Assembly (NCBI GenBank): GCA_015057435.1
Contig: SVEJ01000004.1
Location: forward strand, 30,818 to 94,817
Reading direction: 5' to 3'
DNA length: 64,000 nucleotides
Origin: Lachnospiraceae bacterium
GTDB lineage: Bacteria > Bacillota > Clostridia > Lachnospirales > Lachnospiraceae
Both the position numbers and the translations under genes were made by a program. Below, piece by piece: positions 1 through 64,000 of the stretch (position 1 is the first letter of the stretch; every line of letters starts with the position of its first letter). Below the pieces are notes generated by a model, which was not told the DNA's origin, searched no databases, and worked only from the letters and a program-made list of their open reading frames with translations.

Positions 1-2
1 AT

Positions 3-197
3 TTATTAATTGACTTTGCAGCCATCGGAATGGGGGTTGCCTGTGTTGTAAAAGAATTCGTACACTCCTATATAGATTCCGGACAGGTAATTGAGATTCC
101 GTTAGACATCGATATTTCACCTCGTACCATCGGTTTTATATACGATAAGAACAACCTTAGTAATACGGCAAAGAATTTTATAACATCTTGCCAATAA
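3..197 (+). CDS. LysR-family transcriptional regulator, C-terminal fragment (5' end outside window)
   Basis: Open frame from the window edge: LLIDFAAIGMGVACVVKEFVHSYIDSGQVIEIPLDIDISPRTIGFIYDKNN...; typical LysR substrate-binding C-terminus; stop TAA 195-197. Confidence 0.6.
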   Translation, partial: LLIDFAAIGMGVACVVKEFVHSYIDSGQVIEIPLDIDISPRTIGFIYDKNNLSNTAKNFITSCQ

Positions 198-206
198 CAT
201 AATAAA

Positions 207-257
207 CATAAAAAATGTGGAACAGATATCTGCAATCCGTTCCACATTTTCTTATAT
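207..257. terminator. Bidirectional intrinsic terminator between LysR-like gene and pepP
   Basis: Inverted repeat AAAATGTGGAAC (212-223) / GTTCCACATTTT (239-250) between convergent genes. Confidence 0.75.
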
Positions 258-1349
258 TATGATTAATTCTTTATCAGAATGTGACAATATGTCACATCCA
301 TTTTTCTTAACCACGACCAAATCTTCTATTCTGACTCCGAATTGCCCAGGAATATAGATACCCGGTTCATTCGTAATCACCATATTCTCTTTTGTATGAA
401 TGTTACACTTTGGCGAAAATCGCGGTTCCTCATGAATATCCAATCCAACACCATGACCCAGTCCATGTCCAAAATGTTGACCATATCCTTCATTTGCAAT
501 ATACCCACGTGCAGCTTCATCTATTTCATTACAAGGAATCCCCTCTTTGATTGAATCCATTGCCCGACGATTGGCTTCTAAGACAATATGATAGACTTTT
601 CTCATCTCATCTGTTGGTTTACCAATCGCAATTGTTCGCGTCATATCCGAACAATATCCTTTATAGACGCAACCAAAATCCATCGTAACAAAATCACCTT
701 GCTGTATTTTTCTGTCTGTTACTTGTGCATGTGGCATAGATGAATTCGGTCCACTCGCAACAATTGTATCGAAGCTCAGTTTTGATGCACCTTGTTTCTT
801 CATAAAGTACTCTAATTCTAAGGATATTTCTCTTTCAGAAACACCAGGTTTTATCCATGAAAGAATATGTGAAAATGCCGCATCACCGATAGATTCTGCT
901 TTTGCAATCAAAGCAACTTCATTCTCATCCTTCACCATCCTGCTTTGCATAATTGCTTCATTTGCCGGCTCAAAGGAGCAATTGTCACATGCCTCACCAA
1001 GACGTAAATACTGCAAAAGATTCATGGTATCTTCCACTGCAATTCGTAAATGCTTGTTGTCTCTTTTTGAAACGATGTCACGAATCACTTCGCTGTACCG
1101 TCTGTTTTCTAACGGCACCAAAGTAAGATTCTTACATTCCAACTCAACTTGCTCATAATATCTCGAATCTGTTATCACCATGCCTTGATCCGGTTCATCA
1201 TGAAAACATAGATACATGCCGTCTCCACCCGTAAAACCGGTATAATAATATAGATTGGATGCATCCATAATCAAAACAGCATCCATTCCACAATTTTTTA
1301 TCTCTTGTAATAAATGCTTTCTTCTTATTGCTAACATCTTACTCACCAT
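252..1349 (-). CDS. pepP: Xaa-Pro aminopeptidase (M24 family)
   Basis: 365 aa; metallopeptidase motifs TMDFGCVYKGYCSDMTRT, GHGLGHGVGLDIHEEP, ITNEPGIYIPGQFGVRIED. Confidence 0.9.
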   Translation of the reverse strand: MVSKMLAIRRKHLLQEIKNCGMDAVLIMDASNLYYYTGFTGGDGMYLCFHDEPDQGMVITDSRYYEQVELECKNLTLVPLENRRYSEVIRDIVSKRDNKHLRIAVEDTMNLLQYLRLGEACDNCSFEPANEAIMQSRMVKDENEVALIAKAESIGDAAFSHILSWIKPGVSEREISLELEYFMKKQGASKLSFDTIVASGPNSSMPHAQVTDRKIQQGDFVTMDFGCVYKGYCSDMTRTIAIGKPTDEMRKVYHIVLEANRRAMDSIKEGIPCNEIDEAARGYIANEGYGQHFGHGLGHGVGLDIHEEPRFSPKCNIHTKENMVITNEPGIYIPGQFGVRIEDLVVVKKNGCDILSHSDKELIII

Positions 1350-2727
1350 TCATTCCTTTTTCTTTCATTACAGAAACAATCCATTGTAAATCATTGCAAT
1401 TCGTATCTACAATCTCATCTGCACATTGTGAATAAATTGGATGTCGCTGTTTTATCATATCACATATCTTTTGATATGGATTTTCGCATTGTAACAGCGG
1501 ACGATTGGTGTCTCCCTTTACACGATCATAGATTTCTTTCGGTGACGCCATGAGATATAGAACCGTTCCAATCTCTTTTAACAGTCTCGCATTCTCTTTT
1601 CTTAATGGCATACCACCACCTGTAGCTAATACTGTATCAGAAAGCGTTTCGTTAAACTCTTTTAATATATCTGTTTCGATTTTACGAAATGCTTCTTCAC
1701 CATCTTGGGCAAAAATATCAGGAATCGATTTACCGGTTTTAGAAACAATATATGCATCTGCATCAACAAATTCCATACCCAATTCTTTTGCAAGTGCTGT
1801 GCCAAAGGTTGTCTTTCCACTTCCCATATATCCAACCAAAACAATATTTTTCTTAGGATATACCTTACGCTTCAACGCAACATATATATCATCGATTACA
1901 TCTTGCGGTATCTTAATATCATGCCAAAGTTCATATGCAATCACTGCCTGATACAGAAGCATTTTCAATGCATTGTAAGCCTTTCCGCCATACTGTTCCA
2001 CAAGTTGCATGAACTTGGTATTCGCAGGATTATAGATGAGATCAACTCCCACAACTACTTTTTTATAAAATGCTGCATCCTCTATTACAACTTCATCCGT
2101 ATGTGGTGCAAGCCCAATCGATGTAGACTGAAAAACAATCAGATTCTCTTCTTCGATGTGTGTATAATCAGATAATGGTAATGGAATGAACTCTGTGTTG
2201 TTATCTGACTTTTTATCCAATGTATCTGCAATATCTTGCGCTTTCTCTATCGTTCGATTAAGAATGTACACTTTTTTTGCTTCTTCTAAAAGGCACATGT
2301 AAGCAACTGCCTTCGCTGCGCCACCTGCACCAAGTATTACAACCACCTGATTCTTTAATACAATGCCGTCTTCTATAATCTGTCTTCTAAGACCTAACAT
2401 ATCTGTATTATAGCCTTTGTATCCATGCTTTTCTTCTAAACGTACAAGCGTATTCACTGCACCGATTGCAAGTGCCGCATCATCGATTTCAACTAGCTGA
2501 TTCATAACCGCATTCTTATGCGGAACAGTTACATTTAGCCCCAATATATTCAGTTCATAGGCACCATCGATTGCTTTTGACAGACCCTGTTCAGTAACTT
2601 TCATTGGCATATAGACAGAGTCAATTCCGACTGCCTTACTAATCCCATTATGGATAACCGGAGAAAGTGTATGCTCCACCGGATTACCAATCAATCCAAT
2701 TAACCTTGTATTACCTTGAATTTCCAC
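1339..2727 (-). CDS. aroE-aroK: Bifunctional shikimate dehydrogenase (N-term) / shikimate kinase (C-term)
   Basis: N-term GLIGNPVEHTLSPVIHN...GLNVTVPHK...VVILGAGGAAKAVAY (AroE); C-term NIVLVGYMGSGKTTFGTALAKELGMEFVDAD...FRKIETDIL...ATGGGMPLR (AroK) in one uninterrupted ORF. Confidence 0.92.
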   Translation of the reverse strand: MEIQGNTRLIGLIGNPVEHTLSPVIHNGISKAVGIDSVYMPMKVTEQGLSKAIDGAYELNILGLNVTVPHKNAVMNQLVEIDDAALAIGAVNTLVRLEEKHGYKGYNTDMLGLRRQIIEDGIVLKNQVVVILGAGGAAKAVAYMCLLEEAKKVYILNRTIEKAQDIADTLDKKSDNNTEFIPLPLSDYTHIEEENLIVFQSTSIGLAPHTDEVVIEDAAFYKKVVVGVDLIYNPANTKFMQLVEQYGGKAYNALKMLLYQAVIAYELWHDIKIPQDVIDDIYVALKRKVYPKKNIVLVGYMGSGKTTFGTALAKELGMEFVDADAYIVSKTGKSIPDIFAQDGEEAFRKIETDILKEFNETLSDTVLATGGGMPLRKENARLLKEIGTVLYLMASPKEIYDRVKGDTNRPLLQCENPYQKICDMIKQRHPIYSQCADEIVDTNCNDLQWIVSVMKEKGMNGE

Positions 2728-2761
2728 TCTATTCCACCTTCATTTCAATCAATTTGTAAAT

Positions 2762-3292
2762 CTATAGTCTGTCTAGTGCATCATATTCATTCTTGCCAAG
2801 CTTTTTTATCTTACGATACCGCCACTTAATATATTTTTCCGGAATGCGCTTTAAAATAATCTGAATCTCTTCCTTCGGATTAATCGGGTCAAGTAGTATA
2901 CTATATACATTCGCGCGATTCGCCCCCCATATGTCTGTATAGATCTGATCACCAACAAAAAGTGTGTTACCGGTATCTGTGCCTAATGTCTTCATTCCTT
3001 CCTGATATCCTTTCCTAGATGGTTTCCATGCTTTATACGTATAAGAAACGCCCAAAGGTTCTGCAAACAATTTCACACGTTCTTCACTATTGTTAGAAAT
3101 CAGGCAGATTGAAAAACCAATCTCTTTCAAATGATTAATAAATTCTTTCGTCTTATCATCAATCGGACAATTATGTGGTACTAACGTATTGTCAATATCA
3201 AACATAACACCACGATACCCATTATCATAATATAACTGAAACGGAATATCTTCTTTTTTATCATAATAACGAATCGGATATAATTTATTCAT
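2762..3292 (-). CDS. yqeG: YqeG family HAD IIIA-type phosphatase
   Basis: MNKLYPIRYYD...GVMFDIDNTLVPHN...FVGDQIYTDIWGANRANVYSILLDP. ATG at 3292 with upstream AGGAG preferred over the listed 3385 start, which overlaps the terminator. Confidence 0.88.
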   Translation of the reverse strand: MNKLYPIRYYDKKEDIPFQLYYDNGYRGVMFDIDNTLVPHNCPIDDKTKEFINHLKEIGFSICLISNNSEERVKLFAEPLGVSYTYKAWKPSRKGYQEGMKTLGTDTGNTLFVGDQIYTDIWGANRANVYSILLDPINPKEEIQIILKRIPEKYIKWRYRKIKKLGKNEYDALDRL

Positions 3293-3340
3293 CAGACGCA
3301 CTCCTATTCTTTCAATATCAACAAAACTTATCATAACACA

Positions 3341-3374
3341 AAAACAGTGCGAAGGAAATCCCTCGCACCGTTTT
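3341..3374 (-). terminator. Terminator at end of the T4P operon
   Basis: Stem AAAACAGTGCGA (3341-3352) / TCGCACCGTTTT (3363-3374), one mismatch, just downstream of the 3409 stop. Confidence 0.65.
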
Positions 3375-3408
3375 ATCTTCAACATTTCTATTGAATTATT
3401 TTTAATAA

Positions 3409-6400
3409 TTATGATAATTTCTTACCATTATTGGATGCATCTGTTAAATCGAACAGATATGGAATAATGTTAATCTTCACTCTTGCAGATTTCCATTGAT
3501 TCTTATCATCCTGTACGCGAATTACAATATACGTATAATCTTGGTAGTTCTTAAAATATTCATCCTTAAGGACTAATGTATCCTCGAATAATGATTTTCT
3601 CAATTTCGCACGAACACCATCCATGTCATCAGACTTATCATAAGATGTAATCAATACATGATCCGGATCATTCGTATAAGTGTCAGAAGTATCCTGACCT
3701 TCACCTGTACCATAATCTAAATCATAGAATACATCAATCTTCTTAATATTAGCCGAACCGGCAATTGCCTTAAAGTCAAATTCCGGATAAATCTCTGTCT
3801 GATCTTCTTCGATATTATACTGATACATATCAATAGTCTTATTAAAGAACAATGTATTCAAGTTCTTTGCCAACTCATCATTATCCTTATCATTCTTAGG
3901 ATCAACATACTTACAATCGCAGTTCACATGTGTAGAACCTTCTTCGTCACACTTATTGTATAGCTTCAGACTTGGTTTTGATGTTCCCTTGGTTGCACAG
4001 TTCACAATCACATTGATAAACAATCTACGTTCATCATTGTTATTCTTGAATCTACCAGTAACAGCCATATGACCCGCTCCAGTATAGAATATATTGTCCT
4101 TACTATACAAGAAATAGTTATTCATACCGTCTCTTGGAGACGCAGCAAAAAATGAACTTACCCATCTTGCACTTTCAGCATTTACCGCTGCTTCACCATT
4201 TGCAGGATTCTCTGTTATTACTGTTGGTGCTAACGTATACCATACAGCAACAGAAGGATCTTCTAAATCCAACGTGTATGTCTGTGGATGCGTTGGGGAA
4301 ATTACCAGTGTATCACTAATTGCAAATGGATACATCGTAACTCCACCGGTATTTACCTTCGTTGCACGTCTTGTACCATAAATAGGCTTATAATTCCAAC
4401 CATCTGTTTCTAAGTCTGCCTGATGCATTCTTTCAGGGAACGTTGTAGCATAACGGAATGGTCCTACTGGCACCGATGCAGCATCACCTGCCGCATAAAT
4501 ATCAGTAATACCAGCCGGTGTATTAGGCTTGATATAATCAGCTAATCCATTTGCTGCAATAACTGCCGCATAATCAGCCTCAGAAGCTGCCTGCAAACGT
4601 TCCGTCCAGAAATACTTCGCTGGATTACTTGTTACATAACGTCTATATTGTACACCTGTAGGCATTGATGTTGGAGATGCCATTGCTGTTGCATCAACAT
4701 AGATTGTTGCAATACCATTCACAGTTGTAACAGTAGTATCCTTACCTCTAAACGAGAACACAATCGGTGTACCATCCGGAACAACCGCTCCATTATTAGT
4801 TACAGTCACCTCAACTTTAATACCTTCATCCGTCACTTCTGTATCATCTTCAGCAATTGTCAATGCGCCTGTCGCAACATCTAATGTACCAGACATATTC
4901 TTCGTTCCGACATCGCATGTACCACCAACATACGTAGCACCTTGTTCTACAGTAAATGATGTTTCTACACCATTCCAAGTGATTGTATTCCAATCATTGG
5001 TACCTTTTTCTCGATACGTTAGCGGTGTCCATTGATTACCACCAACTAAAGTTACATTAATCGACTCGATACTTGTCTTCTCTTCTCCAACCTCTTGAAT
5101 AGATTCAACATTACTATCACCATCTAATTGAATAAGAATATCACGTTTGTCAATTTCAAATTCGTAACTTACATTGCTCCATTTTCCAAGCTCCAATTGC
5201 TTTTTCGTATGAATTGGGGTATTAATTGCAAGTTCAGAACTATCATTCTTAACACCAACAACATGGAATCGATCCATACCACAGAATTCACGTAGTTCTT
5301 GTGTCAAAACTTTTGCACCCTTTGCTCTGGCAGTTACTGTATCATGTGTATTAATAACTGAACCACCATTTGCAGCAAATGCCTTAACTTGGTCACAAGC
5401 CGCCACCGACATATCTCTCTGACCAAATTCGTCGGCCAAGCCAAAGATTAAAACGTTATAATTATTATTCAACCAATTATCTGCATCACCATATTGACGA
5501 TTATTTATACAATATGATTCGTAATAGCCAACATACTTATCATATTCTATTCGATAGTCATCATAAGCTTTCTTTAATTCAGCATAATTAGAAAGCATAT
5601 TTTTGCTTGATGCTGTTTTGTCATTAAAATATGTCCAAAACTTATAATACTGTCTATCAATCATCCACTGTCCCGGAGCATCAGACGTTCCAATACCTTC
5701 AAGTATAATATCTCTAAAGTTACCACCATTACCTGTTGTACGAATATGATCGACAGCAGCATACAATTGTATCTCTAACGCACTAGCAAGCGTATCTATC
5801 ACTGATGATTCAATACCACTTTCATAGTCTGCACGTGCTTTCGTTGCAATCTCACCTGCTGCTTCCGATTCTTCTTCCGTACGGGTTAAAGCCGCTTCAC
5901 ACAATTCTTCGAACTGACCAATATTCAAAATATCAATTTCAAACTTATAATCACCATATCCTAATGCATACTCAACTTCATCAGTATCTGGATTATCACC
6001 GTGTGTTAATACATCTGCAAAGTTTTCTTCCCAATTATCAAGACTCGTCAAAGAATCATAGATCGGAATACCAAAATCATGCATATGCTTACCAACTATA
6101 ATATCGCCATCAAATATAGTTGCATTATCCTTAGCTGATTGTATGTAGTATTTTTCTGTATCAGTCGAGTCTAATGTGTGATTATTCTTAATTACCTTCG
6201 TTGCCATCTGACACTCTGTACAGAAATACAACGAGTGTTTATCCTTCACATCATTATAATACTGCTTATCTGGTTGAGGATCTTCTGTTGGCATAATCTG
6301 CAAAATACGAATAGGTTTTTGATATTTAGGATCAGCTTTAAATAACGCATTACCAGTCTGTACATCACAAGAATTACCATCAGCTGAAACTGCTAATACT

Positions 6401-9030
6401 TTCCAATTTACCATACCAAGATAGTCTTCAGCAATTGCATAAGATAATTCAACTTCTGATTCACCTGTACATACCTGCTCATCTCGAATCTCGCCTTCTG
6501 CGTATACACCATCTCCATTGGTATCTACTATCAAATAAACTGTATATGACTGTCCACTTGTATCTGTAGAAGGTGGTTTTACCGTAGCCTTAAATGAAAC
6601 CTCTGTTCCATAATTTACACACTGCTTATCACCTTCACGATATTGTTTTGGATAACTTGATAATCCTAATTGTGGTCGTTTTGCACTCGTATCTACTAAC
6701 AACTTCATATCATTGCTAACAGAATTACGATATACTGTTACTGTAGATCCCAACGTATTACCGAATGTTCCATCGCTATTGTCTACCTTCTTCTCATGAA
6801 TTGTATAACCTTCATAGAAGACACCATCTAACTCATCGTTCTCATCAACCTTAACATCATCATACGTATTATCCGGATTATACTTTGTCGAATCAATCAA
6901 TCCCCAACCGACATTCGAGCCATTCTCTGTAAGTGAAGCCTCGTATGCATAAGCTAAAAATTGATACATATTACAATCCGGGTCAATATCGTGTAACTGT
7001 AACTGTTTCAAACGACTCGGTTGTTCTTTTGACTTCTTATTATTCTCATCATATTGATATGATTTTTCAAAAGCTTGTGCCACAACATTATCTACAACAA
7101 TCGGCAATCCCATATCCACATACTTCTTTAATTCATCACGCTTGATTGTCGATATATCGTAACCACTATACTCAACAGAGTTTGGTGTAGTACCTCCACC
7201 AACACGATCACCAATTAATCGCCAAGGCTGTTCAGAACTACCACCAGCATTAATATATTCAACAAAATTACCTGTATGTGTATACATATCAAATGAGGTA
7301 AAACCGCTTGTCATCTTATCCAAGATATCTTTTTGCCAAGTGAACCCTGAAGCACCTTTGTAGTTTACAGACATATATGGAATATAGGCTGATGCATCAC
7401 CACCAACATAAACCAAATCATATTCCTCGGAGATTACTTCCTTTCTAGACATCGCTTCATTCGCTGACATAGAAATAACCTCAATCTGATCAAAAGGAAT
7501 TCCTAATGCATAAGCAACTTTTGCTTTACTCATCTGGAATGCATAATACTCTGTGCCTTCCTCAATTTCATCTTTGGTCACACCATACAACACCTGATCC
7601 GGATACGTATAATAACCACCATGAATACCTGCATTTCCATCAGCAGAATACTTATTGGTTGCTACCTTATTAGATTCTGCAAGATCCAAATCTATAGGAT
7701 ATGACGGCTGAATCTCTAATACACGATACTTTTTACCGGCAGCACCCGTCATACCTGTATTACGATATACAGTACCATTAATCAAATCAGCAACTGCTTT
7801 TGCACCAGCTTTTCCGTTTTCTTTCTGCTCATGTAATGATGTAAAGAAACCATATGAAATAGGAAGAACATTTTTCTTAAGTGCGACACCTTTATTACTG
7901 ATCAATAACTGCATCAACTTTAAGTAGTTATTTGATGTATAATCGACTGTACCTTGTTCTTTTGTTGCTAAACTTGAAGCATATAAGATATACTTACTTG
8001 ATTCAGAAATACCACGCAACTTCTTATATACATCATTCGAAATAGAAACTGCCTTTACATCCTTTTCAATAATAATAAAGTCATAATCTGTTTCTAAATC
8101 AGCTACAGTTAATGGAGTAGCTCCAATATTCTTAACTGTATAGTTAAGCTTTGTAGGAAGTGTTGATGTCATACCATAGTAAGCAGCTTTAATAATTGCT
8201 GCATCACCGGCATCCTGCATTGCTTTCGTCATACTACCTGCACCTGGCGTAGCAGTATTCGCAAGCACAAGAATATTACCGGTTGCTGTTCTAGTCTTAG
8301 TACCGAAGTCAATATAGTAAGATCCATTTGAGTTGTTAAAGAAACTAATAGGATCTTCACCTTCCGTCCATGGGAACGTACGGAATTTCATATGATTACG
8401 ACTGATTGCATTTACCAAGTCGCCCATCGTCTTTGCGGCAACAGTACCTGTATCAGAAGATGTTACAAAATCCATAATAACAGGCTTAGAACTTGTATAA
8501 TAATGCAAATAGTTATACACTTCTTCTGTCATATTATTCGTGCCGTTATAAGACGTATATGTCGGACTACTAATGTAAAGCAAATCAGCATTATCCAAGA
8601 TATCTTGGAAAGTTAAACCTTCTGATGCAACGACAACATCTGATAAAGAGGTTGCAGAACTAACACTCAATGCACGATATGTAACCATTTTTTCCGGCAT
8701 GTCTGCTTCTACAGTAGACTTGTTAGCAGAAATAACGTACTTAGCAAACCCCTCACTGCTTACATAGTCCTCCAAATCCGAAGGCTCCACTCCGCTCGGA
8801 ACAATTTCAACTACATTAAATGTTTCACCATTATCAATGGCATTTTCGATAATTAAATCAATATTTGTCACATAGTTCGTAGAAGCATCTGCTCCTAAGT
8901 TTGTTAATGAACTCTGCTCAATCTTATCACCATGGCCTTTGTTAGCGATAGAGTAAGAAACTGCAGAAACAGCGACAAACATCACAAGTAAAAGTGCAAT
9001 TGTACTTAATATAACTTTCTTTTTTGACAT
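3409..9030 (-). CDS. Giant membrane-anchored/secreted protein encoded at the end of the T4P operon (possible DUF5057-like family); candidate PilY1-like tip protein
   Basis: 1873 aa from ATG 9030 (AAAGGAGAG upstream); N-term MSKKKVILSTIALLLVMFVAVSAVSYSIANKG is a single TM/signal anchor; last gene of a co-directional pilus operon. Family and function are inference. Confidence 0.65.
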   Translation of the reverse strand: MSKKKVILSTIALLLVMFVAVSAVSYSIANKGHGDKIEQSSLTNLGADASTNYVTNIDLIIENAIDNGETFNVVEIVPSGVEPSDLEDYVSSEGFAKYVISANKSTVEADMPEKMVTYRALSVSSATSLSDVVVASEGLTFQDILDNADLLYISSPTYTSYNGTNNMTEEVYNYLHYYTSSKPVIMDFVTSSDTGTVAAKTMGDLVNAISRNHMKFRTFPWTEGEDPISFFNNSNGSYYIDFGTKTRTATGNILVLANTATPGAGSMTKAMQDAGDAAIIKAAYYGMTSTLPTKLNYTVKNIGATPLTVADLETDYDFIIIEKDVKAVSISNDVYKKLRGISESSKYILYASSLATKEQGTVDYTSNNYLKLMQLLISNKGVALKKNVLPISYGFFTSLHEQKENGKAGAKAVADLINGTVYRNTGMTGAAGKKYRVLEIQPSYPIDLDLAESNKVATNKYSADGNAGIHGGYYTYPDQVLYGVTKDEIEEGTEYYAFQMSKAKVAYALGIPFDQIEVISMSANEAMSRKEVISEEYDLVYVGGDASAYIPYMSVNYKGASGFTWQKDILDKMTSGFTSFDMYTHTGNFVEYINAGGSSEQPWRLIGDRVGGGTTPNSVEYSGYDISTIKRDELKKYVDMGLPIVVDNVVAQAFEKSYQYDENNKKSKEQPSRLKQLQLHDIDPDCNMYQFLAYAYEASLTENGSNVGWGLIDSTKYNPDNTYDDVKVDENDELDGVFYEGYTIHEKKVDNSDGTFGNTLGSTVTVYRNSVSNDMKLLVDTSAKRPQLGLSSYPKQYREGDKQCVNYGTEVSFKATVKPPSTDTSGQSYTVYLIVDTNGDGVYAEGEIRDEQVCTGESEVELSYAIAEDYLGMVNWKVLAVSADGNSCDVQTGNALFKADPKYQKPIRILQIMPTEDPQPDKQYYNDVKDKHSLYFCTECQMATKVIKNNHTLDSTDTEKYYIQSAKDNATIFDGDIIVGKHMHDFGIPIYDSLTSLDNWEENFADVLTHGDNPDTDEVEYALGYGDYKFEIDILNIGQFEELCEAALTRTEEESEAAGEIATKARADYESGIESSVIDTLASALEIQLYAAVDHIRTTGNGGNFRDIILEGIGTSDAPGQWMIDRQYYKFWTYFNDKTASSKNMLSNYAELKKAYDDYRIEYDKYVGYYESYCINNRQYGDADNWLNNNYNVLIFGLADEFGQRDMSVAACDQVKAFAANGGSVINTHDTVTARAKGAKVLTQELREFCGMDRFHVVGVKNDSSELAINTPIHTKKQLELGKWSNVSYEFEIDKRDILIQLDGDSNVESIQEVGEEKTSIESINVTLVGGNQWTPLTYREKGTNDWNTITWNGVETSFTVEQGATYVGGTCDVGTKNMSGTLDVATGALTIAEDDTEVTDEGIKVEVTVTNNGAVVPDGTPIVFSFRGKDTTVTTVNGIATIYVDATAMASPTSMPTGVQYRRYVTSNPAKYFWTERLQAASEADYAAVIAANGLADYIKPNTPAGITDIYAAGDAASVPVGPFRYATTFPERMHQADLETDGWNYKPIYGTRRATKVNTGGVTMYPFAISDTLVISPTHPQTYTLDLEDPSVAVWYTLAPTVITENPANGEAAVNAESARWVSSFFAASPRDGMNNYFLYSKDNIFYTGAGHMAVTGRFKNNNDERRLFINVIVNCATKGTSKPSLKLYNKCDEEGSTHVNCDCKYVDPKNDKDNDELAKNLNTLFFNKTIDMYQYNIEEDQTEIYPEFDFKAIAGSANIKKIDVFYDLDYGTGEGQDTSDTYTNDPDHVLITSYDKSDDMDGVRAKLRKSLFEDTLVLKDEYFKNYQDYTYIVIRVQDDKNQWKSARVKINIIPYLFDLTDASNNGKKLS

Positions 9031-9062
9031 AAATCTCTTCTCTCTCCTTTCTCTATCGTTTA

Positions 9063-9989
9063 TCAAGGGTTACCGGTTCCTTTTACTTTCTTTAACTTCT
9101 GTGGACGAACAGTCAACACATTCGAATTTCTAAACTTAATCGTTTCGATTGCATTATATTCATAACCATCATCCTTAAAAGTAACATTTGTAAGTAATGC
9201 ATTTCCTTCCGGATCTGCTGAAATATAGAAACTTGCAATATCTTCTGACACAATACCAACCACTTCAGGATTGTCCTGACCAATAGCTGCACGTGGTACA
9301 AGAAATTGATAATTATACATCAGTGCATCTGTCCATGTCTCGACATCCTCACGACAGACAATCAACCGACGTGTATTATCTTTTGAATCTTTTACATCTG
9401 TAAAGTAATACACAACGTGCGTTGTAACGGGATCTCCGGATGCATTCACATTCGCATATTCAGCATAAATCCATGCCGGCATAATATATTGGTACGTTCC
9501 ACCCTGATTCAAAGCACGAAATGATTTCACTGCTACGCCTTCTTGATAATCATTATCGTAACTCATTGGATACGAATTACCTTCATCATCAACAATATCA
9601 AACGTATCAAGATTAATGATAACATCTCTTGTACCGTTATAACGCGAAGTCTGTGAATAATTGGCATAATTATCAGGAACCAACTGATAATTAATTTCAC
9701 CATATTCCGACACCGTGTTAGAACCGGAAGCAGATTTCTCGATTGTGTACAATTTATCATCTATCGACATAATACGTAGATAATTTGCTTGCATTAATGT
9801 GTCAGCGACCTGTTCCATCGTTGTCATTGCCTTCGTCTGTACACTCATATTCTTTTTCTGTTTACGATATGCAACTGACGAAGTACTCATAAACTGAACC
9901 ACCATAATCATTACAATTGAAAGGATTGTGACGGCAATCAGTAATTCAATTAATGAAAAACCTTGGTTTTTCTTTTTCATCTTTCCCAA
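9063..9989 (-). CDS. Minor pilin / pseudopilin, PilW-like
   Basis: Class III prepilin signal KKKNQG|FSLIELLIAVTILSIVMIMVVQFM, 308 aa, inside pilus operon. Confidence 0.8.
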   Translation of the reverse strand: MGKMKKKNQGFSLIELLIAVTILSIVMIMVVQFMSTSSVAYRKQKKNMSVQTKAMTTMEQVADTLMQANYLRIMSIDDKLYTIEKSASGSNTVSEYGEINYQLVPDNYANYSQTSRYNGTRDVIINLDTFDIVDDEGNSYPMSYDNDYQEGVAVKSFRALNQGGTYQYIMPAWIYAEYANVNASGDPVTTHVVYYFTDVKDSKDNTRRLIVCREDVETWTDALMYNYQFLVPRAAIGQDNPEVVGIVSEDIASFYISADPEGNALLTNVTFKDDGYEYNAIETIKFRNSNVLTVRPQKLKKVKGTGNP

Positions 9990-10003
9990 TTGTGTCCCCT
10001 CCT

Positions 10004-10579
10004 TTATTTGATGTAATGATTACCTGAAATTCTATCAATATAGATAGAACCGTACGAATTATCATTATACATAATCTTATATGTTCCTGCACCATATGCC
10101 ACAGATCCATTTGACTTATTAAACTGAATAATGACTGAAGTTATATCATTATCATCATATGAATTCAGCTCATGCTCGGAACCAACAGGACTATATTGAA
10201 TATCAATAATTTCTGTTAATACCGCAACTGTTTCTTTCTCCTGGAATCCGGCATCTGTACAATATCCAAGAATCATCTCGTATGCACCATCTTTTACATC
10301 ATCGCTTGAATCTGAATTTTTTAAAATCTGCATGCACAACGGATAAACAGCCTCTACATCTGAACTAGTTTTTTCACTATCAGATTGAACACTACCTTGC
10401 GATATTGCCTTTGTCTTAATCCAAAGTGCACTAACCTGACTTTGGAATGAATTAACCGCAGCTGTACATCTGGCATCTTTAATAATTCCAATTGTTACGA
10501 CTGCAACACCGGTAAGAATTGCCATAATACCGATGACAATGATCATTTCAATTAATGTATAACCTTTATTATTCTTCAT
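10004..10579 (-). CDS. Minor pilin / pseudopilin (GspH/FimU-like)
   Basis: Prepilin signal KNNKG|YTLIEMIIVIGIMAILTGVAVVTIG, 191 aa. Confidence 0.8.
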   Translation of the reverse strand: MKNNKGYTLIEMIIVIGIMAILTGVAVVTIGIIKDARCTAAVNSFQSQVSALWIKTKAISQGSVQSDSEKTSSDVEAVYPLCMQILKNSDSSDDVKDGAYEMILGYCTDAGFQEKETVAVLTEIIDIQYSPVGSEHELNSYDDNDITSVIIQFNKSNGSVAYGAGTYKIMYNDNSYGSIYIDRISGNHYIK

Positions 10580-10591
10580 GTCATCACCACC

Positions 10592-13500
10592 TTAGTCTAC
10601 GTTCTTCTTCCAGTTATCATAACTTAAGATATCCTCAAACTGAACAGCTGTAATGCTCTTTGTTGACTCTGTTTCAATCTTACCGTTTCCACCTTCCGGG
10701 GTGTAAATCGGCTGATATTTTTGGAACAATCCGCATACTTCGAAATAATTGTTTGTTGCAGACAACTGTGATTCATCACATTCACGAAGAATTGTCTTTA
10801 CAATTTCTTCGTTGGCTGCAAAATTCATAGAATGTTCAACTTTAATCTTACTACCTGATACGATTAATCCTTCGAATGAATTTACATTATCTTTAAATGT
10901 AACATCACCCTTACAGATAATCATACCCTTTACATTACCATCTGCAAATGAATCTGCATCCACTTCAACATCTCCCGTTGTAACCCAAATCTTATATCCG
11001 GATTTCAACTTTGTCTCAAGATTATTCCAACCATCTGAAAGCTTATTAAAATAGAAGAAATAGTTGATTGGAGTGATATCACTTTCTTTCATCGAATGTG
11101 CATCATTAACAGCATCCATGCTGGAACTTCTAGGAGTAAGTGTCCACTTAACCTCCTTATACTGTCCCTGTAATCTTGTTGTTACATCTTTTGCCAATGT
11201 AAATGAAGATTGACTTGTGTCTACACCTAACTGATCTCCTCTACCTGCTTCACCGGTCTTCACATAAGAATTCTGTTCATTGATATTCTTATTGATATTC
11301 TTAGCAGCCTGAATCAAAGGAGTAATACTGCTACTATCCGCTTTGATTGTAAAGCTTGTTCCGTTCTTAACAGTAATAGCAGAATTAGAGTAAATCTTCG
11401 AATAATTACCATTAGAATCTACTTCCGGAGCATCTGTTGTCTCATCATAAGATGTATTAATCTTCAACATCTCAATCTTGAAGTAATCATAATCAGTAAT
11501 ATCTGTTAATCCATATAAATCGCCAACGGATGTTGTGCTTCCTTCAGGAACATCAAACAACTGAGAATAAGCCTCAATAAACTTATTCATCACATCCACT
11601 TTGTCATCCGTAAGACCAGCTTTCTCCTTAGCATTTGTTGAAAAATCAAGGAAATAATATGTCTTACCCGAAATAACTGTCTTAATAACAGGAATCTTAG
11701 AAATAATATTCAGATTATCATCCTTATCATCCCAAAACTCATTGAGAATTGGCATTGATTGCATTGCCGGAGGTACATTCAAGAATAATCCTTCTTCCGT
11801 ATCAGCAATAGCCCAATTCGGTACATATGCAAGCTGATTACTCTTAATAGAAATCGCTTCACCTGTACGATAATCCTGAATTGAAGTCTTTTTCGTTGTG
11901 GTCGCTGATTCTCTATATTCAGTATAGTCATCATCTACCTGTTTTGCATTCTCTTTTCCTGTTTCATCAACTTCTTTTACAGTAACCTTTTTTTGTTCAG
12001 GATACTCATATGTATTATATGAAACGGCTTCGTTATCACCATTCTTATTGGTAACAGTATATGCATCAGCTGTATCATTGCCAGATGCATTCTTCGCTTT
12101 TTCGTTCTTTGTTGTTTTTTTAGAAGTTTCAATATAAGCCTGACCAGCAATATACATATTCGTTACACTGGATAAATCCAATGAGGAATCTTCACCATTA
12201 ACAATAATCGCACTACTATTATAATGTGCCTGACCTTCAATTGAAGCACCGTCTGCAATTGTGTCCTGCACTGCAGATGAAAATGTACGTCCACCGTTTG
12301 CCTTTACACAAACATCAGTATATGTACGATTATCTAATGTTGCATAATTGTATCCATAATACTGACCAACCATTGCAAATTGTGAACCTTTTGCATTTAA
12401 CTCTAAATCATCTGAAATATATGCGTCAGCACGCATCTTAACGATAGAACCTTTTGCTTTCTTCTTAGCCGGCTTAGTGGCATCTGTATTAGTTGTTGTA
12501 TTATCAATAAAAGAATAACCACCTAATACAATACTGTCTGCCCAGATTTCCGTAGAGTTATAATCACTTCCGCTTGAACCATAAATGTTCAACTCTGCGC
12601 TATTAAAGGCAGCAATCGTACCCGGTACAATGATACGGTCTGCATAGATAATAACATCAGCACCGTTAATATAAAGACCGGAATACATACTTTTCTCACG
12701 TCTACCGTCACTCTCTCTGTAACGAGAATCTGTAGCATCAGTATAGCTACTTACAGCCGCATACTTTGTTACGCTTCCGTCACTCTCACTCTTTGAGATA
12801 TAATTCGGATCACTTGAATCTGTAATATTATAATCTTTGTTATAGAAATCTGCTGCCGCATATACATTACCGGTAATATTAACATCCGTCGTTGCATTAC
12901 CAATTTCAACACCCTTGTCAGCAAGAAATGCAAATTTATACAATTCACTAAGATCTGAATCAATTGTATTGAAATTCACATCAAATTCAGGTTTACCAAT
13001 CACCAAATCTGTTGTGATTGTCTGAACGAATGTATCGCCTGCGCCTACAGAACCATCCGCTTGCTTTCTGGCATTCATAGTACTATATACAGCTTCTCTC
13101 TTTAAAATAAGATTAGTAATAACCAACTCATCTTCATTACCAACATTCACATTACCAACTGTTAGTAAAACACCTTCCGGATTATCAGTTGCATTATATA
13201 CATTACTAATGAAGGAATTAAGATGCTCTTTCACATTATCTGAAGTTTTGTAATTCGCATCATCCTTAACAAGTTTCATGTAGGTGTTCTTTAAGATGCG
13301 ATTAGCCTCATCATTCTTCATCGTTACATATGCCTGTGTCTCCGGATCAAAATACACAAGTACCTCGACCGTGTCATCATATGCCGTATTCAAATGCTTC
13401 ATTGCATCTGCACCAACACCGGCATAGATTTCATCCATTGCCTGTTCAAGATAATAGAAGTTATCTCTTGCATTAATATCATATGCTTTTAAGCGATAAC

Positions 13501-13621
13501 AAAGTGCAACTGCAACTAACATAGCTGCAACTAACACAGCAAGGAAAGAAATTGTAGCTACTACCATAATGTAACTATTACCTTGATTTTTCAATTTTTT
13601 CTTGAATTTACGTTTGAACAT
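10592..13621 (-). CDS. Very large PilX/GspK-like pseudopilin-type protein
   Basis: N-term KNQG|NSYIMVVATISFLAVLVAAMLVAVALCYR (prepilin-like, no E5); ~1009 aa; ATG 13621 overlaps the upstream stop as TGATG (listed TTG start 13624 unlikely). Confidence 0.7.
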   Translation of the reverse strand: MFKRKFKKKLKNQGNSYIMVVATISFLAVLVAAMLVAVALCYRLKAYDINARDNFYYLEQAMDEIYAGVGADAMKHLNTAYDDTVEVLVYFDPETQAYVTMKNDEANRILKNTYMKLVKDDANYKTSDNVKEHLNSFISNVYNATDNPEGVLLTVGNVNVGNEDELVITNLILKREAVYSTMNARKQADGSVGAGDTFVQTITTDLVIGKPEFDVNFNTIDSDLSELYKFAFLADKGVEIGNATTDVNITGNVYAAADFYNKDYNITDSSDPNYISKSESDGSVTKYAAVSSYTDATDSRYRESDGRREKSMYSGLYINGADVIIYADRIIVPGTIAAFNSAELNIYGSSGSDYNSTEIWADSIVLGGYSFIDNTTTNTDATKPAKKKAKGSIVKMRADAYISDDLELNAKGSQFAMVGQYYGYNYATLDNRTYTDVCVKANGGRTFSSAVQDTIADGASIEGQAHYNSSAIIVNGEDSSLDLSSVTNMYIAGQAYIETSKKTTKNEKAKNASGNDTADAYTVTNKNGDNEAVSYNTYEYPEQKKVTVKEVDETGKENAKQVDDDYTEYRESATTTKKTSIQDYRTGEAISIKSNQLAYVPNWAIADTEEGLFLNVPPAMQSMPILNEFWDDKDDNLNIISKIPVIKTVISGKTYYFLDFSTNAKEKAGLTDDKVDVMNKFIEAYSQLFDVPEGSTTSVGDLYGLTDITDYDYFKIEMLKINTSYDETTDAPEVDSNGNYSKIYSNSAITVKNGTSFTIKADSSSITPLIQAAKNINKNINEQNSYVKTGEAGRGDQLGVDTSQSSFTLAKDVTTRLQGQYKEVKWTLTPRSSSMDAVNDAHSMKESDITPINYFFYFNKLSDGWNNLETKLKSGYKIWVTTGDVEVDADSFADGNVKGMIICKGDVTFKDNVNSFEGLIVSGSKIKVEHSMNFAANEEIVKTILRECDESQLSATNNYFEVCGLFQKYQPIYTPEGGNGKIETESTKSITAVQFEDILSYDNWKKNVD

Positions 13622-15180
13622 CAAGATTCATTTCCTCCCTTCGTTCCTGTCATAATTGGTGGTTTCGAAGTATCAACCGCTTCTGGGTCATCACCTTTCA
13701 CCATCCAAACCTTAATATCAAATAAACCTCTGGTTTCTTGTTCTGCTTGATCTAAGTGACCAAAATTAGCAACACTTTCACTATAGTTAATAGTTGAACC
13801 TCCTGCATTATACGTTACAAGCGGTACATAATCTGTTGATGAAAAATCAAAATTGAATAAATCATCATCTCCTGCTCTGTAATGAACAACGTTATTCTTC
13901 TCATTATTAGTCGAAGTTCTTCCATCGATATCAAAATTATGATACACACTAAGATTTTGCAAATTCGAACCTTGCGCCGCAGCAAGATGAATAGCAACAT
14001 CTTTACGCTGAACATAATCCGTAGTTAAGTTATTGTTATATAATGTTGGGCGAATCGGGTCGCCGGCAGCATCCTTACTAACAATATCTTCATTCGCATT
14101 AATAATATTATCTGAGTATGTCTCAGCAGTTTCAACGATAAAGAAATTCACCTTTGTGTCGTCTGTAACACCTTTTGTATCAATTGCAACATAGTCATCT
14201 GCAGAAAACAAACCATTATATACACATACGTTATACATTAAGTAAATATTCGGTAACGTTGCCTTATTCGTATTCGGATCTACCGGATAATCAAACTCAA
14301 ACGGAACGTACTCAATATAATAATCATCCATCTCTGACTTCAGACTTGGTTTCCATTCGCAATTATCACGATACTTAAGACTACATCTCACCTTGTAACC
14401 GGACTCTTCGCTACCGGTTACTTTAACAGTAATCAAACGTGTAGCAGTATCGTTAGGAAACATATCAACAGCAGTTTCCTGCTGTGTATATCTCTCATAC
14501 CAATCTGACTCAAGTCTCTTCAACACTTCCAACTTTTTTGTAAGAAATGCTTTGGAAACAGCCGAATCATAATTGGCGATTGTACCATTAATCAATGCAA
14601 TCTTTGTATGATCAATATCCTCTACTACACCAAGTGCAAGATTATTCGGATTCACATATGAACCCTTAGAACCTGCTTCTTTGTCCGCATAATATTTATT
14701 ACTAATCTCCATCTTGTATGAATATGTTTCATGCTTTGTTCCAAGCTTCACCTTACCGGAAACCATATACGTCTCATATGGATAATAAGTAAGTTTACCC
14801 ATAGAATCATCAGATTTTAATTCCGACGGTTCTGTCTTAATATCTACTCCACTGTCTGTCAAAACCTCCGCAATCTTATCTAGCGAAGAATCATATGTTG
14901 TCTTTCCGGGTTCAATATAAAATGTTGCACTGGTTGAAACCGACTCAGAACCTGTTGATGTAAGATACTGTCCATTCACAACATCTGCAATCGTGTCCTG
15001 TTTCACATATTCCACCATATTTTCAACATATTCATTACGATACTGGAGCGTCTTGGCCTCAGTCGTATTCTTCATGGAACTAATAATACCTCCAACAATC
15101 GGACCCATCAAAATCATGAAAATCGCAATTGCTATCAGGATTTCAACCATACTGACACCTTTATTCACTTTTCTTCGCAT
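13621..15180 (-). CDS. Minor pilin, PilV-like
   Basis: Prepilin signal NKG|VSMVEILIAIAIFMILMGPIVGGIISSMKNTTEAKTLQYRNEYVENM, 519 aa. Confidence 0.75.
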   Translation of the reverse strand: MRRKVNKGVSMVEILIAIAIFMILMGPIVGGIISSMKNTTEAKTLQYRNEYVENMVEYVKQDTIADVVNGQYLTSTGSESVSTSATFYIEPGKTTYDSSLDKIAEVLTDSGVDIKTEPSELKSDDSMGKLTYYPYETYMVSGKVKLGTKHETYSYKMEISNKYYADKEAGSKGSYVNPNNLALGVVEDIDHTKIALINGTIANYDSAVSKAFLTKKLEVLKRLESDWYERYTQQETAVDMFPNDTATRLITVKVTGSEESGYKVRCSLKYRDNCEWKPSLKSEMDDYYIEYVPFEFDYPVDPNTNKATLPNIYLMYNVCVYNGLFSADDYVAIDTKGVTDDTKVNFFIVETAETYSDNIINANEDIVSKDAAGDPIRPTLYNNNLTTDYVQRKDVAIHLAAAQGSNLQNLSVYHNFDIDGRTSTNNEKNNVVHYRAGDDDLFNFDFSSTDYVPLVTYNAGGSTINYSESVANFGHLDQAEQETRGLFDIKVWMVKGDDPEAVDTSKPPIMTGTKGGNES

Positions 15181-15199
15181 GGTTAATCACTCCATTCTA

Positions 15200-16441
15200 T
15201 TAATAAACCTTAACAGCTCCCGACTTATTAGCAATCTTCACTCTAGGTGAAACGCTATCATCTCCTGCAACCTTAACATATACTGGAAGGTCTGTTGTGT
15301 TTCTGATTGAAACCTTAACACCAACCTTGTCATCATCATTCTTTCTGGCTGAAGACTGAATCAACAACTTAATATCTTCTGCAGATGTAACCTCAGCTTC
15401 ATAAGAAACGGAATCACCTAATGTATACTTGCAATAATTCTTTCCGTCCTTCTCATAGAACTCAAATGAAAGATTTGTTACATCGTTATCACTATTAGAG
15501 ATAACACTTGCTTCTTTTCCTGCACCATTCTGACCAACAACCTTAGCTGATACATCACTACTTGCAGGGTTCAACATTGCATAGAAATCATAGCTTGATT
15601 CAATTGCAGCACCTTCATTCTCATCATACTTTGTCATAGTAGAAACTACGCTAGACGAACCAGAACCAACTGCACCCTGGAAAATGTTATCTGTACCAAT
15701 CTCTACATCATTCATCTCCATTGATGTCTCAGGTCTGTCTGAACTTGTAACTGCATATAACATCAAGTTAAGTGCACCACCATAAAGGTCTGAATCAGCA
15801 TCATATGCAATTTCAATGGAATCAATTGTCATTCTGCTCTCAAAGTCATTAACATACTTCACAACATCCTTCAAAGATGCATATGAGCCTGTATACTCCA
15901 ATGGGAAAGCTGCACGATAGCAGTTATATTCTGCCTCATCAACCGCATCACCTTCCGCTAATGCTGTAGCATCTGTAGCAGCTTCTGTTGAAGCAGCCTC
16001 TGTCGATGCAGCCTCTGTCGAAGCAGCTTCTGTTGTTCCTGTTGTTCCTGCAGTTGCATCAAGAGTAGCATCACCACCACCAAGTCCTAATGTATAGAAC
16101 TGTTCCGGTTCACCAAGTTCCAAAGTCGCAATATCAAAATCGTTATTGTCCTTGATGCCCTCTAAGAACATAATTGTTACTTCCTGATTCAAGTCCGGTG
16201 CAAAAGCATCCAACTTTTCCTGAAATGCATTGTTTAATTTTTCAGTATTGGCGAGATACTCATCTCTTCTTGCTTCTTTCTGTTGAAGAAGTGTTAATCT
16301 ATCTTGTAACTGCACACACTCCGCCTTAATTGTCTGTGTCTCCTCATAATTTGGCTTAATTAGATACATAAAACCTAATACGGCAATTGCTATACCAGCA
16401 AGCACCACTAAAATACTCTTTTCTGAATCGCCTAATTTCAT
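15200..16441 (-). CDS. PilO-like inner-membrane assembly protein
   Basis: Short N-term, one TM (KSILVVLAGIAIAVLGFMYLI), coiled coil (ETQTIKAECVQLQDRLTLLQQKEARRDEYLANTEKLNNAFQEKL), position directly after pilM-pilN. Confidence 0.7.
   Translation of the reverse strand: MKLGDSEKSILVVLAGIAIAVLGFMYLIKPNYEETQTIKAECVQLQDRLTLLQQKEARRDEYLANTEKLNNAFQEKLDAFAPDLNQEVTIMFLEGIKDNNDFDIATLELGEPEQFYTLGLGGGDATLDATAGTTGTTEAASTEAASTEAASTEAATDATALAEGDAVDEAEYNCYRAAFPLEYTGSYASLKDVVKYVNDFESRMTIDSIEIAYDADSDLYGGALNLMLYAVTSSDRPETSMEMNDVEIGTDNIFQGAVGSGSSSVVSTMTKYDENEGAAIESSYDFYAMLNPASSDVSAKVVGQNGAGKEASVISNSDNDVTNLSFEFYEKDGKNYCKYTLGDSVSYEAEVTSAEDIKLLIQSSARKNDDDKVGVKVSIRNTTDLPVYVKVAGDDSVSPRVKIANKSGAVKVY
15975..16035. repeat. 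15-bp tandem repeat encoding (TEAAS)n linker in the PilO-like protein
   Basis: Minus-strand ACAGAAGCTGCTTCG ACAGAGGCTGCATCG ACAGAGGCTGCTTCA ACAGAAGC; four TEAA(S) units. Confidence 0.85.
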
Positions 16442-16457
16442 ATGTCTTCCCTCCTAA

Positions 16458-18086
16458 CTATTCTACTACTAATGAACCTGATTCATCAGCACCTTCATCA
16501 ACACCAATCTGCTCTTCTTCTACAACAGATACATATTGACAAGTTACATTGAATTCATGTGTCTCTTCACCTGTAGCATCATCTAATTCTGTCTTGATGT
16601 CTGTTACGAAAGCATCTGAAATACAACCAATCTTCTTAAGCTCGATTACAAACTTAGCAATTGCATCATAATTCTTAGAAGTTGCACTAATCTCAACATC
16701 TGCCTCTTCCGCTAAGAAAGAAGTAACTGCGACATCTTTTGGAAGACAATCTTCTAAAGATTCAATAAACATAATAAAGTTCTCGTTCAATGTACGTGTA
16801 TTATCGTACATAATCATAATATCATCATACTTTGCTTTTGCAGCATCGTACTCTGTAATAATCTGATCAATATCCTGAATTGCAGCAATCTGTGCATTCA
16901 AGCTATCTCTCTTCTGAATTTCGTTATTTTTAAGTATTGTTGTTACCGCAAAACCGGCACCCACTGCAACCGCGCAAAGTGCAGCGAAAACAACTGAATA
17001 CTTGAAATAATTCGTATCACCCACACGGGAAACCTTAACTTCTACCGGTTGGAATCCCATTGGATCAAATGCAGCACCGATTGCGGCTACCAAATATACA
17101 GGATTGAAAATCTTCTGATCAATCTTATCATCAAACTTAACATTGTATAAGCTATCCATAACTTTTGTCTGGATATTCAACTGAATCTTGAACAATCCAT
17201 CCACACCACGAATTAATGCTCCGTCACCAACAAGATATACATCTTCAATCGGCTTATCCGGATTCTTCGCTACATAGTAGTCAATCACACGACCAATATT
17301 GTTGATAAGATAACGGAACGCACCTGTTGCAGCATTATCATCAAAATCAACAGTGATTAATCTTTCATTCTGAAGAAGTGTCATTGCTGTCGTCGCATCC
17401 ACACCCTTCTCATCCATAACTTCTGTCACTACAGCATTCGTTCCGTACGGAACAGTTCTCTGTAATAACAATGTGTCACCTTTTACAATGTTCAAAATAG
17501 TAGATTCACTACCTAACTGGATTACCATCGTTGTTGAATTCGCACTTGTCTGGGTCTTGATTAGCTGTAACATTGCGTTACCAACATAATCGATTGCCTG
17601 AACAGTAAAGCCTAACATACTACCGAGTTCATAGTATCCCTTTACCATAGCAGTAGGAGCTGCAACAACCATGAGCTTTAACTGCTTAGACTTGTCGTCA
17701 GCAACTACATGTTCAAGTACAGAGTGAGAAACAACATAATCCTCTATGTTAACAGGGAAATATTCCGATGCATTCGCACTTACAATTCCCTTTACTTTGT
17801 TCTCTTTTACCTCTGGAATCAAAACTTCACGGTTTACAACCTTTGTAGAAGTTAAGATAAAAATTACATTCTTGTTACTAATACCATTGCTGTCTAATTG
17901 CGCTCTGATTGCACTTGCAATCTTAGAAGCGTCTTTAATGTTACCATCTTCATATGCGTCTTCCGGTGTTTCGAAAATCAACGCATTATGTACCTGTGTA
18001 CCCTTCTTCACTGAAGGAGTAACCTCAACTATTGTAATACTTTCATTTGTTATGTCTATTGTTAAGACTTTATTACTTTTCGCCAT
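16458..18086 (-). CDS. pilM-pilN: Fused PilM (actin-like ATPase) - PilN assembly protein
   Basis: N-term actin-like (VLTIDITNESITIVEV...PVNIEDYV...VQAIDYVGNAMLQLI...VYLVGDGALIRGV); C-term TM plus PilN-like segment (YFKYSVVFAALCAVAVGAGFAVT...LNENFIMFIESLEDCLPKDVAVTSF). ATG 18086 has GGAGG 8 nt upstream. Confidence 0.85.
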   Translation of the reverse strand: MAKSNKVLTIDITNESITIVEVTPSVKKGTQVHNALIFETPEDAYEDGNIKDASKIASAIRAQLDSNGISNKNVIFILTSTKVVNREVLIPEVKENKVKGIVSANASEYFPVNIEDYVVSHSVLEHVVADDKSKQLKLMVVAAPTAMVKGYYELGSMLGFTVQAIDYVGNAMLQLIKTQTSANSTTMVIQLGSESTILNIVKGDTLLLQRTVPYGTNAVVTEVMDEKGVDATTAMTLLQNERLITVDFDDNAATGAFRYLINNIGRVIDYYVAKNPDKPIEDVYLVGDGALIRGVDGLFKIQLNIQTKVMDSLYNVKFDDKIDQKIFNPVYLVAAIGAAFDPMGFQPVEVKVSRVGDTNYFKYSVVFAALCAVAVGAGFAVTTILKNNEIQKRDSLNAQIAAIQDIDQIITEYDAAKAKYDDIMIMYDNTRTLNENFIMFIESLEDCLPKDVAVTSFLAEEADVEISATSKNYDAIAKFVIELKKIGCISDAFVTDIKTELDDATGEETHEFNVTCQYVSVVEEEQIGVDEGADESGSLVVE

Positions 18087-18117
18087 CTCCATAGCCTCCC
18101 TTGCTAATCAGAAGTTT

Positions 18118-18939
18118 TTAATAGGGTCTTACACCCAACATGTTCAGATACCAGCTTATCAGCTGTTCACCGCATATCATTGTAATATAAACGCCCAAAG
18201 ATAAATACGGGCCGAGAGCGAGTACTGCACCGCTCCCCTTAATCTTCATACGAATCAAATGTATCACTGACCCTGCAACGCATCCGATTCCTAATGCTAA
18301 AAAATTAAGTTTCCAGCCTAAAAGTAAGCCAGTTGCTGCCATTAATTTAATGTCACCGTCCCCTATTACCGAATCCAACTCCTCTCCCGCGTGTTTCTTT
18401 GCAAGAATCGGGGTTGCAACTTTATCTACCAGTAATAAAAAACCGCTGACTGCAATAAGACCAATTACATATTCAAACCAATTAGAAAAATCTGCAAATA
18501 ATTGAATTAGTCCACATACAAAAATTACGCCGCTCATTTCAAGCGGTATATATTGTGTGTTCCAATCAACAACAGCTAATGACAATAAAGCTGCTGTTGT
18601 TATCCCACACAAAACGCCTGTAATCCCTGCCCCCTTCGACCAAAAAGCGAGCGTCACGAGAATACAATTGGCGATAAAATAGGTTGTTATGTATGACAGT
18701 TTCGTTCTAGAAACATAGTCACACTTACCCCTAACACGAAAAAAGGAAAAAAGCATCCATTGAGAAAGATTCTCATCCTTACTAAACAAAGCCTTTTTCA
18801 TAGCAAAACAATCCGTGCGGCCATTACACGTATTGCAAGGCTCTTTTTCCATATTAGAGATAAAACGTGACAAAGGAATTGCAGCACATCCAATCAGGGC
18901 TGTTACAATTCCAATTACTATTCCTATAAAAACTTTCAT
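18118..18939 (-). CDS. pilD: Type IV prepilin peptidase (A24 family)
   Basis: Polytopic; CNTCNGRTDCFAMKK cysteine cluster, AVVDWNTQYIPLE and VIGDGDIKLMAATGLLLG aspartyl motifs. Confidence 0.9.
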   Translation of the reverse strand: MKVFIGIVIGIVTALIGCAAIPLSRFISNMEKEPCNTCNGRTDCFAMKKALFSKDENLSQWMLFSFFRVRGKCDYVSRTKLSYITTYFIANCILVTLAFWSKGAGITGVLCGITTAALLSLAVVDWNTQYIPLEMSGVIFVCGLIQLFADFSNWFEYVIGLIAVSGFLLLVDKVATPILAKKHAGEELDSVIGDGDIKLMAATGLLLGWKLNFLALGIGCVAGSVIHLIRMKIKGSGAVLALGPYLSLGVYITMICGEQLISWYLNMLGVRPY

Positions 18940-18955
18940 AATCTTTCCTTATAAT

Positions 18956-18984
18956 GCGATGTGTCTTTATATAAGACACATCGC
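18956..18984 (-). promoter_or_regulatory. Intercistronic hairpin between major pilin and prepilin peptidase
   Basis: Perfect 12-bp inverted repeat GCGATGTGTCTT (18956-18967)/AAGACACATCGC (18973-18984), 5-nt loop, no clear T tract. Confidence 0.75.
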
Positions 18985-18998
18985 AATGCAATCATTAA

Positions 18999-19502
18999 TT
19001 ATGGAGTTTGACCACCAGCTGTACAGTTTGCAGCAGACTCGTTTGTCAAACACTCAGAAGCATCTGGGAAAGCAACGTGACCACCACCGATTTCAACTTT
19101 AACTGTGTTTGCAGCTTTGTCAACAGAAATAAGGAAATTGCGATCTTCATCACCACCTGTTTCAGCAGCACTCTCAGCAATACACTTCTTAGACTTAACC
19201 TTAGGTGCGTTTGTACCACCGATTGCAGACTTCATTGTCTTCTTAAATGCATCATCATCTGACCAATAAGTTGAAAGTGAAGTACTTGTAATTGTATCTG
19301 GACATGCATCATAACCAGACTCATTTGCTAAAGCTGTCTGAATAGCTGTAGCAATTGTGTTAGCTGTCTGAATATCTGTAGATACTCTTGACTTGTTGAT
19401 GTACTTAATAAGCGCTGGTGCCAACGCACCTGCCAAGATAGCCATAATCGCAATAACGATAATAAGCTCAACCAATGAGAAACCTTTGTTCATTTTTTTC
19501 AT
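18999..19502 (-). CDS. Type IV major pilin
   Basis: MKKMNKG|FSLVELIIVIAIMAILAGALAPALIKYINKSR; 167 aa; own RBS AAAGGAG and a >100-bp upstream gap. Confidence 0.88.
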   Translation of the reverse strand: MKKMNKGFSLVELIIVIAIMAILAGALAPALIKYINKSRVSTDIQTANTIATAIQTALANESGYDACPDTITSTSLSTYWSDDDAFKKTMKSAIGGTNAPKVKSKKCIAESAAETGGDEDRNFLISVDKAANTVKVEIGGGHVAFPDASECLTNESAANCTAGGQTP

Positions 19503-19609
19503 AATTCATTCTCCTTTACTTATAAAAATTTTTATTAAAACTGCCATGGCCGGACAGTATTAACCTTACATTATATTATGTAACATAAACATCTACGACG
19601 TTCCTTCGT

Positions 19610-20818
19610 CTACATATTACTAACACCTTCGTACATACCAAGGATTGGTCCGTAAACAGCCGCAACAATCATACCAACGATACAAGCCATAATCACCATC
19701 GTAAGTGGCTCCATCGCCTGTGTCAAAGCTTCTGTTGCAAGATCCACTTCTCTGTCATAAAGATCTGCAACTTTCTCCATCATGTCTTCAATATTACCAG
19801 TCTCCTCACCAATCTTAACCATCTGTACAAGCATGGTAGGAAATACTTCCATATCTCTTAATGGTTTTGATAAAGGAAGACCTTTTGCAACCTGCGCCTT
19901 CGTATTCATCAAGCCATCGCGGAAAATCTTATTATCCATCATCTTAGCAACCTGTTCAATTGCATCCAACATCGGAATACCAGCTGCCATCAATGTACTT
20001 AATGTTCTTGCAAATCTTGCAGTATTCGACTTAATAACCAAGTTACTAAAGATTGGTGCATTCACTCCAATCTTCGCAGAAACCATCTGACCCGTTGGTG
20101 TAGCCAAGAATACTTTAATTGCAACAACGATACCAATTATAACCGGAAGCAAAATAAACCACTTTTCCGTAATCAACTCACTACCAGCCATCATAATTCG
20201 CGTCGGAAGCGGCAACTGCGTACCCATATCTTCAAACATCGACACGAAGTTCGGAATAACAACAATCATTACAACGATTACTACTAATACCGCAACAATC
20301 ATAACCATGATTGGATATGTAAGTGCTCCCTTAATCTTACCTTTCAATGCATCATCTTTTTCAAAATGGATTGAAAGTCTGTCAAAAGATGTTTCCAAAC
20401 TACCCGATAATTCACCAGCAGCAACCATGTTAATCATAATCGGCGGGAATACATCCGGATTCAAACGAAATGCATCCGCCAAACTTCCACCTTTTTCAAC
20501 ATGAATCTTCGCTTCCACAATTGCAGCTTTTAAAGTCTTATTATCCATCTGCTCCGACAACATCTCCAATGCAGTAATTACTGTAACACCTGCATTCAAG
20601 ATACTTACCATCTGCTTACATAGAATCGACAAGTCACGACTCTTTACTTTCTTTTTACCAATCGTAATTGGTCTTACTTCTCCAGCATCACTTAAGTCAG
20701 TAACCTGAAGACCTTCTGCTTTTAATTTCTCCTGGGCCTTCTCGCGATCTGCAGCATCAATGGTACCTTTCTTATTCTTACCATGCTTATCAATCGCTTT
20801 GTAATTAAACTGTGCCAT
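19610..20818 (-). CDS. pilC: Type II secretion / T4P platform protein PilC (GspF family)
   Basis: MAQFNYKAIDKHGKNKKGTIDA...LCKQMVSILNAGVTVITALEML...LVQMVKIGEETGNIEDMMEKVADLYDREVD. Confidence 0.93.
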   Translation of the reverse strand: MAQFNYKAIDKHGKNKKGTIDAADREKAQEKLKAEGLQVTDLSDAGEVRPITIGKKKVKSRDLSILCKQMVSILNAGVTVITALEMLSEQMDNKTLKAAIVEAKIHVEKGGSLADAFRLNPDVFPPIMINMVAAGELSGSLETSFDRLSIHFEKDDALKGKIKGALTYPIMVMIVAVLVVIVVMIVVIPNFVSMFEDMGTQLPLPTRIMMAGSELITEKWFILLPVIIGIVVAIKVFLATPTGQMVSAKIGVNAPIFSNLVIKSNTARFARTLSTLMAAGIPMLDAIEQVAKMMDNKIFRDGLMNTKAQVAKGLPLSKPLRDMEVFPTMLVQMVKIGEETGNIEDMMEKVADLYDREVDLATEALTQAMEPLTMVIMACIVGMIVAAVYGPILGMYEGVSNM

Positions 20819-20994
20819 ATGCTCCTCCACCATTCATCTCATGCCATACCCTATCACACACTATATTTAAATAATGCATAAACAAAATATGAACAATTTA
20901 TTAACATTCGATATATTGATAATACAACAACATTGTCATTATTGCAATATTTTTTTGCAAATTTTATGAAATATTATCAAATATATACAATTTC

Positions 20995-22047
20995 TTACAT
21001 TTTCTTTCTCATTGCAACCTGATCCTGTGCGTAAATTAGTGCATTTTCACGACTTATCGCACCCTCTCTGTACAATTCATACAAATGATCATCCAAAGTA
21101 ATCATTCCAAGCTGACGACTCGTCTGAATTGTCGATTGAATCTGGTGTGTCTTTTGTTCACGAATCAACGAACGAATCGCCGGACTACCAAACATTACCT
21201 CAAACGCAGCCACTCGACCTCTTCCATCTTCCGCAGGAACAAGCGCTTGTGAGATTACACCTTCCAAAATCATCGCCAACTGGATACGTGTCTGCTGTTG
21301 TTGGTGCGTTGGGAATACGTCAATAATACGGTCAATCGTATTCGCAGCACCAATTGTATGTAATGTAGAAAATACCAAGTGACCAGTCTCAGCAGCCGTA
21401 ATCGCTGTGGAGATTGTCTCAAGGTCACGCATCTCTCCTAAAAGAATAATATCCGGATCCTCACGAAGTGCTGCACGAAGCGCATTACCGTAACTCAATG
21501 TATCCATTCCAACTTCTCGCTGGTTTACTACTGATTTCTTGTGATGATGCACATACTCAATCGGATCCTCCAATGTAATGATGTGATCAGTCAAATTCTC
21601 ATTCGCCTTATTAATAATAGAAGCAAGTGTTGTAGACTTACCGGAACCGGTTGGTCCTGTTACTAATACAAGTCCCCTTTTCTTTTTATACAATTCTACA
21701 ACCTCAGTCGGAATTCCTAACTGGTCCGGTCTAGGAATAATAGTTTCTACTCGACGATAAGCAGCCGCCATGTTCCCTCTGTCCATGTACACATTCACAC
21801 GGAAACGTCCAGTTTCATCAGAGTCGAAAGAAAAGTCAACCTCTCCTCGTTCCTTTAAGACTTGTTTGTGACGCTCATGCATCGTCGCTCCAATCATCTC
21901 AGCCGCATCCATAGGTGTAAGTGCCGGACTTTCTACCTCAATCAACTTACCATTGATACGAAGCTTCGGCGGAATACCTACCGCAATATGTACGTCTGAT
22001 GCTTTCTGTTCTACAGAAAAAGCAAGTAATTCTTTAATATCAATCAT
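20995..22047 (-). CDS. pilT: Twitching motility retraction ATPase PilT
   Basis: Walker A VTGPTGSGKSTTLASII, ITLEDPIEYVHHHKKSVVNQREVG, LREDPDIILLGEMRD, TAAETGHLVFSTLHT. Confidence 0.95.
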   Translation of the reverse strand: MIDIKELLAFSVEQKASDVHIAVGIPPKLRINGKLIEVESPALTPMDAAEMIGATMHERHKQVLKERGEVDFSFDSDETGRFRVNVYMDRGNMAAAYRRVETIIPRPDQLGIPTEVVELYKKKRGLVLVTGPTGSGKSTTLASIINKANENLTDHIITLEDPIEYVHHHKKSVVNQREVGMDTLSYGNALRAALREDPDIILLGEMRDLETISTAITAAETGHLVFSTLHTIGAANTIDRIIDVFPTHQQQQTRIQLAMILEGVISQALVPAEDGRGRVAAFEVMFGSPAIRSLIREQKTHQIQSTIQTSRQLGMITLDDHLYELYREGAISRENALIYAQDQVAMRKKM

Positions 22048-22073
22048 GTTTTTCCCCTTTCAGCTTATATATT

Positions 22074-23795
22074 CTAATATTCATCTCCAGCTTCGTATAC
22101 AATCTTACGCATCTCAGATAATGACGTAATACCATTCAATACGTGTTTTGAACAACTAAGCTTCAATGTAAGCATACCTTCATCCAATGCTTTCTTTTCA
22201 ATTTCATTAGCAGGTGCGTTACGTGCAATAACCTCGCGCAGACCTCTCGAAACCGGCATCATCTCATACACACCGATACGTCCGGAAAAACCGGTCTCAT
22301 TACACATCGGACATCCTGTTGGTTCATAGATCACTACATCATCTTCATCACCAACACCAAGCAATAATTTTTCATGTTCCTCTGCATATCTTGGTTGCTT
22401 ACATGTACACAAACGTCGAACAAGACGCTGTGCAATAACACCTACCAAAGCATCACCTGCCGTATACGGCTCGATACCCATATCAATCAGACGAGTAACA
22501 GTTGATGCAGCCGAGTTGGTATGTAATGTAGATACAACCAAGTGACCTGTAATAGCCGCTTTAACCGCAATATTCGCTGTCTCCTCGTCACGAATTTCTC
22601 CGATCATGATGATATCCGGGTCCTGACGTAAGATAGAACGAAGCGCAGCCGCAAACGTCATATCCGCTTTTTCATTAACCTGACACTGGTTGATACCATC
22701 AATATTCGCCTCTACCGGATCCTCTACTGTTACAATATTAACGCCTTCCACATTCAACTCACTAAGTGATGTGTAAAGTGTAGTAGATTTACCGGAACCT
22801 GTAGGTCCTGTTACAAGAATGATTCCATGTGGGTTACTAAGAATACCATCGAACACCTTAAGCTCATCCTCACTAAATCCAAGTCCTGATTTCGGTTTTG
22901 TTAAACCATCTTTTGATGTAAGACGCATAACGGTCTTTTCTCCGTATACTGTAGGAAGCATAGATACACGGATATCAAACTCTTTTCTATCAACCATGAT
23001 AGAAATACGACCATCCTGCGGTTTACGTTTTTCAGAAATATCCATACCACCCATAATCTTCAAACGTGCACAGATACCTGATAGTAAAGAATAGTCGTAT
23101 GACATAACTTGCTTTAACACACCGTCAATACGATATCTGACACGAACCGATGTCTCTAACGGCTCAATGTGAATATCGGATGCTCTTTGTCTAACACCAC
23201 TCTCCAAAATCTGTTTTACAAGCAATACAATCGGAGAATTCTCAATATCTGCGTTATACTCATCCTCTTCAGCCTGAGAAAGCATATCCTGTTCACGTTC
23301 CTTACGATAAGCTTCCGCAGCTTCCATCGCCTGATGATTGCCATAGTACTTACCGATTGTCTCCATCAAGTCATCTTCCATAGCAAGAACTGCTTCAACC
23401 TGACAGTTAGTTACAATCGAAATATCATCAACTGCAATGATATCCATCGGATCAATCATCGCAACACGAAGTACATTCGGATTATTCTCATCAAATCCCA
23501 AAGGCATAACATTATACTTCATAATGACGTCTTCCGGTATCAACGACAATACTTCGTCATCAAACTTACAACCTTTCAGTTCGATATAATCCACACCAAG
23601 CTGTTGTGTCAAAACAGCAATCAATAATTCCTTACTGATTATACCTGATTCCAAAAGTGTCTTACCTAACTTCTGGCCTTTTTCCTTTTGCAAAACTAAC
23701 GCTTCTTGCAACTGTTCTTCTGTGATTGCACCTGCCGCAACAAGCAAATCACCCATCCTGATTTTCTTTCTTCCTACTCCAATACGCATATGCAT
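22074..23795 (-). CDS. pilB: T4P extension ATPase PilB
   Basis: N-terminal MshEN/GspE-like domain, VTGPTGSGKSTTLYTSLSEL, RQDPDIIMIGEIRDEETANIAVKAAITGHLVVSTLHTN, zinc site CTC...CPMCNETGFSGRIGVYEMM. Confidence 0.95.
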   Translation of the reverse strand: MHMRIGVGRKKIRMGDLLVAAGAITEEQLQEALVLQKEKGQKLGKTLLESGIISKELLIAVLTQQLGVDYIELKGCKFDDEVLSLIPEDVIMKYNVMPLGFDENNPNVLRVAMIDPMDIIAVDDISIVTNCQVEAVLAMEDDLMETIGKYYGNHQAMEAAEAYRKEREQDMLSQAEEDEYNADIENSPIVLLVKQILESGVRQRASDIHIEPLETSVRVRYRIDGVLKQVMSYDYSLLSGICARLKIMGGMDISEKRKPQDGRISIMVDRKEFDIRVSMLPTVYGEKTVMRLTSKDGLTKPKSGLGFSEDELKVFDGILSNPHGIILVTGPTGSGKSTTLYTSLSELNVEGVNIVTVEDPVEANIDGINQCQVNEKADMTFAAALRSILRQDPDIIMIGEIRDEETANIAVKAAITGHLVVSTLHTNSAASTVTRLIDMGIEPYTAGDALVGVIAQRLVRRLCTCKQPRYAEEHEKLLLGVGDEDDVVIYEPTGCPMCNETGFSGRIGVYEMMPVSRGLREVIARNAPANEIEKKALDEGMLTLKLSCSKHVLNGITSLSEMRKIVYEAGDEY

Positions 23796-23952
23796 AACCT
23801 CTCATCAATTTTAGTTACTAGATATTGTATCACAATTACTCAAAAAAGAAAAGATTTTATATAATTTTGTCTATTTGCATAAATCGCTTTGTGGAAAAGC
23901 ACTTTTTTGCATCCTCGTCATAAAATATTAAAAAGCTTTCTAGGTATCTTTT

Positions 23953-24585
23953 ATGCAGACATTCAAACACCCTCTTTCAAAAGAAGAAGAAGCTTATTAC
24001 CTGAACCGATACAAGGACGGAGATATCGAAGCCAGAAATATCTTAGTTGAATATAATCTACGCCTTGTTGCACATATAGCAAAAAAATATAACAATTTCG
24101 AACGCGATCCTGAGGATCTCATTTCCAACGGCACAATCGGACTAATCAAAGCTATCAATACATATAATGAAAGAAAAGGAAATCGTCTTGTAACATATGC
24201 TTGTCGATGCATTGAAAACGAAATTCTCATGATGCTTCGCCAGGAAAAGAAATGTTCCAAAGAATTTTCCTTACAAGAACCAATCGGAACAGACAAAGAA
24301 GGAAATGAAATCAACCTCTTAGACATTATCGAATATAACGATAAAGATATTATCGAAGAAATCATTCTTTCCGAAAAAATAACCATATTAAAGGAAGCAT
24401 TAAGTAAATCTCTAAACGAGCGCGAGCTAGAAATTATTACATTGCGTTACGGCTTACATAACAAAACCCCGTTAACGCAACGAGAGATAGCAAATCAATT
24501 TGCTATCTCCCGTTCTTACGTATCTCGTATCGAAAAAAAAGCTTTACAAAAATTACGCCAATCATTCGATTGTTTTTCTTCGTAA
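23953..24585 (+). CDS. sigK: RNA polymerase sporulation sigma factor SigK-like
   Basis: PLSKEEEAYYLNRYKDGDIEARNILVEYNLRLVAHIAKKY...SLQEPIGTDKEGNEINLLDIIEY...ANQFAISRSYVSRIEKKALQKL. Confidence 0.85.
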   Translation: MQTFKHPLSKEEEAYYLNRYKDGDIEARNILVEYNLRLVAHIAKKYNNFERDPEDLISNGTIGLIKAINTYNERKGNRLVTYACRCIENEILMMLRQEKKCSKEFSLQEPIGTDKEGNEINLLDIIEYNDKDIIEEIILSEKITILKEALSKSLNERELEIITLRYGLHNKTPLTQREIANQFAISRSYVSRIEKKALQKLRQSFDCFSS

Positions 24586-25791
24586 TATAATACCTTTTTG
24601 CAAAGGTACACCAAAGTCCACTTTTAACTTCTCCTTTGGATGAGGAGCACTTTCAACAGATTGCATATCCTCATTCCAAATGTGAAGTACCATAAGCTCC
24701 TTATTCGCACCATCAAACATCATCGCTTCTACCGTCTCGCCTACGCTAAACTTGTTCCTTTGAATAAAACAAGCTCGTCCTTCATCATCTACATCTTCCA
24801 CCGTTCCTATATAGGTATAATCTTTCACATATTCATTATTATCATACACTTGGGAATCAGTATCCGTCTTGCCAAAATAAAATCCTGTTGTAAATTGACG
24901 ATAGGTGCATTTACCTATCTCCTCCTTATAATATGGAAGATTCTCTTTATAGACTTCTATGCCCATTTTATAATCATCAATCGCTTTGCGGTAAGTTCTT
25001 GCAACTGTAGCAACATAAAGCGCAGTTTTCATGCGACCTTCTATCTTAAAACTATCAATCCCCGCATCAATCATCTCAGGTACATATTCTATCATACACA
25101 AATCTTTTGAATTAAAAATATACGTCCCTCTGTCATCTTCTTCAACAGGAAAATATTCTCCGGGTCTTTTTTCTTCCACAACACTATACTTCCATCTGCA
25201 AGGATGTGTACAAGCACCCTGATTCGCATCCCTCCCGGTCAAAAAATGACTTAAAAGACAACGTCCCGAATATGAAATACACATTGCACCATGAATAAAA
25301 CTCTCTATCTCCATATCCTCAGGTATACGACGTCTAATCTCCTTAATCTCCGCTAACGACAATTCTCTCGCCGAAACAACTCGTTTCGCTCCCAAGCCAT
25401 ACCAAAATTGATAAATACCATAATTGGTGTTATTCGCTTGTGTACTAATATGTATTTCCACATCAGGTAACACACGTTTTGCAATTGTAAAAATTGCCGG
25501 GTCAGAAATAATCAACGCATCAATCGGAACAAAACGCAGTTGTTCAAAATATGCTTCAACTCCCGCCAAATCATCATTATGCGCAAAGATATTAGCCGTT
25601 ACATATAACTTTACACCCTTCGCGTGACAATACTGCGCACCTTCTCTCATATCCTCCAACGAAAAATTATGCGCCTTTGCACGTAATCCAAACGATTCTC
25701 CTCCAACATACACAGCGTCAGCACCGTAATCAACTGCTACTTTTAAAACTTCAAGACTACCTGCCGGTATCAATAACTCTATTTCTCTCAT
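24562..25791 (-). CDS. Peptidase U32 family protein
   Basis: MREIELLIPAGSLEVLKVAVDYGADAVYVGGESFGLRAKAHNFS...ESFIHGAMCISYSGRCLLSHFLTGRDANQGACTHPCRWKY. Confidence 0.92.
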   Translation of the reverse strand: MREIELLIPAGSLEVLKVAVDYGADAVYVGGESFGLRAKAHNFSLEDMREGAQYCHAKGVKLYVTANIFAHNDDLAGVEAYFEQLRFVPIDALIISDPAIFTIAKRVLPDVEIHISTQANNTNYGIYQFWYGLGAKRVVSARELSLAEIKEIRRRIPEDMEIESFIHGAMCISYSGRCLLSHFLTGRDANQGACTHPCRWKYSVVEEKRPGEYFPVEEDDRGTYIFNSKDLCMIEYVPEMIDAGIDSFKIEGRMKTALYVATVARTYRKAIDDYKMGIEVYKENLPYYKEEIGKCTYRQFTTGFYFGKTDTDSQVYDNNEYVKDYTYIGTVEDVDDEGRACFIQRNKFSVGETVEAMMFDGANKELMVLHIWNEDMQSVESAPHPKEKLKVDFGVPLQKGIILRRKTIE

Positions 25792-25823
25792 GAATCTTTC
25801 CTCACACAATTCAAATCATATTA

Positions 25824-26468
25824 TCATGAACACTTTACAGAAAGCGCGACGCCATCTCCAATCGGGATAATCGATGTTTCCAAGGACTCATGATTCTTCA
25901 ACGTATACAAGTATTCACGCATTCTTGTGTGGATTGTTCGATTTCTTCGATTCACAACAAATTTCGAATCCAACACTTCACCATCTTGCAACACATTATC
26001 CGAAACAAGCACTCCATCTTTTGCTAACAATCTAATAACATCCGGCAAAAAATGAATATACTGTCCTTTTGCAGCATCCATAAAGATAAAATCAAACGTT
26101 CCATCTAGTTCTTTTAATATATCAGCCGCATCGCCTTCCAGCAAAGTAATATTCTTGCATACATTAGCACGCTCAAAATTAACTTTCGCCTTCTCTATTC
26201 TTGGTTCCCATTTTTCAATTGTTGTAATATGCGCACCTTCCCGCAAAAATTGATTCATATATATTGCCGAAAAACCAACCGCCGTACCAACTTCCAATAC
26301 GCGCATTGGTTTTTTAATCAAAAGCATCGTTTTCATCCATTCCTTTGTTTCTTTACGAATAATCGGAACATCATCTTCTAACGCTTCTTTTTCAATTATA
26401 GCAACAATCCCTTCATCATCCTGATTCATAGAATTAATAAAGGATGTTATTCTCTCTTCAACAATCAC
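25824..26468 (-). CDS. O-methyltransferase (YrrM/TrmR-like)
   Basis: VLEVGTAVGFSAIYMNQFLREGAHITTIEKWEPRIEKAKVNFERA...FIFMDAAKGQYIHFLPDVIRLL. Confidence 0.88.
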   Translation of the reverse strand: MIVEERITSFINSMNQDDEGIVAIIEKEALEDDVPIIRKETKEWMKTMLLIKKPMRVLEVGTAVGFSAIYMNQFLREGAHITTIEKWEPRIEKAKVNFERANVCKNITLLEGDAADILKELDGTFDFIFMDAAKGQYIHFLPDVIRLLAKDGVLVSDNVLQDGEVLDSKFVVNRRNRTIHTRMREYLYTLKNHESLETSIIPIGDGVALSVKCS

Positions 26469-26851
26469 TGCATTTCCTCACTTTTTATATTACAGATTAT
26501 TTTACAAATCTCATCAGGCGACAGCCCCGGACCTAACACATACTCTCCGGCAACAATCTTGTCCTGGTATTTTCCTATATAAGCTCTTGCAATAAAAAGA
26601 TAACGGCTCTCAACAACTTTCAACTCCTCAAGTTTCACAGCAACCTCCATCACACTGGTGCCTTCTTCTATCTTCACATTCATCGTTTCTGAAGACGCAG
26701 CACTGTACGGATAATCCCCGAACAGCTTATACGAAAAATGATATGCAGTTACAAATCCTTCAACAAGCAAAAGAAGAATCAACACGTTCAGTAACGTACG
26801 TAAACTAATCCATAATATTGCAGTTGAAATACTTTTCTTTTCTCCAACCAT
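26465..26851 (-). CDS. MltG/YceG-like N-terminal domain protein lacking the catalytic domain
   Basis: 128 aa: one TM then VKIEEGTSVMEVAVKLEELKVVESRYLFIARAYIGKYQDKIVAGEYVLGPGLSPDEICKII; located where mltG (yrrL) precedes yrrM in Bacillus. Confidence 0.6.
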   Translation of the reverse strand: MVGEKKSISTAILWISLRTLLNVLILLLLVEGFVTAYHFSYKLFGDYPYSAASSETMNVKIEEGTSVMEVAVKLEELKVVESRYLFIARAYIGKYQDKIVAGEYVLGPGLSPDEICKIICNIKSEEMQ

Positions 26852-26857
26852 AGTATT

Positions 26858-27193
26858 TTACTCCATATAACTGTAATCAAACTCTAAGCCTTCAACTATC
26901 AGCTCATATACGCCTTCAAGTTGTCTTGAAATCACTTGCTCAGCAACAAGAAATTCATTCACCAACGGGTTTCGCAACACTTTTTCATACTCCAAAGCCA
27001 GCTGATGAATTTCTTGATAACGATTCACCCCATCATCATAACTTTGCAATTCAAAATTACGTCTTCTGAAAGAATTCATTGCTTGATATAGCTCTGAATT
27101 TTCTTTCACATTTTCCAAAGCTTTCACATACTTCTTATATGCATCACTTTCTTTAATTGTTTGATTCAGCATTCTTGCTTCATTCGTAATCAC
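26858..27193 (-). CDS. YlbF family regulator
   Basis: 111 aa helical: LNQTIKESDAYKKYVKALENVKENSELYQAMNSFRRRNFELQ. Confidence 0.75.
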   Translation of the reverse strand: MITNEARMLNQTIKESDAYKKYVKALENVKENSELYQAMNSFRRRNFELQSYDDGVNRYQEIHQLALEYEKVLRNPLVNEFLVAEQVISRQLEGVYELIVEGLEFDYSYME

Positions 27194-27219
27194 AGCAATG
27201 CCTCCTTCCGACAGCCCGC

Positions 27220-28926
27220 TTATACTTCCGTAATAATCGGTAAAATCATCGGATTACGCTTTGTACGTTTCCATAAGAATTCACCAAGTTCATCCTTGAT
27301 AGATGTCTTAATCTTACCCCAATCGGTAATATTACGATCCAAGCATTTACTAAGCGCATCTTCAACAACATCATGGCACTCTTCTATCAAATTCTCCGAT
27401 TCTCTGACATATACAAATCCTCTTGAAACGATATCCGGACCGGCTACCAACATATTGCTATGTTTTTCAAGCGTCACAACCACAATAATCAAACCATTCT
27501 GTGACAAATGTTGTCTGTCACGCAAGACAATATTACCAACATCGCCTACACCCAAGCCATCTACCAATATTCCTTGCGATGTAACATTATCAACAACCTT
27601 CATCTCATCCGTAGATAATTCAAGTACATTACCATTACTCATTATCATCACATTTTCCTTAGCAACGCCCATTTCAACCGCCAATTCAGCATGCCTCTTT
27701 AGATGTCTGTATTCTCCATGAACAGGAATCGCATACTGTGGTTTTGTCAAAGCATAAATCAACTTCAACTCTTCCTGACAAGCATGACCCGAAACATGTG
27801 TATTCTGAAAGATTACTTTCGCACCTTTCATCTCAAGTTCATTCATCACTTTATAAACTGCCTTTTCATTACCCGGTATCGGACTTGAGCTGAAAATAAC
27901 AGTATCTCCGGGTTTGATGCTGACTTTATTGTGAATATTCGCAGCAATTCTTGATAGTGCTGCCATATTCTCGCCCTGACTACCTGTGGTAATCATAACG
28001 ATCTGTTCGTCCGGATAATTTTTCATCTGCTCGATACTAATCAATGTGTTGTCCGGAATCTGAATATACCCTAACTCCGAGGCAGTATTGATAATGTTAA
28101 CCATACTACGACCTTCTACAACAACTTTACGTCCATATTTGTCAGCACTATTAATAATCTGTTGTACACGGTCAACGTTAGAAGCAAATGTTGCAATAAT
28201 CAAACGACTATTCTTATTCTCAGCAAACAACATATCAAATGTTCTTCCGACTGTCTTTTCACTCGGTGTAAAGCCCGGGCGTTCGGCGTTGGTAGAATCA
28301 GCCATCAGCGCTAACACACCTTTTTTACCAAGCTCTGCATATCGTTGTAAATCAATTGTCTCACCAAATATTGGTGTGAAATCCACTTTAAAATCACCTG
28401 TATGAACTAAAATACCTGCCGGTGTATAGATTGCCAAACCTGAAGAATCAGCAATTGAATGATTCGAGCGAATAAATTCAATTCTAAAACATCCAAGGTT
28501 AATGATCTGTCCATGTTTTACAACCTTACGTTTCACATTATTCAAAATATTGTGTTCTCTCAGCTTATTATCAATCAACCCAACCGTAAGCTTTGTAGCA
28601 TAGATTGGTATATTCAACTCTTTTTCAATATAAGGAATTGCACCAATATGATCTTCATGACCATGTGTCACTACAAGTCCTTTTACCTTATCTGCATTCT
28701 CTTTGAGATAAGAAATATCCGGAATCACCAAATCAATTCCTAACATATCTTCTTCAGGGAATGCCAAACCGCAATCAATCACTACAATCGTATCATCATA
28801 TTCAATTGCAGTAATATTCATGCCGATCTGTTCCAATCCACCTAACGGAATAATCTTTACACTTGGTGCCTTGCCGATTTTACGGCTTTTTCTGAATGTA
28901 TCCCGTCTGTTTGTTTCCATTTTCAA
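27220..28926 (-). CDS. rnj: Ribonuclease J
   Basis: IPLGGLEQIGMNITAIEYDDTIVVIDCGLAFPEEDMLGIDLVIPD...VVTHGHEDHIGAIPY...ALMADSTNAERPGFTPSEKTVG...PVHGEYRHLKRHAELA. Confidence 0.95.
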   Translation of the reverse strand: MKMETNRRDTFRKSRKIGKAPSVKIIPLGGLEQIGMNITAIEYDDTIVVIDCGLAFPEEDMLGIDLVIPDISYLKENADKVKGLVVTHGHEDHIGAIPYIEKELNIPIYATKLTVGLIDNKLREHNILNNVKRKVVKHGQIINLGCFRIEFIRSNHSIADSSGLAIYTPAGILVHTGDFKVDFTPIFGETIDLQRYAELGKKGVLALMADSTNAERPGFTPSEKTVGRTFDMLFAENKNSRLIIATFASNVDRVQQIINSADKYGRKVVVEGRSMVNIINTASELGYIQIPDNTLISIEQMKNYPDEQIVMITTGSQGENMAALSRIAANIHNKVSIKPGDTVIFSSSPIPGNEKAVYKVMNELEMKGAKVIFQNTHVSGHACQEELKLIYALTKPQYAIPVHGEYRHLKRHAELAVEMGVAKENVMIMSNGNVLELSTDEMKVVDNVTSQGILVDGLGVGDVGNIVLRDRQHLSQNGLIIVVVTLEKHSNMLVAGPDIVSRGFVYVRESENLIEECHDVVEDALSKCLDRNITDWGKIKTSIKDELGEFLWKRTKRNPMILPIITEV

Positions 28927-29219
28927 AATTCTACCTCCGTATCACTTTCCTCTAACAATTCTTCAAAAATCGGAAATACACAATTCAATTCATCTTCGTC
29001 TTCAACAAACTCATATGTTCCGTATTCGTCATCGGATTCATTAATAATCTCTTTTAAAATGAAGCATTCGCCTTCTTCTTCATCATTCTCAAAATCTGCA
29101 GCAGGCGACACAAGATAATATTGAATGCCGCCAAGCTTTGTTGTCTCCAACACAACCATTTCCTCTTCTGTGTCATCATCAAATGTAATAACAATTGTTT
29201 CTAATTCTTCCATATCCAT
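28923..29219 (-). CDS. DUF1292-like acidic small protein
   Basis: MDMEELETIVITFDDDTEEEMVVLETTKLGGIQYYLVSPA...ECFILKEI; next to ruvX and ireB as commonly seen. Confidence 0.8.
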   Translation of the reverse strand: MDMEELETIVITFDDDTEEEMVVLETTKLGGIQYYLVSPAADFENDEEEGECFILKEIINESDDEYGTYEFVEDEDELNCVFPIFEELLEESDTEVEF

Positions 29220-29230
29220 TTCCTTTCTTT

Positions 29231-29653
29231 TTAATTCGAATGTGCATCGAGATAACTTTGCAAGATAACTGCTGCTGCCATCTTGTCCACATATTCCTTA
29301 CGGTTTTCTCTTCGTACACCGGATTCCATCAGAATCCGTTCCGATTCTACTGTAGACAATCTTTCATCTTGTAAAATCACCTCAAGTCCGGTTCTTCTTT
29401 CTATATGTTCTTTAAACTCTTCCGTCGCTTTTGCACGAGGTCCAAGTGTATTATTCATATTCTTCGGATACCCAAGCACAACAAAAGAAACCTTATACTC
29501 GTCGATTAATTCCTCGATCTTAGCTAAGGTCTTTCGCAACTTATTCTCCGACTTTCTTTCTATGGTCATAATAGGCTGTGCAGTGATTCCCAATTCATCA
29601 CTAAGGGCTACACCAACCGTCTTACTACCATAATCCAGTCCCATAATCCGCAT
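29231..29653 (-). CDS. ruvX: Putative pre-16S rRNA nuclease / Holliday junction resolvase RuvX (YqgF)
   Basis: [27 protein letters not shown]...[17 protein letters not shown]...[13 protein letters not shown]. Confidence 0.92.
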
Positions 29654-29666
29654 CTTTCGTCTCCTG

Positions 29667-29933
29667 TTACTTCAATCTTGTTTCAATATAATTCTCTAAC
29701 AAGACTTCAATAATCTCATCTCTTTCTGCCTTCATAATCAGACTTCTTGCATTCTTATAACTTGTAATGTATGTAGGATCTCCACTCATCACATATCCAA
29801 CAATCTGACTTACAGGATTATATCCCTTTTCAGACAAGGCAACATATACCTGTGCAAGAATATCTGCCACCGGCAAATCATTATCTTTTACTACTTCGAT
29901 AAATTGTGTGTTAAATGTATTCTGATTATCCAT
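29667..29933 (-). CDS. ireB: IreB family regulatory phosphoprotein (UPF0297)
   Basis: 88 aa: [62 protein letters not shown]. Confidence 0.92.
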
Positions 29934-30057
29934 AATATCACGTCCTTACTTAGATAGTTATATGATAATATACTTTCCAAAAAGTTGCAAGTTGTATCTG
30001 TCCATAAAAATCTCTTTTTATCAGATAAAACAATAAAAACTGACAAAAAACTTATCG

Positions 30058-31362
30058 TTATTCCAGAACAACATCTACAATCTGATTCACAAGATCATCT
30101 TCAGAAAATAATTCAACTTTTGTATAGCGCATTGTATGTCCTACATATACATTTTCCTTCTGCATCTCCTCAATAAGCACCTGTTCTTTATATCCTCGTA
30201 AGCTTTCTTCAAACGCCTTCTTTTGTTTTGCAGTCAAAGACAACAAAATATCACTACGTTCAGTTTTTACCGTTTCCGGCACATGATCCGGCATACGTTC
30301 AGCAACCGTACCACCTCTTACAGAATATTTAAAAACATGTATTTCATACAAATTTAATTTTTCCAAATTCTCAATTGTACATTCAAATTCTCCCTTTGTT
30401 TCTCCGGGAAATCCAACAATCACATCAGTTGTAATGGCCGGTTTATCGAACACTTTCCTAAGCATACGACATTTATCCGCAAACTCCTCTATCGTATACT
30501 TACGATTCATTCTTTTTAATGTAGCGTTACATGCGCTTTGCAAAGACAAATGAAAATGCGGACAAAGTTTTTCACATAAAGAAATCTTATCCAAAAACTC
30601 TTTTGTAATAATACGAGGTTCCAACGAACCAAGGCGAATCCTATTAACCTTATCAATTGCCGCAATTCGAATTATCAAATCCGCCAGGTTCTCGCCATGC
30701 GACAAATCTACACCATAAGAAGAAATATGAATACCTGTCAATACAAATTCTCGAATCCCCTCATCCGCAAGTCTTTTTATCTCTTCTAATATATGTTGGA
30801 TCTGTCTACTCCTTACTCTTCCTCTCGTATACGGAATGATACAATATGAACAAAACTGATTGCAACCATCTTGTATTTTAATATATGCTCTTTGATGGTC
30901 CATCACATTCGCCTTAAGACATCCCATCTCTTCATATTCGTTTTCCTTCGCTATATCCAGATAACAATCTACACCGGATAACGATTGCACAGCTTCTTCT
31001 AGTACCGTTACAATATCTTTCTTACAGTTATTACCTACTAAAACATCTATAAAATCTTCTTGTAACAACACATCGTGCTCAGCATTCACGTAACAACCCG
31101 CAGCAATAATCAATGCGTTGGGATTATTCTTCTTTGCACGTCTTAACATCTGTCTGGATTTTTTTTGCGCCATATTGGTAACAGAACAGGTATTAACAAT
31201 ATAGACATCTGCCACTTCTTCTGAAGAAACAACGATCATTCCTACGTCCTGTAGCTTACGCGCCATTGCATCAGATTCATACTTATTCACTTTACATCCG
31301 AGATTGATAATCGCTACCTTTTTTAATTGTAATATACTCTTTTCATTTTCAATATTTCGCAT
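30058..31362 (-). CDS. mtaB: tRNA ct6A/t6A37 methylthiotransferase MtaB
   Basis: AIINLGCKVNKYESDAM...VNTCSVTNMAQKKSRQMLRRA...IKIQDGCNQFCSYCIIPYTRGRVRSR (radical SAM). Confidence 0.93.
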   Translation of the reverse strand: MRNIENEKSILQLKKVAIINLGCKVNKYESDAMARKLQDVGMIVVSSEEVADVYIVNTCSVTNMAQKKSRQMLRRAKKNNPNALIIAAGCYVNAEHDVLLQEDFIDVLVGNNCKKDIVTVLEEAVQSLSGVDCYLDIAKENEYEEMGCLKANVMDHQRAYIKIQDGCNQFCSYCIIPYTRGRVRSRQIQHILEEIKRLADEGIREFVLTGIHISSYGVDLSHGENLADLIIRIAAIDKVNRIRLGSLEPRIITKEFLDKISLCEKLCPHFHLSLQSACNATLKRMNRKYTIEEFADKCRMLRKVFDKPAITTDVIVGFPGETKGEFECTIENLEKLNLYEIHVFKYSVRGGTVAERMPDHVPETVKTERSDILLSLTAKQKKAFEESLRGYKEQVLIEEMQKENVYVGHTMRYTKVELFSEDDLVNQIVDVVLE

Positions 31363-31404
31363 TTTTCCATCCTTTATTCTATTGACTTTTATAATCTAAA
31401 AAGT

Positions 31405-31410
31405 TATCAT
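31405..31410 (+). promoter_or_regulatory. Predicted -10 element of HPr-like gene (-35 TTGACT at 31382-31387)
   Basis: TTGACT - 17 bp - TATCAT, ~50 bp before the ATG. Confidence 0.5.
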
Positions 31411-31460
31411 AATAGTTAAGTGCCAAAGGCATACATTACGAACAAGTAGGAGGCAATTAT

Positions 31461-31691
31461 ATGAAATCAGTTAAGATCTCTTTGAATTCTATCGATAAGG
31501 TTAAAAGCTTCGTTAACGATATCGCAAAGTTTGATGCCGAGTTCGATTTGGTATCTGGTAGATATGTAATTGACGCTAAGTCTATCATGGGTATTTTCAG
31601 TTTGGATATTTCTCAGCCAATTGATTTGAACATCCACGCTGAAGGCGACGACACAGCAATTCTTAAGGCATTAGAGCCATACATCATCTAA
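31461..31691 (+). CDS. HPr-like protein lacking the canonical His15 motif
   Basis: 76 aa; AKSIMGIFSLDIS matches the HPr Ser46 region (KSIMGVMSL), but the GIHARPA motif is replaced by SFVNDIAKFDAEF-type sequence. Confidence 0.75.
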   Translation: MKSVKISLNSIDKVKSFVNDIAKFDAEFDLVSGRYVIDAKSIMGIFSLDISQPIDLNIHAEGDDTAILKALEPYII

Positions 31692-31727
31692 TCAGGATAA
31701 GATTTCCAAGCACTTGCTTGGACACAT

Positions 31728-31763
31728 AGAAAAAGGAACGAGAGCAATCTTGTTCCTTTTTCT
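31728..31763. terminator. Bidirectional terminator after HPr-like gene / thiI
   Basis: AGAAAAAGGAAC / GTTCCTTTTTCT perfect inverted repeat between convergent genes. Confidence 0.85.
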
Positions 31764-31769
31764 TATGGA

Positions 31770-32966
31770 CTATATTTCCAAATCCGACACTTTTGCTTCA
31801 ACTACTTCTACTGTTTCTAATGCTTTTTGCATCAAATCATCTATTACATCAACAAGCTTCGTTTCAGAACGCTTAATAATATCCAAAACAGGCTTTGTAA
31901 CCGGATGTTTTGCAACAAAAATCGTACAACAATCTTCATAAGGAAGTATAGAGGTTTCATACGTCTCTATCATTTCGGAAATATCAACAATCTCTTGTTT
32001 ATCCATTCCGATACACGGACGAAATACAGGCATCGTACATACTTCATTCGTACAAGCAAGACTATGCATTGTCTGACTCGCAACCTGCCCAATACTCTCT
32101 CCTGTAATTAACGCTTGACAATTATTCTTCGTCGCAATTTCTTGCGCAATCTTCATCATATAACGTCGCATAATAATCGTTAATTCTTCATGCGGACACT
32201 TCTCGTAAATTGCAAGCTGTATATCTGTAAAATTCACAATGTGTAGACGTATTGTTCCGGAAAAGCCCGAAACAATCCTTGCCAAATCCACAACTTTTTG
32301 CTTTGCTCGTTCTGACGTATACGGCGGCGCATTGAAATATACAGCCTCTAATTCCACACCACGTTTTGCAATCATATAACCTGCAACCGGAGAATCAATA
32401 CCACCCGAAAGAAGCAACATCGCCTTTCCGTTCGTTCCAACAGGCAAGCCACCCGCTCCTTTTATCACATGCGAATAGATATAGACCTGTTCTCTCACTT
32501 CAACATTCAACAAAATATCCGGATGATGTACATCCACCTTCAAATTAGGACAAGCTTCTAACACATAATGACCAAGCTCACTATTCATCTCCATGGACGA
32601 TATCGGAAAACTCTTTTTTGCTCTTCTAGCATATACTTTGAACGTCTTAGACTGTTCACCGTATACTTCCTTCACATATGCAACTACTTTATCTCGAATC
32701 GCCTCGAATGTAACATTTTCTTCCACAACAATCGGACAAATTCCAACAATACCAAATACTTTTTGTAATTCCTTTACCAAATCTTCATAATCATAATCCG
32801 ATTCAGCATGCAGGAATATCCTGCCATACTCTTTTCGCACAGTAAATGTTCCAAGATGAGCAACATGATTCTTAATCTGTTGGCACAAAACATCTTCAAA
32901 CTTGTATCTGTTTTTTCCTTTTGTTCCAATCTCTGCATATTTAATCAAAAACGTATTGTAAGTCAT
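31770..32966 (-). CDS. thiI: tRNA 4-thiouridine synthase ThiI
   Basis: MTYNTFLIKYAEIGTKGKNRYKFED...AMLLLSGGIDSPVAGYMIAKRGVELEAVYFNAPPYTSERAKQKV. ATG 32966 with AAGGGA RBS. Confidence 0.94.
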   Translation of the reverse strand: MTYNTFLIKYAEIGTKGKNRYKFEDVLCQQIKNHVAHLGTFTVRKEYGRIFLHAESDYDYEDLVKELQKVFGIVGICPIVVEENVTFEAIRDKVVAYVKEVYGEQSKTFKVYARRAKKSFPISSMEMNSELGHYVLEACPNLKVDVHHPDILLNVEVREQVYIYSHVIKGAGGLPVGTNGKAMLLLSGGIDSPVAGYMIAKRGVELEAVYFNAPPYTSERAKQKVVDLARIVSGFSGTIRLHIVNFTDIQLAIYEKCPHEELTIIMRRYMMKIAQEIATKNNCQALITGESIGQVASQTMHSLACTNEVCTMPVFRPCIGMDKQEIVDISEMIETYETSILPYEDCCTIFVAKHPVTKPVLDIIKRSETKLVDVIDDLMQKALETVEVVEAKVSDLEI

Positions 32967-33011
32967 AATGTATTCCCTTCCTATCGTTATCCGTACAATA
33001 TCCGACACTTA

Positions 33012-34166
33012 TTATTTTCTTGTAAATCTTCGAAGTACCGGTACCAATTCAGTCAAAACCGCTATCGTATACTCCACTTCCTCTAATGTATTATACTCAC
33101 AAAAACTAAAACGTAAAGTAGAATCTAACAAATCTTTCTCTAATCCAATCGCCTTCAACACACCACTTAGCGCAGGATGATTCGATGAACAAGCCGATCC
33201 GGATGACACATATATTCCTCTTTCTTCTAATGCGTGCAACAACACTTCACTCTTTACACCACGAAAACTAATACTTGCAATATGTGGTGCTTCTCCCGAA
33301 TTACTCGTTACACCTTCTATCTGCGTGACACGTTCTATAAATGCATCTTTTACAGTATGCATCTTAAAAAGATTCTCATCTAAATTGGAATACATTTCTT
33401 CTGTCGCTTTTCCAAATCCGGCAATTGCCGCTGTATTCTCTGTGCCGGAGCGAAGACCTTTTTCCTGTCCGCCACCAAATAAAATCGGAACAATCTTCAC
33501 CTTAGAATCAACAAATAGTGCACCACTACCCTTAGGACCGTGAATCTTATGGCCACTGATTGACATCGCATGAATTCCTATACGCTTTGGATATAAAATC
33601 TGTTTACCAAATGCCTGTATTGCATCAACATGATAAACGATTTCTTTTCCATGTTCATCATTATATGCTTTGATAATTGTGGCAATTTCTTCAACTGGTT
33701 CTATTGTTCCAATTTCATTATTCACTGCCATTGTTGAAACTAATATTGTTTCATCACATAATTCTTCCCGAAATTTTGCCAAATCAACCTTTCCGTCTTT
33801 TTTAACCGGAAGAAATGTCACCCGAAATCCTAATGATTCCAGATACAAAACCGGTTCATATACAGATGGATGTTCAATTCCGGTTGTAATAATGTGATTG
33901 CCTGCACGCTTATTCGCTTGTGCAATCCCAATAATCGCAAGATTATTCGCCTCTGTCCCACCGGATGTAAATGTAATCTCTTTCGGTTCGCATTTTAATT
34001 GCTTACTTAATACATTCTTTGCATATCGCAGATATTTTTCAGCATCTACTCCTTTTAGATGTCTTGACGAAGGATTTCCATAATTATCATCTAATGTCTC
34101 TAACATTATTTCTCGAACACTCGGCACCACCTTCGTCGTAGCCGCATTATCAAAATATACTTCCAT
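33012..34166 (-). CDS. Cysteine desulfurase (NifS/IscS type)
   Basis: MEVYFDNAATTKVVPSVREIM...FTSGGTEANNLAI...HVDAIQAFGK...SISGHKIHGPKGSGALFV...SSGSACSS. Confidence 0.93.
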   Translation of the reverse strand: MEVYFDNAATTKVVPSVREIMLETLDDNYGNPSSRHLKGVDAEKYLRYAKNVLSKQLKCEPKEITFTSGGTEANNLAIIGIAQANKRAGNHIITTGIEHPSVYEPVLYLESLGFRVTFLPVKKDGKVDLAKFREELCDETILVSTMAVNNEIGTIEPVEEIATIIKAYNDEHGKEIVYHVDAIQAFGKQILYPKRIGIHAMSISGHKIHGPKGSGALFVDSKVKIVPILFGGGQEKGLRSGTENTAAIAGFGKATEEMYSNLDENLFKMHTVKDAFIERVTQIEGVTSNSGEAPHIASISFRGVKSEVLLHALEERGIYVSSGSACSSNHPALSGVLKAIGLEKDLLDSTLRFSFCEYNTLEEVEYTIAVLTELVPVLRRFTRK

Positions 34167-34167
34167 G

Positions 34168-34926
34168 TTACTCTCCCTGTTCATCTTGCTCTAATTGAAA
34201 CATCAGCAAGGATAAAACTGTCATCCCAGCTGTCTCCGTTCGTAAAATGCGATGTCCTAATGATATCGTCTTTCCGCCTATCGATTCTAACATTGCTACT
34301 TCGGTTGCTTCAAAGCCACCTTCCGGGCCAATGAATACAGCAATTCGTTCAAATTCGTTAGCTGACTGTAGCACTTCTTTTGCATACTGCATCCCGTTTG
34401 CATTCTCATACGGAACAATAACCAAATCAAAATCCTTTGCATATTCGATTGCTTCATTTATAGACATCAAACCCAACACTTCCGGAATAATACCGCGTTT
34501 CGCCTGTTTTGCTGCACTAAGTGCAATTGCTTGCAAACGTTCAACTTTCTTTTGCGACTTTTTATCATCTAATTTCACAACACATCGTTTCATCATAACC
34601 GGCACAACCGAATGCGCACCGAGTTCAACCGCCTTTTGAATAATTGTTTCCATCTTGTCACCTTTCGGATATCCTTGAAACAATGTAATCTTAGCAGATA
34701 ATTCTCTCGCATTACCAAACACATCCGTCACAACAAGTAAAACCCTCTGCAATTCTGTATCAAACCCTGTAATTTCACACAGATATTCCTTGTCACCACC
34801 ATCGCACAATAACACTTCATCTCCTACTTTCATCCGAAGCACATTATGAATATGATTATAGTCTTGTGCTGATAACATAATCTCTCTCTGATTCAATTGT
34901 CCTTCTTCCACAAAGAAACGATACAT
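34168..34926 (-). CDS. rsmE: 16S rRNA m3U1498 methyltransferase RsmE
   Basis: MYRFFVEEGQL...GDEVLLCDGGDKEYLCEI...QGYPKGDKMETIIQKAVELGAHSVVPV...FIGPEGGFEATEV...LGHRILRTETAGM. Confidence 0.93.
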   Translation of the reverse strand: MYRFFVEEGQLNQREIMLSAQDYNHIHNVLRMKVGDEVLLCDGGDKEYLCEITGFDTELQRVLLVVTDVFGNARELSAKITLFQGYPKGDKMETIIQKAVELGAHSVVPVMMKRCVVKLDDKKSQKKVERLQAIALSAAKQAKRGIIPEVLGLMSINEAIEYAKDFDLVIVPYENANGMQYAKEVLQSANEFERIAVFIGPEGGFEATEVAMLESIGGKTISLGHRILRTETAGMTVLSLLMFQLEQDEQGE

Positions 34927-34956
34927 AGTAATTCTTATCACCTTTCACTCGTGCAT

Positions 34957-37500
34957 TCAATTTTTTGCACCTTCTATTATAATCTCATGTTCTCCTACAG
35001 GAAGTGAAACGCCAAGCAATGCGTCACCAATTGTAACATACTCTGTTTCTTTTCCGTCAACATAAACCTTCATTCCTTCACATACTGCAATAGATGTCAT
35101 CATCACACCAGACTTTGTAACATTAATCTTTCCTTTGATAGTGTTTTTCTTCCACTCTTCAATCGAAAGAACATCCTTCTTCAATTCTTCATATACCTTA
35201 TCGTACTTTTCATCAGAAAATCCTGCAACCTGATACCAGATTTCAGAATATTGATGATCGTCTATCTGCACATCCGAAATAACAGAAATCATCGTTCCTT
35301 CCGGTTGCACACCTACATGAATCGTTTTTTGATTACAAGCATATTGATCCCAACTGATATATTCGCCATTCACCTGAAGATATGTAATACTCGGATCTGC
35401 ACATTTTACATGTATATAATAGTCTGTCTTTCCGTCCGAACGGAACGAATAATTCACCAAATCATCAACATAATACTTTCTAAAATGATAATAATATGTG
35501 TCAACCAGATACTCACCATAATAAAAGTCATGCACTTCTTCACCTTCATGTTCATGCTCGTGTGCATGCTCATGTTCATGCTCGTGCGCATGCTCATGAT
35601 CATGAGGTGCATTTGGATCTACACCTTTTAACGACTGACAATTTGCTTTCGGAATCACCATTTCAAATACAGGATCTAATCCCGTCGCTTTCTTTACAAA
35701 ATCATTCTGTAATTCAAATGGCGAAAGCGAATCCATCGACCAATTAACCACATCTTCATCTACCATATAGCCTGCACCAACCAGACGATTCATCTCATAC
35801 AAAGAATATTCGTCTGTTGCTGATTTCATTTCTTTACAATCAGCAAATTGTACCATACTCTGACCTGTTGCATAACGAATATTAAACATTGCATTCAGCA
35901 ACGGTGAACCGCCATGATAAGCCGTACCTTGCTCATTCCACTCCATACCAAGTTCCTTATATAATCGGCTCATCTTTTCATTACCTATTCTATGTTCCCA
36001 CGAAGCATTCGGAATATCTAAATATAAACCATAATTATACATTGCTTGTGTAAAAGCAACTTTCTCACCATCTTTAAGATTCAAGCCTTTTGTAACATTT
36101 TGTATTGAACGATTATATGCAATATTATCATACGGATACTGATCATACTCTTTTAATTGGTAAACTGCATTAAACGAAAGCTCTCCGATTGCAACAACCG
36201 ATAACACGATTAAAACATTTCGATATTGAATACTGTTTTTCTTGTAAAAGATTAACATCATCCAAGTAAATACAAGCACTAAAAATGTTGCAAGATATAC
36301 ATAAAATGAAAGAAAAATCTTTGCATTCAAAAAACCGAGAACACATCCTACAATACCAATCAAACCAACCAAAACAATCTGCCACATAGATAGTTCTTCT
36401 AAGTTTGCAAGTACCATCATCGCAAGATACACCATCATAAATGTTAACAAAAAACTAAACGAACCTGAAACTCCAAGCATACCATTCCATAAATTATTCA
36501 CCGGCTCAATCAATAATCCACATGTAACCAACAGTACAGTTAACACAGTAACGATCTTCTCTTTTACGGATACTTTTGTAAATACAAATAACAGAGAAAC
36601 CAACAATACTACAACCGAACAATATAAAAGCGGTTGTTCAGTTTGGGCGCGCAAAGGTGTATCACATATAAAGAATCGTTGTAACAATTCATAAAACGAC
36701 ATAACTGCTGTTTTCTTCAAAGGTAAAAGTTCCACCTGATAACCAAACAACATCATCGGTAAAAGTCCGATTGCAATTCCAACACCGGAAGCAATCAACC
36801 ATAAAAAAATACATTTTGTTAGGTTAGAAACACCTTTACTAAGTTGTATTCCACACCAAAACACTGAAAAAATTGTAACCGGTATTGCAAGATTCACATT
36901 CATAACAAAAATCAATGCCATCAATATCGCAAGTCGAATTGCACCCTTTCCTTGCATGACTTTTTCTATCATAAGCATAATTAATGGAACTACAATCATA
37001 ACATCAATTGCGGACAAATCACTCAGATGCATAATTACAACATTACCAAGCAAATATGCCATAGACAGCATAATTGAAACCATATCTTTTCTAATCGTCA
37101 GTTTGTTATATTGCGTATGTGAGACATAATACAACATGCTTACTGACAAACATGACCATTTTAATACCATCATTATCTGGACCATCTGTGGAATCATATC
37201 CCGTTCCACCAAGAAAATCAAAAGTGAAAACGGAGAAACAAGATATTTCAAAAACTGCTCTCCCATCTGCATTCCGTAACTTGCATCAAAATCAAGACCA
37301 AACGTACCGTCACTTAATAACGCATCATACAACTTGGTATAAAGCGGAACGTAAAGGTCGGCAGCATCCCCTACCAGGATGCTCCCCTCCCCTACAAACC
37401 ACGATTGTCTAATCAATGCATGTACGAATACAACCAACCATGGTATTACAAACACCAATCCATATTTCCAACATTTTTTCCAAATTTCCCTAACCTTCAT
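34957..37500 (-). CDS. YfhO-family polytopic membrane protein with an extracytoplasmic His-rich insert
   Basis: Many TMs, YfhO-like architecture (IPWLVVFVHALIRQSWFVGEGSILVGDAADLYVPLY...); ATG 37500 with GGAGG; internal HDHEHAHEHEHEHAHEHEHEGEEVHDFYYGEY. Confidence 0.75.
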   Translation of the reverse strand: MKVREIWKKCWKYGLVFVIPWLVVFVHALIRQSWFVGEGSILVGDAADLYVPLYTKLYDALLSDGTFGLDFDASYGMQMGEQFLKYLVSPFSLLIFLVERDMIPQMVQIMMVLKWSCLSVSMLYYVSHTQYNKLTIRKDMVSIMLSMAYLLGNVVIMHLSDLSAIDVMIVVPLIMLMIEKVMQGKGAIRLAILMALIFVMNVNLAIPVTIFSVFWCGIQLSKGVSNLTKCIFLWLIASGVGIAIGLLPMMLFGYQVELLPLKKTAVMSFYELLQRFFICDTPLRAQTEQPLLYCSVVVLLVSLLFVFTKVSVKEKIVTVLTVLLVTCGLLIEPVNNLWNGMLGVSGSFSFLLTFMMVYLAMMVLANLEELSMWQIVLVGLIGIVGCVLGFLNAKIFLSFYVYLATFLVLVFTWMMLIFYKKNSIQYRNVLIVLSVVAIGELSFNAVYQLKEYDQYPYDNIAYNRSIQNVTKGLNLKDGEKVAFTQAMYNYGLYLDIPNASWEHRIGNEKMSRLYKELGMEWNEQGTAYHGGSPLLNAMFNIRYATGQSMVQFADCKEMKSATDEYSLYEMNRLVGAGYMVDEDVVNWSMDSLSPFELQNDFVKKATGLDPVFEMVIPKANCQSLKGVDPNAPHDHEHAHEHEHEHAHEHEHEGEEVHDFYYGEYLVDTYYYHFRKYYVDDLVNYSFRSDGKTDYYIHVKCADPSITYLQVNGEYISWDQYACNQKTIHVGVQPEGTMISVISDVQIDDHQYSEIWYQVAGFSDEKYDKVYEELKKDVLSIEEWKKNTIKGKINVTKSGVMMTSIAVCEGMKVYVDGKETEYVTIGDALLGVSLPVGEHEIIIEGAKN
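35551..35598. repeat. 24-bp direct repeat (2 copies, 1 mismatch) encoding HEHAHEHE-type sequence
   Basis: TTCATGCTCGTGTGCATGCTCATG / TTCATGCTCGTGCGCATGCTCATG. Confidence 0.9.
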
Positions 37501-37551
37501 CTTTTTCCTCCAGTCATTCCATCGCATCTAATGATACTGGCTTGCTTTGTT

Positions 37552-40500
37552 TTATTTTAGTTTCATATTCTTTGTATATCCTGTTTTCTTTGAAAATACT
37601 TTTTTATACTTCTTCACATATGATTTACCAGGACATTTTATTGTAGCTTTCTTATAAATCCCCTTAATTGCATTCTTTCCGACTTTCTTTAACTTCTTAG
37701 ACTTAATTGTAATTGTCTTTAATTTTTTATTTCCGTAAAAAGCAGACTTTCCAATTGTTGTCACATTCTTCGGAATCGTTATCTTTGTTAGTGACGTACA
37801 CTTATAAAAGGCTTTATCACCAATCTTAACAAGCTTTGCATTATTTTTAATTGTAACCGTCTTTAGTACTTTACATCCGCTAAAAGCTCCGCTTCCAATC
37901 GATTCAACACTGTTCGGAATTGTAAGCTTCGTTAGTTTCGTACAGTTCTTGAATGCATTCGCACCAATTGTCGTAATTGTACTTGGCATTTTCACTTTTG
38001 TAAGTTTCTTACATCCGCTAAATGCATTCTTTGCAATACTTGTTACCGTATAAGACTTTCCATCAATTTCAATCGTTGCAGGAATATTAACTTGTTTCAA
38101 AGATGCTTTCTTGCCGGTTGTAGCTACGTATTGTACTGTTCCGCCACCGGCAGTTGCACTTGTAATAACATACTTATTCGTTCCATATGTTGTAGGTGTA
38201 CCAACAACAGGTAATGGAGTAACATCTTCGTCTTCTTGTCCTGCTTCTAACTTGGTCACCTTCCACTGCAAGCGCATATTAGACGGTTTTGGCATATTAT
38301 AATACTTCGGATCCTCCGGACTAAAGTCCGCTATTGCTTCAAAGGTTCCTTCAGTATTTGCCACACAAACGCCCTTATAGCTTACATTTACGCCTTCCGG
38401 TAAACCAATGATCTCAACGGTATAATCCTTTCCATTTGCATATAATACCGTATCGTCTGTATAAGCCCCAAGAGAAACACCATCCTGTTTACAAATCCAT
38501 TTCACTTTACTCATATCCGGTGTAATTTTGTTTGCTTCATCCAACTCTGTAACGATTGACCAAACAAACTCCATCGGATCCGGTGTTTCGTAATTATCAG
38601 AATATAATTCATTCAATTCGAAATACACTGTCGTTGTATGGGTACCCTCAATTACTTTTTGATGATTGAAGAAAATTGGTGTGACATAAGCATCCGGATA
38701 ATTTTCAATACTTACTGTATGAACTCGTCCATCTAACAATGCCTGCGGATTTTCACTTTGAACCGGCTTGCCGTCCAAACACCATACAATATTATTCAAC
38801 TCAGTCGAAAGGTCTCCTTTTTTAATTTCATACTGATATGTCACATAACCTTCATATTGCGTGGTATCTTCTACTTCAAATGTAACCTGATACATTCCTA
38901 CATTCGTTGGTGCCTTCGTACTCTCATATGTTGTACCATTCACACCAATATACGTAACTTTTGTTCCATCTTTTTCCACAAATACCGTACCATTTGAATC
39001 TTTCCATGCAATATCACCAGTATATCCTTGCGGATTTCCGTTATACATCTTATCCTCAACTGTCACTCCATATAATTCCACCTGTGTAACAGTTCCTGAA
39101 ATTGTCTTTACAGTAAGCGGAACTTTAATGTCTTCATAATTCGAACTTGCAAACGTTATATAAATAATCTGGCTTAAATTCTCAGAAAGATTTGTCTTAA
39201 CCGGAATATTCAAAACACCCTGACTATTTACAGAAGGAGTTGCCGATATAATTGCACCTTCATCAAGCTCGCAGCTATAAGAAATATCTTCAAACTGATC
39301 TACACTCATACCTGACGCAGACAACAAATTATTCACATTATAACTATATGTTGTAACATTTTGTCCTGCCTTAATTGAATATGTCTGTCCCGAAACATGT
39401 GCAAGATTCTTATTAATATTCCATTTTAATTCCATTGACGAAGGATTCGGCGTTTTGTATTTTTCCGAATCTGTCACTGAAAACATGACTTTTGCCGTAT
39501 ACTCGCCCGGCATAGATGCTTCACAAACACCACTATATGTGGCTTTCACACCTTCCGGTAAACCTTTCACTGAAATTACATATGGCGTTCCTGTCGCACG
39601 AAGCACTGTCACACCTTCCTCATAATCCTTTGCTTTATCACCCTGGCTGTATACCCATGCAACGTCTGACATATTCGGAGTAATTCTGTCTACAATCTTC
39701 CAACTTAATGTAAGAGATTGTGGTGCGTAATAGTTACGTGATGCCTCCTCACTTAACACAAAATCTACCGTTACAATATATTCTCCAGGTGCACTTGCAC
39801 TACATGTACCACTATACTGTGCAGTCACATAATTTGAAGGATACCCCTTCACTTCTACAGTGTGTGTATTGCCATTCTCAATAACTGAGGCATCTGTGGC
39901 AGTTGTAATCTTCTTCGTTCCATCAATATACCATGATACATTTCCCATCAAAGATGATAGGTCAGCCTTCGTAATTGCAAAGAAATAGGTCTGACTTCCC
40001 TTGTAATTTGCATTACTGTCTTTTACCTTAAATGTTACTTGATAATTACCAACTGCTGTCGGTGCAGATGAACTGTTATATGATGTTCCGTTAACACCAA
40101 CATAAGTAATTTCTGTATCTGAAGCAGTTGCAGACTGTGCACCATTGCTCAACCAACTAATTGTTCCACCATATTGATATGGATTTCCTGTATAGGTCAT
40201 ATCCTTCACAGAAACCCCGGATAATGCTACCACTGTCTTAGTTGTAGATTTCACCGTAAGTACAGCCACAAATGTGTGATAGTTATCACTTGTAAATGTA
40301 ACCTTAATATTCTGGGTGCTATCTTCTGCCAAATACCCGGCAACCGGTATCGTCATAATCCCCTTCGTAGTAATCGTCGGAGTACCTGACAATACATTTC
40401 CGTTTTCTTTCTCACAAGCATATGTAAGATTATCAAACATACTCGCATTCAAACCGGATGCTTGCAACAAATCATTGACATCATATTCATAAGACGTTGC

Positions 40501-43500
40501 TGCAACACTTGATTTCACCGAATATAGCTGTCCTGATACATACGCTGTATTCTTCTCAATACTCCAATTTAATTCCATAGCGGAAGGCACCGGCGTTTTG
40601 TACTTAGAAGAATCTGTTACAGAAAATGTTACCTTTGCTGTATATTCTCCCGCATTCGTAGCTTCACACGTTCCGCTATAATGTGCTTCCACTCCCTCCG
40701 GCAATCCGGTCAATTCAACCTGATAACTGTTTCTATTTGCCAGAAGTTGTGTTTCACCTTCATTATACGGAGATGTCTTCGTTCCTTGTTTATAAACCCA
40801 AGCTACATTCGACATATCCGGTGTGATTCGATCAATAATTTTCCAATTCAACGTCATAGACTGCGGTACATTATAATTAACCGTAGCTTCATCAGTCAAC
40901 ACAAAGTCAACTGTCGCTGTGTATTCTCCCGGAGCAGATGCCGAGTATGTTCCGCTATACTGTGGCTGTACTATATCAGAAGGATATCCCTTTACCTGTA
41001 CTGTATGTAAACTGCCGTTCTCAGTAACGGTTGCATCAGCAGACGAATAGATTTTCTTGGTACCATCTATATACCAGAAGGTATCACTCATCTCATTTGT
41101 CAGGTCCGCTTTACGAATTGTAAATGTATATGATTGTGTACCTCGATAATTTGAATTTGAATCCTTAATGGCAAAATTCACCTGATATGTTCCTGTATTA
41201 ACCGGTGCAGTTGCACTCTCTGCATATTGTGTTCCGTTAACACCAACGTACGTTACATTTGTTTCGTTAGCACCTACATAAGTTACACCGTTATTCATCC
41301 ACTGAATCGTTCCGGAATATGGATGTTCCTTTCCATCATATACCACTTCTGACACCCAAACACCCGATAACGTTAGCGACGTCTTTTTGGTTGTCTTAAG
41401 CGTTAATGTCGTTGAAATTGTATTATAATTATCACTTGTAAATACAATTTCAATATTCTGTGAAATATCTTCTCCCAGATTCGAATTAACAGGAATCGTC
41501 ATGATTCCATTTGTATTCACCGTCGGTGTACCGGAAACGATATTTCCATTTCCTTTCGTACATGAATAAGCAAGATTATCAAACATATCTTTGCTCAGAC
41601 CGGCAGCAGTAAGTAAATTATTCAAATCATAAGTATATGTGTTATTGCCGTTACTTGCAGGAATTGTAAATACCTGTCCCGAAACATATACCGTATTCTT
41701 TTGAATCTTCCATGTTAATTTCATAGAAGACGGTGTTGGGTTCTTATACTTCGTCGTATCTTCTACGTCAAACGTCACTTCAGCAGTATACGTTCCTACA
41801 TTCGTTGCTTTACACGTACCTTTATATGTTGCCTTAACACCTTCAGGTAATCCTGTCACTTCTACTGCATATTCATCTCTATTTGCAAGAAGCGTTGTTG
41901 CTCCCTCTACATAAGTATTCTGTGTAGTTCCTTGTTTGTATATCCATTTTACGGAAGACATATCCGGCGTAATTCGATCAACAATCTTCCAGTTCAACGT
42001 TCTCGATTGTGGTGTAATATAATTCTTTGAAGCTTCACTCGTTAACACAAATTCAACTGTTGTTGTATACTCGCCCGGCAATCTGCTCTGAGATGTTCCG
42101 GTATATTGTGGTGTTACTTTGTCAGACGGATAACCTTTTACAGTTACTTTATGAACACTGCCATCTTCAGTTATTGTAGCATCCTCTAAAGATTCAATCT
42201 TCTTCGTATCATCCAAATACCATGACAGATTCTCCATTTCATCTAAAAGGCTTGCTTTCTTAATTGTAAAGTCATATGTCTGTGAACCCTTGTATAAGCT
42301 GTTATTGTTCTTAACACTAAAGCATACCTGATATGTACCTGCATCTGTCGGTGCTGTTGCAGATGTTGCATAGCTTGTACCATCAATTCCTACATAAGTT
42401 ACATCTGTACCCTTACCATCTGCACAAGAAACATCTCCATCTAACCATGATATTGTTCCCGTATATTGATACGGTTCACCTGTATATGTCATATCAGGAA
42501 CCGTTACTCCTGACAGATAAACTGTCGTTTTCTTAGCTGTTTTCACAGTTAACGTACATGAAAATGTATTGTAATTATCACTTGCAAAATATACCGTAAT
42601 ATCCTGACTAATTTCTTCTGCCAAATTAGTCTTGACCGGAATCGTCATAATACCTGCAGCAGTAATGGTCGGAGTTGCTGATAAAACATTACCGTTCCCC
42701 TTTGTACATGAATATGTCAAATTGTCAAACATGGTTTTATCAAGTCCCGACGCCTGCAGTAATGTATTCACATCATATGTATATGATACCGTCGTATCTG
42801 TTGCACGAATTGAAAACTCTTGTGGTGATGCAGATGCTGTGTTCTTCTCGATTTTCCAAGTTAATTCCATAGAAGAAGGCGTTGGATTTTTATATTTTGT
42901 ACTATCTGTAACACTAAATGATACAACTGCCTTGTATGTTCCAACTTTGCTTGCCTTACAAGTTCCGCTATACGTAGCAGTTACCCCTTCCGGCAATCCT
43001 GATACTTCCATCTGATATTCCTTTTGATTTGCCAAAAGTGATGTTTCACCGGCTGTATAAGTATTCTTAGAAGAACCTTGTGTATATACCCACTTTACAG
43101 AAGACATATCCGGTGTAATTCGATCTGTTATCTTCCAATTCAGCGACATGGATTGTGGCACAATATAATCCAATGCGGCATCATCAGTAAGCGCAAACGT
43201 AACAACCGCCTTATGATCTCCTGCCAGACTCGTCGTATGTGTACCACTATATTGCGGAATCACTTTATCAGCAGGATAACCTTTTACAGTAACCTGATGT
43301 TCTTTTCCGTCTTCTATAATCGTTGCATCACTTGTATCGTATATTCTTGTTGTACCATCCAAATACCAGCAAACATTACTCATCGCACTTGTAAGACTTG
43401 CCTTCTTTATTGTAAAGGTGAAACTCTCTTCCCCTTTATATTCAGTATTATCATCACTAATTGCAAAAGTCACTTGATATGTTCCCGCATGTATTGGTGC

Positions 43501-46413
43501 AGTTTCGGAAGTCTCATAACTCGTTCCGTTAATTCCTGTATATGTAACAACCGTATCAGCGTTATCTGCACAAACCGTATTGCCATCATACCACGACGGG
43601 GTACCTGAATAAGCGTATCTGATTCCGCTATAAACCATATCAGAAACTGTAACACCATCTAATGTTGCCTGTTTTTTTCCAACCGTTTTGATTGTTAATA
43701 CTGCTGTAATATCTTCATAATTACTACTCTTAAACAAAACTGTTATCTTCTGGGTAAGACCATCTGCTAAATTCGCTTTAACCGGTATTGTCACAACACC
43801 ATTATTCACTGCAAGATTACCTGTTGTTGACAAGATGGAACCTGCAGATGCCGTACACACATATGAAAGATTGGTCATATTAGAAACACTCAAACCTGAT
43901 GCTTCTAACATCTTTTTCAAATCATATGTGTAAGAAGTTGTCGAAACCTCCGATTTGATTGTATAATCCGCATCAGAAACATCAGCAGTCATCTTTGGTG
44001 TCGTAAATGACGCTGTTGCAATCGTACTGACATTCTCACTTGTACTAGAACCGTTCGTAAACACGTTCTTTGAAATCACATATACAATATATGAAGTATT
44101 CGGTGACAATCCTGAAATCGTTTTACTAATTGTCTTACTGCCACTTTCACAAGTCCCCTGTCCGCCATTGGTAGTTGTAATCTTATTAACCAAACTATTC
44201 CAATCTGTTGGTGCAGATTCATTCGCATTCAACACAACATAAGCATAATTCACCGTAGAATCATCTGAAATCTGTAGTGAAACAACTGCACTGTTGACTG
44301 CGACATTGGTTGTCGACACTTTATTCGTAGGCGCAGTCGAGTCATTAAAGAATATCGGACTTGAAACATATCCGACATTTCCCGCCTTATCAGTTACCTT
44401 AACATAAACTGCCGTTGCTGTCTCAGGCAATGTCAATGCTGTTGTATACGTTTGCCAGTTCTTAATATTGCTCTCAATGGCTCCTTCTGCATAGACTGCA
44501 TTTGCAAACGCATACTGCGTTGTAGCAACACCGCTGTTGCCATCATCAATTGGTTGAATTGTGACCTGATCATTACTAGACGAATACGCCTGTACATCAT
44601 TCGACGTATTCACTGTAAAATACGACTTATTACAAACATAAAGCATCGCGCCGGGTGCAGCTTTATCAATCGAAACTGTAATTGTTCTTGTAACAACCTC
44701 TCCGCTAATATCACCCTTAAAATATAACGTCTTATTAGAAACAGTAGACGTACATACATAAGAAGACTGATATGTTCCGTTTTGAGAATCACTGATCTTA
44801 TAACCTTCTGCAGTAATCGAAACAGAATCATTATACCATTGCTTTAACTCGCCCTTATTATATAGAATATTAAGTGGACCGTCTCCTGATTTTGTACTTA
44901 TGGAAACATCTTCCGGCAGATATGCATAGACATATCCATCCGCATCTGCTTTCATATCATTCGTACCATATGTATATGATGTTCCGTCACTATAGGTAAA
45001 TGCAAGTTTTCCACTTAAATCCTGATTCGCACTTCCCTGATATGTTTTTAATACAAGTGTTTCTTTTCTTTGTGATGTATCTTTTTCCGATTCTGTCCTT
45101 ACAACATTGACAGTATAGCCTGCATTAATATTGCCATTACTTTTATCATTACCTATACCAATTGCATCCGCCTGATGTCTTGCTGTGGCCGTTTTTACAG
45201 AACCACCGCTAATATAGGTATAACTGTGTGCTCGATTGAAAGCACCGATACTAGGTGCATATTCTCCACCAACAGCATCAATTGTACCGCCTGTAATCGT
45301 TACTTCCGATTTTCTCGTCTGATCTTCAGGACCGGAAGTAATTGCTCCAATATATCCGACACCAATTCCGACCGAAGACGGATCTGCTGCTATCGCCTTA
45401 ATATATCCGCCATTAATTGTAACATCCGCAGATACACCATGATATCCTGCTCCAATCGCTGCACTTTCGTTACCAGCCACCAACTCTACATCTATCGTTC
45501 CTCCATTAATTACAATATTATTCGCGTTACCGCCGCCACGGCCACCACCGATTGCCGCACTACCTTTTGGCTCACCAGTTGACTTTGTATACTCATATTC
45601 TGCAGTGTTATATGTGTTATCACCCGCTTGAATAAATTCTCCTTTAATTGTTCCGCCATTAATTGTAATATCTGATGCATCAGCACATAATCCGCCACCA
45701 ATCAATGCTCCTTGTTGCATACTTCCACTACTATTATTAATACCTAGCAATATAAGATTTCCACCATTAATTGTAATATCAGAACCGCTTCCATTAGAGC
45801 CACCACCGATAAGTGCACCACCAGTCATTCCAATCAAAAAAAGTTTCGACCCATTTACTATAATATTACCACTACTTTGATTCGCCGCACCACCAATTAC
45901 GGCGCAACCATCCTCATCTGAGGGACATGTAATGCAAAGTTCATCATCATCATTGTCATCTGTATCCGCATCGTCAATCGTAAGAGAACCAGCTGTTCCA
46001 TTTTTCTGAATTCCACCTGCTCCAAAACCTCTTACTCTATTGTAACCTTGCACCTTAACCGACACATCTCCTGTAGAACCGTCTGCAATTTCAATAAACG
46101 GTTTTTGCACTGAATATGCATAATAATTCGTATCCACTCCTGCCAAAACAAGATTTGCATCTACATCTTTCTCGATATAAATACTGTCATAATAATTCTT
46201 ACTTGCTGTAGATATTGTAAGCTGTGTAGATCTCTTAATTGTCAAAAGATGCTGCGTTGCATCATACGAATAATCCACATCATTTGTTCCACCCGTCACC
46301 GTAAAGCTACCGGCTGTTGCCGCCTCTACCTTCTTAGAAGTAGCCGGCACGCCAAGCAACAAACTAAACATCATAATCAAACTCATACAAAATGCAAATA
46401 ATCTTCTTTTCAT
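37552..46413 (-). CDS. Giant secreted surface protein (~2953 aa): N-terminal Gly-rich beta-helix-like region, five ~382-aa tandem repeats (MBG/Ig-like), C-terminal BspA-type LRR_5
   Basis: Signal peptide MKRRLFAFCMSLIMMFSLLLGVPATSKKVEA; ITINGGTI-type repeats; five copies of RITPDMSSVKW...; C-term TSIAKNAFSGCKKLTKVKMPSTITTIGANAFKNCTKLTKLTIPNSVESIGSGAFSGC. ATG 46413 has GGAGG upstream and overlaps the prmA stop. Confidence 0.85.
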   Translation of the reverse strand: MKRRLFAFCMSLIMMFSLLLGVPATSKKVEAATAGSFTVTGGTNDVDYSYDATQHLLTIKRSTQLTISTASKNYYDSIYIEKDVDANLVLAGVDTNYYAYSVQKPFIEIADGSTGDVSVKVQGYNRVRGFGAGGIQKNGTAGSLTIDDADTDDNDDDELCITCPSDEDGCAVIGGAANQSSGNIIVNGSKLFLIGMTGGALIGGGSNGSGSDITINGGNLILLGINNSSGSMQQGALIGGGLCADASDITINGGTIKGEFIQAGDNTYNTAEYEYTKSTGEPKGSAAIGGGRGGGNANNIVINGGTIDVELVAGNESAAIGAGYHGVSADVTINGGYIKAIAADPSSVGIGVGYIGAITSGPEDQTRKSEVTITGGTIDAVGGEYAPSIGAFNRAHSYTYISGGSVKTATARHQADAIGIGNDKSNGNINAGYTVNVVRTESEKDTSQRKETLVLKTYQGSANQDLSGKLAFTYSDGTSYTYGTNDMKADADGYVYAYLPEDVSISTKSGDGPLNILYNKGELKQWYNDSVSITAEGYKISDSQNGTYQSSYVCTSTVSNKTLYFKGDISGEVVTRTITVSIDKAAPGAMLYVCNKSYFTVNTSNDVQAYSSSNDQVTIQPIDDGNSGVATTQYAFANAVYAEGAIESNIKNWQTYTTALTLPETATAVYVKVTDKAGNVGYVSSPIFFNDSTAPTNKVSTTNVAVNSAVVSLQISDDSTVNYAYVVLNANESAPTDWNSLVNKITTTNGGQGTCESGSKTISKTISGLSPNTSYIVYVISKNVFTNGSSTSENVSTIATASFTTPKMTADVSDADYTIKSEVSTTSYTYDLKKMLEASGLSVSNMTNLSYVCTASAGSILSTTGNLAVNNGVVTIPVKANLADGLTQKITVLFKSSNYEDITAVLTIKTVGKKQATLDGVTVSDMVYSGIRYAYSGTPSWYDGNTVCADNADTVVTYTGINGTSYETSETAPIHAGTYQVTFAISDDNTEYKGEESFTFTIKKASLTSAMSNVCWYLDGTTRIYDTSDATIIEDGKEHQVTVKGYPADKVIPQYSGTHTTSLAGDHKAVVTFALTDDAALDYIVPQSMSLNWKITDRITPDMSSVKWVYTQGSSKNTYTAGETSLLANQKEYQMEVSGLPEGVTATYSGTCKASKVGTYKAVVSFSVTDSTKYKNPTPSSMELTWKIEKNTASASPQEFSIRATDTTVSYTYDVNTLLQASGLDKTMFDNLTYSCTKGNGNVLSATPTITAAGIMTIPVKTNLAEEISQDITVYFASDNYNTFSCTLTVKTAKKTTVYLSGVTVPDMTYTGEPYQYTGTISWLDGDVSCADGKGTDVTYVGIDGTSYATSATAPTDAGTYQVCFSVKNNNSLYKGSQTYDFTIKKASLLDEMENLSWYLDDTKKIESLEDATITEDGSVHKVTVKGYPSDKVTPQYTGTSQSRLPGEYTTTVEFVLTSEASKNYITPQSRTLNWKIVDRITPDMSSVKWIYKQGTTQNTYVEGATTLLANRDEYAVEVTGLPEGVKATYKGTCKATNVGTYTAEVTFDVEDTTKYKNPTPSSMKLTWKIQKNTVYVSGQVFTIPASNGNNTYTYDLNNLLTAAGLSKDMFDNLAYSCTKGNGNIVSGTPTVNTNGIMTIPVNSNLGEDISQNIEIVFTSDNYNTISTTLTLKTTKKTSLTLSGVWVSEVVYDGKEHPYSGTIQWMNNGVTYVGANETNVTYVGVNGTQYAESATAPVNTGTYQVNFAIKDSNSNYRGTQSYTFTIRKADLTNEMSDTFWYIDGTKKIYSSADATVTENGSLHTVQVKGYPSDIVQPQYSGTYSASAPGEYTATVDFVLTDEATVNYNVPQSMTLNWKIIDRITPDMSNVAWVYKQGTKTSPYNEGETQLLANRNSYQVELTGLPEGVEAHYSGTCEATNAGEYTAKVTFSVTDSSKYKTPVPSAMELNWSIEKNTAYVSGQLYSVKSSVAATSYEYDVNDLLQASGLNASMFDNLTYACEKENGNVLSGTPTITTKGIMTIPVAGYLAEDSTQNIKVTFTSDNYHTFVAVLTVKSTTKTVVALSGVSVKDMTYTGNPYQYGGTISWLSNGAQSATASDTEITYVGVNGTSYNSSSAPTAVGNYQVTFKVKDSNANYKGSQTYFFAITKADLSSLMGNVSWYIDGTKKITTATDASVIENGNTHTVEVKGYPSNYVTAQYSGTCSASAPGEYIVTVDFVLSEEASRNYYAPQSLTLSWKIVDRITPNMSDVAWVYSQGDKAKDYEEGVTVLRATGTPYVISVKGLPEGVKATYSGVCEASMPGEYTAKVMFSVTDSEKYKTPNPSSMELKWNINKNLAHVSGQTYSIKAGQNVTTYSYNVNNLLSASGMSVDQFEDISYSCELDEGAIISATPSVNSQGVLNIPVKTNLSENLSQIIYITFASSNYEDIKVPLTVKTISGTVTQVELYGVTVEDKMYNGNPQGYTGDIAWKDSNGTVFVEKDGTKVTYIGVNGTTYESTKAPTNVGMYQVTFEVEDTTQYEGYVTYQYEIKKGDLSTELNNIVWCLDGKPVQSENPQALLDGRVHTVSIENYPDAYVTPIFFNHQKVIEGTHTTTVYFELNELYSDNYETPDPMEFVWSIVTELDEANKITPDMSKVKWICKQDGVSLGAYTDDTVLYANGKDYTVEIIGLPEGVNVSYKGVCVANTEGTFEAIADFSPEDPKYYNMPKPSNMRLQWKVTKLEAGQEDEDVTPLPVVGTPTTYGTNKYVITSATAGGGTVQYVATTGKKASLKQVNIPATIEIDGKSYTVTSIAKNAFSGCKKLTKVKMPSTITTIGANAFKNCTKLTKLTIPNSVESIGSGAFSGCKVLKTVTIKNNAKLVKIGDKAFYKCTSLTKITIPKNVTTIGKSAFYGNKKLKTITIKSKKLKKVGKNAIKGIYKKATIKCPGKSYVKKYKKVFSKKTGYTKNMKLK
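38240..43990. repeat. Five tandem ~1.15-kb coding repeats inside the giant surface protein gene
   Basis: The shared CATATCC/CATATTC landmark (codons of PDM/PNM) starts at 43105, 41959, 40813, 39670, 38512: spacings 1146, 1146, 1143, 1158 bp. Outer bounds approximate. Confidence 0.85.
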
Positions 46414-47387
46414 ATACAATCCTCCGTTCCCCTTGCGACAATTGAAACCCATTCGCCAAGATAAATGGTATCTATAATCTCAAAACCGTTATTTAGTAGT
46501 GCTGTTTTTACAGCTTCTTCTTTATCATCTATAATACCCGATGTAATAAACACACCTTCCGGTTTCAAAAATGGTTTAATCACACCCGATAACGGAATAA
46601 TCACATCAGCTAAAATGTTGGCCACGACGATATCAAATTGTCCAATCGAAGCAACACGTTTCGCAAAATCAGAATCATGAATGACATCTCCCTTGACAAT
46701 TTCATAATCTTTTTCATCTATTCCGTTTAACTTAAGATTTTCCTTGCTTGCTGTAACCGCAAGCTCATCTATGTCGATACCGTACACACGATTGGCACCA
46801 AGCTTCATGGCAATAATAGAAAGAATACCGCTTCCGCAACCTGCATCCAACACGCTTGTAGTCCCATCGTCTTTGATATACTTTTTCAAATTCGTAATAC
46901 ACAATCTGGTTGTCTCATGCGAACCGGTTCCAAATGCAGTTCCCGGATCTATCTGTACAACAATATCATCCTGATTCGTATCAAGCACCTCAGTCCAGGT
47001 TGGCTGAATTACGATATTATCTTCTAACCGAAATGGATGAAAAAAGTCTTTCCAACGATTCATCCAATCCTTATCGTCTGTTTCACCTATCGTAATGTTC
47101 CCGGTTCCTGTTGACATATATTCAGACATTTCCAAAAGTTGTTCTCCGATATATCTGCAGAGATCTTTCACATTAATCTTCTCATCTACATAACATGATA
47201 TCAACGCAACACCGTCATCCGGCGGAAGCTCCGGCAATATATCAATATACATTGCTTTTTTATCTTCTTCCGATAGCGGAATCTTATCTTCAATCTCAAT
47301 TCCTTCTACACCATATTCATCTAACAGATAACTTAGCATATCCGTTGCTTGTGTCGTTGTCTCAACTGTAACTTTTGTCCACTTCAT
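46410..47387 (-). CDS. prmA: Ribosomal protein L11 methyltransferase
   Basis: MKWTKVTVETTTQATDMLSYLLDEYGVEGIEIED...DPGTAFGTGSHETTRLCI...VLDAGCGSGILSIIAMKLGANRVYGIDIDELAV. Confidence 0.94.
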   Translation of the reverse strand: MKWTKVTVETTTQATDMLSYLLDEYGVEGIEIEDKIPLSEEDKKAMYIDILPELPPDDGVALISCYVDEKINVKDLCRYIGEQLLEMSEYMSTGTGNITIGETDDKDWMNRWKDFFHPFRLEDNIVIQPTWTEVLDTNQDDIVVQIDPGTAFGTGSHETTRLCITNLKKYIKDDGTTSVLDAGCGSGILSIIAMKLGANRVYGIDIDELAVTASKENLKLNGIDEKDYEIVKGDVIHDSDFAKRVASIGQFDIVVANILADVIIPLSGVIKPFLKPEGVFITSGIIDDKEEAVKTALLNNGFEIIDTIYLGEWVSIVARGTEDCI

Positions 47388-47490
47388 ACTTCATCCACCC
47401 TTACATAATTATCGCATTCGCTAAAGATTTATTATAGCACAAATCATAGCATCTATCCACATTTGTATTGCATTTTTCACATATTTATCA

Positions 47491-47524
47491 ACAAAAAAGT
47501 CGGGGATAATAAATTCCCCGACTT
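47491..47524 (-). terminator. Terminator downstream of dnaJ
   Basis: Minus strand AAGTCGGGGAATTTATTATCCCCGACTTTTTTGT. Confidence 0.85.
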
Positions 47525-47528
47525 ATGT

Positions 47529-48692
47529 CTATTTCTTTTTACCAAATCCTTTTTTCTTATGTCCACCAAAGCTGAAATCTCCTGATGAATCTGTTGATCT
47601 TCTCGCCGTAGATCCTGTTGCCTCATCAAATGTATTTAGAATACTCTTTTGTTCCTCTGTAAGCTTATCCGGAACCTGGACAACTAATGTCACATAATGA
47701 TCACCTCTTACACTCTTGTTACGAAGTGTAGGAACACCTTTTCCTTTTAACTTCACTTTCGTATCTGTCTGTGTACCGGCTTTAATTTCGTAATCCATCG
47801 GACCATCAATTGTATTGATTGTAATTGTTCCTCCAAGTGCTGCCTGTGTAAATGTAATCGGTTCCGTTGAAAACAAATCATATTCTTGTCTTTGGAATTG
47901 CGGATGACGGTCAACCAATACTGTTACTAACAAATCACCTCGTCCACCACCGTTCACACCCGGCTCACCCTTTTCTCTAATACGGATACTTTGACCATTA
48001 TCAATACCTGCAGGAACAACAACCTGAATCTTTTTCTTACTCTTAACGTATCCTGTACCGGAACATTGATTACACTTAAACTTAATCACCTTACCTGTTC
48101 CGCTACACTCCGGACAAGTCTGTACATTTCGAACAACACCAAATAACGACTGCTGTGTAAATACAACCTGACCTTTACCATTACACTTCGGACAAGTCTC
48201 CGGATTATGTCCCGGTTGCGCGCCTGTTCCGTGACAGACAACACATTCATCTTTAAGTGGCAACTCCAATTCTTTTTGACAACCAAATACAGCTTCATCA
48301 AACTTAACACGAACACTTGTCTTAATGTTCGCACCTTTCATTGGACCATTCGACTGATGTGTTCTCGTTCCACCGAACATATCTCCAAAAATATCTCCGA
48401 AGATATCTCCCATATCACTAAAATCAAATCCGCCAAATCCGCCACCCATTCCACTGTTAGGATCAAAGGCTGCATGACCGAACTGGTCGTATTTTGCTCT
48501 CGAATCCGGATCACCTAACACTTTGTATGCTTCCGCAGCTTCTTTGAATTTTGCTTCTGCTTCTGCATTGCCGGGATTCGTATCCGGATGATACTTTTTT
48601 GCCACCTGTCTATATGCTTTTTTTAATTCTGCTTCTGATGCATTCTTAGAAACACCTAAAACCTCATAATAATCTCTCTTTGTTTCTGCCAT
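47529..48692 (-). CDS. dnaJ: Chaperone DnaJ
   Basis: [41 protein letters not shown]; four CxxCxGxG zinc motifs. Confidence 0.97.
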
Positions 48693-48716
48693 AATCCTCA
48701 CCTTATATAACATAAC

Positions 48717-48747
48717 GATTCAGAGCCAATTAGATTGGCTCTGAATC
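48717..48747 (-). promoter_or_regulatory. Intercistronic hairpin between dnaK and dnaJ
   Basis: Perfect 14-bp inverted repeat GATTCAGAGCCAAT/ATTGGCTCTGAATC, 3-nt loop, not followed by a T tract on the minus strand. Confidence 0.8.
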
Positions 48748-48766
48748 ACAACTATACATTTTAATC

Positions 48767-50629
<1,863 letters not shown>

Positions 50630-50679
50630 CTAAATATAATCTATATATTATTGCTAAAAAATTTAACGACATCTTGTGA

Positions 50680-51333
50680 CTAGTTTGCCACCTTTACCAT
50701 GCTATATCTTAATACTTCTTCTTTGTACATATAGCCTTTTTGTAATTCTTCCACAACAACATTCTCACCGTATTCTTCATCTTCTACGTGCAATACTGCA
50801 TTATGGAAATCCGGATTAAATTCCGCACCAACCGCATCCATTGGCTTGACACCCACATCCGAGAGACTGGTCATCAACTGCTTATAAATCTTATCCACAC
50901 CTTGCTCAAATGCACGTTCCTTATCTTCTTCAGGAATTGCTTGCAAAGCACGTTCAAAATTATCTACAACCGGTAGCAATTGCTCTAATACTTCTTTTGC
51001 ACCAATATCATAATTTCTCTTAGACTCTTTTTCACTACGATTTCTGGCATTTTCAAACTCTGCCAACAAACGCTTATATCTGTCATCTGCTTCTTCTAAC
51101 AATGCTTTTTGTTTTTCAATCTCTAACTCTAACGCCTTGTTATTAGATCCACCTCTTCTGCTACCCTTCTTACTCTTAACCGGTTTTTTTCCGTCTTCCG
51201 AAACTTCTTCCATCTGTACCTGTGTTTCTTCAGTTACATCTGCATTCACTTCTTCAACTTCCTCTACCGTCATATCATTTGTCGGTATTTCTTTTTCTGT
51301 AGCAGTTTCGCTACTTTTCTTCTTTGTTTCCAA
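50680..51333 (-). CDS. grpE: Nucleotide exchange factor GrpE
   Basis: C-terminal YKRLLAEFENARNRSEKE...LLPVVDNFERAL...GVKPMDAVGAEFNPDFHNAVLHVED; position between dnaK and hrcA. Confidence 0.95.
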   Translation of the reverse strand: METKKKSSETATEKEIPTNDMTVEEVEEVNADVTEETQVQMEEVSEDGKKPVKSKKGSRRGGSNNKALELEIEKQKALLEEADDRYKRLLAEFENARNRSEKESKRNYDIGAKEVLEQLLPVVDNFERALQAIPEEDKERAFEQGVDKIYKQLMTSLSDVGVKPMDAVGAEFNPDFHNAVLHVEDEEYGENVVVEELQKGYMYKEEVLRYSMVKVAN

Positions 51334-51343
51334 TCTGACACCT

Positions 51344-52375
51344 CTAATCTTTCTTCTTAAAAATTGTATCTAATTCACCCGTAAGATTTTTTAGGGTGCT
51401 GACAACCTTTTGATAATCCATTCTTTTCGGACCGATAATACCGATTGTTCCTCTCGCGCCTTCTTCCAATTCGTAAGTTGCAGTAACGATACTACAATCT
51501 TTCATATTAGAAACAGGTGCTTCCTCGCCGATATATACCTGTATACCATTGGGATTTTCCATATGCATAGATTCATCAATCAGTTCATTCAACCCTTGTT
51601 TTTCTTCCAAAGCTTCCAAAAGCTTTGTAGTCTGTTCAATATTTCCAAGTTCAGGATACTTCAGCATATTCGTTGTACCACTCGTATATATTTCAACTTG
51701 ATCTGCTTCATGAATCGCTTCTGCAATCCCTTGGAAAACATTTTCCATAATATCTGCAAATTCACCGGCCTGCGTCTTAATGGTCTGTATCATCTCCAAA
51801 TTAATGTCTTGCAAAGATGCACCTTGTAAAAAAGTATTTAACAGCACATTGAGTTTTAAAATTTCGTCATTCTCCAGCATGCGTTCTACTTTCATCAACT
51901 TGTTCTTGATTACATTACCATCCACTACAATCACTGCAAGCAACTGTCTTGCATCCACTTGCGACAATTGTATAAACTTAAGCTTAGAATTCTGATACTG
52001 CGGTGCCGTAACCAATGTTGCATAATTAGTATTATATGCCAACACTTTCGCTACCTGTTTCAAAAGAGATTCCATCTTATCCACGCGTTCTAACAACTGT
52101 GTCTTCATCTCTTCCATCTCGGTATCTTTTTCAACCATCATCTGGTCAACATACAATCGATAACCCTTATCTGTAGGGACTCGACCGGCTGAAGTATGGG
52201 GCTGCATAATAAGTCCAAGTTCCTCTAAGTCTGCCATTTCATTGCGGATTGTCGCTGAACTAAGATTCAAATCCGTATACTTTGAAATGGTTCTTGAGCC
52301 AACCGGCTCCCCCGTCTCTAAGTAGTTGGTAATAATGGCCTTCAAAATCTTAAGTTTTCTGTCATCCAATTCCAC
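51344..52375 (-). CDS. hrcA: Heat-inducible transcriptional repressor HrcA
   Basis: ELDDRKLKILKAIITNYLETGEPVGSRTISKYTDLNLSSATIRNEMADLEELGLIMQPHTSAGRVPTDKGYRLYVD. Likely GTG start at 52375, since the listed ATG (52411) lies inside CIRCE. Confidence 0.93.
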   Translation of the reverse strand: MELDDRKLKILKAIITNYLETGEPVGSRTISKYTDLNLSSATIRNEMADLEELGLIMQPHTSAGRVPTDKGYRLYVDQMMVEKDTEMEEMKTQLLERVDKMESLLKQVAKVLAYNTNYATLVTAPQYQNSKLKFIQLSQVDARQLLAVIVVDGNVIKNKLMKVERMLENDEILKLNVLLNTFLQGASLQDINLEMIQTIKTQAGEFADIMENVFQGIAEAIHEADQVEIYTSGTTNMLKYPELGNIEQTTKLLEALEEKQGLNELIDESMHMENPNGIQVYIGEEAPVSNMKDCSIVTATYELEEGARGTIGIIGPKRMDYQKVVSTLKNLTGELDTIFKKKD

Positions 52376-52400
52376 GCATCCAACCCCTTTCTCCTTATTA

Positions 52401-52427
52401 TTAGCACTCAAACACGCCGAGTGCTAA
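52401..52427 (-). promoter_or_regulatory. CIRCE operator
   Basis: TTAGCACTC-N9-GAGTGCTAA, perfect match to the consensus. Confidence 0.98.
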
Positions 52428-52438
52428 CATCTGCATAT

Positions 52439-52467
52439 AGAGTAACACTTACCCCATTCTTTGTCAA
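52439..52467 (-). promoter_or_regulatory. Promoter of hrcA-grpE-dnaK-dnaJ operon
   Basis: Minus strand TTGACA (52467-52462) - 17 bp - TACTCT (52444-52439) with extended -10 TGT, just upstream of CIRCE. Confidence 0.7.
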
Positions 52468-52485
52468 GAAAAAAAACATACTTTC

Positions 52486-54381
52486 TCAAGGAATTTGCCA
52501 TACCTCTTGCATCTTCTCCGGCTCAGCCAAAAGCGCAGGTATATGTTTTTTCATATCCAGTGCATGATAAAAATATGCATCCCGTTTTGAAGAACTCATA
52601 TCTTCATATAACTCTCCGTCTACATCACAAATTTCATAACGCGTTTCATAACGATATTGATTATGCAATGCAATATTGTAATAGTTTTGCATTGTAAGCG
52701 GCATATGAAGTGTCTGCAAAAGATATGTTGAAAGATACGATATATTGATATCGGCCTCATTTTTTACATCTGCAATCTCATAATTACTCCAAATTAAATA
52801 TGGTGTCGTATAGCAATCTTCTTCTTTTCCCTTTTTCTCCATGATATCAATCGCATAATTCGGAGCATGGTCTCCGAAAAACACAATCACAGTCGGTTCG
52901 TCCTGTTCCTTGAAATAAGAAGCTAATTTGTATAACGCCTCACCACTTTTCGAAATCCCACCGATATAATCCTTCACCCTTTGTCTTCTTCTGTCTGAGT
53001 AGCCAATATTTTTCTCATATGTGATGTCGATATGATCTGCAGTATTCAAAAATTCTTCTCCATTAATCATTGCCACATGATTTGCAATGGATACACCAAA
53101 ACAAAAAAACGGTTCTTCCGAATCTATATTTTTTCGTTCTTCATATCGATAAATCACTTCATTCGTTAATGCATCATCCGAAATATAACCACACATATCC
53201 GTATACTTCATATAGCTTCTGTCAATAAACTTATCAAATCCCATATTCGGATATGCATGCTTTCTATTCCAAAAAAAACTATCATACGGATGAATCGCCA
53301 ATGTATAATATCCCATTTCATTCAGATAACTCGCAAAAGAAGGTTGTTTTTCATTATAATACTCTTTGTAAGGACAAGAACCCGAATTCATTCCTTTTGA
53401 ATTCCACCCTGACAGAAACTCAAACTCCGAAAAATGTGTACTGCCGCCATATATATTCACCTTCGCATTACCATACGCAACACTTTCTTCTTGCATTTTT
53501 TCATAATATGCCATCGGATTTTCACTATATGTAAGCACACCTTCAAACTGATTCACATCAAAGAACGCTTCGCTCATAATTACGATAATATTCGGTTTAT
53601 TTTGTTCGTTCTCCGCCTTATCTTCTGCCTTGCCAACAAGTGCCTTACCTTCTTCAACATACTGATCATATGATTTTTTCGCCTCAGAAAATGTATACGG
53701 ATCATCCATATGCGCTGTAAATATACTCTCCATAAAGTAGATTACCGGACCCATTTTATCTGCAGAGGAATTATGTGTAAGTTTATCAACCGCACTCCCT
53801 TTCGCGTCTGCGATTATAATCGGAAGCAAAATAAGTATCAACAAGAAGAAGGTGGTTCGATTATAATAATGAAATTGTGTATTCATTCTATGCGGCGAAA
53901 CAATTTTAATATCTATCACAACTGTTACGACAAGAAGAATGATTACACCTATCACACATCCCCACCAATCTACAAAAAGCTTAAAATCAGCCTCACTTGC
54001 AACTGTAAATGCTTCAGACAATTTATCAAAATCTGAAATTGTAATACATTCTTTTAAACTAACCCATTTCATGTTATTAATTACAGCAATAAGAATTGTC
54101 AAAAGACACGTAATTATAAATCCGAGGGTAATCCTTTTGAAAACGCACAAAAAAAGTTGTAGCAACAAAAAACTCAATAAAAAAGCATATATCACATATC
54201 CTATGTTTTCTATCGAAAGCCATTGGTACAACACATTGTAATCAGCAAAGGTAATCGCTTGCATACCTATAATCAGCAAAAATGCCTGTATTGATAAAAC
54301 AACAGGCACAATCACTTTCTCGTCTATATGAAATTTTTCCATCCATTCGGTCAAACGTTTTTTCTCATGTATTGCTTTCAT
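52486..54381 (-). CDS. LTA synthase family protein (sulfatase fold)
   Basis: Several N-terminal TMs; PNIIVIMSEAFFDVNQFEGV...GGSTHFSEFEFLSGWNS...TVIVFFGDHAPNYA; ATG 54381 with AGAGGA RBS. Confidence 0.85.
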   Translation of the reverse strand: MKAIHEKKRLTEWMEKFHIDEKVIVPVVLSIQAFLLIIGMQAITFADYNVLYQWLSIENIGYVIYAFLLSFLLLQLFLCVFKRITLGFIITCLLTILIAVINNMKWVSLKECITISDFDKLSEAFTVASEADFKLFVDWWGCVIGVIILLVVTVVIDIKIVSPHRMNTQFHYYNRTTFFLLILILLPIIIADAKGSAVDKLTHNSSADKMGPVIYFMESIFTAHMDDPYTFSEAKKSYDQYVEEGKALVGKAEDKAENEQNKPNIIVIMSEAFFDVNQFEGVLTYSENPMAYYEKMQEESVAYGNAKVNIYGGSTHFSEFEFLSGWNSKGMNSGSCPYKEYYNEKQPSFASYLNEMGYYTLAIHPYDSFFWNRKHAYPNMGFDKFIDRSYMKYTDMCGYISDDALTNEVIYRYEERKNIDSEEPFFCFGVSIANHVAMINGEEFLNTADHIDITYEKNIGYSDRRRQRVKDYIGGISKSGEALYKLASYFKEQDEPTVIVFFGDHAPNYAIDIMEKKGKEEDCYTTPYLIWSNYEIADVKNEADINISYLSTYLLQTLHMPLTMQNYYNIALHNQYRYETRYEICDVDGELYEDMSSSKRDAYFYHALDMKKHIPALLAEPEKMQEVWQIP

Positions 54382-54382
54382 A

Positions 54383-54826
54383 TCAAGTCCTCTTAACAAA
54401 TGTTTTACCACACTTCGGACAACGAATACTAATCTTATTCTTTCCTCTTGGTATTCTTATAATCTGATGGCAAGAAACGCACACAAAATACACATATGCA
54501 GGGTCCTTAAATGACTTCCACCACATCTTCACAGATTTCTTACAAAACGCCATCACATTCACAAATCCACCCAGGTATTTCATGTATACCGCATTTTCTC
54601 TCTTACGTTTTTCCAAATTCTTTGAAAACACTCTAAAATAACCAAGCGCAATCAAAACAGCACCGATTGCCGCAAACCACATAATCCCGGTTGCCAATGC
54701 AGCTACCACATATAAAAAGGCAACTAACATAATAAAATTGTTAAGTTCATCCAAGCCGCAACGTCTCGCCATCACTTCTTTCATATCTTCCCGAAACATC
54801 TTAACATATTTTTTTAATAATCCCAT
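54383..54826 (-). CDS. Membrane protein with C-terminal zinc ribbon, unknown function
   Basis: 147 aa; TM segment FIMLVAFLYVVAALATGIMWFAAIGAVLIALGYF; C-term CVSCHQIIRIPRGKNKISIRCPKCGKTF. Confidence 0.75.
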   Translation of the reverse strand: MGLLKKYVKMFREDMKEVMARRCGLDELNNFIMLVAFLYVVAALATGIMWFAAIGAVLIALGYFRVFSKNLEKRKRENAVYMKYLGGFVNVMAFCKKSVKMWWKSFKDPAYVYFVCVSCHQIIRIPRGKNKISIRCPKCGKTFVKRT

Positions 54827-54861
54827 TGTGCATCCATCCTTTGTTCTTATTCTATATCTTG

Positions 54862-56076
54862 TTATAGCAAAAATTCTGCCATTACAACATTGCTTACATC
54901 AATCCCTGCGTCCGTCAGACAAATGTGTTCTGTATCATTTATTAAAAGACCTTGTTTTTCATATTTTTCTATAACTGATCCATATACATTTTCCATAGAG
55001 ACTCCAAAACATTTTTGAAACTCAGATTTTGAAACACCATTCATCAGGCGCAGACCAAGAAACATATATTCTTCCATCATATCTTTCCGTTTTAACATGG
55101 TAACATCCTCATAATGTTCCCTTATATAATCAAACAAATCTTCTTCATATGTATAATTAAAACGCGAAAAACGACCGATATATTCATCCATCCGCTCCAC
55201 ACCATGAAAACGCAACTTCTTGGTATGTTTTGGATCTAACATAACCTCCATAAACGAGGAGGCGCCTAATCCAAATCCAAGATAAGGCATCATCGTCCAA
55301 TAAATCTTGTTATGCCGACATAAAAAGCCCGTTTTCGCATAATTGGATATTTCGTATCTCTCATATCCGCTATTTTTTAACAGCATCTTCGTCTTTGCAT
55401 AAAGCTTTCGTTCTTCCTCTTCCGACGGCAACATGGAAAGCATTGCTTCATCATCATATAATGGGGTATCTTCTTCAACAATTAAGCTATATGCCGAAAT
55501 ATGCTCCGGTTGTAATTTCACTACCTTCGCTAAAGTTCGCACATACGACTCAGCAGACTCCCCGGGCAACCCCGACATAACATCTACATTAATATTCGTA
55601 AATCCTGCTTGTCTTGCATTGCTATAGGCCGCTATAAACTGATCATAATTATGCACTCTTCCTAACTTTTGTAGCATTTCATCGTTTGCACTTTGCAAAC
55701 CAATACTCAGCCTATTCACACCTACTTCACGGTAAGCTTTTAATTTTTCACCGGTTAAGCTATCCGGATTCCCCTCTATCGTTATCTCGCAATCATCATC
55801 AAGCAAAAAAACATCTCTTATCTTGTCCATAATTTGCGTAATGAATGCCGCATCAATAAATGACGGGGTTCCTCCCCCAAAAAATATTGTACGTACAATA
55901 TATCTTTCTGCCACATAACGATACACTTCTATCTCATTGCAAAGTGCATGTACATACTGTCTGTGCAGTGAATAATCACACAATGCAAACGACAAAAAAT
56001 CACAATACCGACATTTCTCCTTACAAAAAGGAATATGCACATATAAACTTAACGGTTTCTTCTCATGTTCTTTCAT
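54862..56076 (-). CDS. hemW: Radical SAM heme chaperone HemW
   Basis: LSLYVHIPFCKEKCRYCDFLSF...FFGGGTPSFID...GVNRLSIGLQSANDEMLQKLGRVH. Confidence 0.93.
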   Translation of the reverse strand: MKEHEKKPLSLYVHIPFCKEKCRYCDFLSFALCDYSLHRQYVHALCNEIEVYRYVAERYIVRTIFFGGGTPSFIDAAFITQIMDKIRDVFLLDDDCEITIEGNPDSLTGEKLKAYREVGVNRLSIGLQSANDEMLQKLGRVHNYDQFIAAYSNARQAGFTNINVDVMSGLPGESAESYVRTLAKVVKLQPEHISAYSLIVEEDTPLYDDEAMLSMLPSEEEERKLYAKTKMLLKNSGYERYEISNYAKTGFLCRHNKIYWTMMPYLGFGLGASSFMEVMLDPKHTKKLRFHGVERMDEYIGRFSRFNYTYEEDLFDYIREHYEDVTMLKRKDMMEEYMFLGLRLMNGVSKSEFQKCFGVSMENVYGSVIEKYEKQGLLINDTEHICLTDAGIDVSNVVMAEFLL

Positions 56077-57890
56077 TATTCCTCATCTAACTTTAATACA
56101 CTCATAAATGCCTTTTGCGGAATCTCTACGTTACCAATCTGGCGCATACGCTTCTTACCTTCTTTTTGCTTTTCAAGCAATTTCTTCTTACGGGTGATAT
56201 CTCCACCATAACATTTTGCCAATACATCCTTACGCAACGCCTTAACTGTTTCTCTGGCAATAATCTTACTACCGATTGCTGCCTGAATCGGAATTTCAAA
56301 TAAATGTCGCGGAATTTCACCTTTTAGCTTTTCGCACATTTTACGTCCTCTTTCATAGGCCGTATCAGCATGTACGATGAAAGAAAGCGCATCTACCTCT
56401 TCCTTGTTAATTAATATATCTAACTTCACAAGACTTGAACGGACATAACCCTTCATCTCATAATCAAAAGAAGCATAACCTCTTGAACGCGACTTTAACG
56501 CATCAAAGAAATCATAGATAATCTCATTCAAAGGTAAGTCATACTTAATTAAAGCTCTGGTTTCTTCCATATATTCCATACTCTTGTAGATACCACGTCT
56601 TTCCTGACATAACTGCATAATTGCACCTACATAGTCTTTCGTCACCATAATTTCTGCAGAAACAAATGGTTCCTCCATATAATCAATCATCGATGGATCA
56701 GGCAGATTCGAAGGATTCGTCAACTCCATCATCTCCCCATCTGTCTTGTGCACTCTATAAATTACACCCGGTGCTGTTGTCACCAAATCCAGGTTATATT
56801 CTCTTTCTAAACGTTCTTGAATAATCTCTAAATGTAACAAACCCAAAAATCCGCATCGATATCCAAAACCTAATGCAACCGATGTCTCCGGTTCATAACT
56901 AAGTGCCGCATCATTTAACTGTAACTTTTCCAATGCATCGCGCAAATCAGGATACTTCGCACCATCCGCAGGATACATACCGCAATATACCATCGGATTT
57001 GCTTTTTTATATCCCGGCAAAGCTTCCTCACACGGATTATTGGCATCTGTCACCGTATCACCCACCTGTGTTTCTTTGACATCTTTGAGACTTGCCGTAA
57101 TATAACCAACCATGCCTGCCGAAAGTTCTTCTTGCGGAATAAATTGTCCCGCACCAAAAATACCAACTTCTACAACTTCCACAGTTGCTCCTGTCGCCAT
57201 CATTTTTATCTGTGTACCTTTCCTTACCGAACCGTCAAACAATCGGCAAAAAATGATAACACCTTTATAGGCATCGTATTTACTGTCAAAAATCAGTGCT
57301 TTTAACGATGCATCCGGATCACCTGAAGGTGCCGGAATCTGTTCTACAATCTTTTCTAGCACATCTTCAATATTCAAACCTGTCTTAGCCGAAATACGCG
57401 GTGCATCCATCGCTTCAATACCAATAATATCCTCAATTTCATTGGCCACTCTATCAGGATCTGCACTTGGTAAATCTATCTTATTGATTACAGGCATGAC
57501 ATCTAAATCATTATCAAGTGCAAGATACACATTCGCTAACGTCTGTGCTTCAATACCCTGTGCTGCATCTACGACCAAAATCGCGCCTTCACAGGCAGCA
57601 AGACTTCTTGAAACCTCATAATTAAAGTCTACATGTCCCGGTGTATCAATGAGATTAAAAATGTATTCTTCTCCATCTTTCGCACGATAAATGATACGAA
57701 CCGCCTGCGCCTTAATTGTAATACCACGCTCTCTTTCTAATTCCATATTATCAAGAACCTGTGCCTGCATCTCACGATCTGTTAACAGTCCGGTTTTCTC
57801 AATAATACGATCAGCCAAGGTTGACTTTCCGTGATCAATATGTGCGATAATACTAAAATTACGTATTTTGCTCTGGTCTAAATGTGCCAT
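56076..57890 (-). CDS. lepA: Elongation factor 4
   Basis: [34 protein letters not shown]...[36 protein letters not shown]. Confidence 0.97.
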
Positions 57891-57980
57891 CGTTTTCTCC
57901 TATCCTTTCAATCCCACTGCTATCTATAAGGGATTCTTTCCCATATCTTGACATAGCCATACATAGTCTAGTATAGCATA

Positions 57981-59096
57981 TTATTTATCTTTACTCAACA
58001 CTTTATCAAGTATTGCCGCCAACGGCTCCATTGCATTTTTTTCTTCTTCTAATGTATTATTCTGTGCACCTACTTCAATCAATGTTGCACGCGGCATAAC
58101 ATGAAGATTGTAACGTAAACTTCTCACGTAGATTTTTCTGATAAAATCGCCATAATACTCCTTTCCTTTTAGATACATCTGAAAACTAAACGAAAGGTTC
58201 ATAAGCTTATTCGGATTTTCGAGATAGGCAATCTCTCCATTCATTTCTGAACGACTCACACCATTTAAAAACATAATCTTTGCGGTCTTTTTCCCTTTAA
58301 TATCTGTTACAAGATGCGTCTCTTCATCCACACCATCACGGTGCAAATCTATTACAACTTCAATGGATGGATATTCTTCTAATATCTTTGAAACGCCATA
58401 ATACGAATTTTCATATGCTTTACTACGGTCTAATTTCCCATCTATCATATCGTATGTCGTTGTATCATGATAAACTTTCACACCATATTTCTGTTCCAAA
58501 AGCTCTGCCAAATGTGCCCCCACGCCAACAATCGTATCTTCCGGATGCCCCGGTCTGCTATCCACAAAACTCTCAGATGCATGTGTATGATAAATGAGCA
58601 CTTTATATGCTTCTCCATTCCAATCCGGTAATGACAAATCTGTGTCTAACAACGTTGACAGATTTAACTCTTCTTCCGTCATGCTTGTATTAGCATCTAC
58701 AACAAAAATCTTTTGCAATAAAAAATCAGGCTTAGAAAGCTCTTGTCTTGTATAAGTTATTCCTTTCGTTTTATCTTCTGTTACATCTTCAATCTCCGGC
58801 TTTGTCACTGCTTTATCCGCCACCTGCTCCATCATTACAATATCACCGTTTGCCGGCAATGCATCTTCATCCTCATAAAACCACTCCGGAACATCATACG
58901 AAGATGCATAATCCATATCATCACTACCATATTCTTGTTCGTATGTAAGCAACGGTACCATTTGTGTCGTTAATTCGAAAAAAATATCCTTCTCTTTATG
59001 CGGATATTGCATACATAAGACAAGTAAAATCATAACACATACCGTTGCACGGGATTTATTTAATTGATTCTTTTTTGTGTACATGTATTTTTTCAT
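57981..59096 (-). CDS. spoIIP: Stage II sporulation protein P
   Basis: VLIYHTHASESFVDSRPG...GVKVYHDTTTYD...VIDLHRDGVD...RATLIEVGAQNNTLEEEKNAMEPLA. Confidence 0.92.
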   Translation of the reverse strand: MKKYMYTKKNQLNKSRATVCVMILLVLCMQYPHKEKDIFFELTTQMVPLLTYEQEYGSDDMDYASSYDVPEWFYEDEDALPANGDIVMMEQVADKAVTKPEIEDVTEDKTKGITYTRQELSKPDFLLQKIFVVDANTSMTEEELNLSTLLDTDLSLPDWNGEAYKVLIYHTHASESFVDSRPGHPEDTIVGVGAHLAELLEQKYGVKVYHDTTTYDMIDGKLDRSKAYENSYYGVSKILEEYPSIEVVIDLHRDGVDEETHLVTDIKGKKTAKIMFLNGVSRSEMNGEIAYLENPNKLMNLSFSFQMYLKGKEYYGDFIRKIYVRSLRYNLHVMPRATLIEVGAQNNTLEEEKNAMEPLAAILDKVLSKDK

Positions 59097-59134
59097 ACTA
59101 TAATTGTATTCACAAAACAGATGATATATACCTG

Positions 59135-60043
59135 CTATGAAGCAAATGCTGCATGGTTAATTGCCTCTGAAATCGTATAGCTAATTCTTTTTACTGCTTC
59201 GTCTATATCCTTTGGTGTAACAAACATATTTTCAAGATAAGGCGTCACCATCTCACATGCCAATTGGTAACGTTCTTCATCAGTAAATTTCTTTAATACG
59301 TTTTTTGTTGTTTGCTTACCAAGTGCATGTACCATTACATCCATCGCATCATTGACAATCGTAGGTACTGCAATAACTGTCGGCACACCAATCGCAAGCA
59401 CCGGAACACCAACACTTTCTTTATTGATTGCATTTCTATGATTTCCGACACCCGAACCCGGAATAATGCCTGTATCTGCAAGTTGAATTGTCTTATTCAA
59501 ACGATCAGACTCTCTCGCAGCCAATGCATCTATCACAATCAGTAGTTCCGGTTTCACTTCTTTTACAAGCGCCTTAAGAATTGCACATGCTTCCATACCG
59601 GTCTGCGCCATAACCCCCGGTGCAATCGCACTAATTTCTATGCTTTCTTTGATAATTCCTTCCTTTAACAAGTGTCTTGTTACATAAAGGTTATCGATCA
59701 CATATGGACCTAAAGCATCCGGTGTAACTTCGCGGTTACCAAGTCCTGCAACCATAATTTTCTTTTTATTTCCAATAAACTGCTGCAACTGTTTTGAAAG
59801 TACCTCCATCATCGGCTTATGGTAACCATCATCATATGTCCTTAGTCCTTCACTTTCCAGTGTAATATATGTTCCGATTGGTTTTCCCAAACACATTGCA
59901 CCTTCTTCATTTTCTACTACAATTCGTATTTCCTTAATATCCGTATCACCATGATTTTTTGTCAACACATGCACACCGCGCATCTGATTATCTTTCGATA
60001 TATCTTCTCTCATTTCCACTGCTAAGTCCGTTCTGCCTCGCAT
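59135..60043 (-). CDS. gpr: GPR endopeptidase (spore germination protease)
   Basis: MRGRTDLAVEMRE...VAGLGNREVTPDALGPYVIDNLYVTRHL...GVMAQTGMEA...DALAARESDRLNKTIQLADTGIIPGSGVGNHR. Confidence 0.96.
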   Translation of the reverse strand: MRGRTDLAVEMREDISKDNQMRGVHVLTKNHGDTDIKEIRIVVENEEGAMCLGKPIGTYITLESEGLRTYDDGYHKPMMEVLSKQLQQFIGNKKKIMVAGLGNREVTPDALGPYVIDNLYVTRHLLKEGIIKESIEISAIAPGVMAQTGMEACAILKALVKEVKPELLIVIDALAARESDRLNKTIQLADTGIIPGSGVGNHRNAINKESVGVPVLAIGVPTVIAVPTIVNDAMDVMVHALGKQTTKNVLKKFTDEERYQLACEMVTPYLENMFVTPKDIDEAVKRISYTISEAINHAAFAS

Positions 60044-60155
60044 TTTTTATCTCCCTTCATGTCCAGAATATAAGTATATATATAAGAATAACCATGGTAT
60101 TTTCAATTTATACAAACAATATAGAATATGTACAAAAAGAAAAACAAAAAAATGT

Positions 60156-60184
60156 TTGACAAAATATGGTTTGTAAAGTATTAT
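60156..60184 (+). promoter_or_regulatory. Promoter of rpsT
   Basis: TTGACA (60156-60161) - 17 bp - TATTAT (60179-60184). Confidence 0.8.
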
Positions 60185-60275
60185 AGACGAGTATGTTTAC
60201 ATTAGATTGTCCGTGTCCGGTTTTAATGTAAAACCATAACATAAAACATAACTATTCGAATGGAGGTGTCTGGAA

Positions 60276-60539
60276 ATGGCAAATATCAAATCTGCAAAGA
60301 AGAGAATCAAGGTAATCGAGACAAAGACTTTGAGAAACAAGAAAGTTAAGTCAGAATTGAAGACTGTAATCAAAAAGCTTGAGGCTGCTGTTGCTGCCGG
60401 TGATAAGGCTGCTGCTGAAGCTCAGTTGAAGGTTTGTACATCTAAGATTAGTAAGGCTGCTACTAAAGGAATTGTACACAAGAATACAGCTTCTAGAAAG
60501 ATTTCTCGTTTATCAGCTGCCGTTAACAAGATGGCATAA
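60276..60539 (+). CDS. rpsT: 30S ribosomal protein S20
   Basis: MANIKSAKKRIKVIETKTLRNKKVKSELKTVIKKL...GIVHKNTASRKISRLSAAVNKM. Confidence 0.97.
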   Translation: MANIKSAKKRIKVIETKTLRNKKVKSELKTVIKKLEAAVAAGDKAAAEAQLKVCTSKISKAATKGIVHKNTASRKISRLSAAVNKMA

Positions 60540-60569
60540 TACATTTCGTATTGATTTTAAGATAGACAT

Positions 60570-60602
60570 AAAAAAGGACCGATTAACCCACGGTCCTTTT
60601 TT
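60570..60602. terminator. Bidirectional terminator between rpsT and holA
   Basis: AAAAAAGGACCG / CGGTCCTTTTTT perfect inverted repeat. Confidence 0.9.
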
Positions 60603-60613
60603 GTTGCATTCTA

Positions 60614-61594
60614 TTATCTTCCGCTGAACGAAACAATCAGTAACTCTACGCCTACTGTATCTTTAATAACTCCTGTTTTTATCTCCTGATCCGTTTGAGC
60701 ACATCTTTCTAACATTTGCTTTAACTGTGCATAATCAAACGCAAGAGATTGATTAATGTACTTTTTCACAGTAAACGGCGGAACACCGCATACTGATGCA
60801 ATCGTCTTAGCATCCGCCGATGCCTTATGAAGTTCTTCTACCTGTAATAAAATATTATAGTGTCTTGTAAGTAAGCTCAATATCTGCATAGCAGGTCTTC
60901 TTAGTTCCAACAAATCATGATATAACTTCAGTGCTTTTTTCTGGTTCTTTCCGCCAATTGCATCTAACATCTCAAACATCTTGTCATCAGCCTCATCAAT
61001 ACAGACCTGTCTGATATCGTTAATGGTAATCGCATTTCTGCCTTTGCAATATGAAAACAACTTTTCTAATTCATTCTTTAAAAGAAACATTTCTGTTCCC
61101 ATATGTTCAATCATGTAAAATACAGCTGTGTCTTCTATCGTCATTCCTTCTTCATTACATAACTTACGAATCCACGCAATCAGCTTTTTCTCATCCGGCA
61201 TGTCTAACTTCGCAACATATCCATGTTTTTGAAACCATTTATACAAGGCATTTCTTCCATCCACTTCGTCTTCAACCATAATGACAATCGTCGACTCCGG
61301 AAACTGTTCAAAATGATTACTGACACCATCTGTTGCTTTTTTTAATAAACCTGTATTTTCCAAAACAATCAATCGATAATCCGAAAAAAACGGCAACGTC
61401 TCTCCCGCCTCATATATCGTGGATAAATCAGGATTATTACCCTCTGTATACAGGTAGTTCATTGCATCATCCGTATTAACAATCGCCTTGCTAAGTTTTT
61501 CTTTATATTGCTTTTTTAAATACCCTTCATCCCCCATCAAAAGATAGAACTGTTGAAAAGCGGCATTTTTGATATCCTGGTTTATTCGTTCCAT
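60614..61594 (-). CDS. holA: DNA polymerase III subunit delta
   Basis: FYLLMGDEGYLKKQYKEKL...AGETLPFFSDYRLIVLENTGLL...AIGGKNQKKALKLYHDLLELRRPAMQILSLLTRHYNILLQVEEL. ATG 61594 has GGAG 7 nt upstream. Confidence 0.88.
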   Translation of the reverse strand: MERINQDIKNAAFQQFYLLMGDEGYLKKQYKEKLSKAIVNTDDAMNYLYTEGNNPDLSTIYEAGETLPFFSDYRLIVLENTGLLKKATDGVSNHFEQFPESTIVIMVEDEVDGRNALYKWFQKHGYVAKLDMPDEKKLIAWIRKLCNEEGMTIEDTAVFYMIEHMGTEMFLLKNELEKLFSYCKGRNAITINDIRQVCIDEADDKMFEMLDAIGGKNQKKALKLYHDLLELRRPAMQILSLLTRHYNILLQVEELHKASADAKTIASVCGVPPFTVKKYINQSLAFDYAQLKQMLERCAQTDQEIKTGVIKDTVGVELLIVSFSGR

Positions 61595-61607
61595 ATTCAT
61601 TCTCCTG

Positions 61608-63161
61608 TTACTGCTTCGAACAATATTCATCGATCCAGTATGTTTTTCCATCCGTTTCTATGGTAATTGTTCCGGAATGTTTTGTCAAATATATCTTTGA
61701 AACATGTTTTTCTAATCTCTTCATCACATCCAAAGACGGATGTCCATATGTATTATTCTCTCCTACTGATATACATGCAACATCCGGTGAAAGCGCTCTC
61801 AAAAACTGCTCGGATGTAGAAGTAGCAGAGCCATGATGTGCAACTTTTAACACTTCAACATTACCCTTTATCTGTTTTGCTACACAGTCCTCACCATACA
61901 TTGTCAGATCACCCGTTAACAACATATCAAAATCCGTGTAATTCAAGTGTAAAACAATACTGCTGTCATTTTTTTCTTCATAATCCTGTTTCTTTGGATT
62001 CAGACATGCAAGACGAACCCGATCGACATATACTTCATCTCCCATTTTTATATAATCTATGTCACAACCTTTTTGTTGCGCTAATAAAACCAGTTCCATA
62101 TACGCCTCGTCCGGATTGGTAATATTCGGTAATACAAGATGACGGATTGCGATTTCATTTGCTTCCAGCAACTCTTTAATTCCACTATAATGATCAATGT
62201 CACTATGTGTCACAAAGACATAATCCAATATTATACACCCATGATACTTCAAGGTACTTTTGATAACATAATCTCCAACATTTCTTTTTGTACTACTACC
62301 CCCATCCACCAATATATGCTGATGATGTTGCGTCTCAATATAGATGCAATCCCCTTGACCTACATCTAACAGACGAATACAAAGATTTCCCGGTAAAACA
62401 AATGCAAAAAAACTAATTCCCAGCAAAGCAATGCTTAACATTCCGCGTAGTCGTTCCTTTTGGTAAAAAAAATGAATCGCTAAAATCAAAAAAGCATAAT
62501 AAAATACAACCCAAGTCCAATGAGGTCGCCCAAAACAAACTGTATGAAACGGAAAAAACTCTGTAATTTTACATAGCATTTCATAGAATCCAAAAATCCA
62601 ATCCGGTAAAAAAGCAAGAACTCCTGCAACTTCGACAAAGCAAACTCCTAATATTCCGCATAGTATTAAAAATGCAAGCAAATAATTCATAAGCGGTACA
62701 ACAACCAGATTCAATAATACACCGTATAGCGGTATTTCATAAAAAAACCAAAGCAAAACAGGTGTTATAACTAGCTGTACACTAAAACTGACAGATAAGC
62801 CTTCCGACAAAAACGATAATCTCGGAAAATACATTTTCCAAAGAGGTTTTATAAAAATGATTCCGCACACTGCTCCAAAAGATAATAAAAAACCCGCCTG
62901 GGTAATCTGATACGGATTCCAAATAATCATGACAAACAACGCTAATGACATTGCTGTAAGACCATCATAACGCCTCCCTGCCACATCCGCACCAATTGAT
63001 ACAAGCAACATAACAATCGCCCTACAAGTTGCACCGGACAAACCTGACAAAATACCATATAAGATAATAAATGTTCCCCCAACCAAAGCTGCAACCTTGT
63101 AACTACCAACCATTTTTCTTAAAAAATGATATAATGTACCTCCAATCATGGCAATATGCAA
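61608..63161 (-). pseudogene. comEC: ComEC/Rec2 family DNA uptake channel, N-terminally truncated (probably disrupted by element insertion)
   Basis: Starts at the conserved (S)GLHIA motif (TTG start), then TM core LSGATCRAIVMLL and complete metallo-beta-lactamase-like C-domain (LLDVGQGDCIYIETQHHQHILVDGGSS...FVTHSDIDHYSGI...KVAHHGSATSTSEQF). Normal N-terminal OB-fold/TM region absent; in-frame TAA at 63243-63245. Confidence 0.8.
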
Positions 63162-63227
63162 TCCCGTCTGAACGATTACCCTGTTAACATTATGGCATCT
63201 TTCCTTAATGTATAAGGGTTCTAACGC

Positions 63228-63299
63228 TATCCCCCTATCCTCTTATCCCTCGATTTCTAAAAGGGATAACCCTTTGTGTTATCCGCACCCTCTTTATCC
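63228..63299. repeat. TATCC short-repeat array (possible integrase arm-type sites)
   Basis: TATCC at 63228, 63236, 63244 (exact 8-bp steps), 63280, 63295, plus inverted GGATA at 63264. Confidence 0.6.
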
Positions 63300-63354
63300 T
63301 ACTTTAAACCGAATTATTATACCCACCTAATATGGAATTAATGTGAAATTTTTG

Positions 63355-63393
63355 TAACAAAAAATAAGCCGAATGGCTATTACACCACTCGGC
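63355..63393 (-). terminator. Terminator of the RHH/DUF1413-like gene
   Basis: Minus strand GCCGAGTGG...CCATTCGGC then TTATTTTTTGTT. Confidence 0.75.
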
Positions 63394-63403
63394 CTCTGTA
63401 AAC

Positions 63404-63715
63404 TTATATTTTTTTAAATGTATTAGAATTTAAGCTATCTTTCTTTTGAACCTCAATCCCTAGTTCTTTTTGATGTTCATATAATTTCACACCAAGATTA
63501 GCTGGAGGAGTAGCAACAAGGTCTCTTAATGCAAAAATATTATCCTTTTCCATTTTGGATATCTTATCTACAACAGTCTGCCATAGTTTCCCATATGTCC
63601 TATCTTCCAATACCGTATCTTTACAGTAGCTTGGCACATCTGGATATCCTGCATCTTTAGCTAATTTCTCTAATTTTGTCCATTCAACATCACTTACCGT
63701 AAATTGCACTCTCAT
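63404..63715 (-). CDS. Small ribbon-helix-helix/DUF1413-like accessory protein
   Basis: MRVQFTVSDVEWTKLEKLAKDAGYPDVPSYCKDTVLED (RHH-like) ... IFALRDLVATPPANLGVKLYEHQKELGIEV; ATG 63715 with GAGGTG RBS. Confidence 0.6.
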   Translation of the reverse strand: MRVQFTVSDVEWTKLEKLAKDAGYPDVPSYCKDTVLEDRTYGKLWQTVVDKISKMEKDNIFALRDLVATPPANLGVKLYEHQKELGIEVQKKDSLNSNTFKKI

Positions 63716-63732
63716 ATATAACACCTCTTTCA

Positions 63733-63770
63733 TTTCTTTTAAGGTAGTTGTTCAGTTTCCTTAAAAGAAA
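63733..63770. promoter_or_regulatory. 12-bp inverted repeat directly upstream of the RHH/DUF1413-like gene (candidate operator)
   Basis: TTTCTTTTAAGG (63733-63744) / CCTTAAAAGAAA (63759-63770), perfect, 14-bp spacer. Confidence 0.7.
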
Positions 63771-63810
63771 CATATCACACAAAAGGGAATTGTTCAATCC
63801 CCTTTTATAC

Positions 63811-63838
63811 AAAAAAGGCAGTCACCGTAGCAACCGCC
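63811..63838 (-). terminator. Terminator downstream of the edge recombinase-like gene
   Basis: Minus strand GGCGGTTGCTACGGTGACTGCC followed by TTTTTT. Confidence 0.6.
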
Positions 63839-63917
63839 ATTCTTTCTTGCTATTTTTTTCAACTCACCGTAAGACTGAAATTTTAACGCCTGTATTCTAT
63901 CAATTCAAGAACCCCAA

Positions 63918-64000
63918 TTACAAACTCAATGTCCGCACAACATCTTTGTATCTCTCTGACTTGAGTCGGATATCCTCTTCTGTCACACCATAATATCTAT
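63918..64000 (-). CDS. C-terminus of a probable tyrosine recombinase/integrase (5' part outside window)
   Basis: Frame from the window edge reads RYYGVTEEDIRLKSERYKDVVRTLSL*, resembling the R-Y-x-G-(V/I)... tail after the catalytic Tyr of clostridial integrases; only ~26 aa visible. Confidence 0.4.
   Translation of the reverse strand, partial: RYYGVTEEDIRLKSERYKDVVRTLSL

Follow-up and report, generated by a model that had tools for sequence, protein, structure and literature searches.

Among described systems, the closest are phi1207.3 (formerly Tn1207.3) and phi10394.4 of Streptococcus pyogenes; phi1207.3 lies in comEC, carries an overlapping pair of serine recombinases close to its right end and is reported to use a dinucleotide target with a GA core (PMC4260502). 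Transformation of pneumococcus is impaired by phi1207.3 and returns, at a low level, once the prophage is excised (PMC10383233). Work on large-serine-recombinase elements in competence genes (Durrant et al. 2022, PMC10083194; Croucher et al. 2016, PMC4774983) gives Mg chelatase (comM) as the target of 12.4% of predicted site-specific integrases and reports, in PMC10083194, an enrichment of DNA competence genes among the sites hit by serine recombinases; comEC is not among the targets named in the excerpts drawn on here. Conflict of mobile elements with transformation has been put forward as an explanation in PMC4774983 and PMC12637031. No published Lachnospiraceae case of an insertion in comEC was found in the literature. 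Since phi1207.3, the enrichment of competence genes as targets and the conflict explanation have all been published, the comEC prophage described here is a further case of an already described kind, prophage insertion into competence genes via serine recombinases, here in a Lachnospiraceae-like host.

The comEC element resembles phi1207.3 in its insertion in comEC and in its right-end layout (holin, amidase, two overlapping serine recombinases, cargo, end), with protein identities of 52% for the second recombinase (SR2, vs. Orf57), 43% for the first (SR1, vs. Orf56) and 55% for the holins. It differs from phi1207.3 in its host, its cargo and its core, reported as GA in phi1207.3 whereas a putative GG is proposed here, within the sequence CGGG shared by the two junctions. 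In the comparison with phi1207.3, no resistance genes were seen in the recovered parts of the comEC element.

A comEC gene divided between two contigs

The window analyzed is a stretch of 64,000 nucleotides (G000:C53:30818-94817) from a Lachnospiraceae genome assembled in 74 contigs (G000), and contig C53 ends at window position 64000. The features of the window are collected in Table 1.

Table 1. Features of the window that bear on the comEC insertion (window positions; C31 is a second contig of G000, L124 an IMG/VR contig).
Feature	Position	Strand	Basis or remark
Type IV pilus cluster (PilB, PilT, PilC, pilins, PilD, PilM/N)	9063..23795	-	Pfam matches
holA, host gene 3' of comEC, synteny anchor	60614..61651	-	comEC-holA-rpsT order kept in G003, G011, G005
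comEC 3' remnant, 517 aa (GLHIA to stop)	61608..63166	-	PF03772, PF00753, TIGR00361
CCCG (CGGG on coding strand), right junction attR; putative crossover dinucleotide GG (CC on +, 63163-63164)	63163..63166	.	same four bases at C31:120-123
Element end beside junction, GGATA-type repeats, no gene	63167..63330	.	sequence; 100% identical to L124
Cargo ORF, 109 aa, possible small DNA-binding protein	63404..63733	-	no Pfam or PHROG match
Last 26 codons of 221-aa element ORF running past contig end	63920..64000	-	complete in L124:4031-4696

Of the roughly 755 codons of comEC, the 3' remnant keeps the final 517, and its first residues are GLHIA. Its Competence domain was matched from profile position 31, together with Lactamase_B and the NCBIfam model, and over its whole length the remnant was 54-58% identical to the intact ComEC of the closest congeners. 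The metallo-beta-lactamase-like motifs HSDIDH and HHG were present and conserved across 11 relatives, in agreement with the original prediction, made from the sequence, that this part of the protein is intact. ComEC likeness was found only downstream of GLHIA, exactly where the gene had been said to be truncated; above this point the frame encodes ALEPLYIKERCHNVNRVIVQT, which has no likeness to ComEC, with the expected TAA at about 63243. Neither ATG nor GTG occurs at the 5' end of the remnant, the sole candidate start being the TTG of GLHIA itself. Of the interval first given for the truncated gene (61608-63170), the stop at 61608 was right, but the last comEC-derived base lies at about 63166 and not at 63170.

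The missing part, predicted as about the first third of ComEC and sought at the other boundary of the element, amounts to 237 residues (about 31% of a 755-residue protein) and was found at the start of contig C31 (C31:120-832), which gave the only match in a search of G000 for the ComEC N-terminal domain. This 5' piece ends exactly ...HLIAISG, after which the frame runs through about 11 codons of foreign sequence to a stop. The two pieces together (237 + 517 residues) have the length of the closest intact relatives (754-760 residues). Neighbours of the 5' piece on C31 were a GerM-like gene, a two-component system (RR-HK) and comEA. The order RR-HK-GerM-comEC-holA-rpsT was unbroken in the congeners G003, G011, and G005 (comEA being partly covered in one of them) and was divided between C31 and C53 only in G000. 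Since both halves were found, and congeners with the same gene order have an unbroken comEC, the break in comEC lies between ISG and GLHIA, and four bases (CGGG) are common to both sides. Between them the two contigs carry the domains that mark ComEC/Rec2, the Competence membrane domain and the C-terminal metallo-beta-lactamase-like domain, with the DUF4131 N-terminal part on C31; the single unbroken frame of about 750 aa is split between C31 and C53, and comEC is here a disrupted gene, not a working one.

The short form of comEC was absent from congeners with a full-length comEC match, and a few draft genomes gave broken matches or none. The original prediction had staked itself on a 5' fragment at the other boundary and on the lack of relatives with the same short comEC; with the fragment found and no short form among those congeners, it is therefore supported. 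An assembly or binning artefact, in which two unrelated contig ends would break in comEC by chance, is very improbable and largely contradicted: such an artefact would agree with the absence of the element from the bin and with the closeness of both contig ends to the break, but not with the common codon and bases at which the two halves join, the conserved synteny or the presence of the right junction in an independent metagenome contig (L124).

Element ends and linked phage genes

The duplicated core that had been sought at the far end took the form of the short CGGG common to both ends. The two element ends, when joined, gave an attP-like sequence, CGTTCAGACG-GG-TGTCTGCACG, which is an imperfect inverted repeat around GG (11/18 positions). 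GG was the best centre of this reconstructed attP, and because 13% of shuffles match that score at some centre, we propose GG only as the putative core dinucleotide. The left element end, of only about 120 bp, was without match elsewhere; two exact patterns from it gave no match in IMG/VR, nor did attL or attP, and the right att pattern matched G000 alone across 397 family genomes. A comEC profile search of IMG/VR was set aside, as it returned mostly ComEC-like metallo-hydrolases covering the C-terminal domain only.

Over 875 bp, of which about 40 bp belong to comEC, the IMG/VR contig L124 was 100% identical to the end of C53. Past this end it continues into the 221-aa ORF, a regulator of XRE type and a pair of large serine recombinases, of which the first is incomplete. 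Both recombinases have Resolvase, Recombinase, and Zn_ribbon_recom domains and are encoded in tandem (SR1 and SR2) with an overlap of 38 bp. L132 and L133 (99.97% identical to L124 where overlapping) complete the first recombinase and add, upstream, genes for an HTH protein, an amidase-glucosaminidase (Amidase_2 + Glucosaminidase), a phage holin (PF05105), and a tail-type protein; in L135, a tail gene and the C53-type flank lie on one contig, with an internal deletion. Two traits of phi1207.3-like elements were thus found, namely a tandem pair of overlapping large serine recombinases at the integration end (L124, L132, and L133) and, on linked contigs, phage lysis and structural genes. Because amidase, holin, and tail genes lie on contigs linked to the comEC junction, the inserted element is, to judge by its genes, a prophage with tandem large serine recombinases. 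SR1, SR2, and most of the prophage were absent from the G000 bin (first 20 kb of all contigs; Resolvase search), the only Resolvase match there being another recombinase on contig C66.

Relatives of the 109-aa cargo ORF were found in a goat-gut Lachnospiraceae MAG (87%) and in Terrisporobacter phage TPDSL_ph1 (59%); its assignment as a mobilization protein was rejected, as the NCBIfam MbpA match reached only E 0.007, far below the cut-off, and the phage relative lies among tail genes. The 221-aa ORF opens with a short segment that resembles the beta subunit of the Na+-transporting decarboxylase (SVIGGADGPTSVFV; OAD_beta, E 5e-4, short of the cut-off). A 39-bp stretch at window 63857-63894 was also found, 87% identical, at G000:C4:63664-63702, in both places after the end of an ORF and near a contig end, and may mark a common cargo boundary.

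Related recombinases beside comM and dprA

SR2 relatives 76-83% identical directly adjoin truncated competence genes in other IMG/VR contigs. In L137 (12760-14162) and L142, a related prophage (SR2 76%) lies beside comM lacking its 5' end, with dprA and topA intact next to it in L137, and in L136 (2640-3158) another one (SR2 83%) lies beside dprA lacking its 5' end. These contigs, and L138 (comM), share with the comEC element the same recombinase pair, its position at the prophage end and a transformation gene as target. They differ from it in the target sequence, comM and dprA both carrying GGAAGCCAGA at the break (codons for EAR), and in the end repeats, GGGTTCA vs. GGATA at comEC. Among the comEC, dprA, and comM versions of SR2, the first 400 residues were 80-95% identical whereas the last 123 were only 60% and 46% identical, and this C-terminal divergence may be related to target choice. 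A more distant recombinase pair (46%) in G418 adjoins another comM break; among the genes downstream of 16 more distant pairs, truncated comM was found only in G418 and no competence gene was recognized elsewhere. It is conceivable, if rather doubtful, that in one gut-prophage lineage the targets of a paired serine-recombinase module have moved between comEC, comM, and dprA, the C-terminal part of SR2 having diverged most rapidly, and that the module is selected for insertion into competence genes, irrespective of the precise site.

Two further contig structures were observed. At L133:3700-4400, the end of a recombinase element lies in comM, and next comes the 5' part of dprA, fused to the interior of a phage tail gene; this is either a real rearrangement or a chimeric contig, and L133 was rejected as proof of a dprA insertion, as the dprA piece meets the middle of the tail gene and not an element end. 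L134 (1-1300) and L135 (1-1520), from different metagenomes, have the same deletion, which joins a tail gene to the middle of SR2, with the lysis genes and SR1 gone; this form is a decayed prophage, possibly locked in.

Some of these data run against a single element in comEC that carries SR1 and SR2, as do the absence of both recombinases from the bin and the shortness of the recovered left end (about 120 bp). L134 has the same recombinases as L124 and parts from it at L124:4009, after identical recombinase sequence, and the comEC site and its GGATA repeats differ from those of the 76-83% relatives, the repeats being closer to the GGGGATA of the recombinase element beside comM in L133. The different right flank of L134 and these repeats would allow a nested arrangement, a separate integrative element in comEC with the SR1/SR2 phage inserted inside it. 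We regard this as unlikely, since the divergence at L124:4009 resembles cargo-gene exchange and not an att site, and both layout and homology fit phi1207.3, with tandem recombinases near the right end in comEC and cargo between recombinases and att.

Predicted consequences for transformation

The split of comEC, its junctions and the gene order were observed, as were, on linked contigs, the recombinases and other phage genes. We consider it probable that a temperate phage integrated in comEC at the codons of the conserved IAISG-LHIA motif, with SR1 and SR2 near its right end as likely integrases, and that comEC is inactive meanwhile. These tandem recombinases, presumably the ones that made the insertion, would most likely have recombined attP with comEC through a staggered exchange of 2 bp, probably at GG, leaving comEC as a 5' piece of 237 codons and a 3' piece of 517. 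No working ComEC would be made while the prophage is resident, because the 3' piece is without a proper start codon and the 5' piece without the channel and nuclease-like domains. As ComEC is required for natural transformation, it is reasonable to infer that transformation is off while the prophage is integrated, as originally predicted; that the disruption is recent is likewise a reasonable inference.

The pilus genes first pointed out were confirmed. PilB, PilT, PilC, PilD, PilM/N, and pilins were all found, in a cluster that also holds 1010- and 519-aa proteins, both unclassified, and this type IV pilus is probably DNA-capture machinery. comM and dprA are intact in G000. The window also encodes, outside the comEC finding, a repetitive surface-type protein of 2966 aa (37552-46452). 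DNA caught by the type IV pilus and ComEA would, for want of a working ComEC, be unable to cross the membrane, and the blocked uptake would keep imported DNA from removing the prophage by homologous recombination, to the probable benefit of the phage; precise excision would restore comEC, so the loss may be reversible.

Active lysogeny has been proposed for comK phages in Listeria. As a supplement to the integration of a temperate phage in comEC, a regulated switch of this type, with excision restoring comEC when competence is needed, has a small probability here. It would agree with the precise insertion in coding sequence, with no comEC codons lost, and with the low-level transformation regained after excision of phi1207.3 (PMC10383233), but neither an excised form nor an intact comEC was present in the G000 assembly, no excision circle and no empty site of this species came to light, attL and attP were without match in IMG/VR as noted above, and a link between competence and excision is not visible from sequence.

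Integration of a prophage in comEC adds a Lachnospiraceae-like gut bacterium to the cases of conflict between prophages and natural transformation. The close recombinase modules in comEC, comM, and dprA form a natural comparison, which could reveal how a serine integrase switches to a new target. Since the pilus set, comEA, comM, and dprA are kept and comEC is intact in congeners, the host genus could be naturally transformable.
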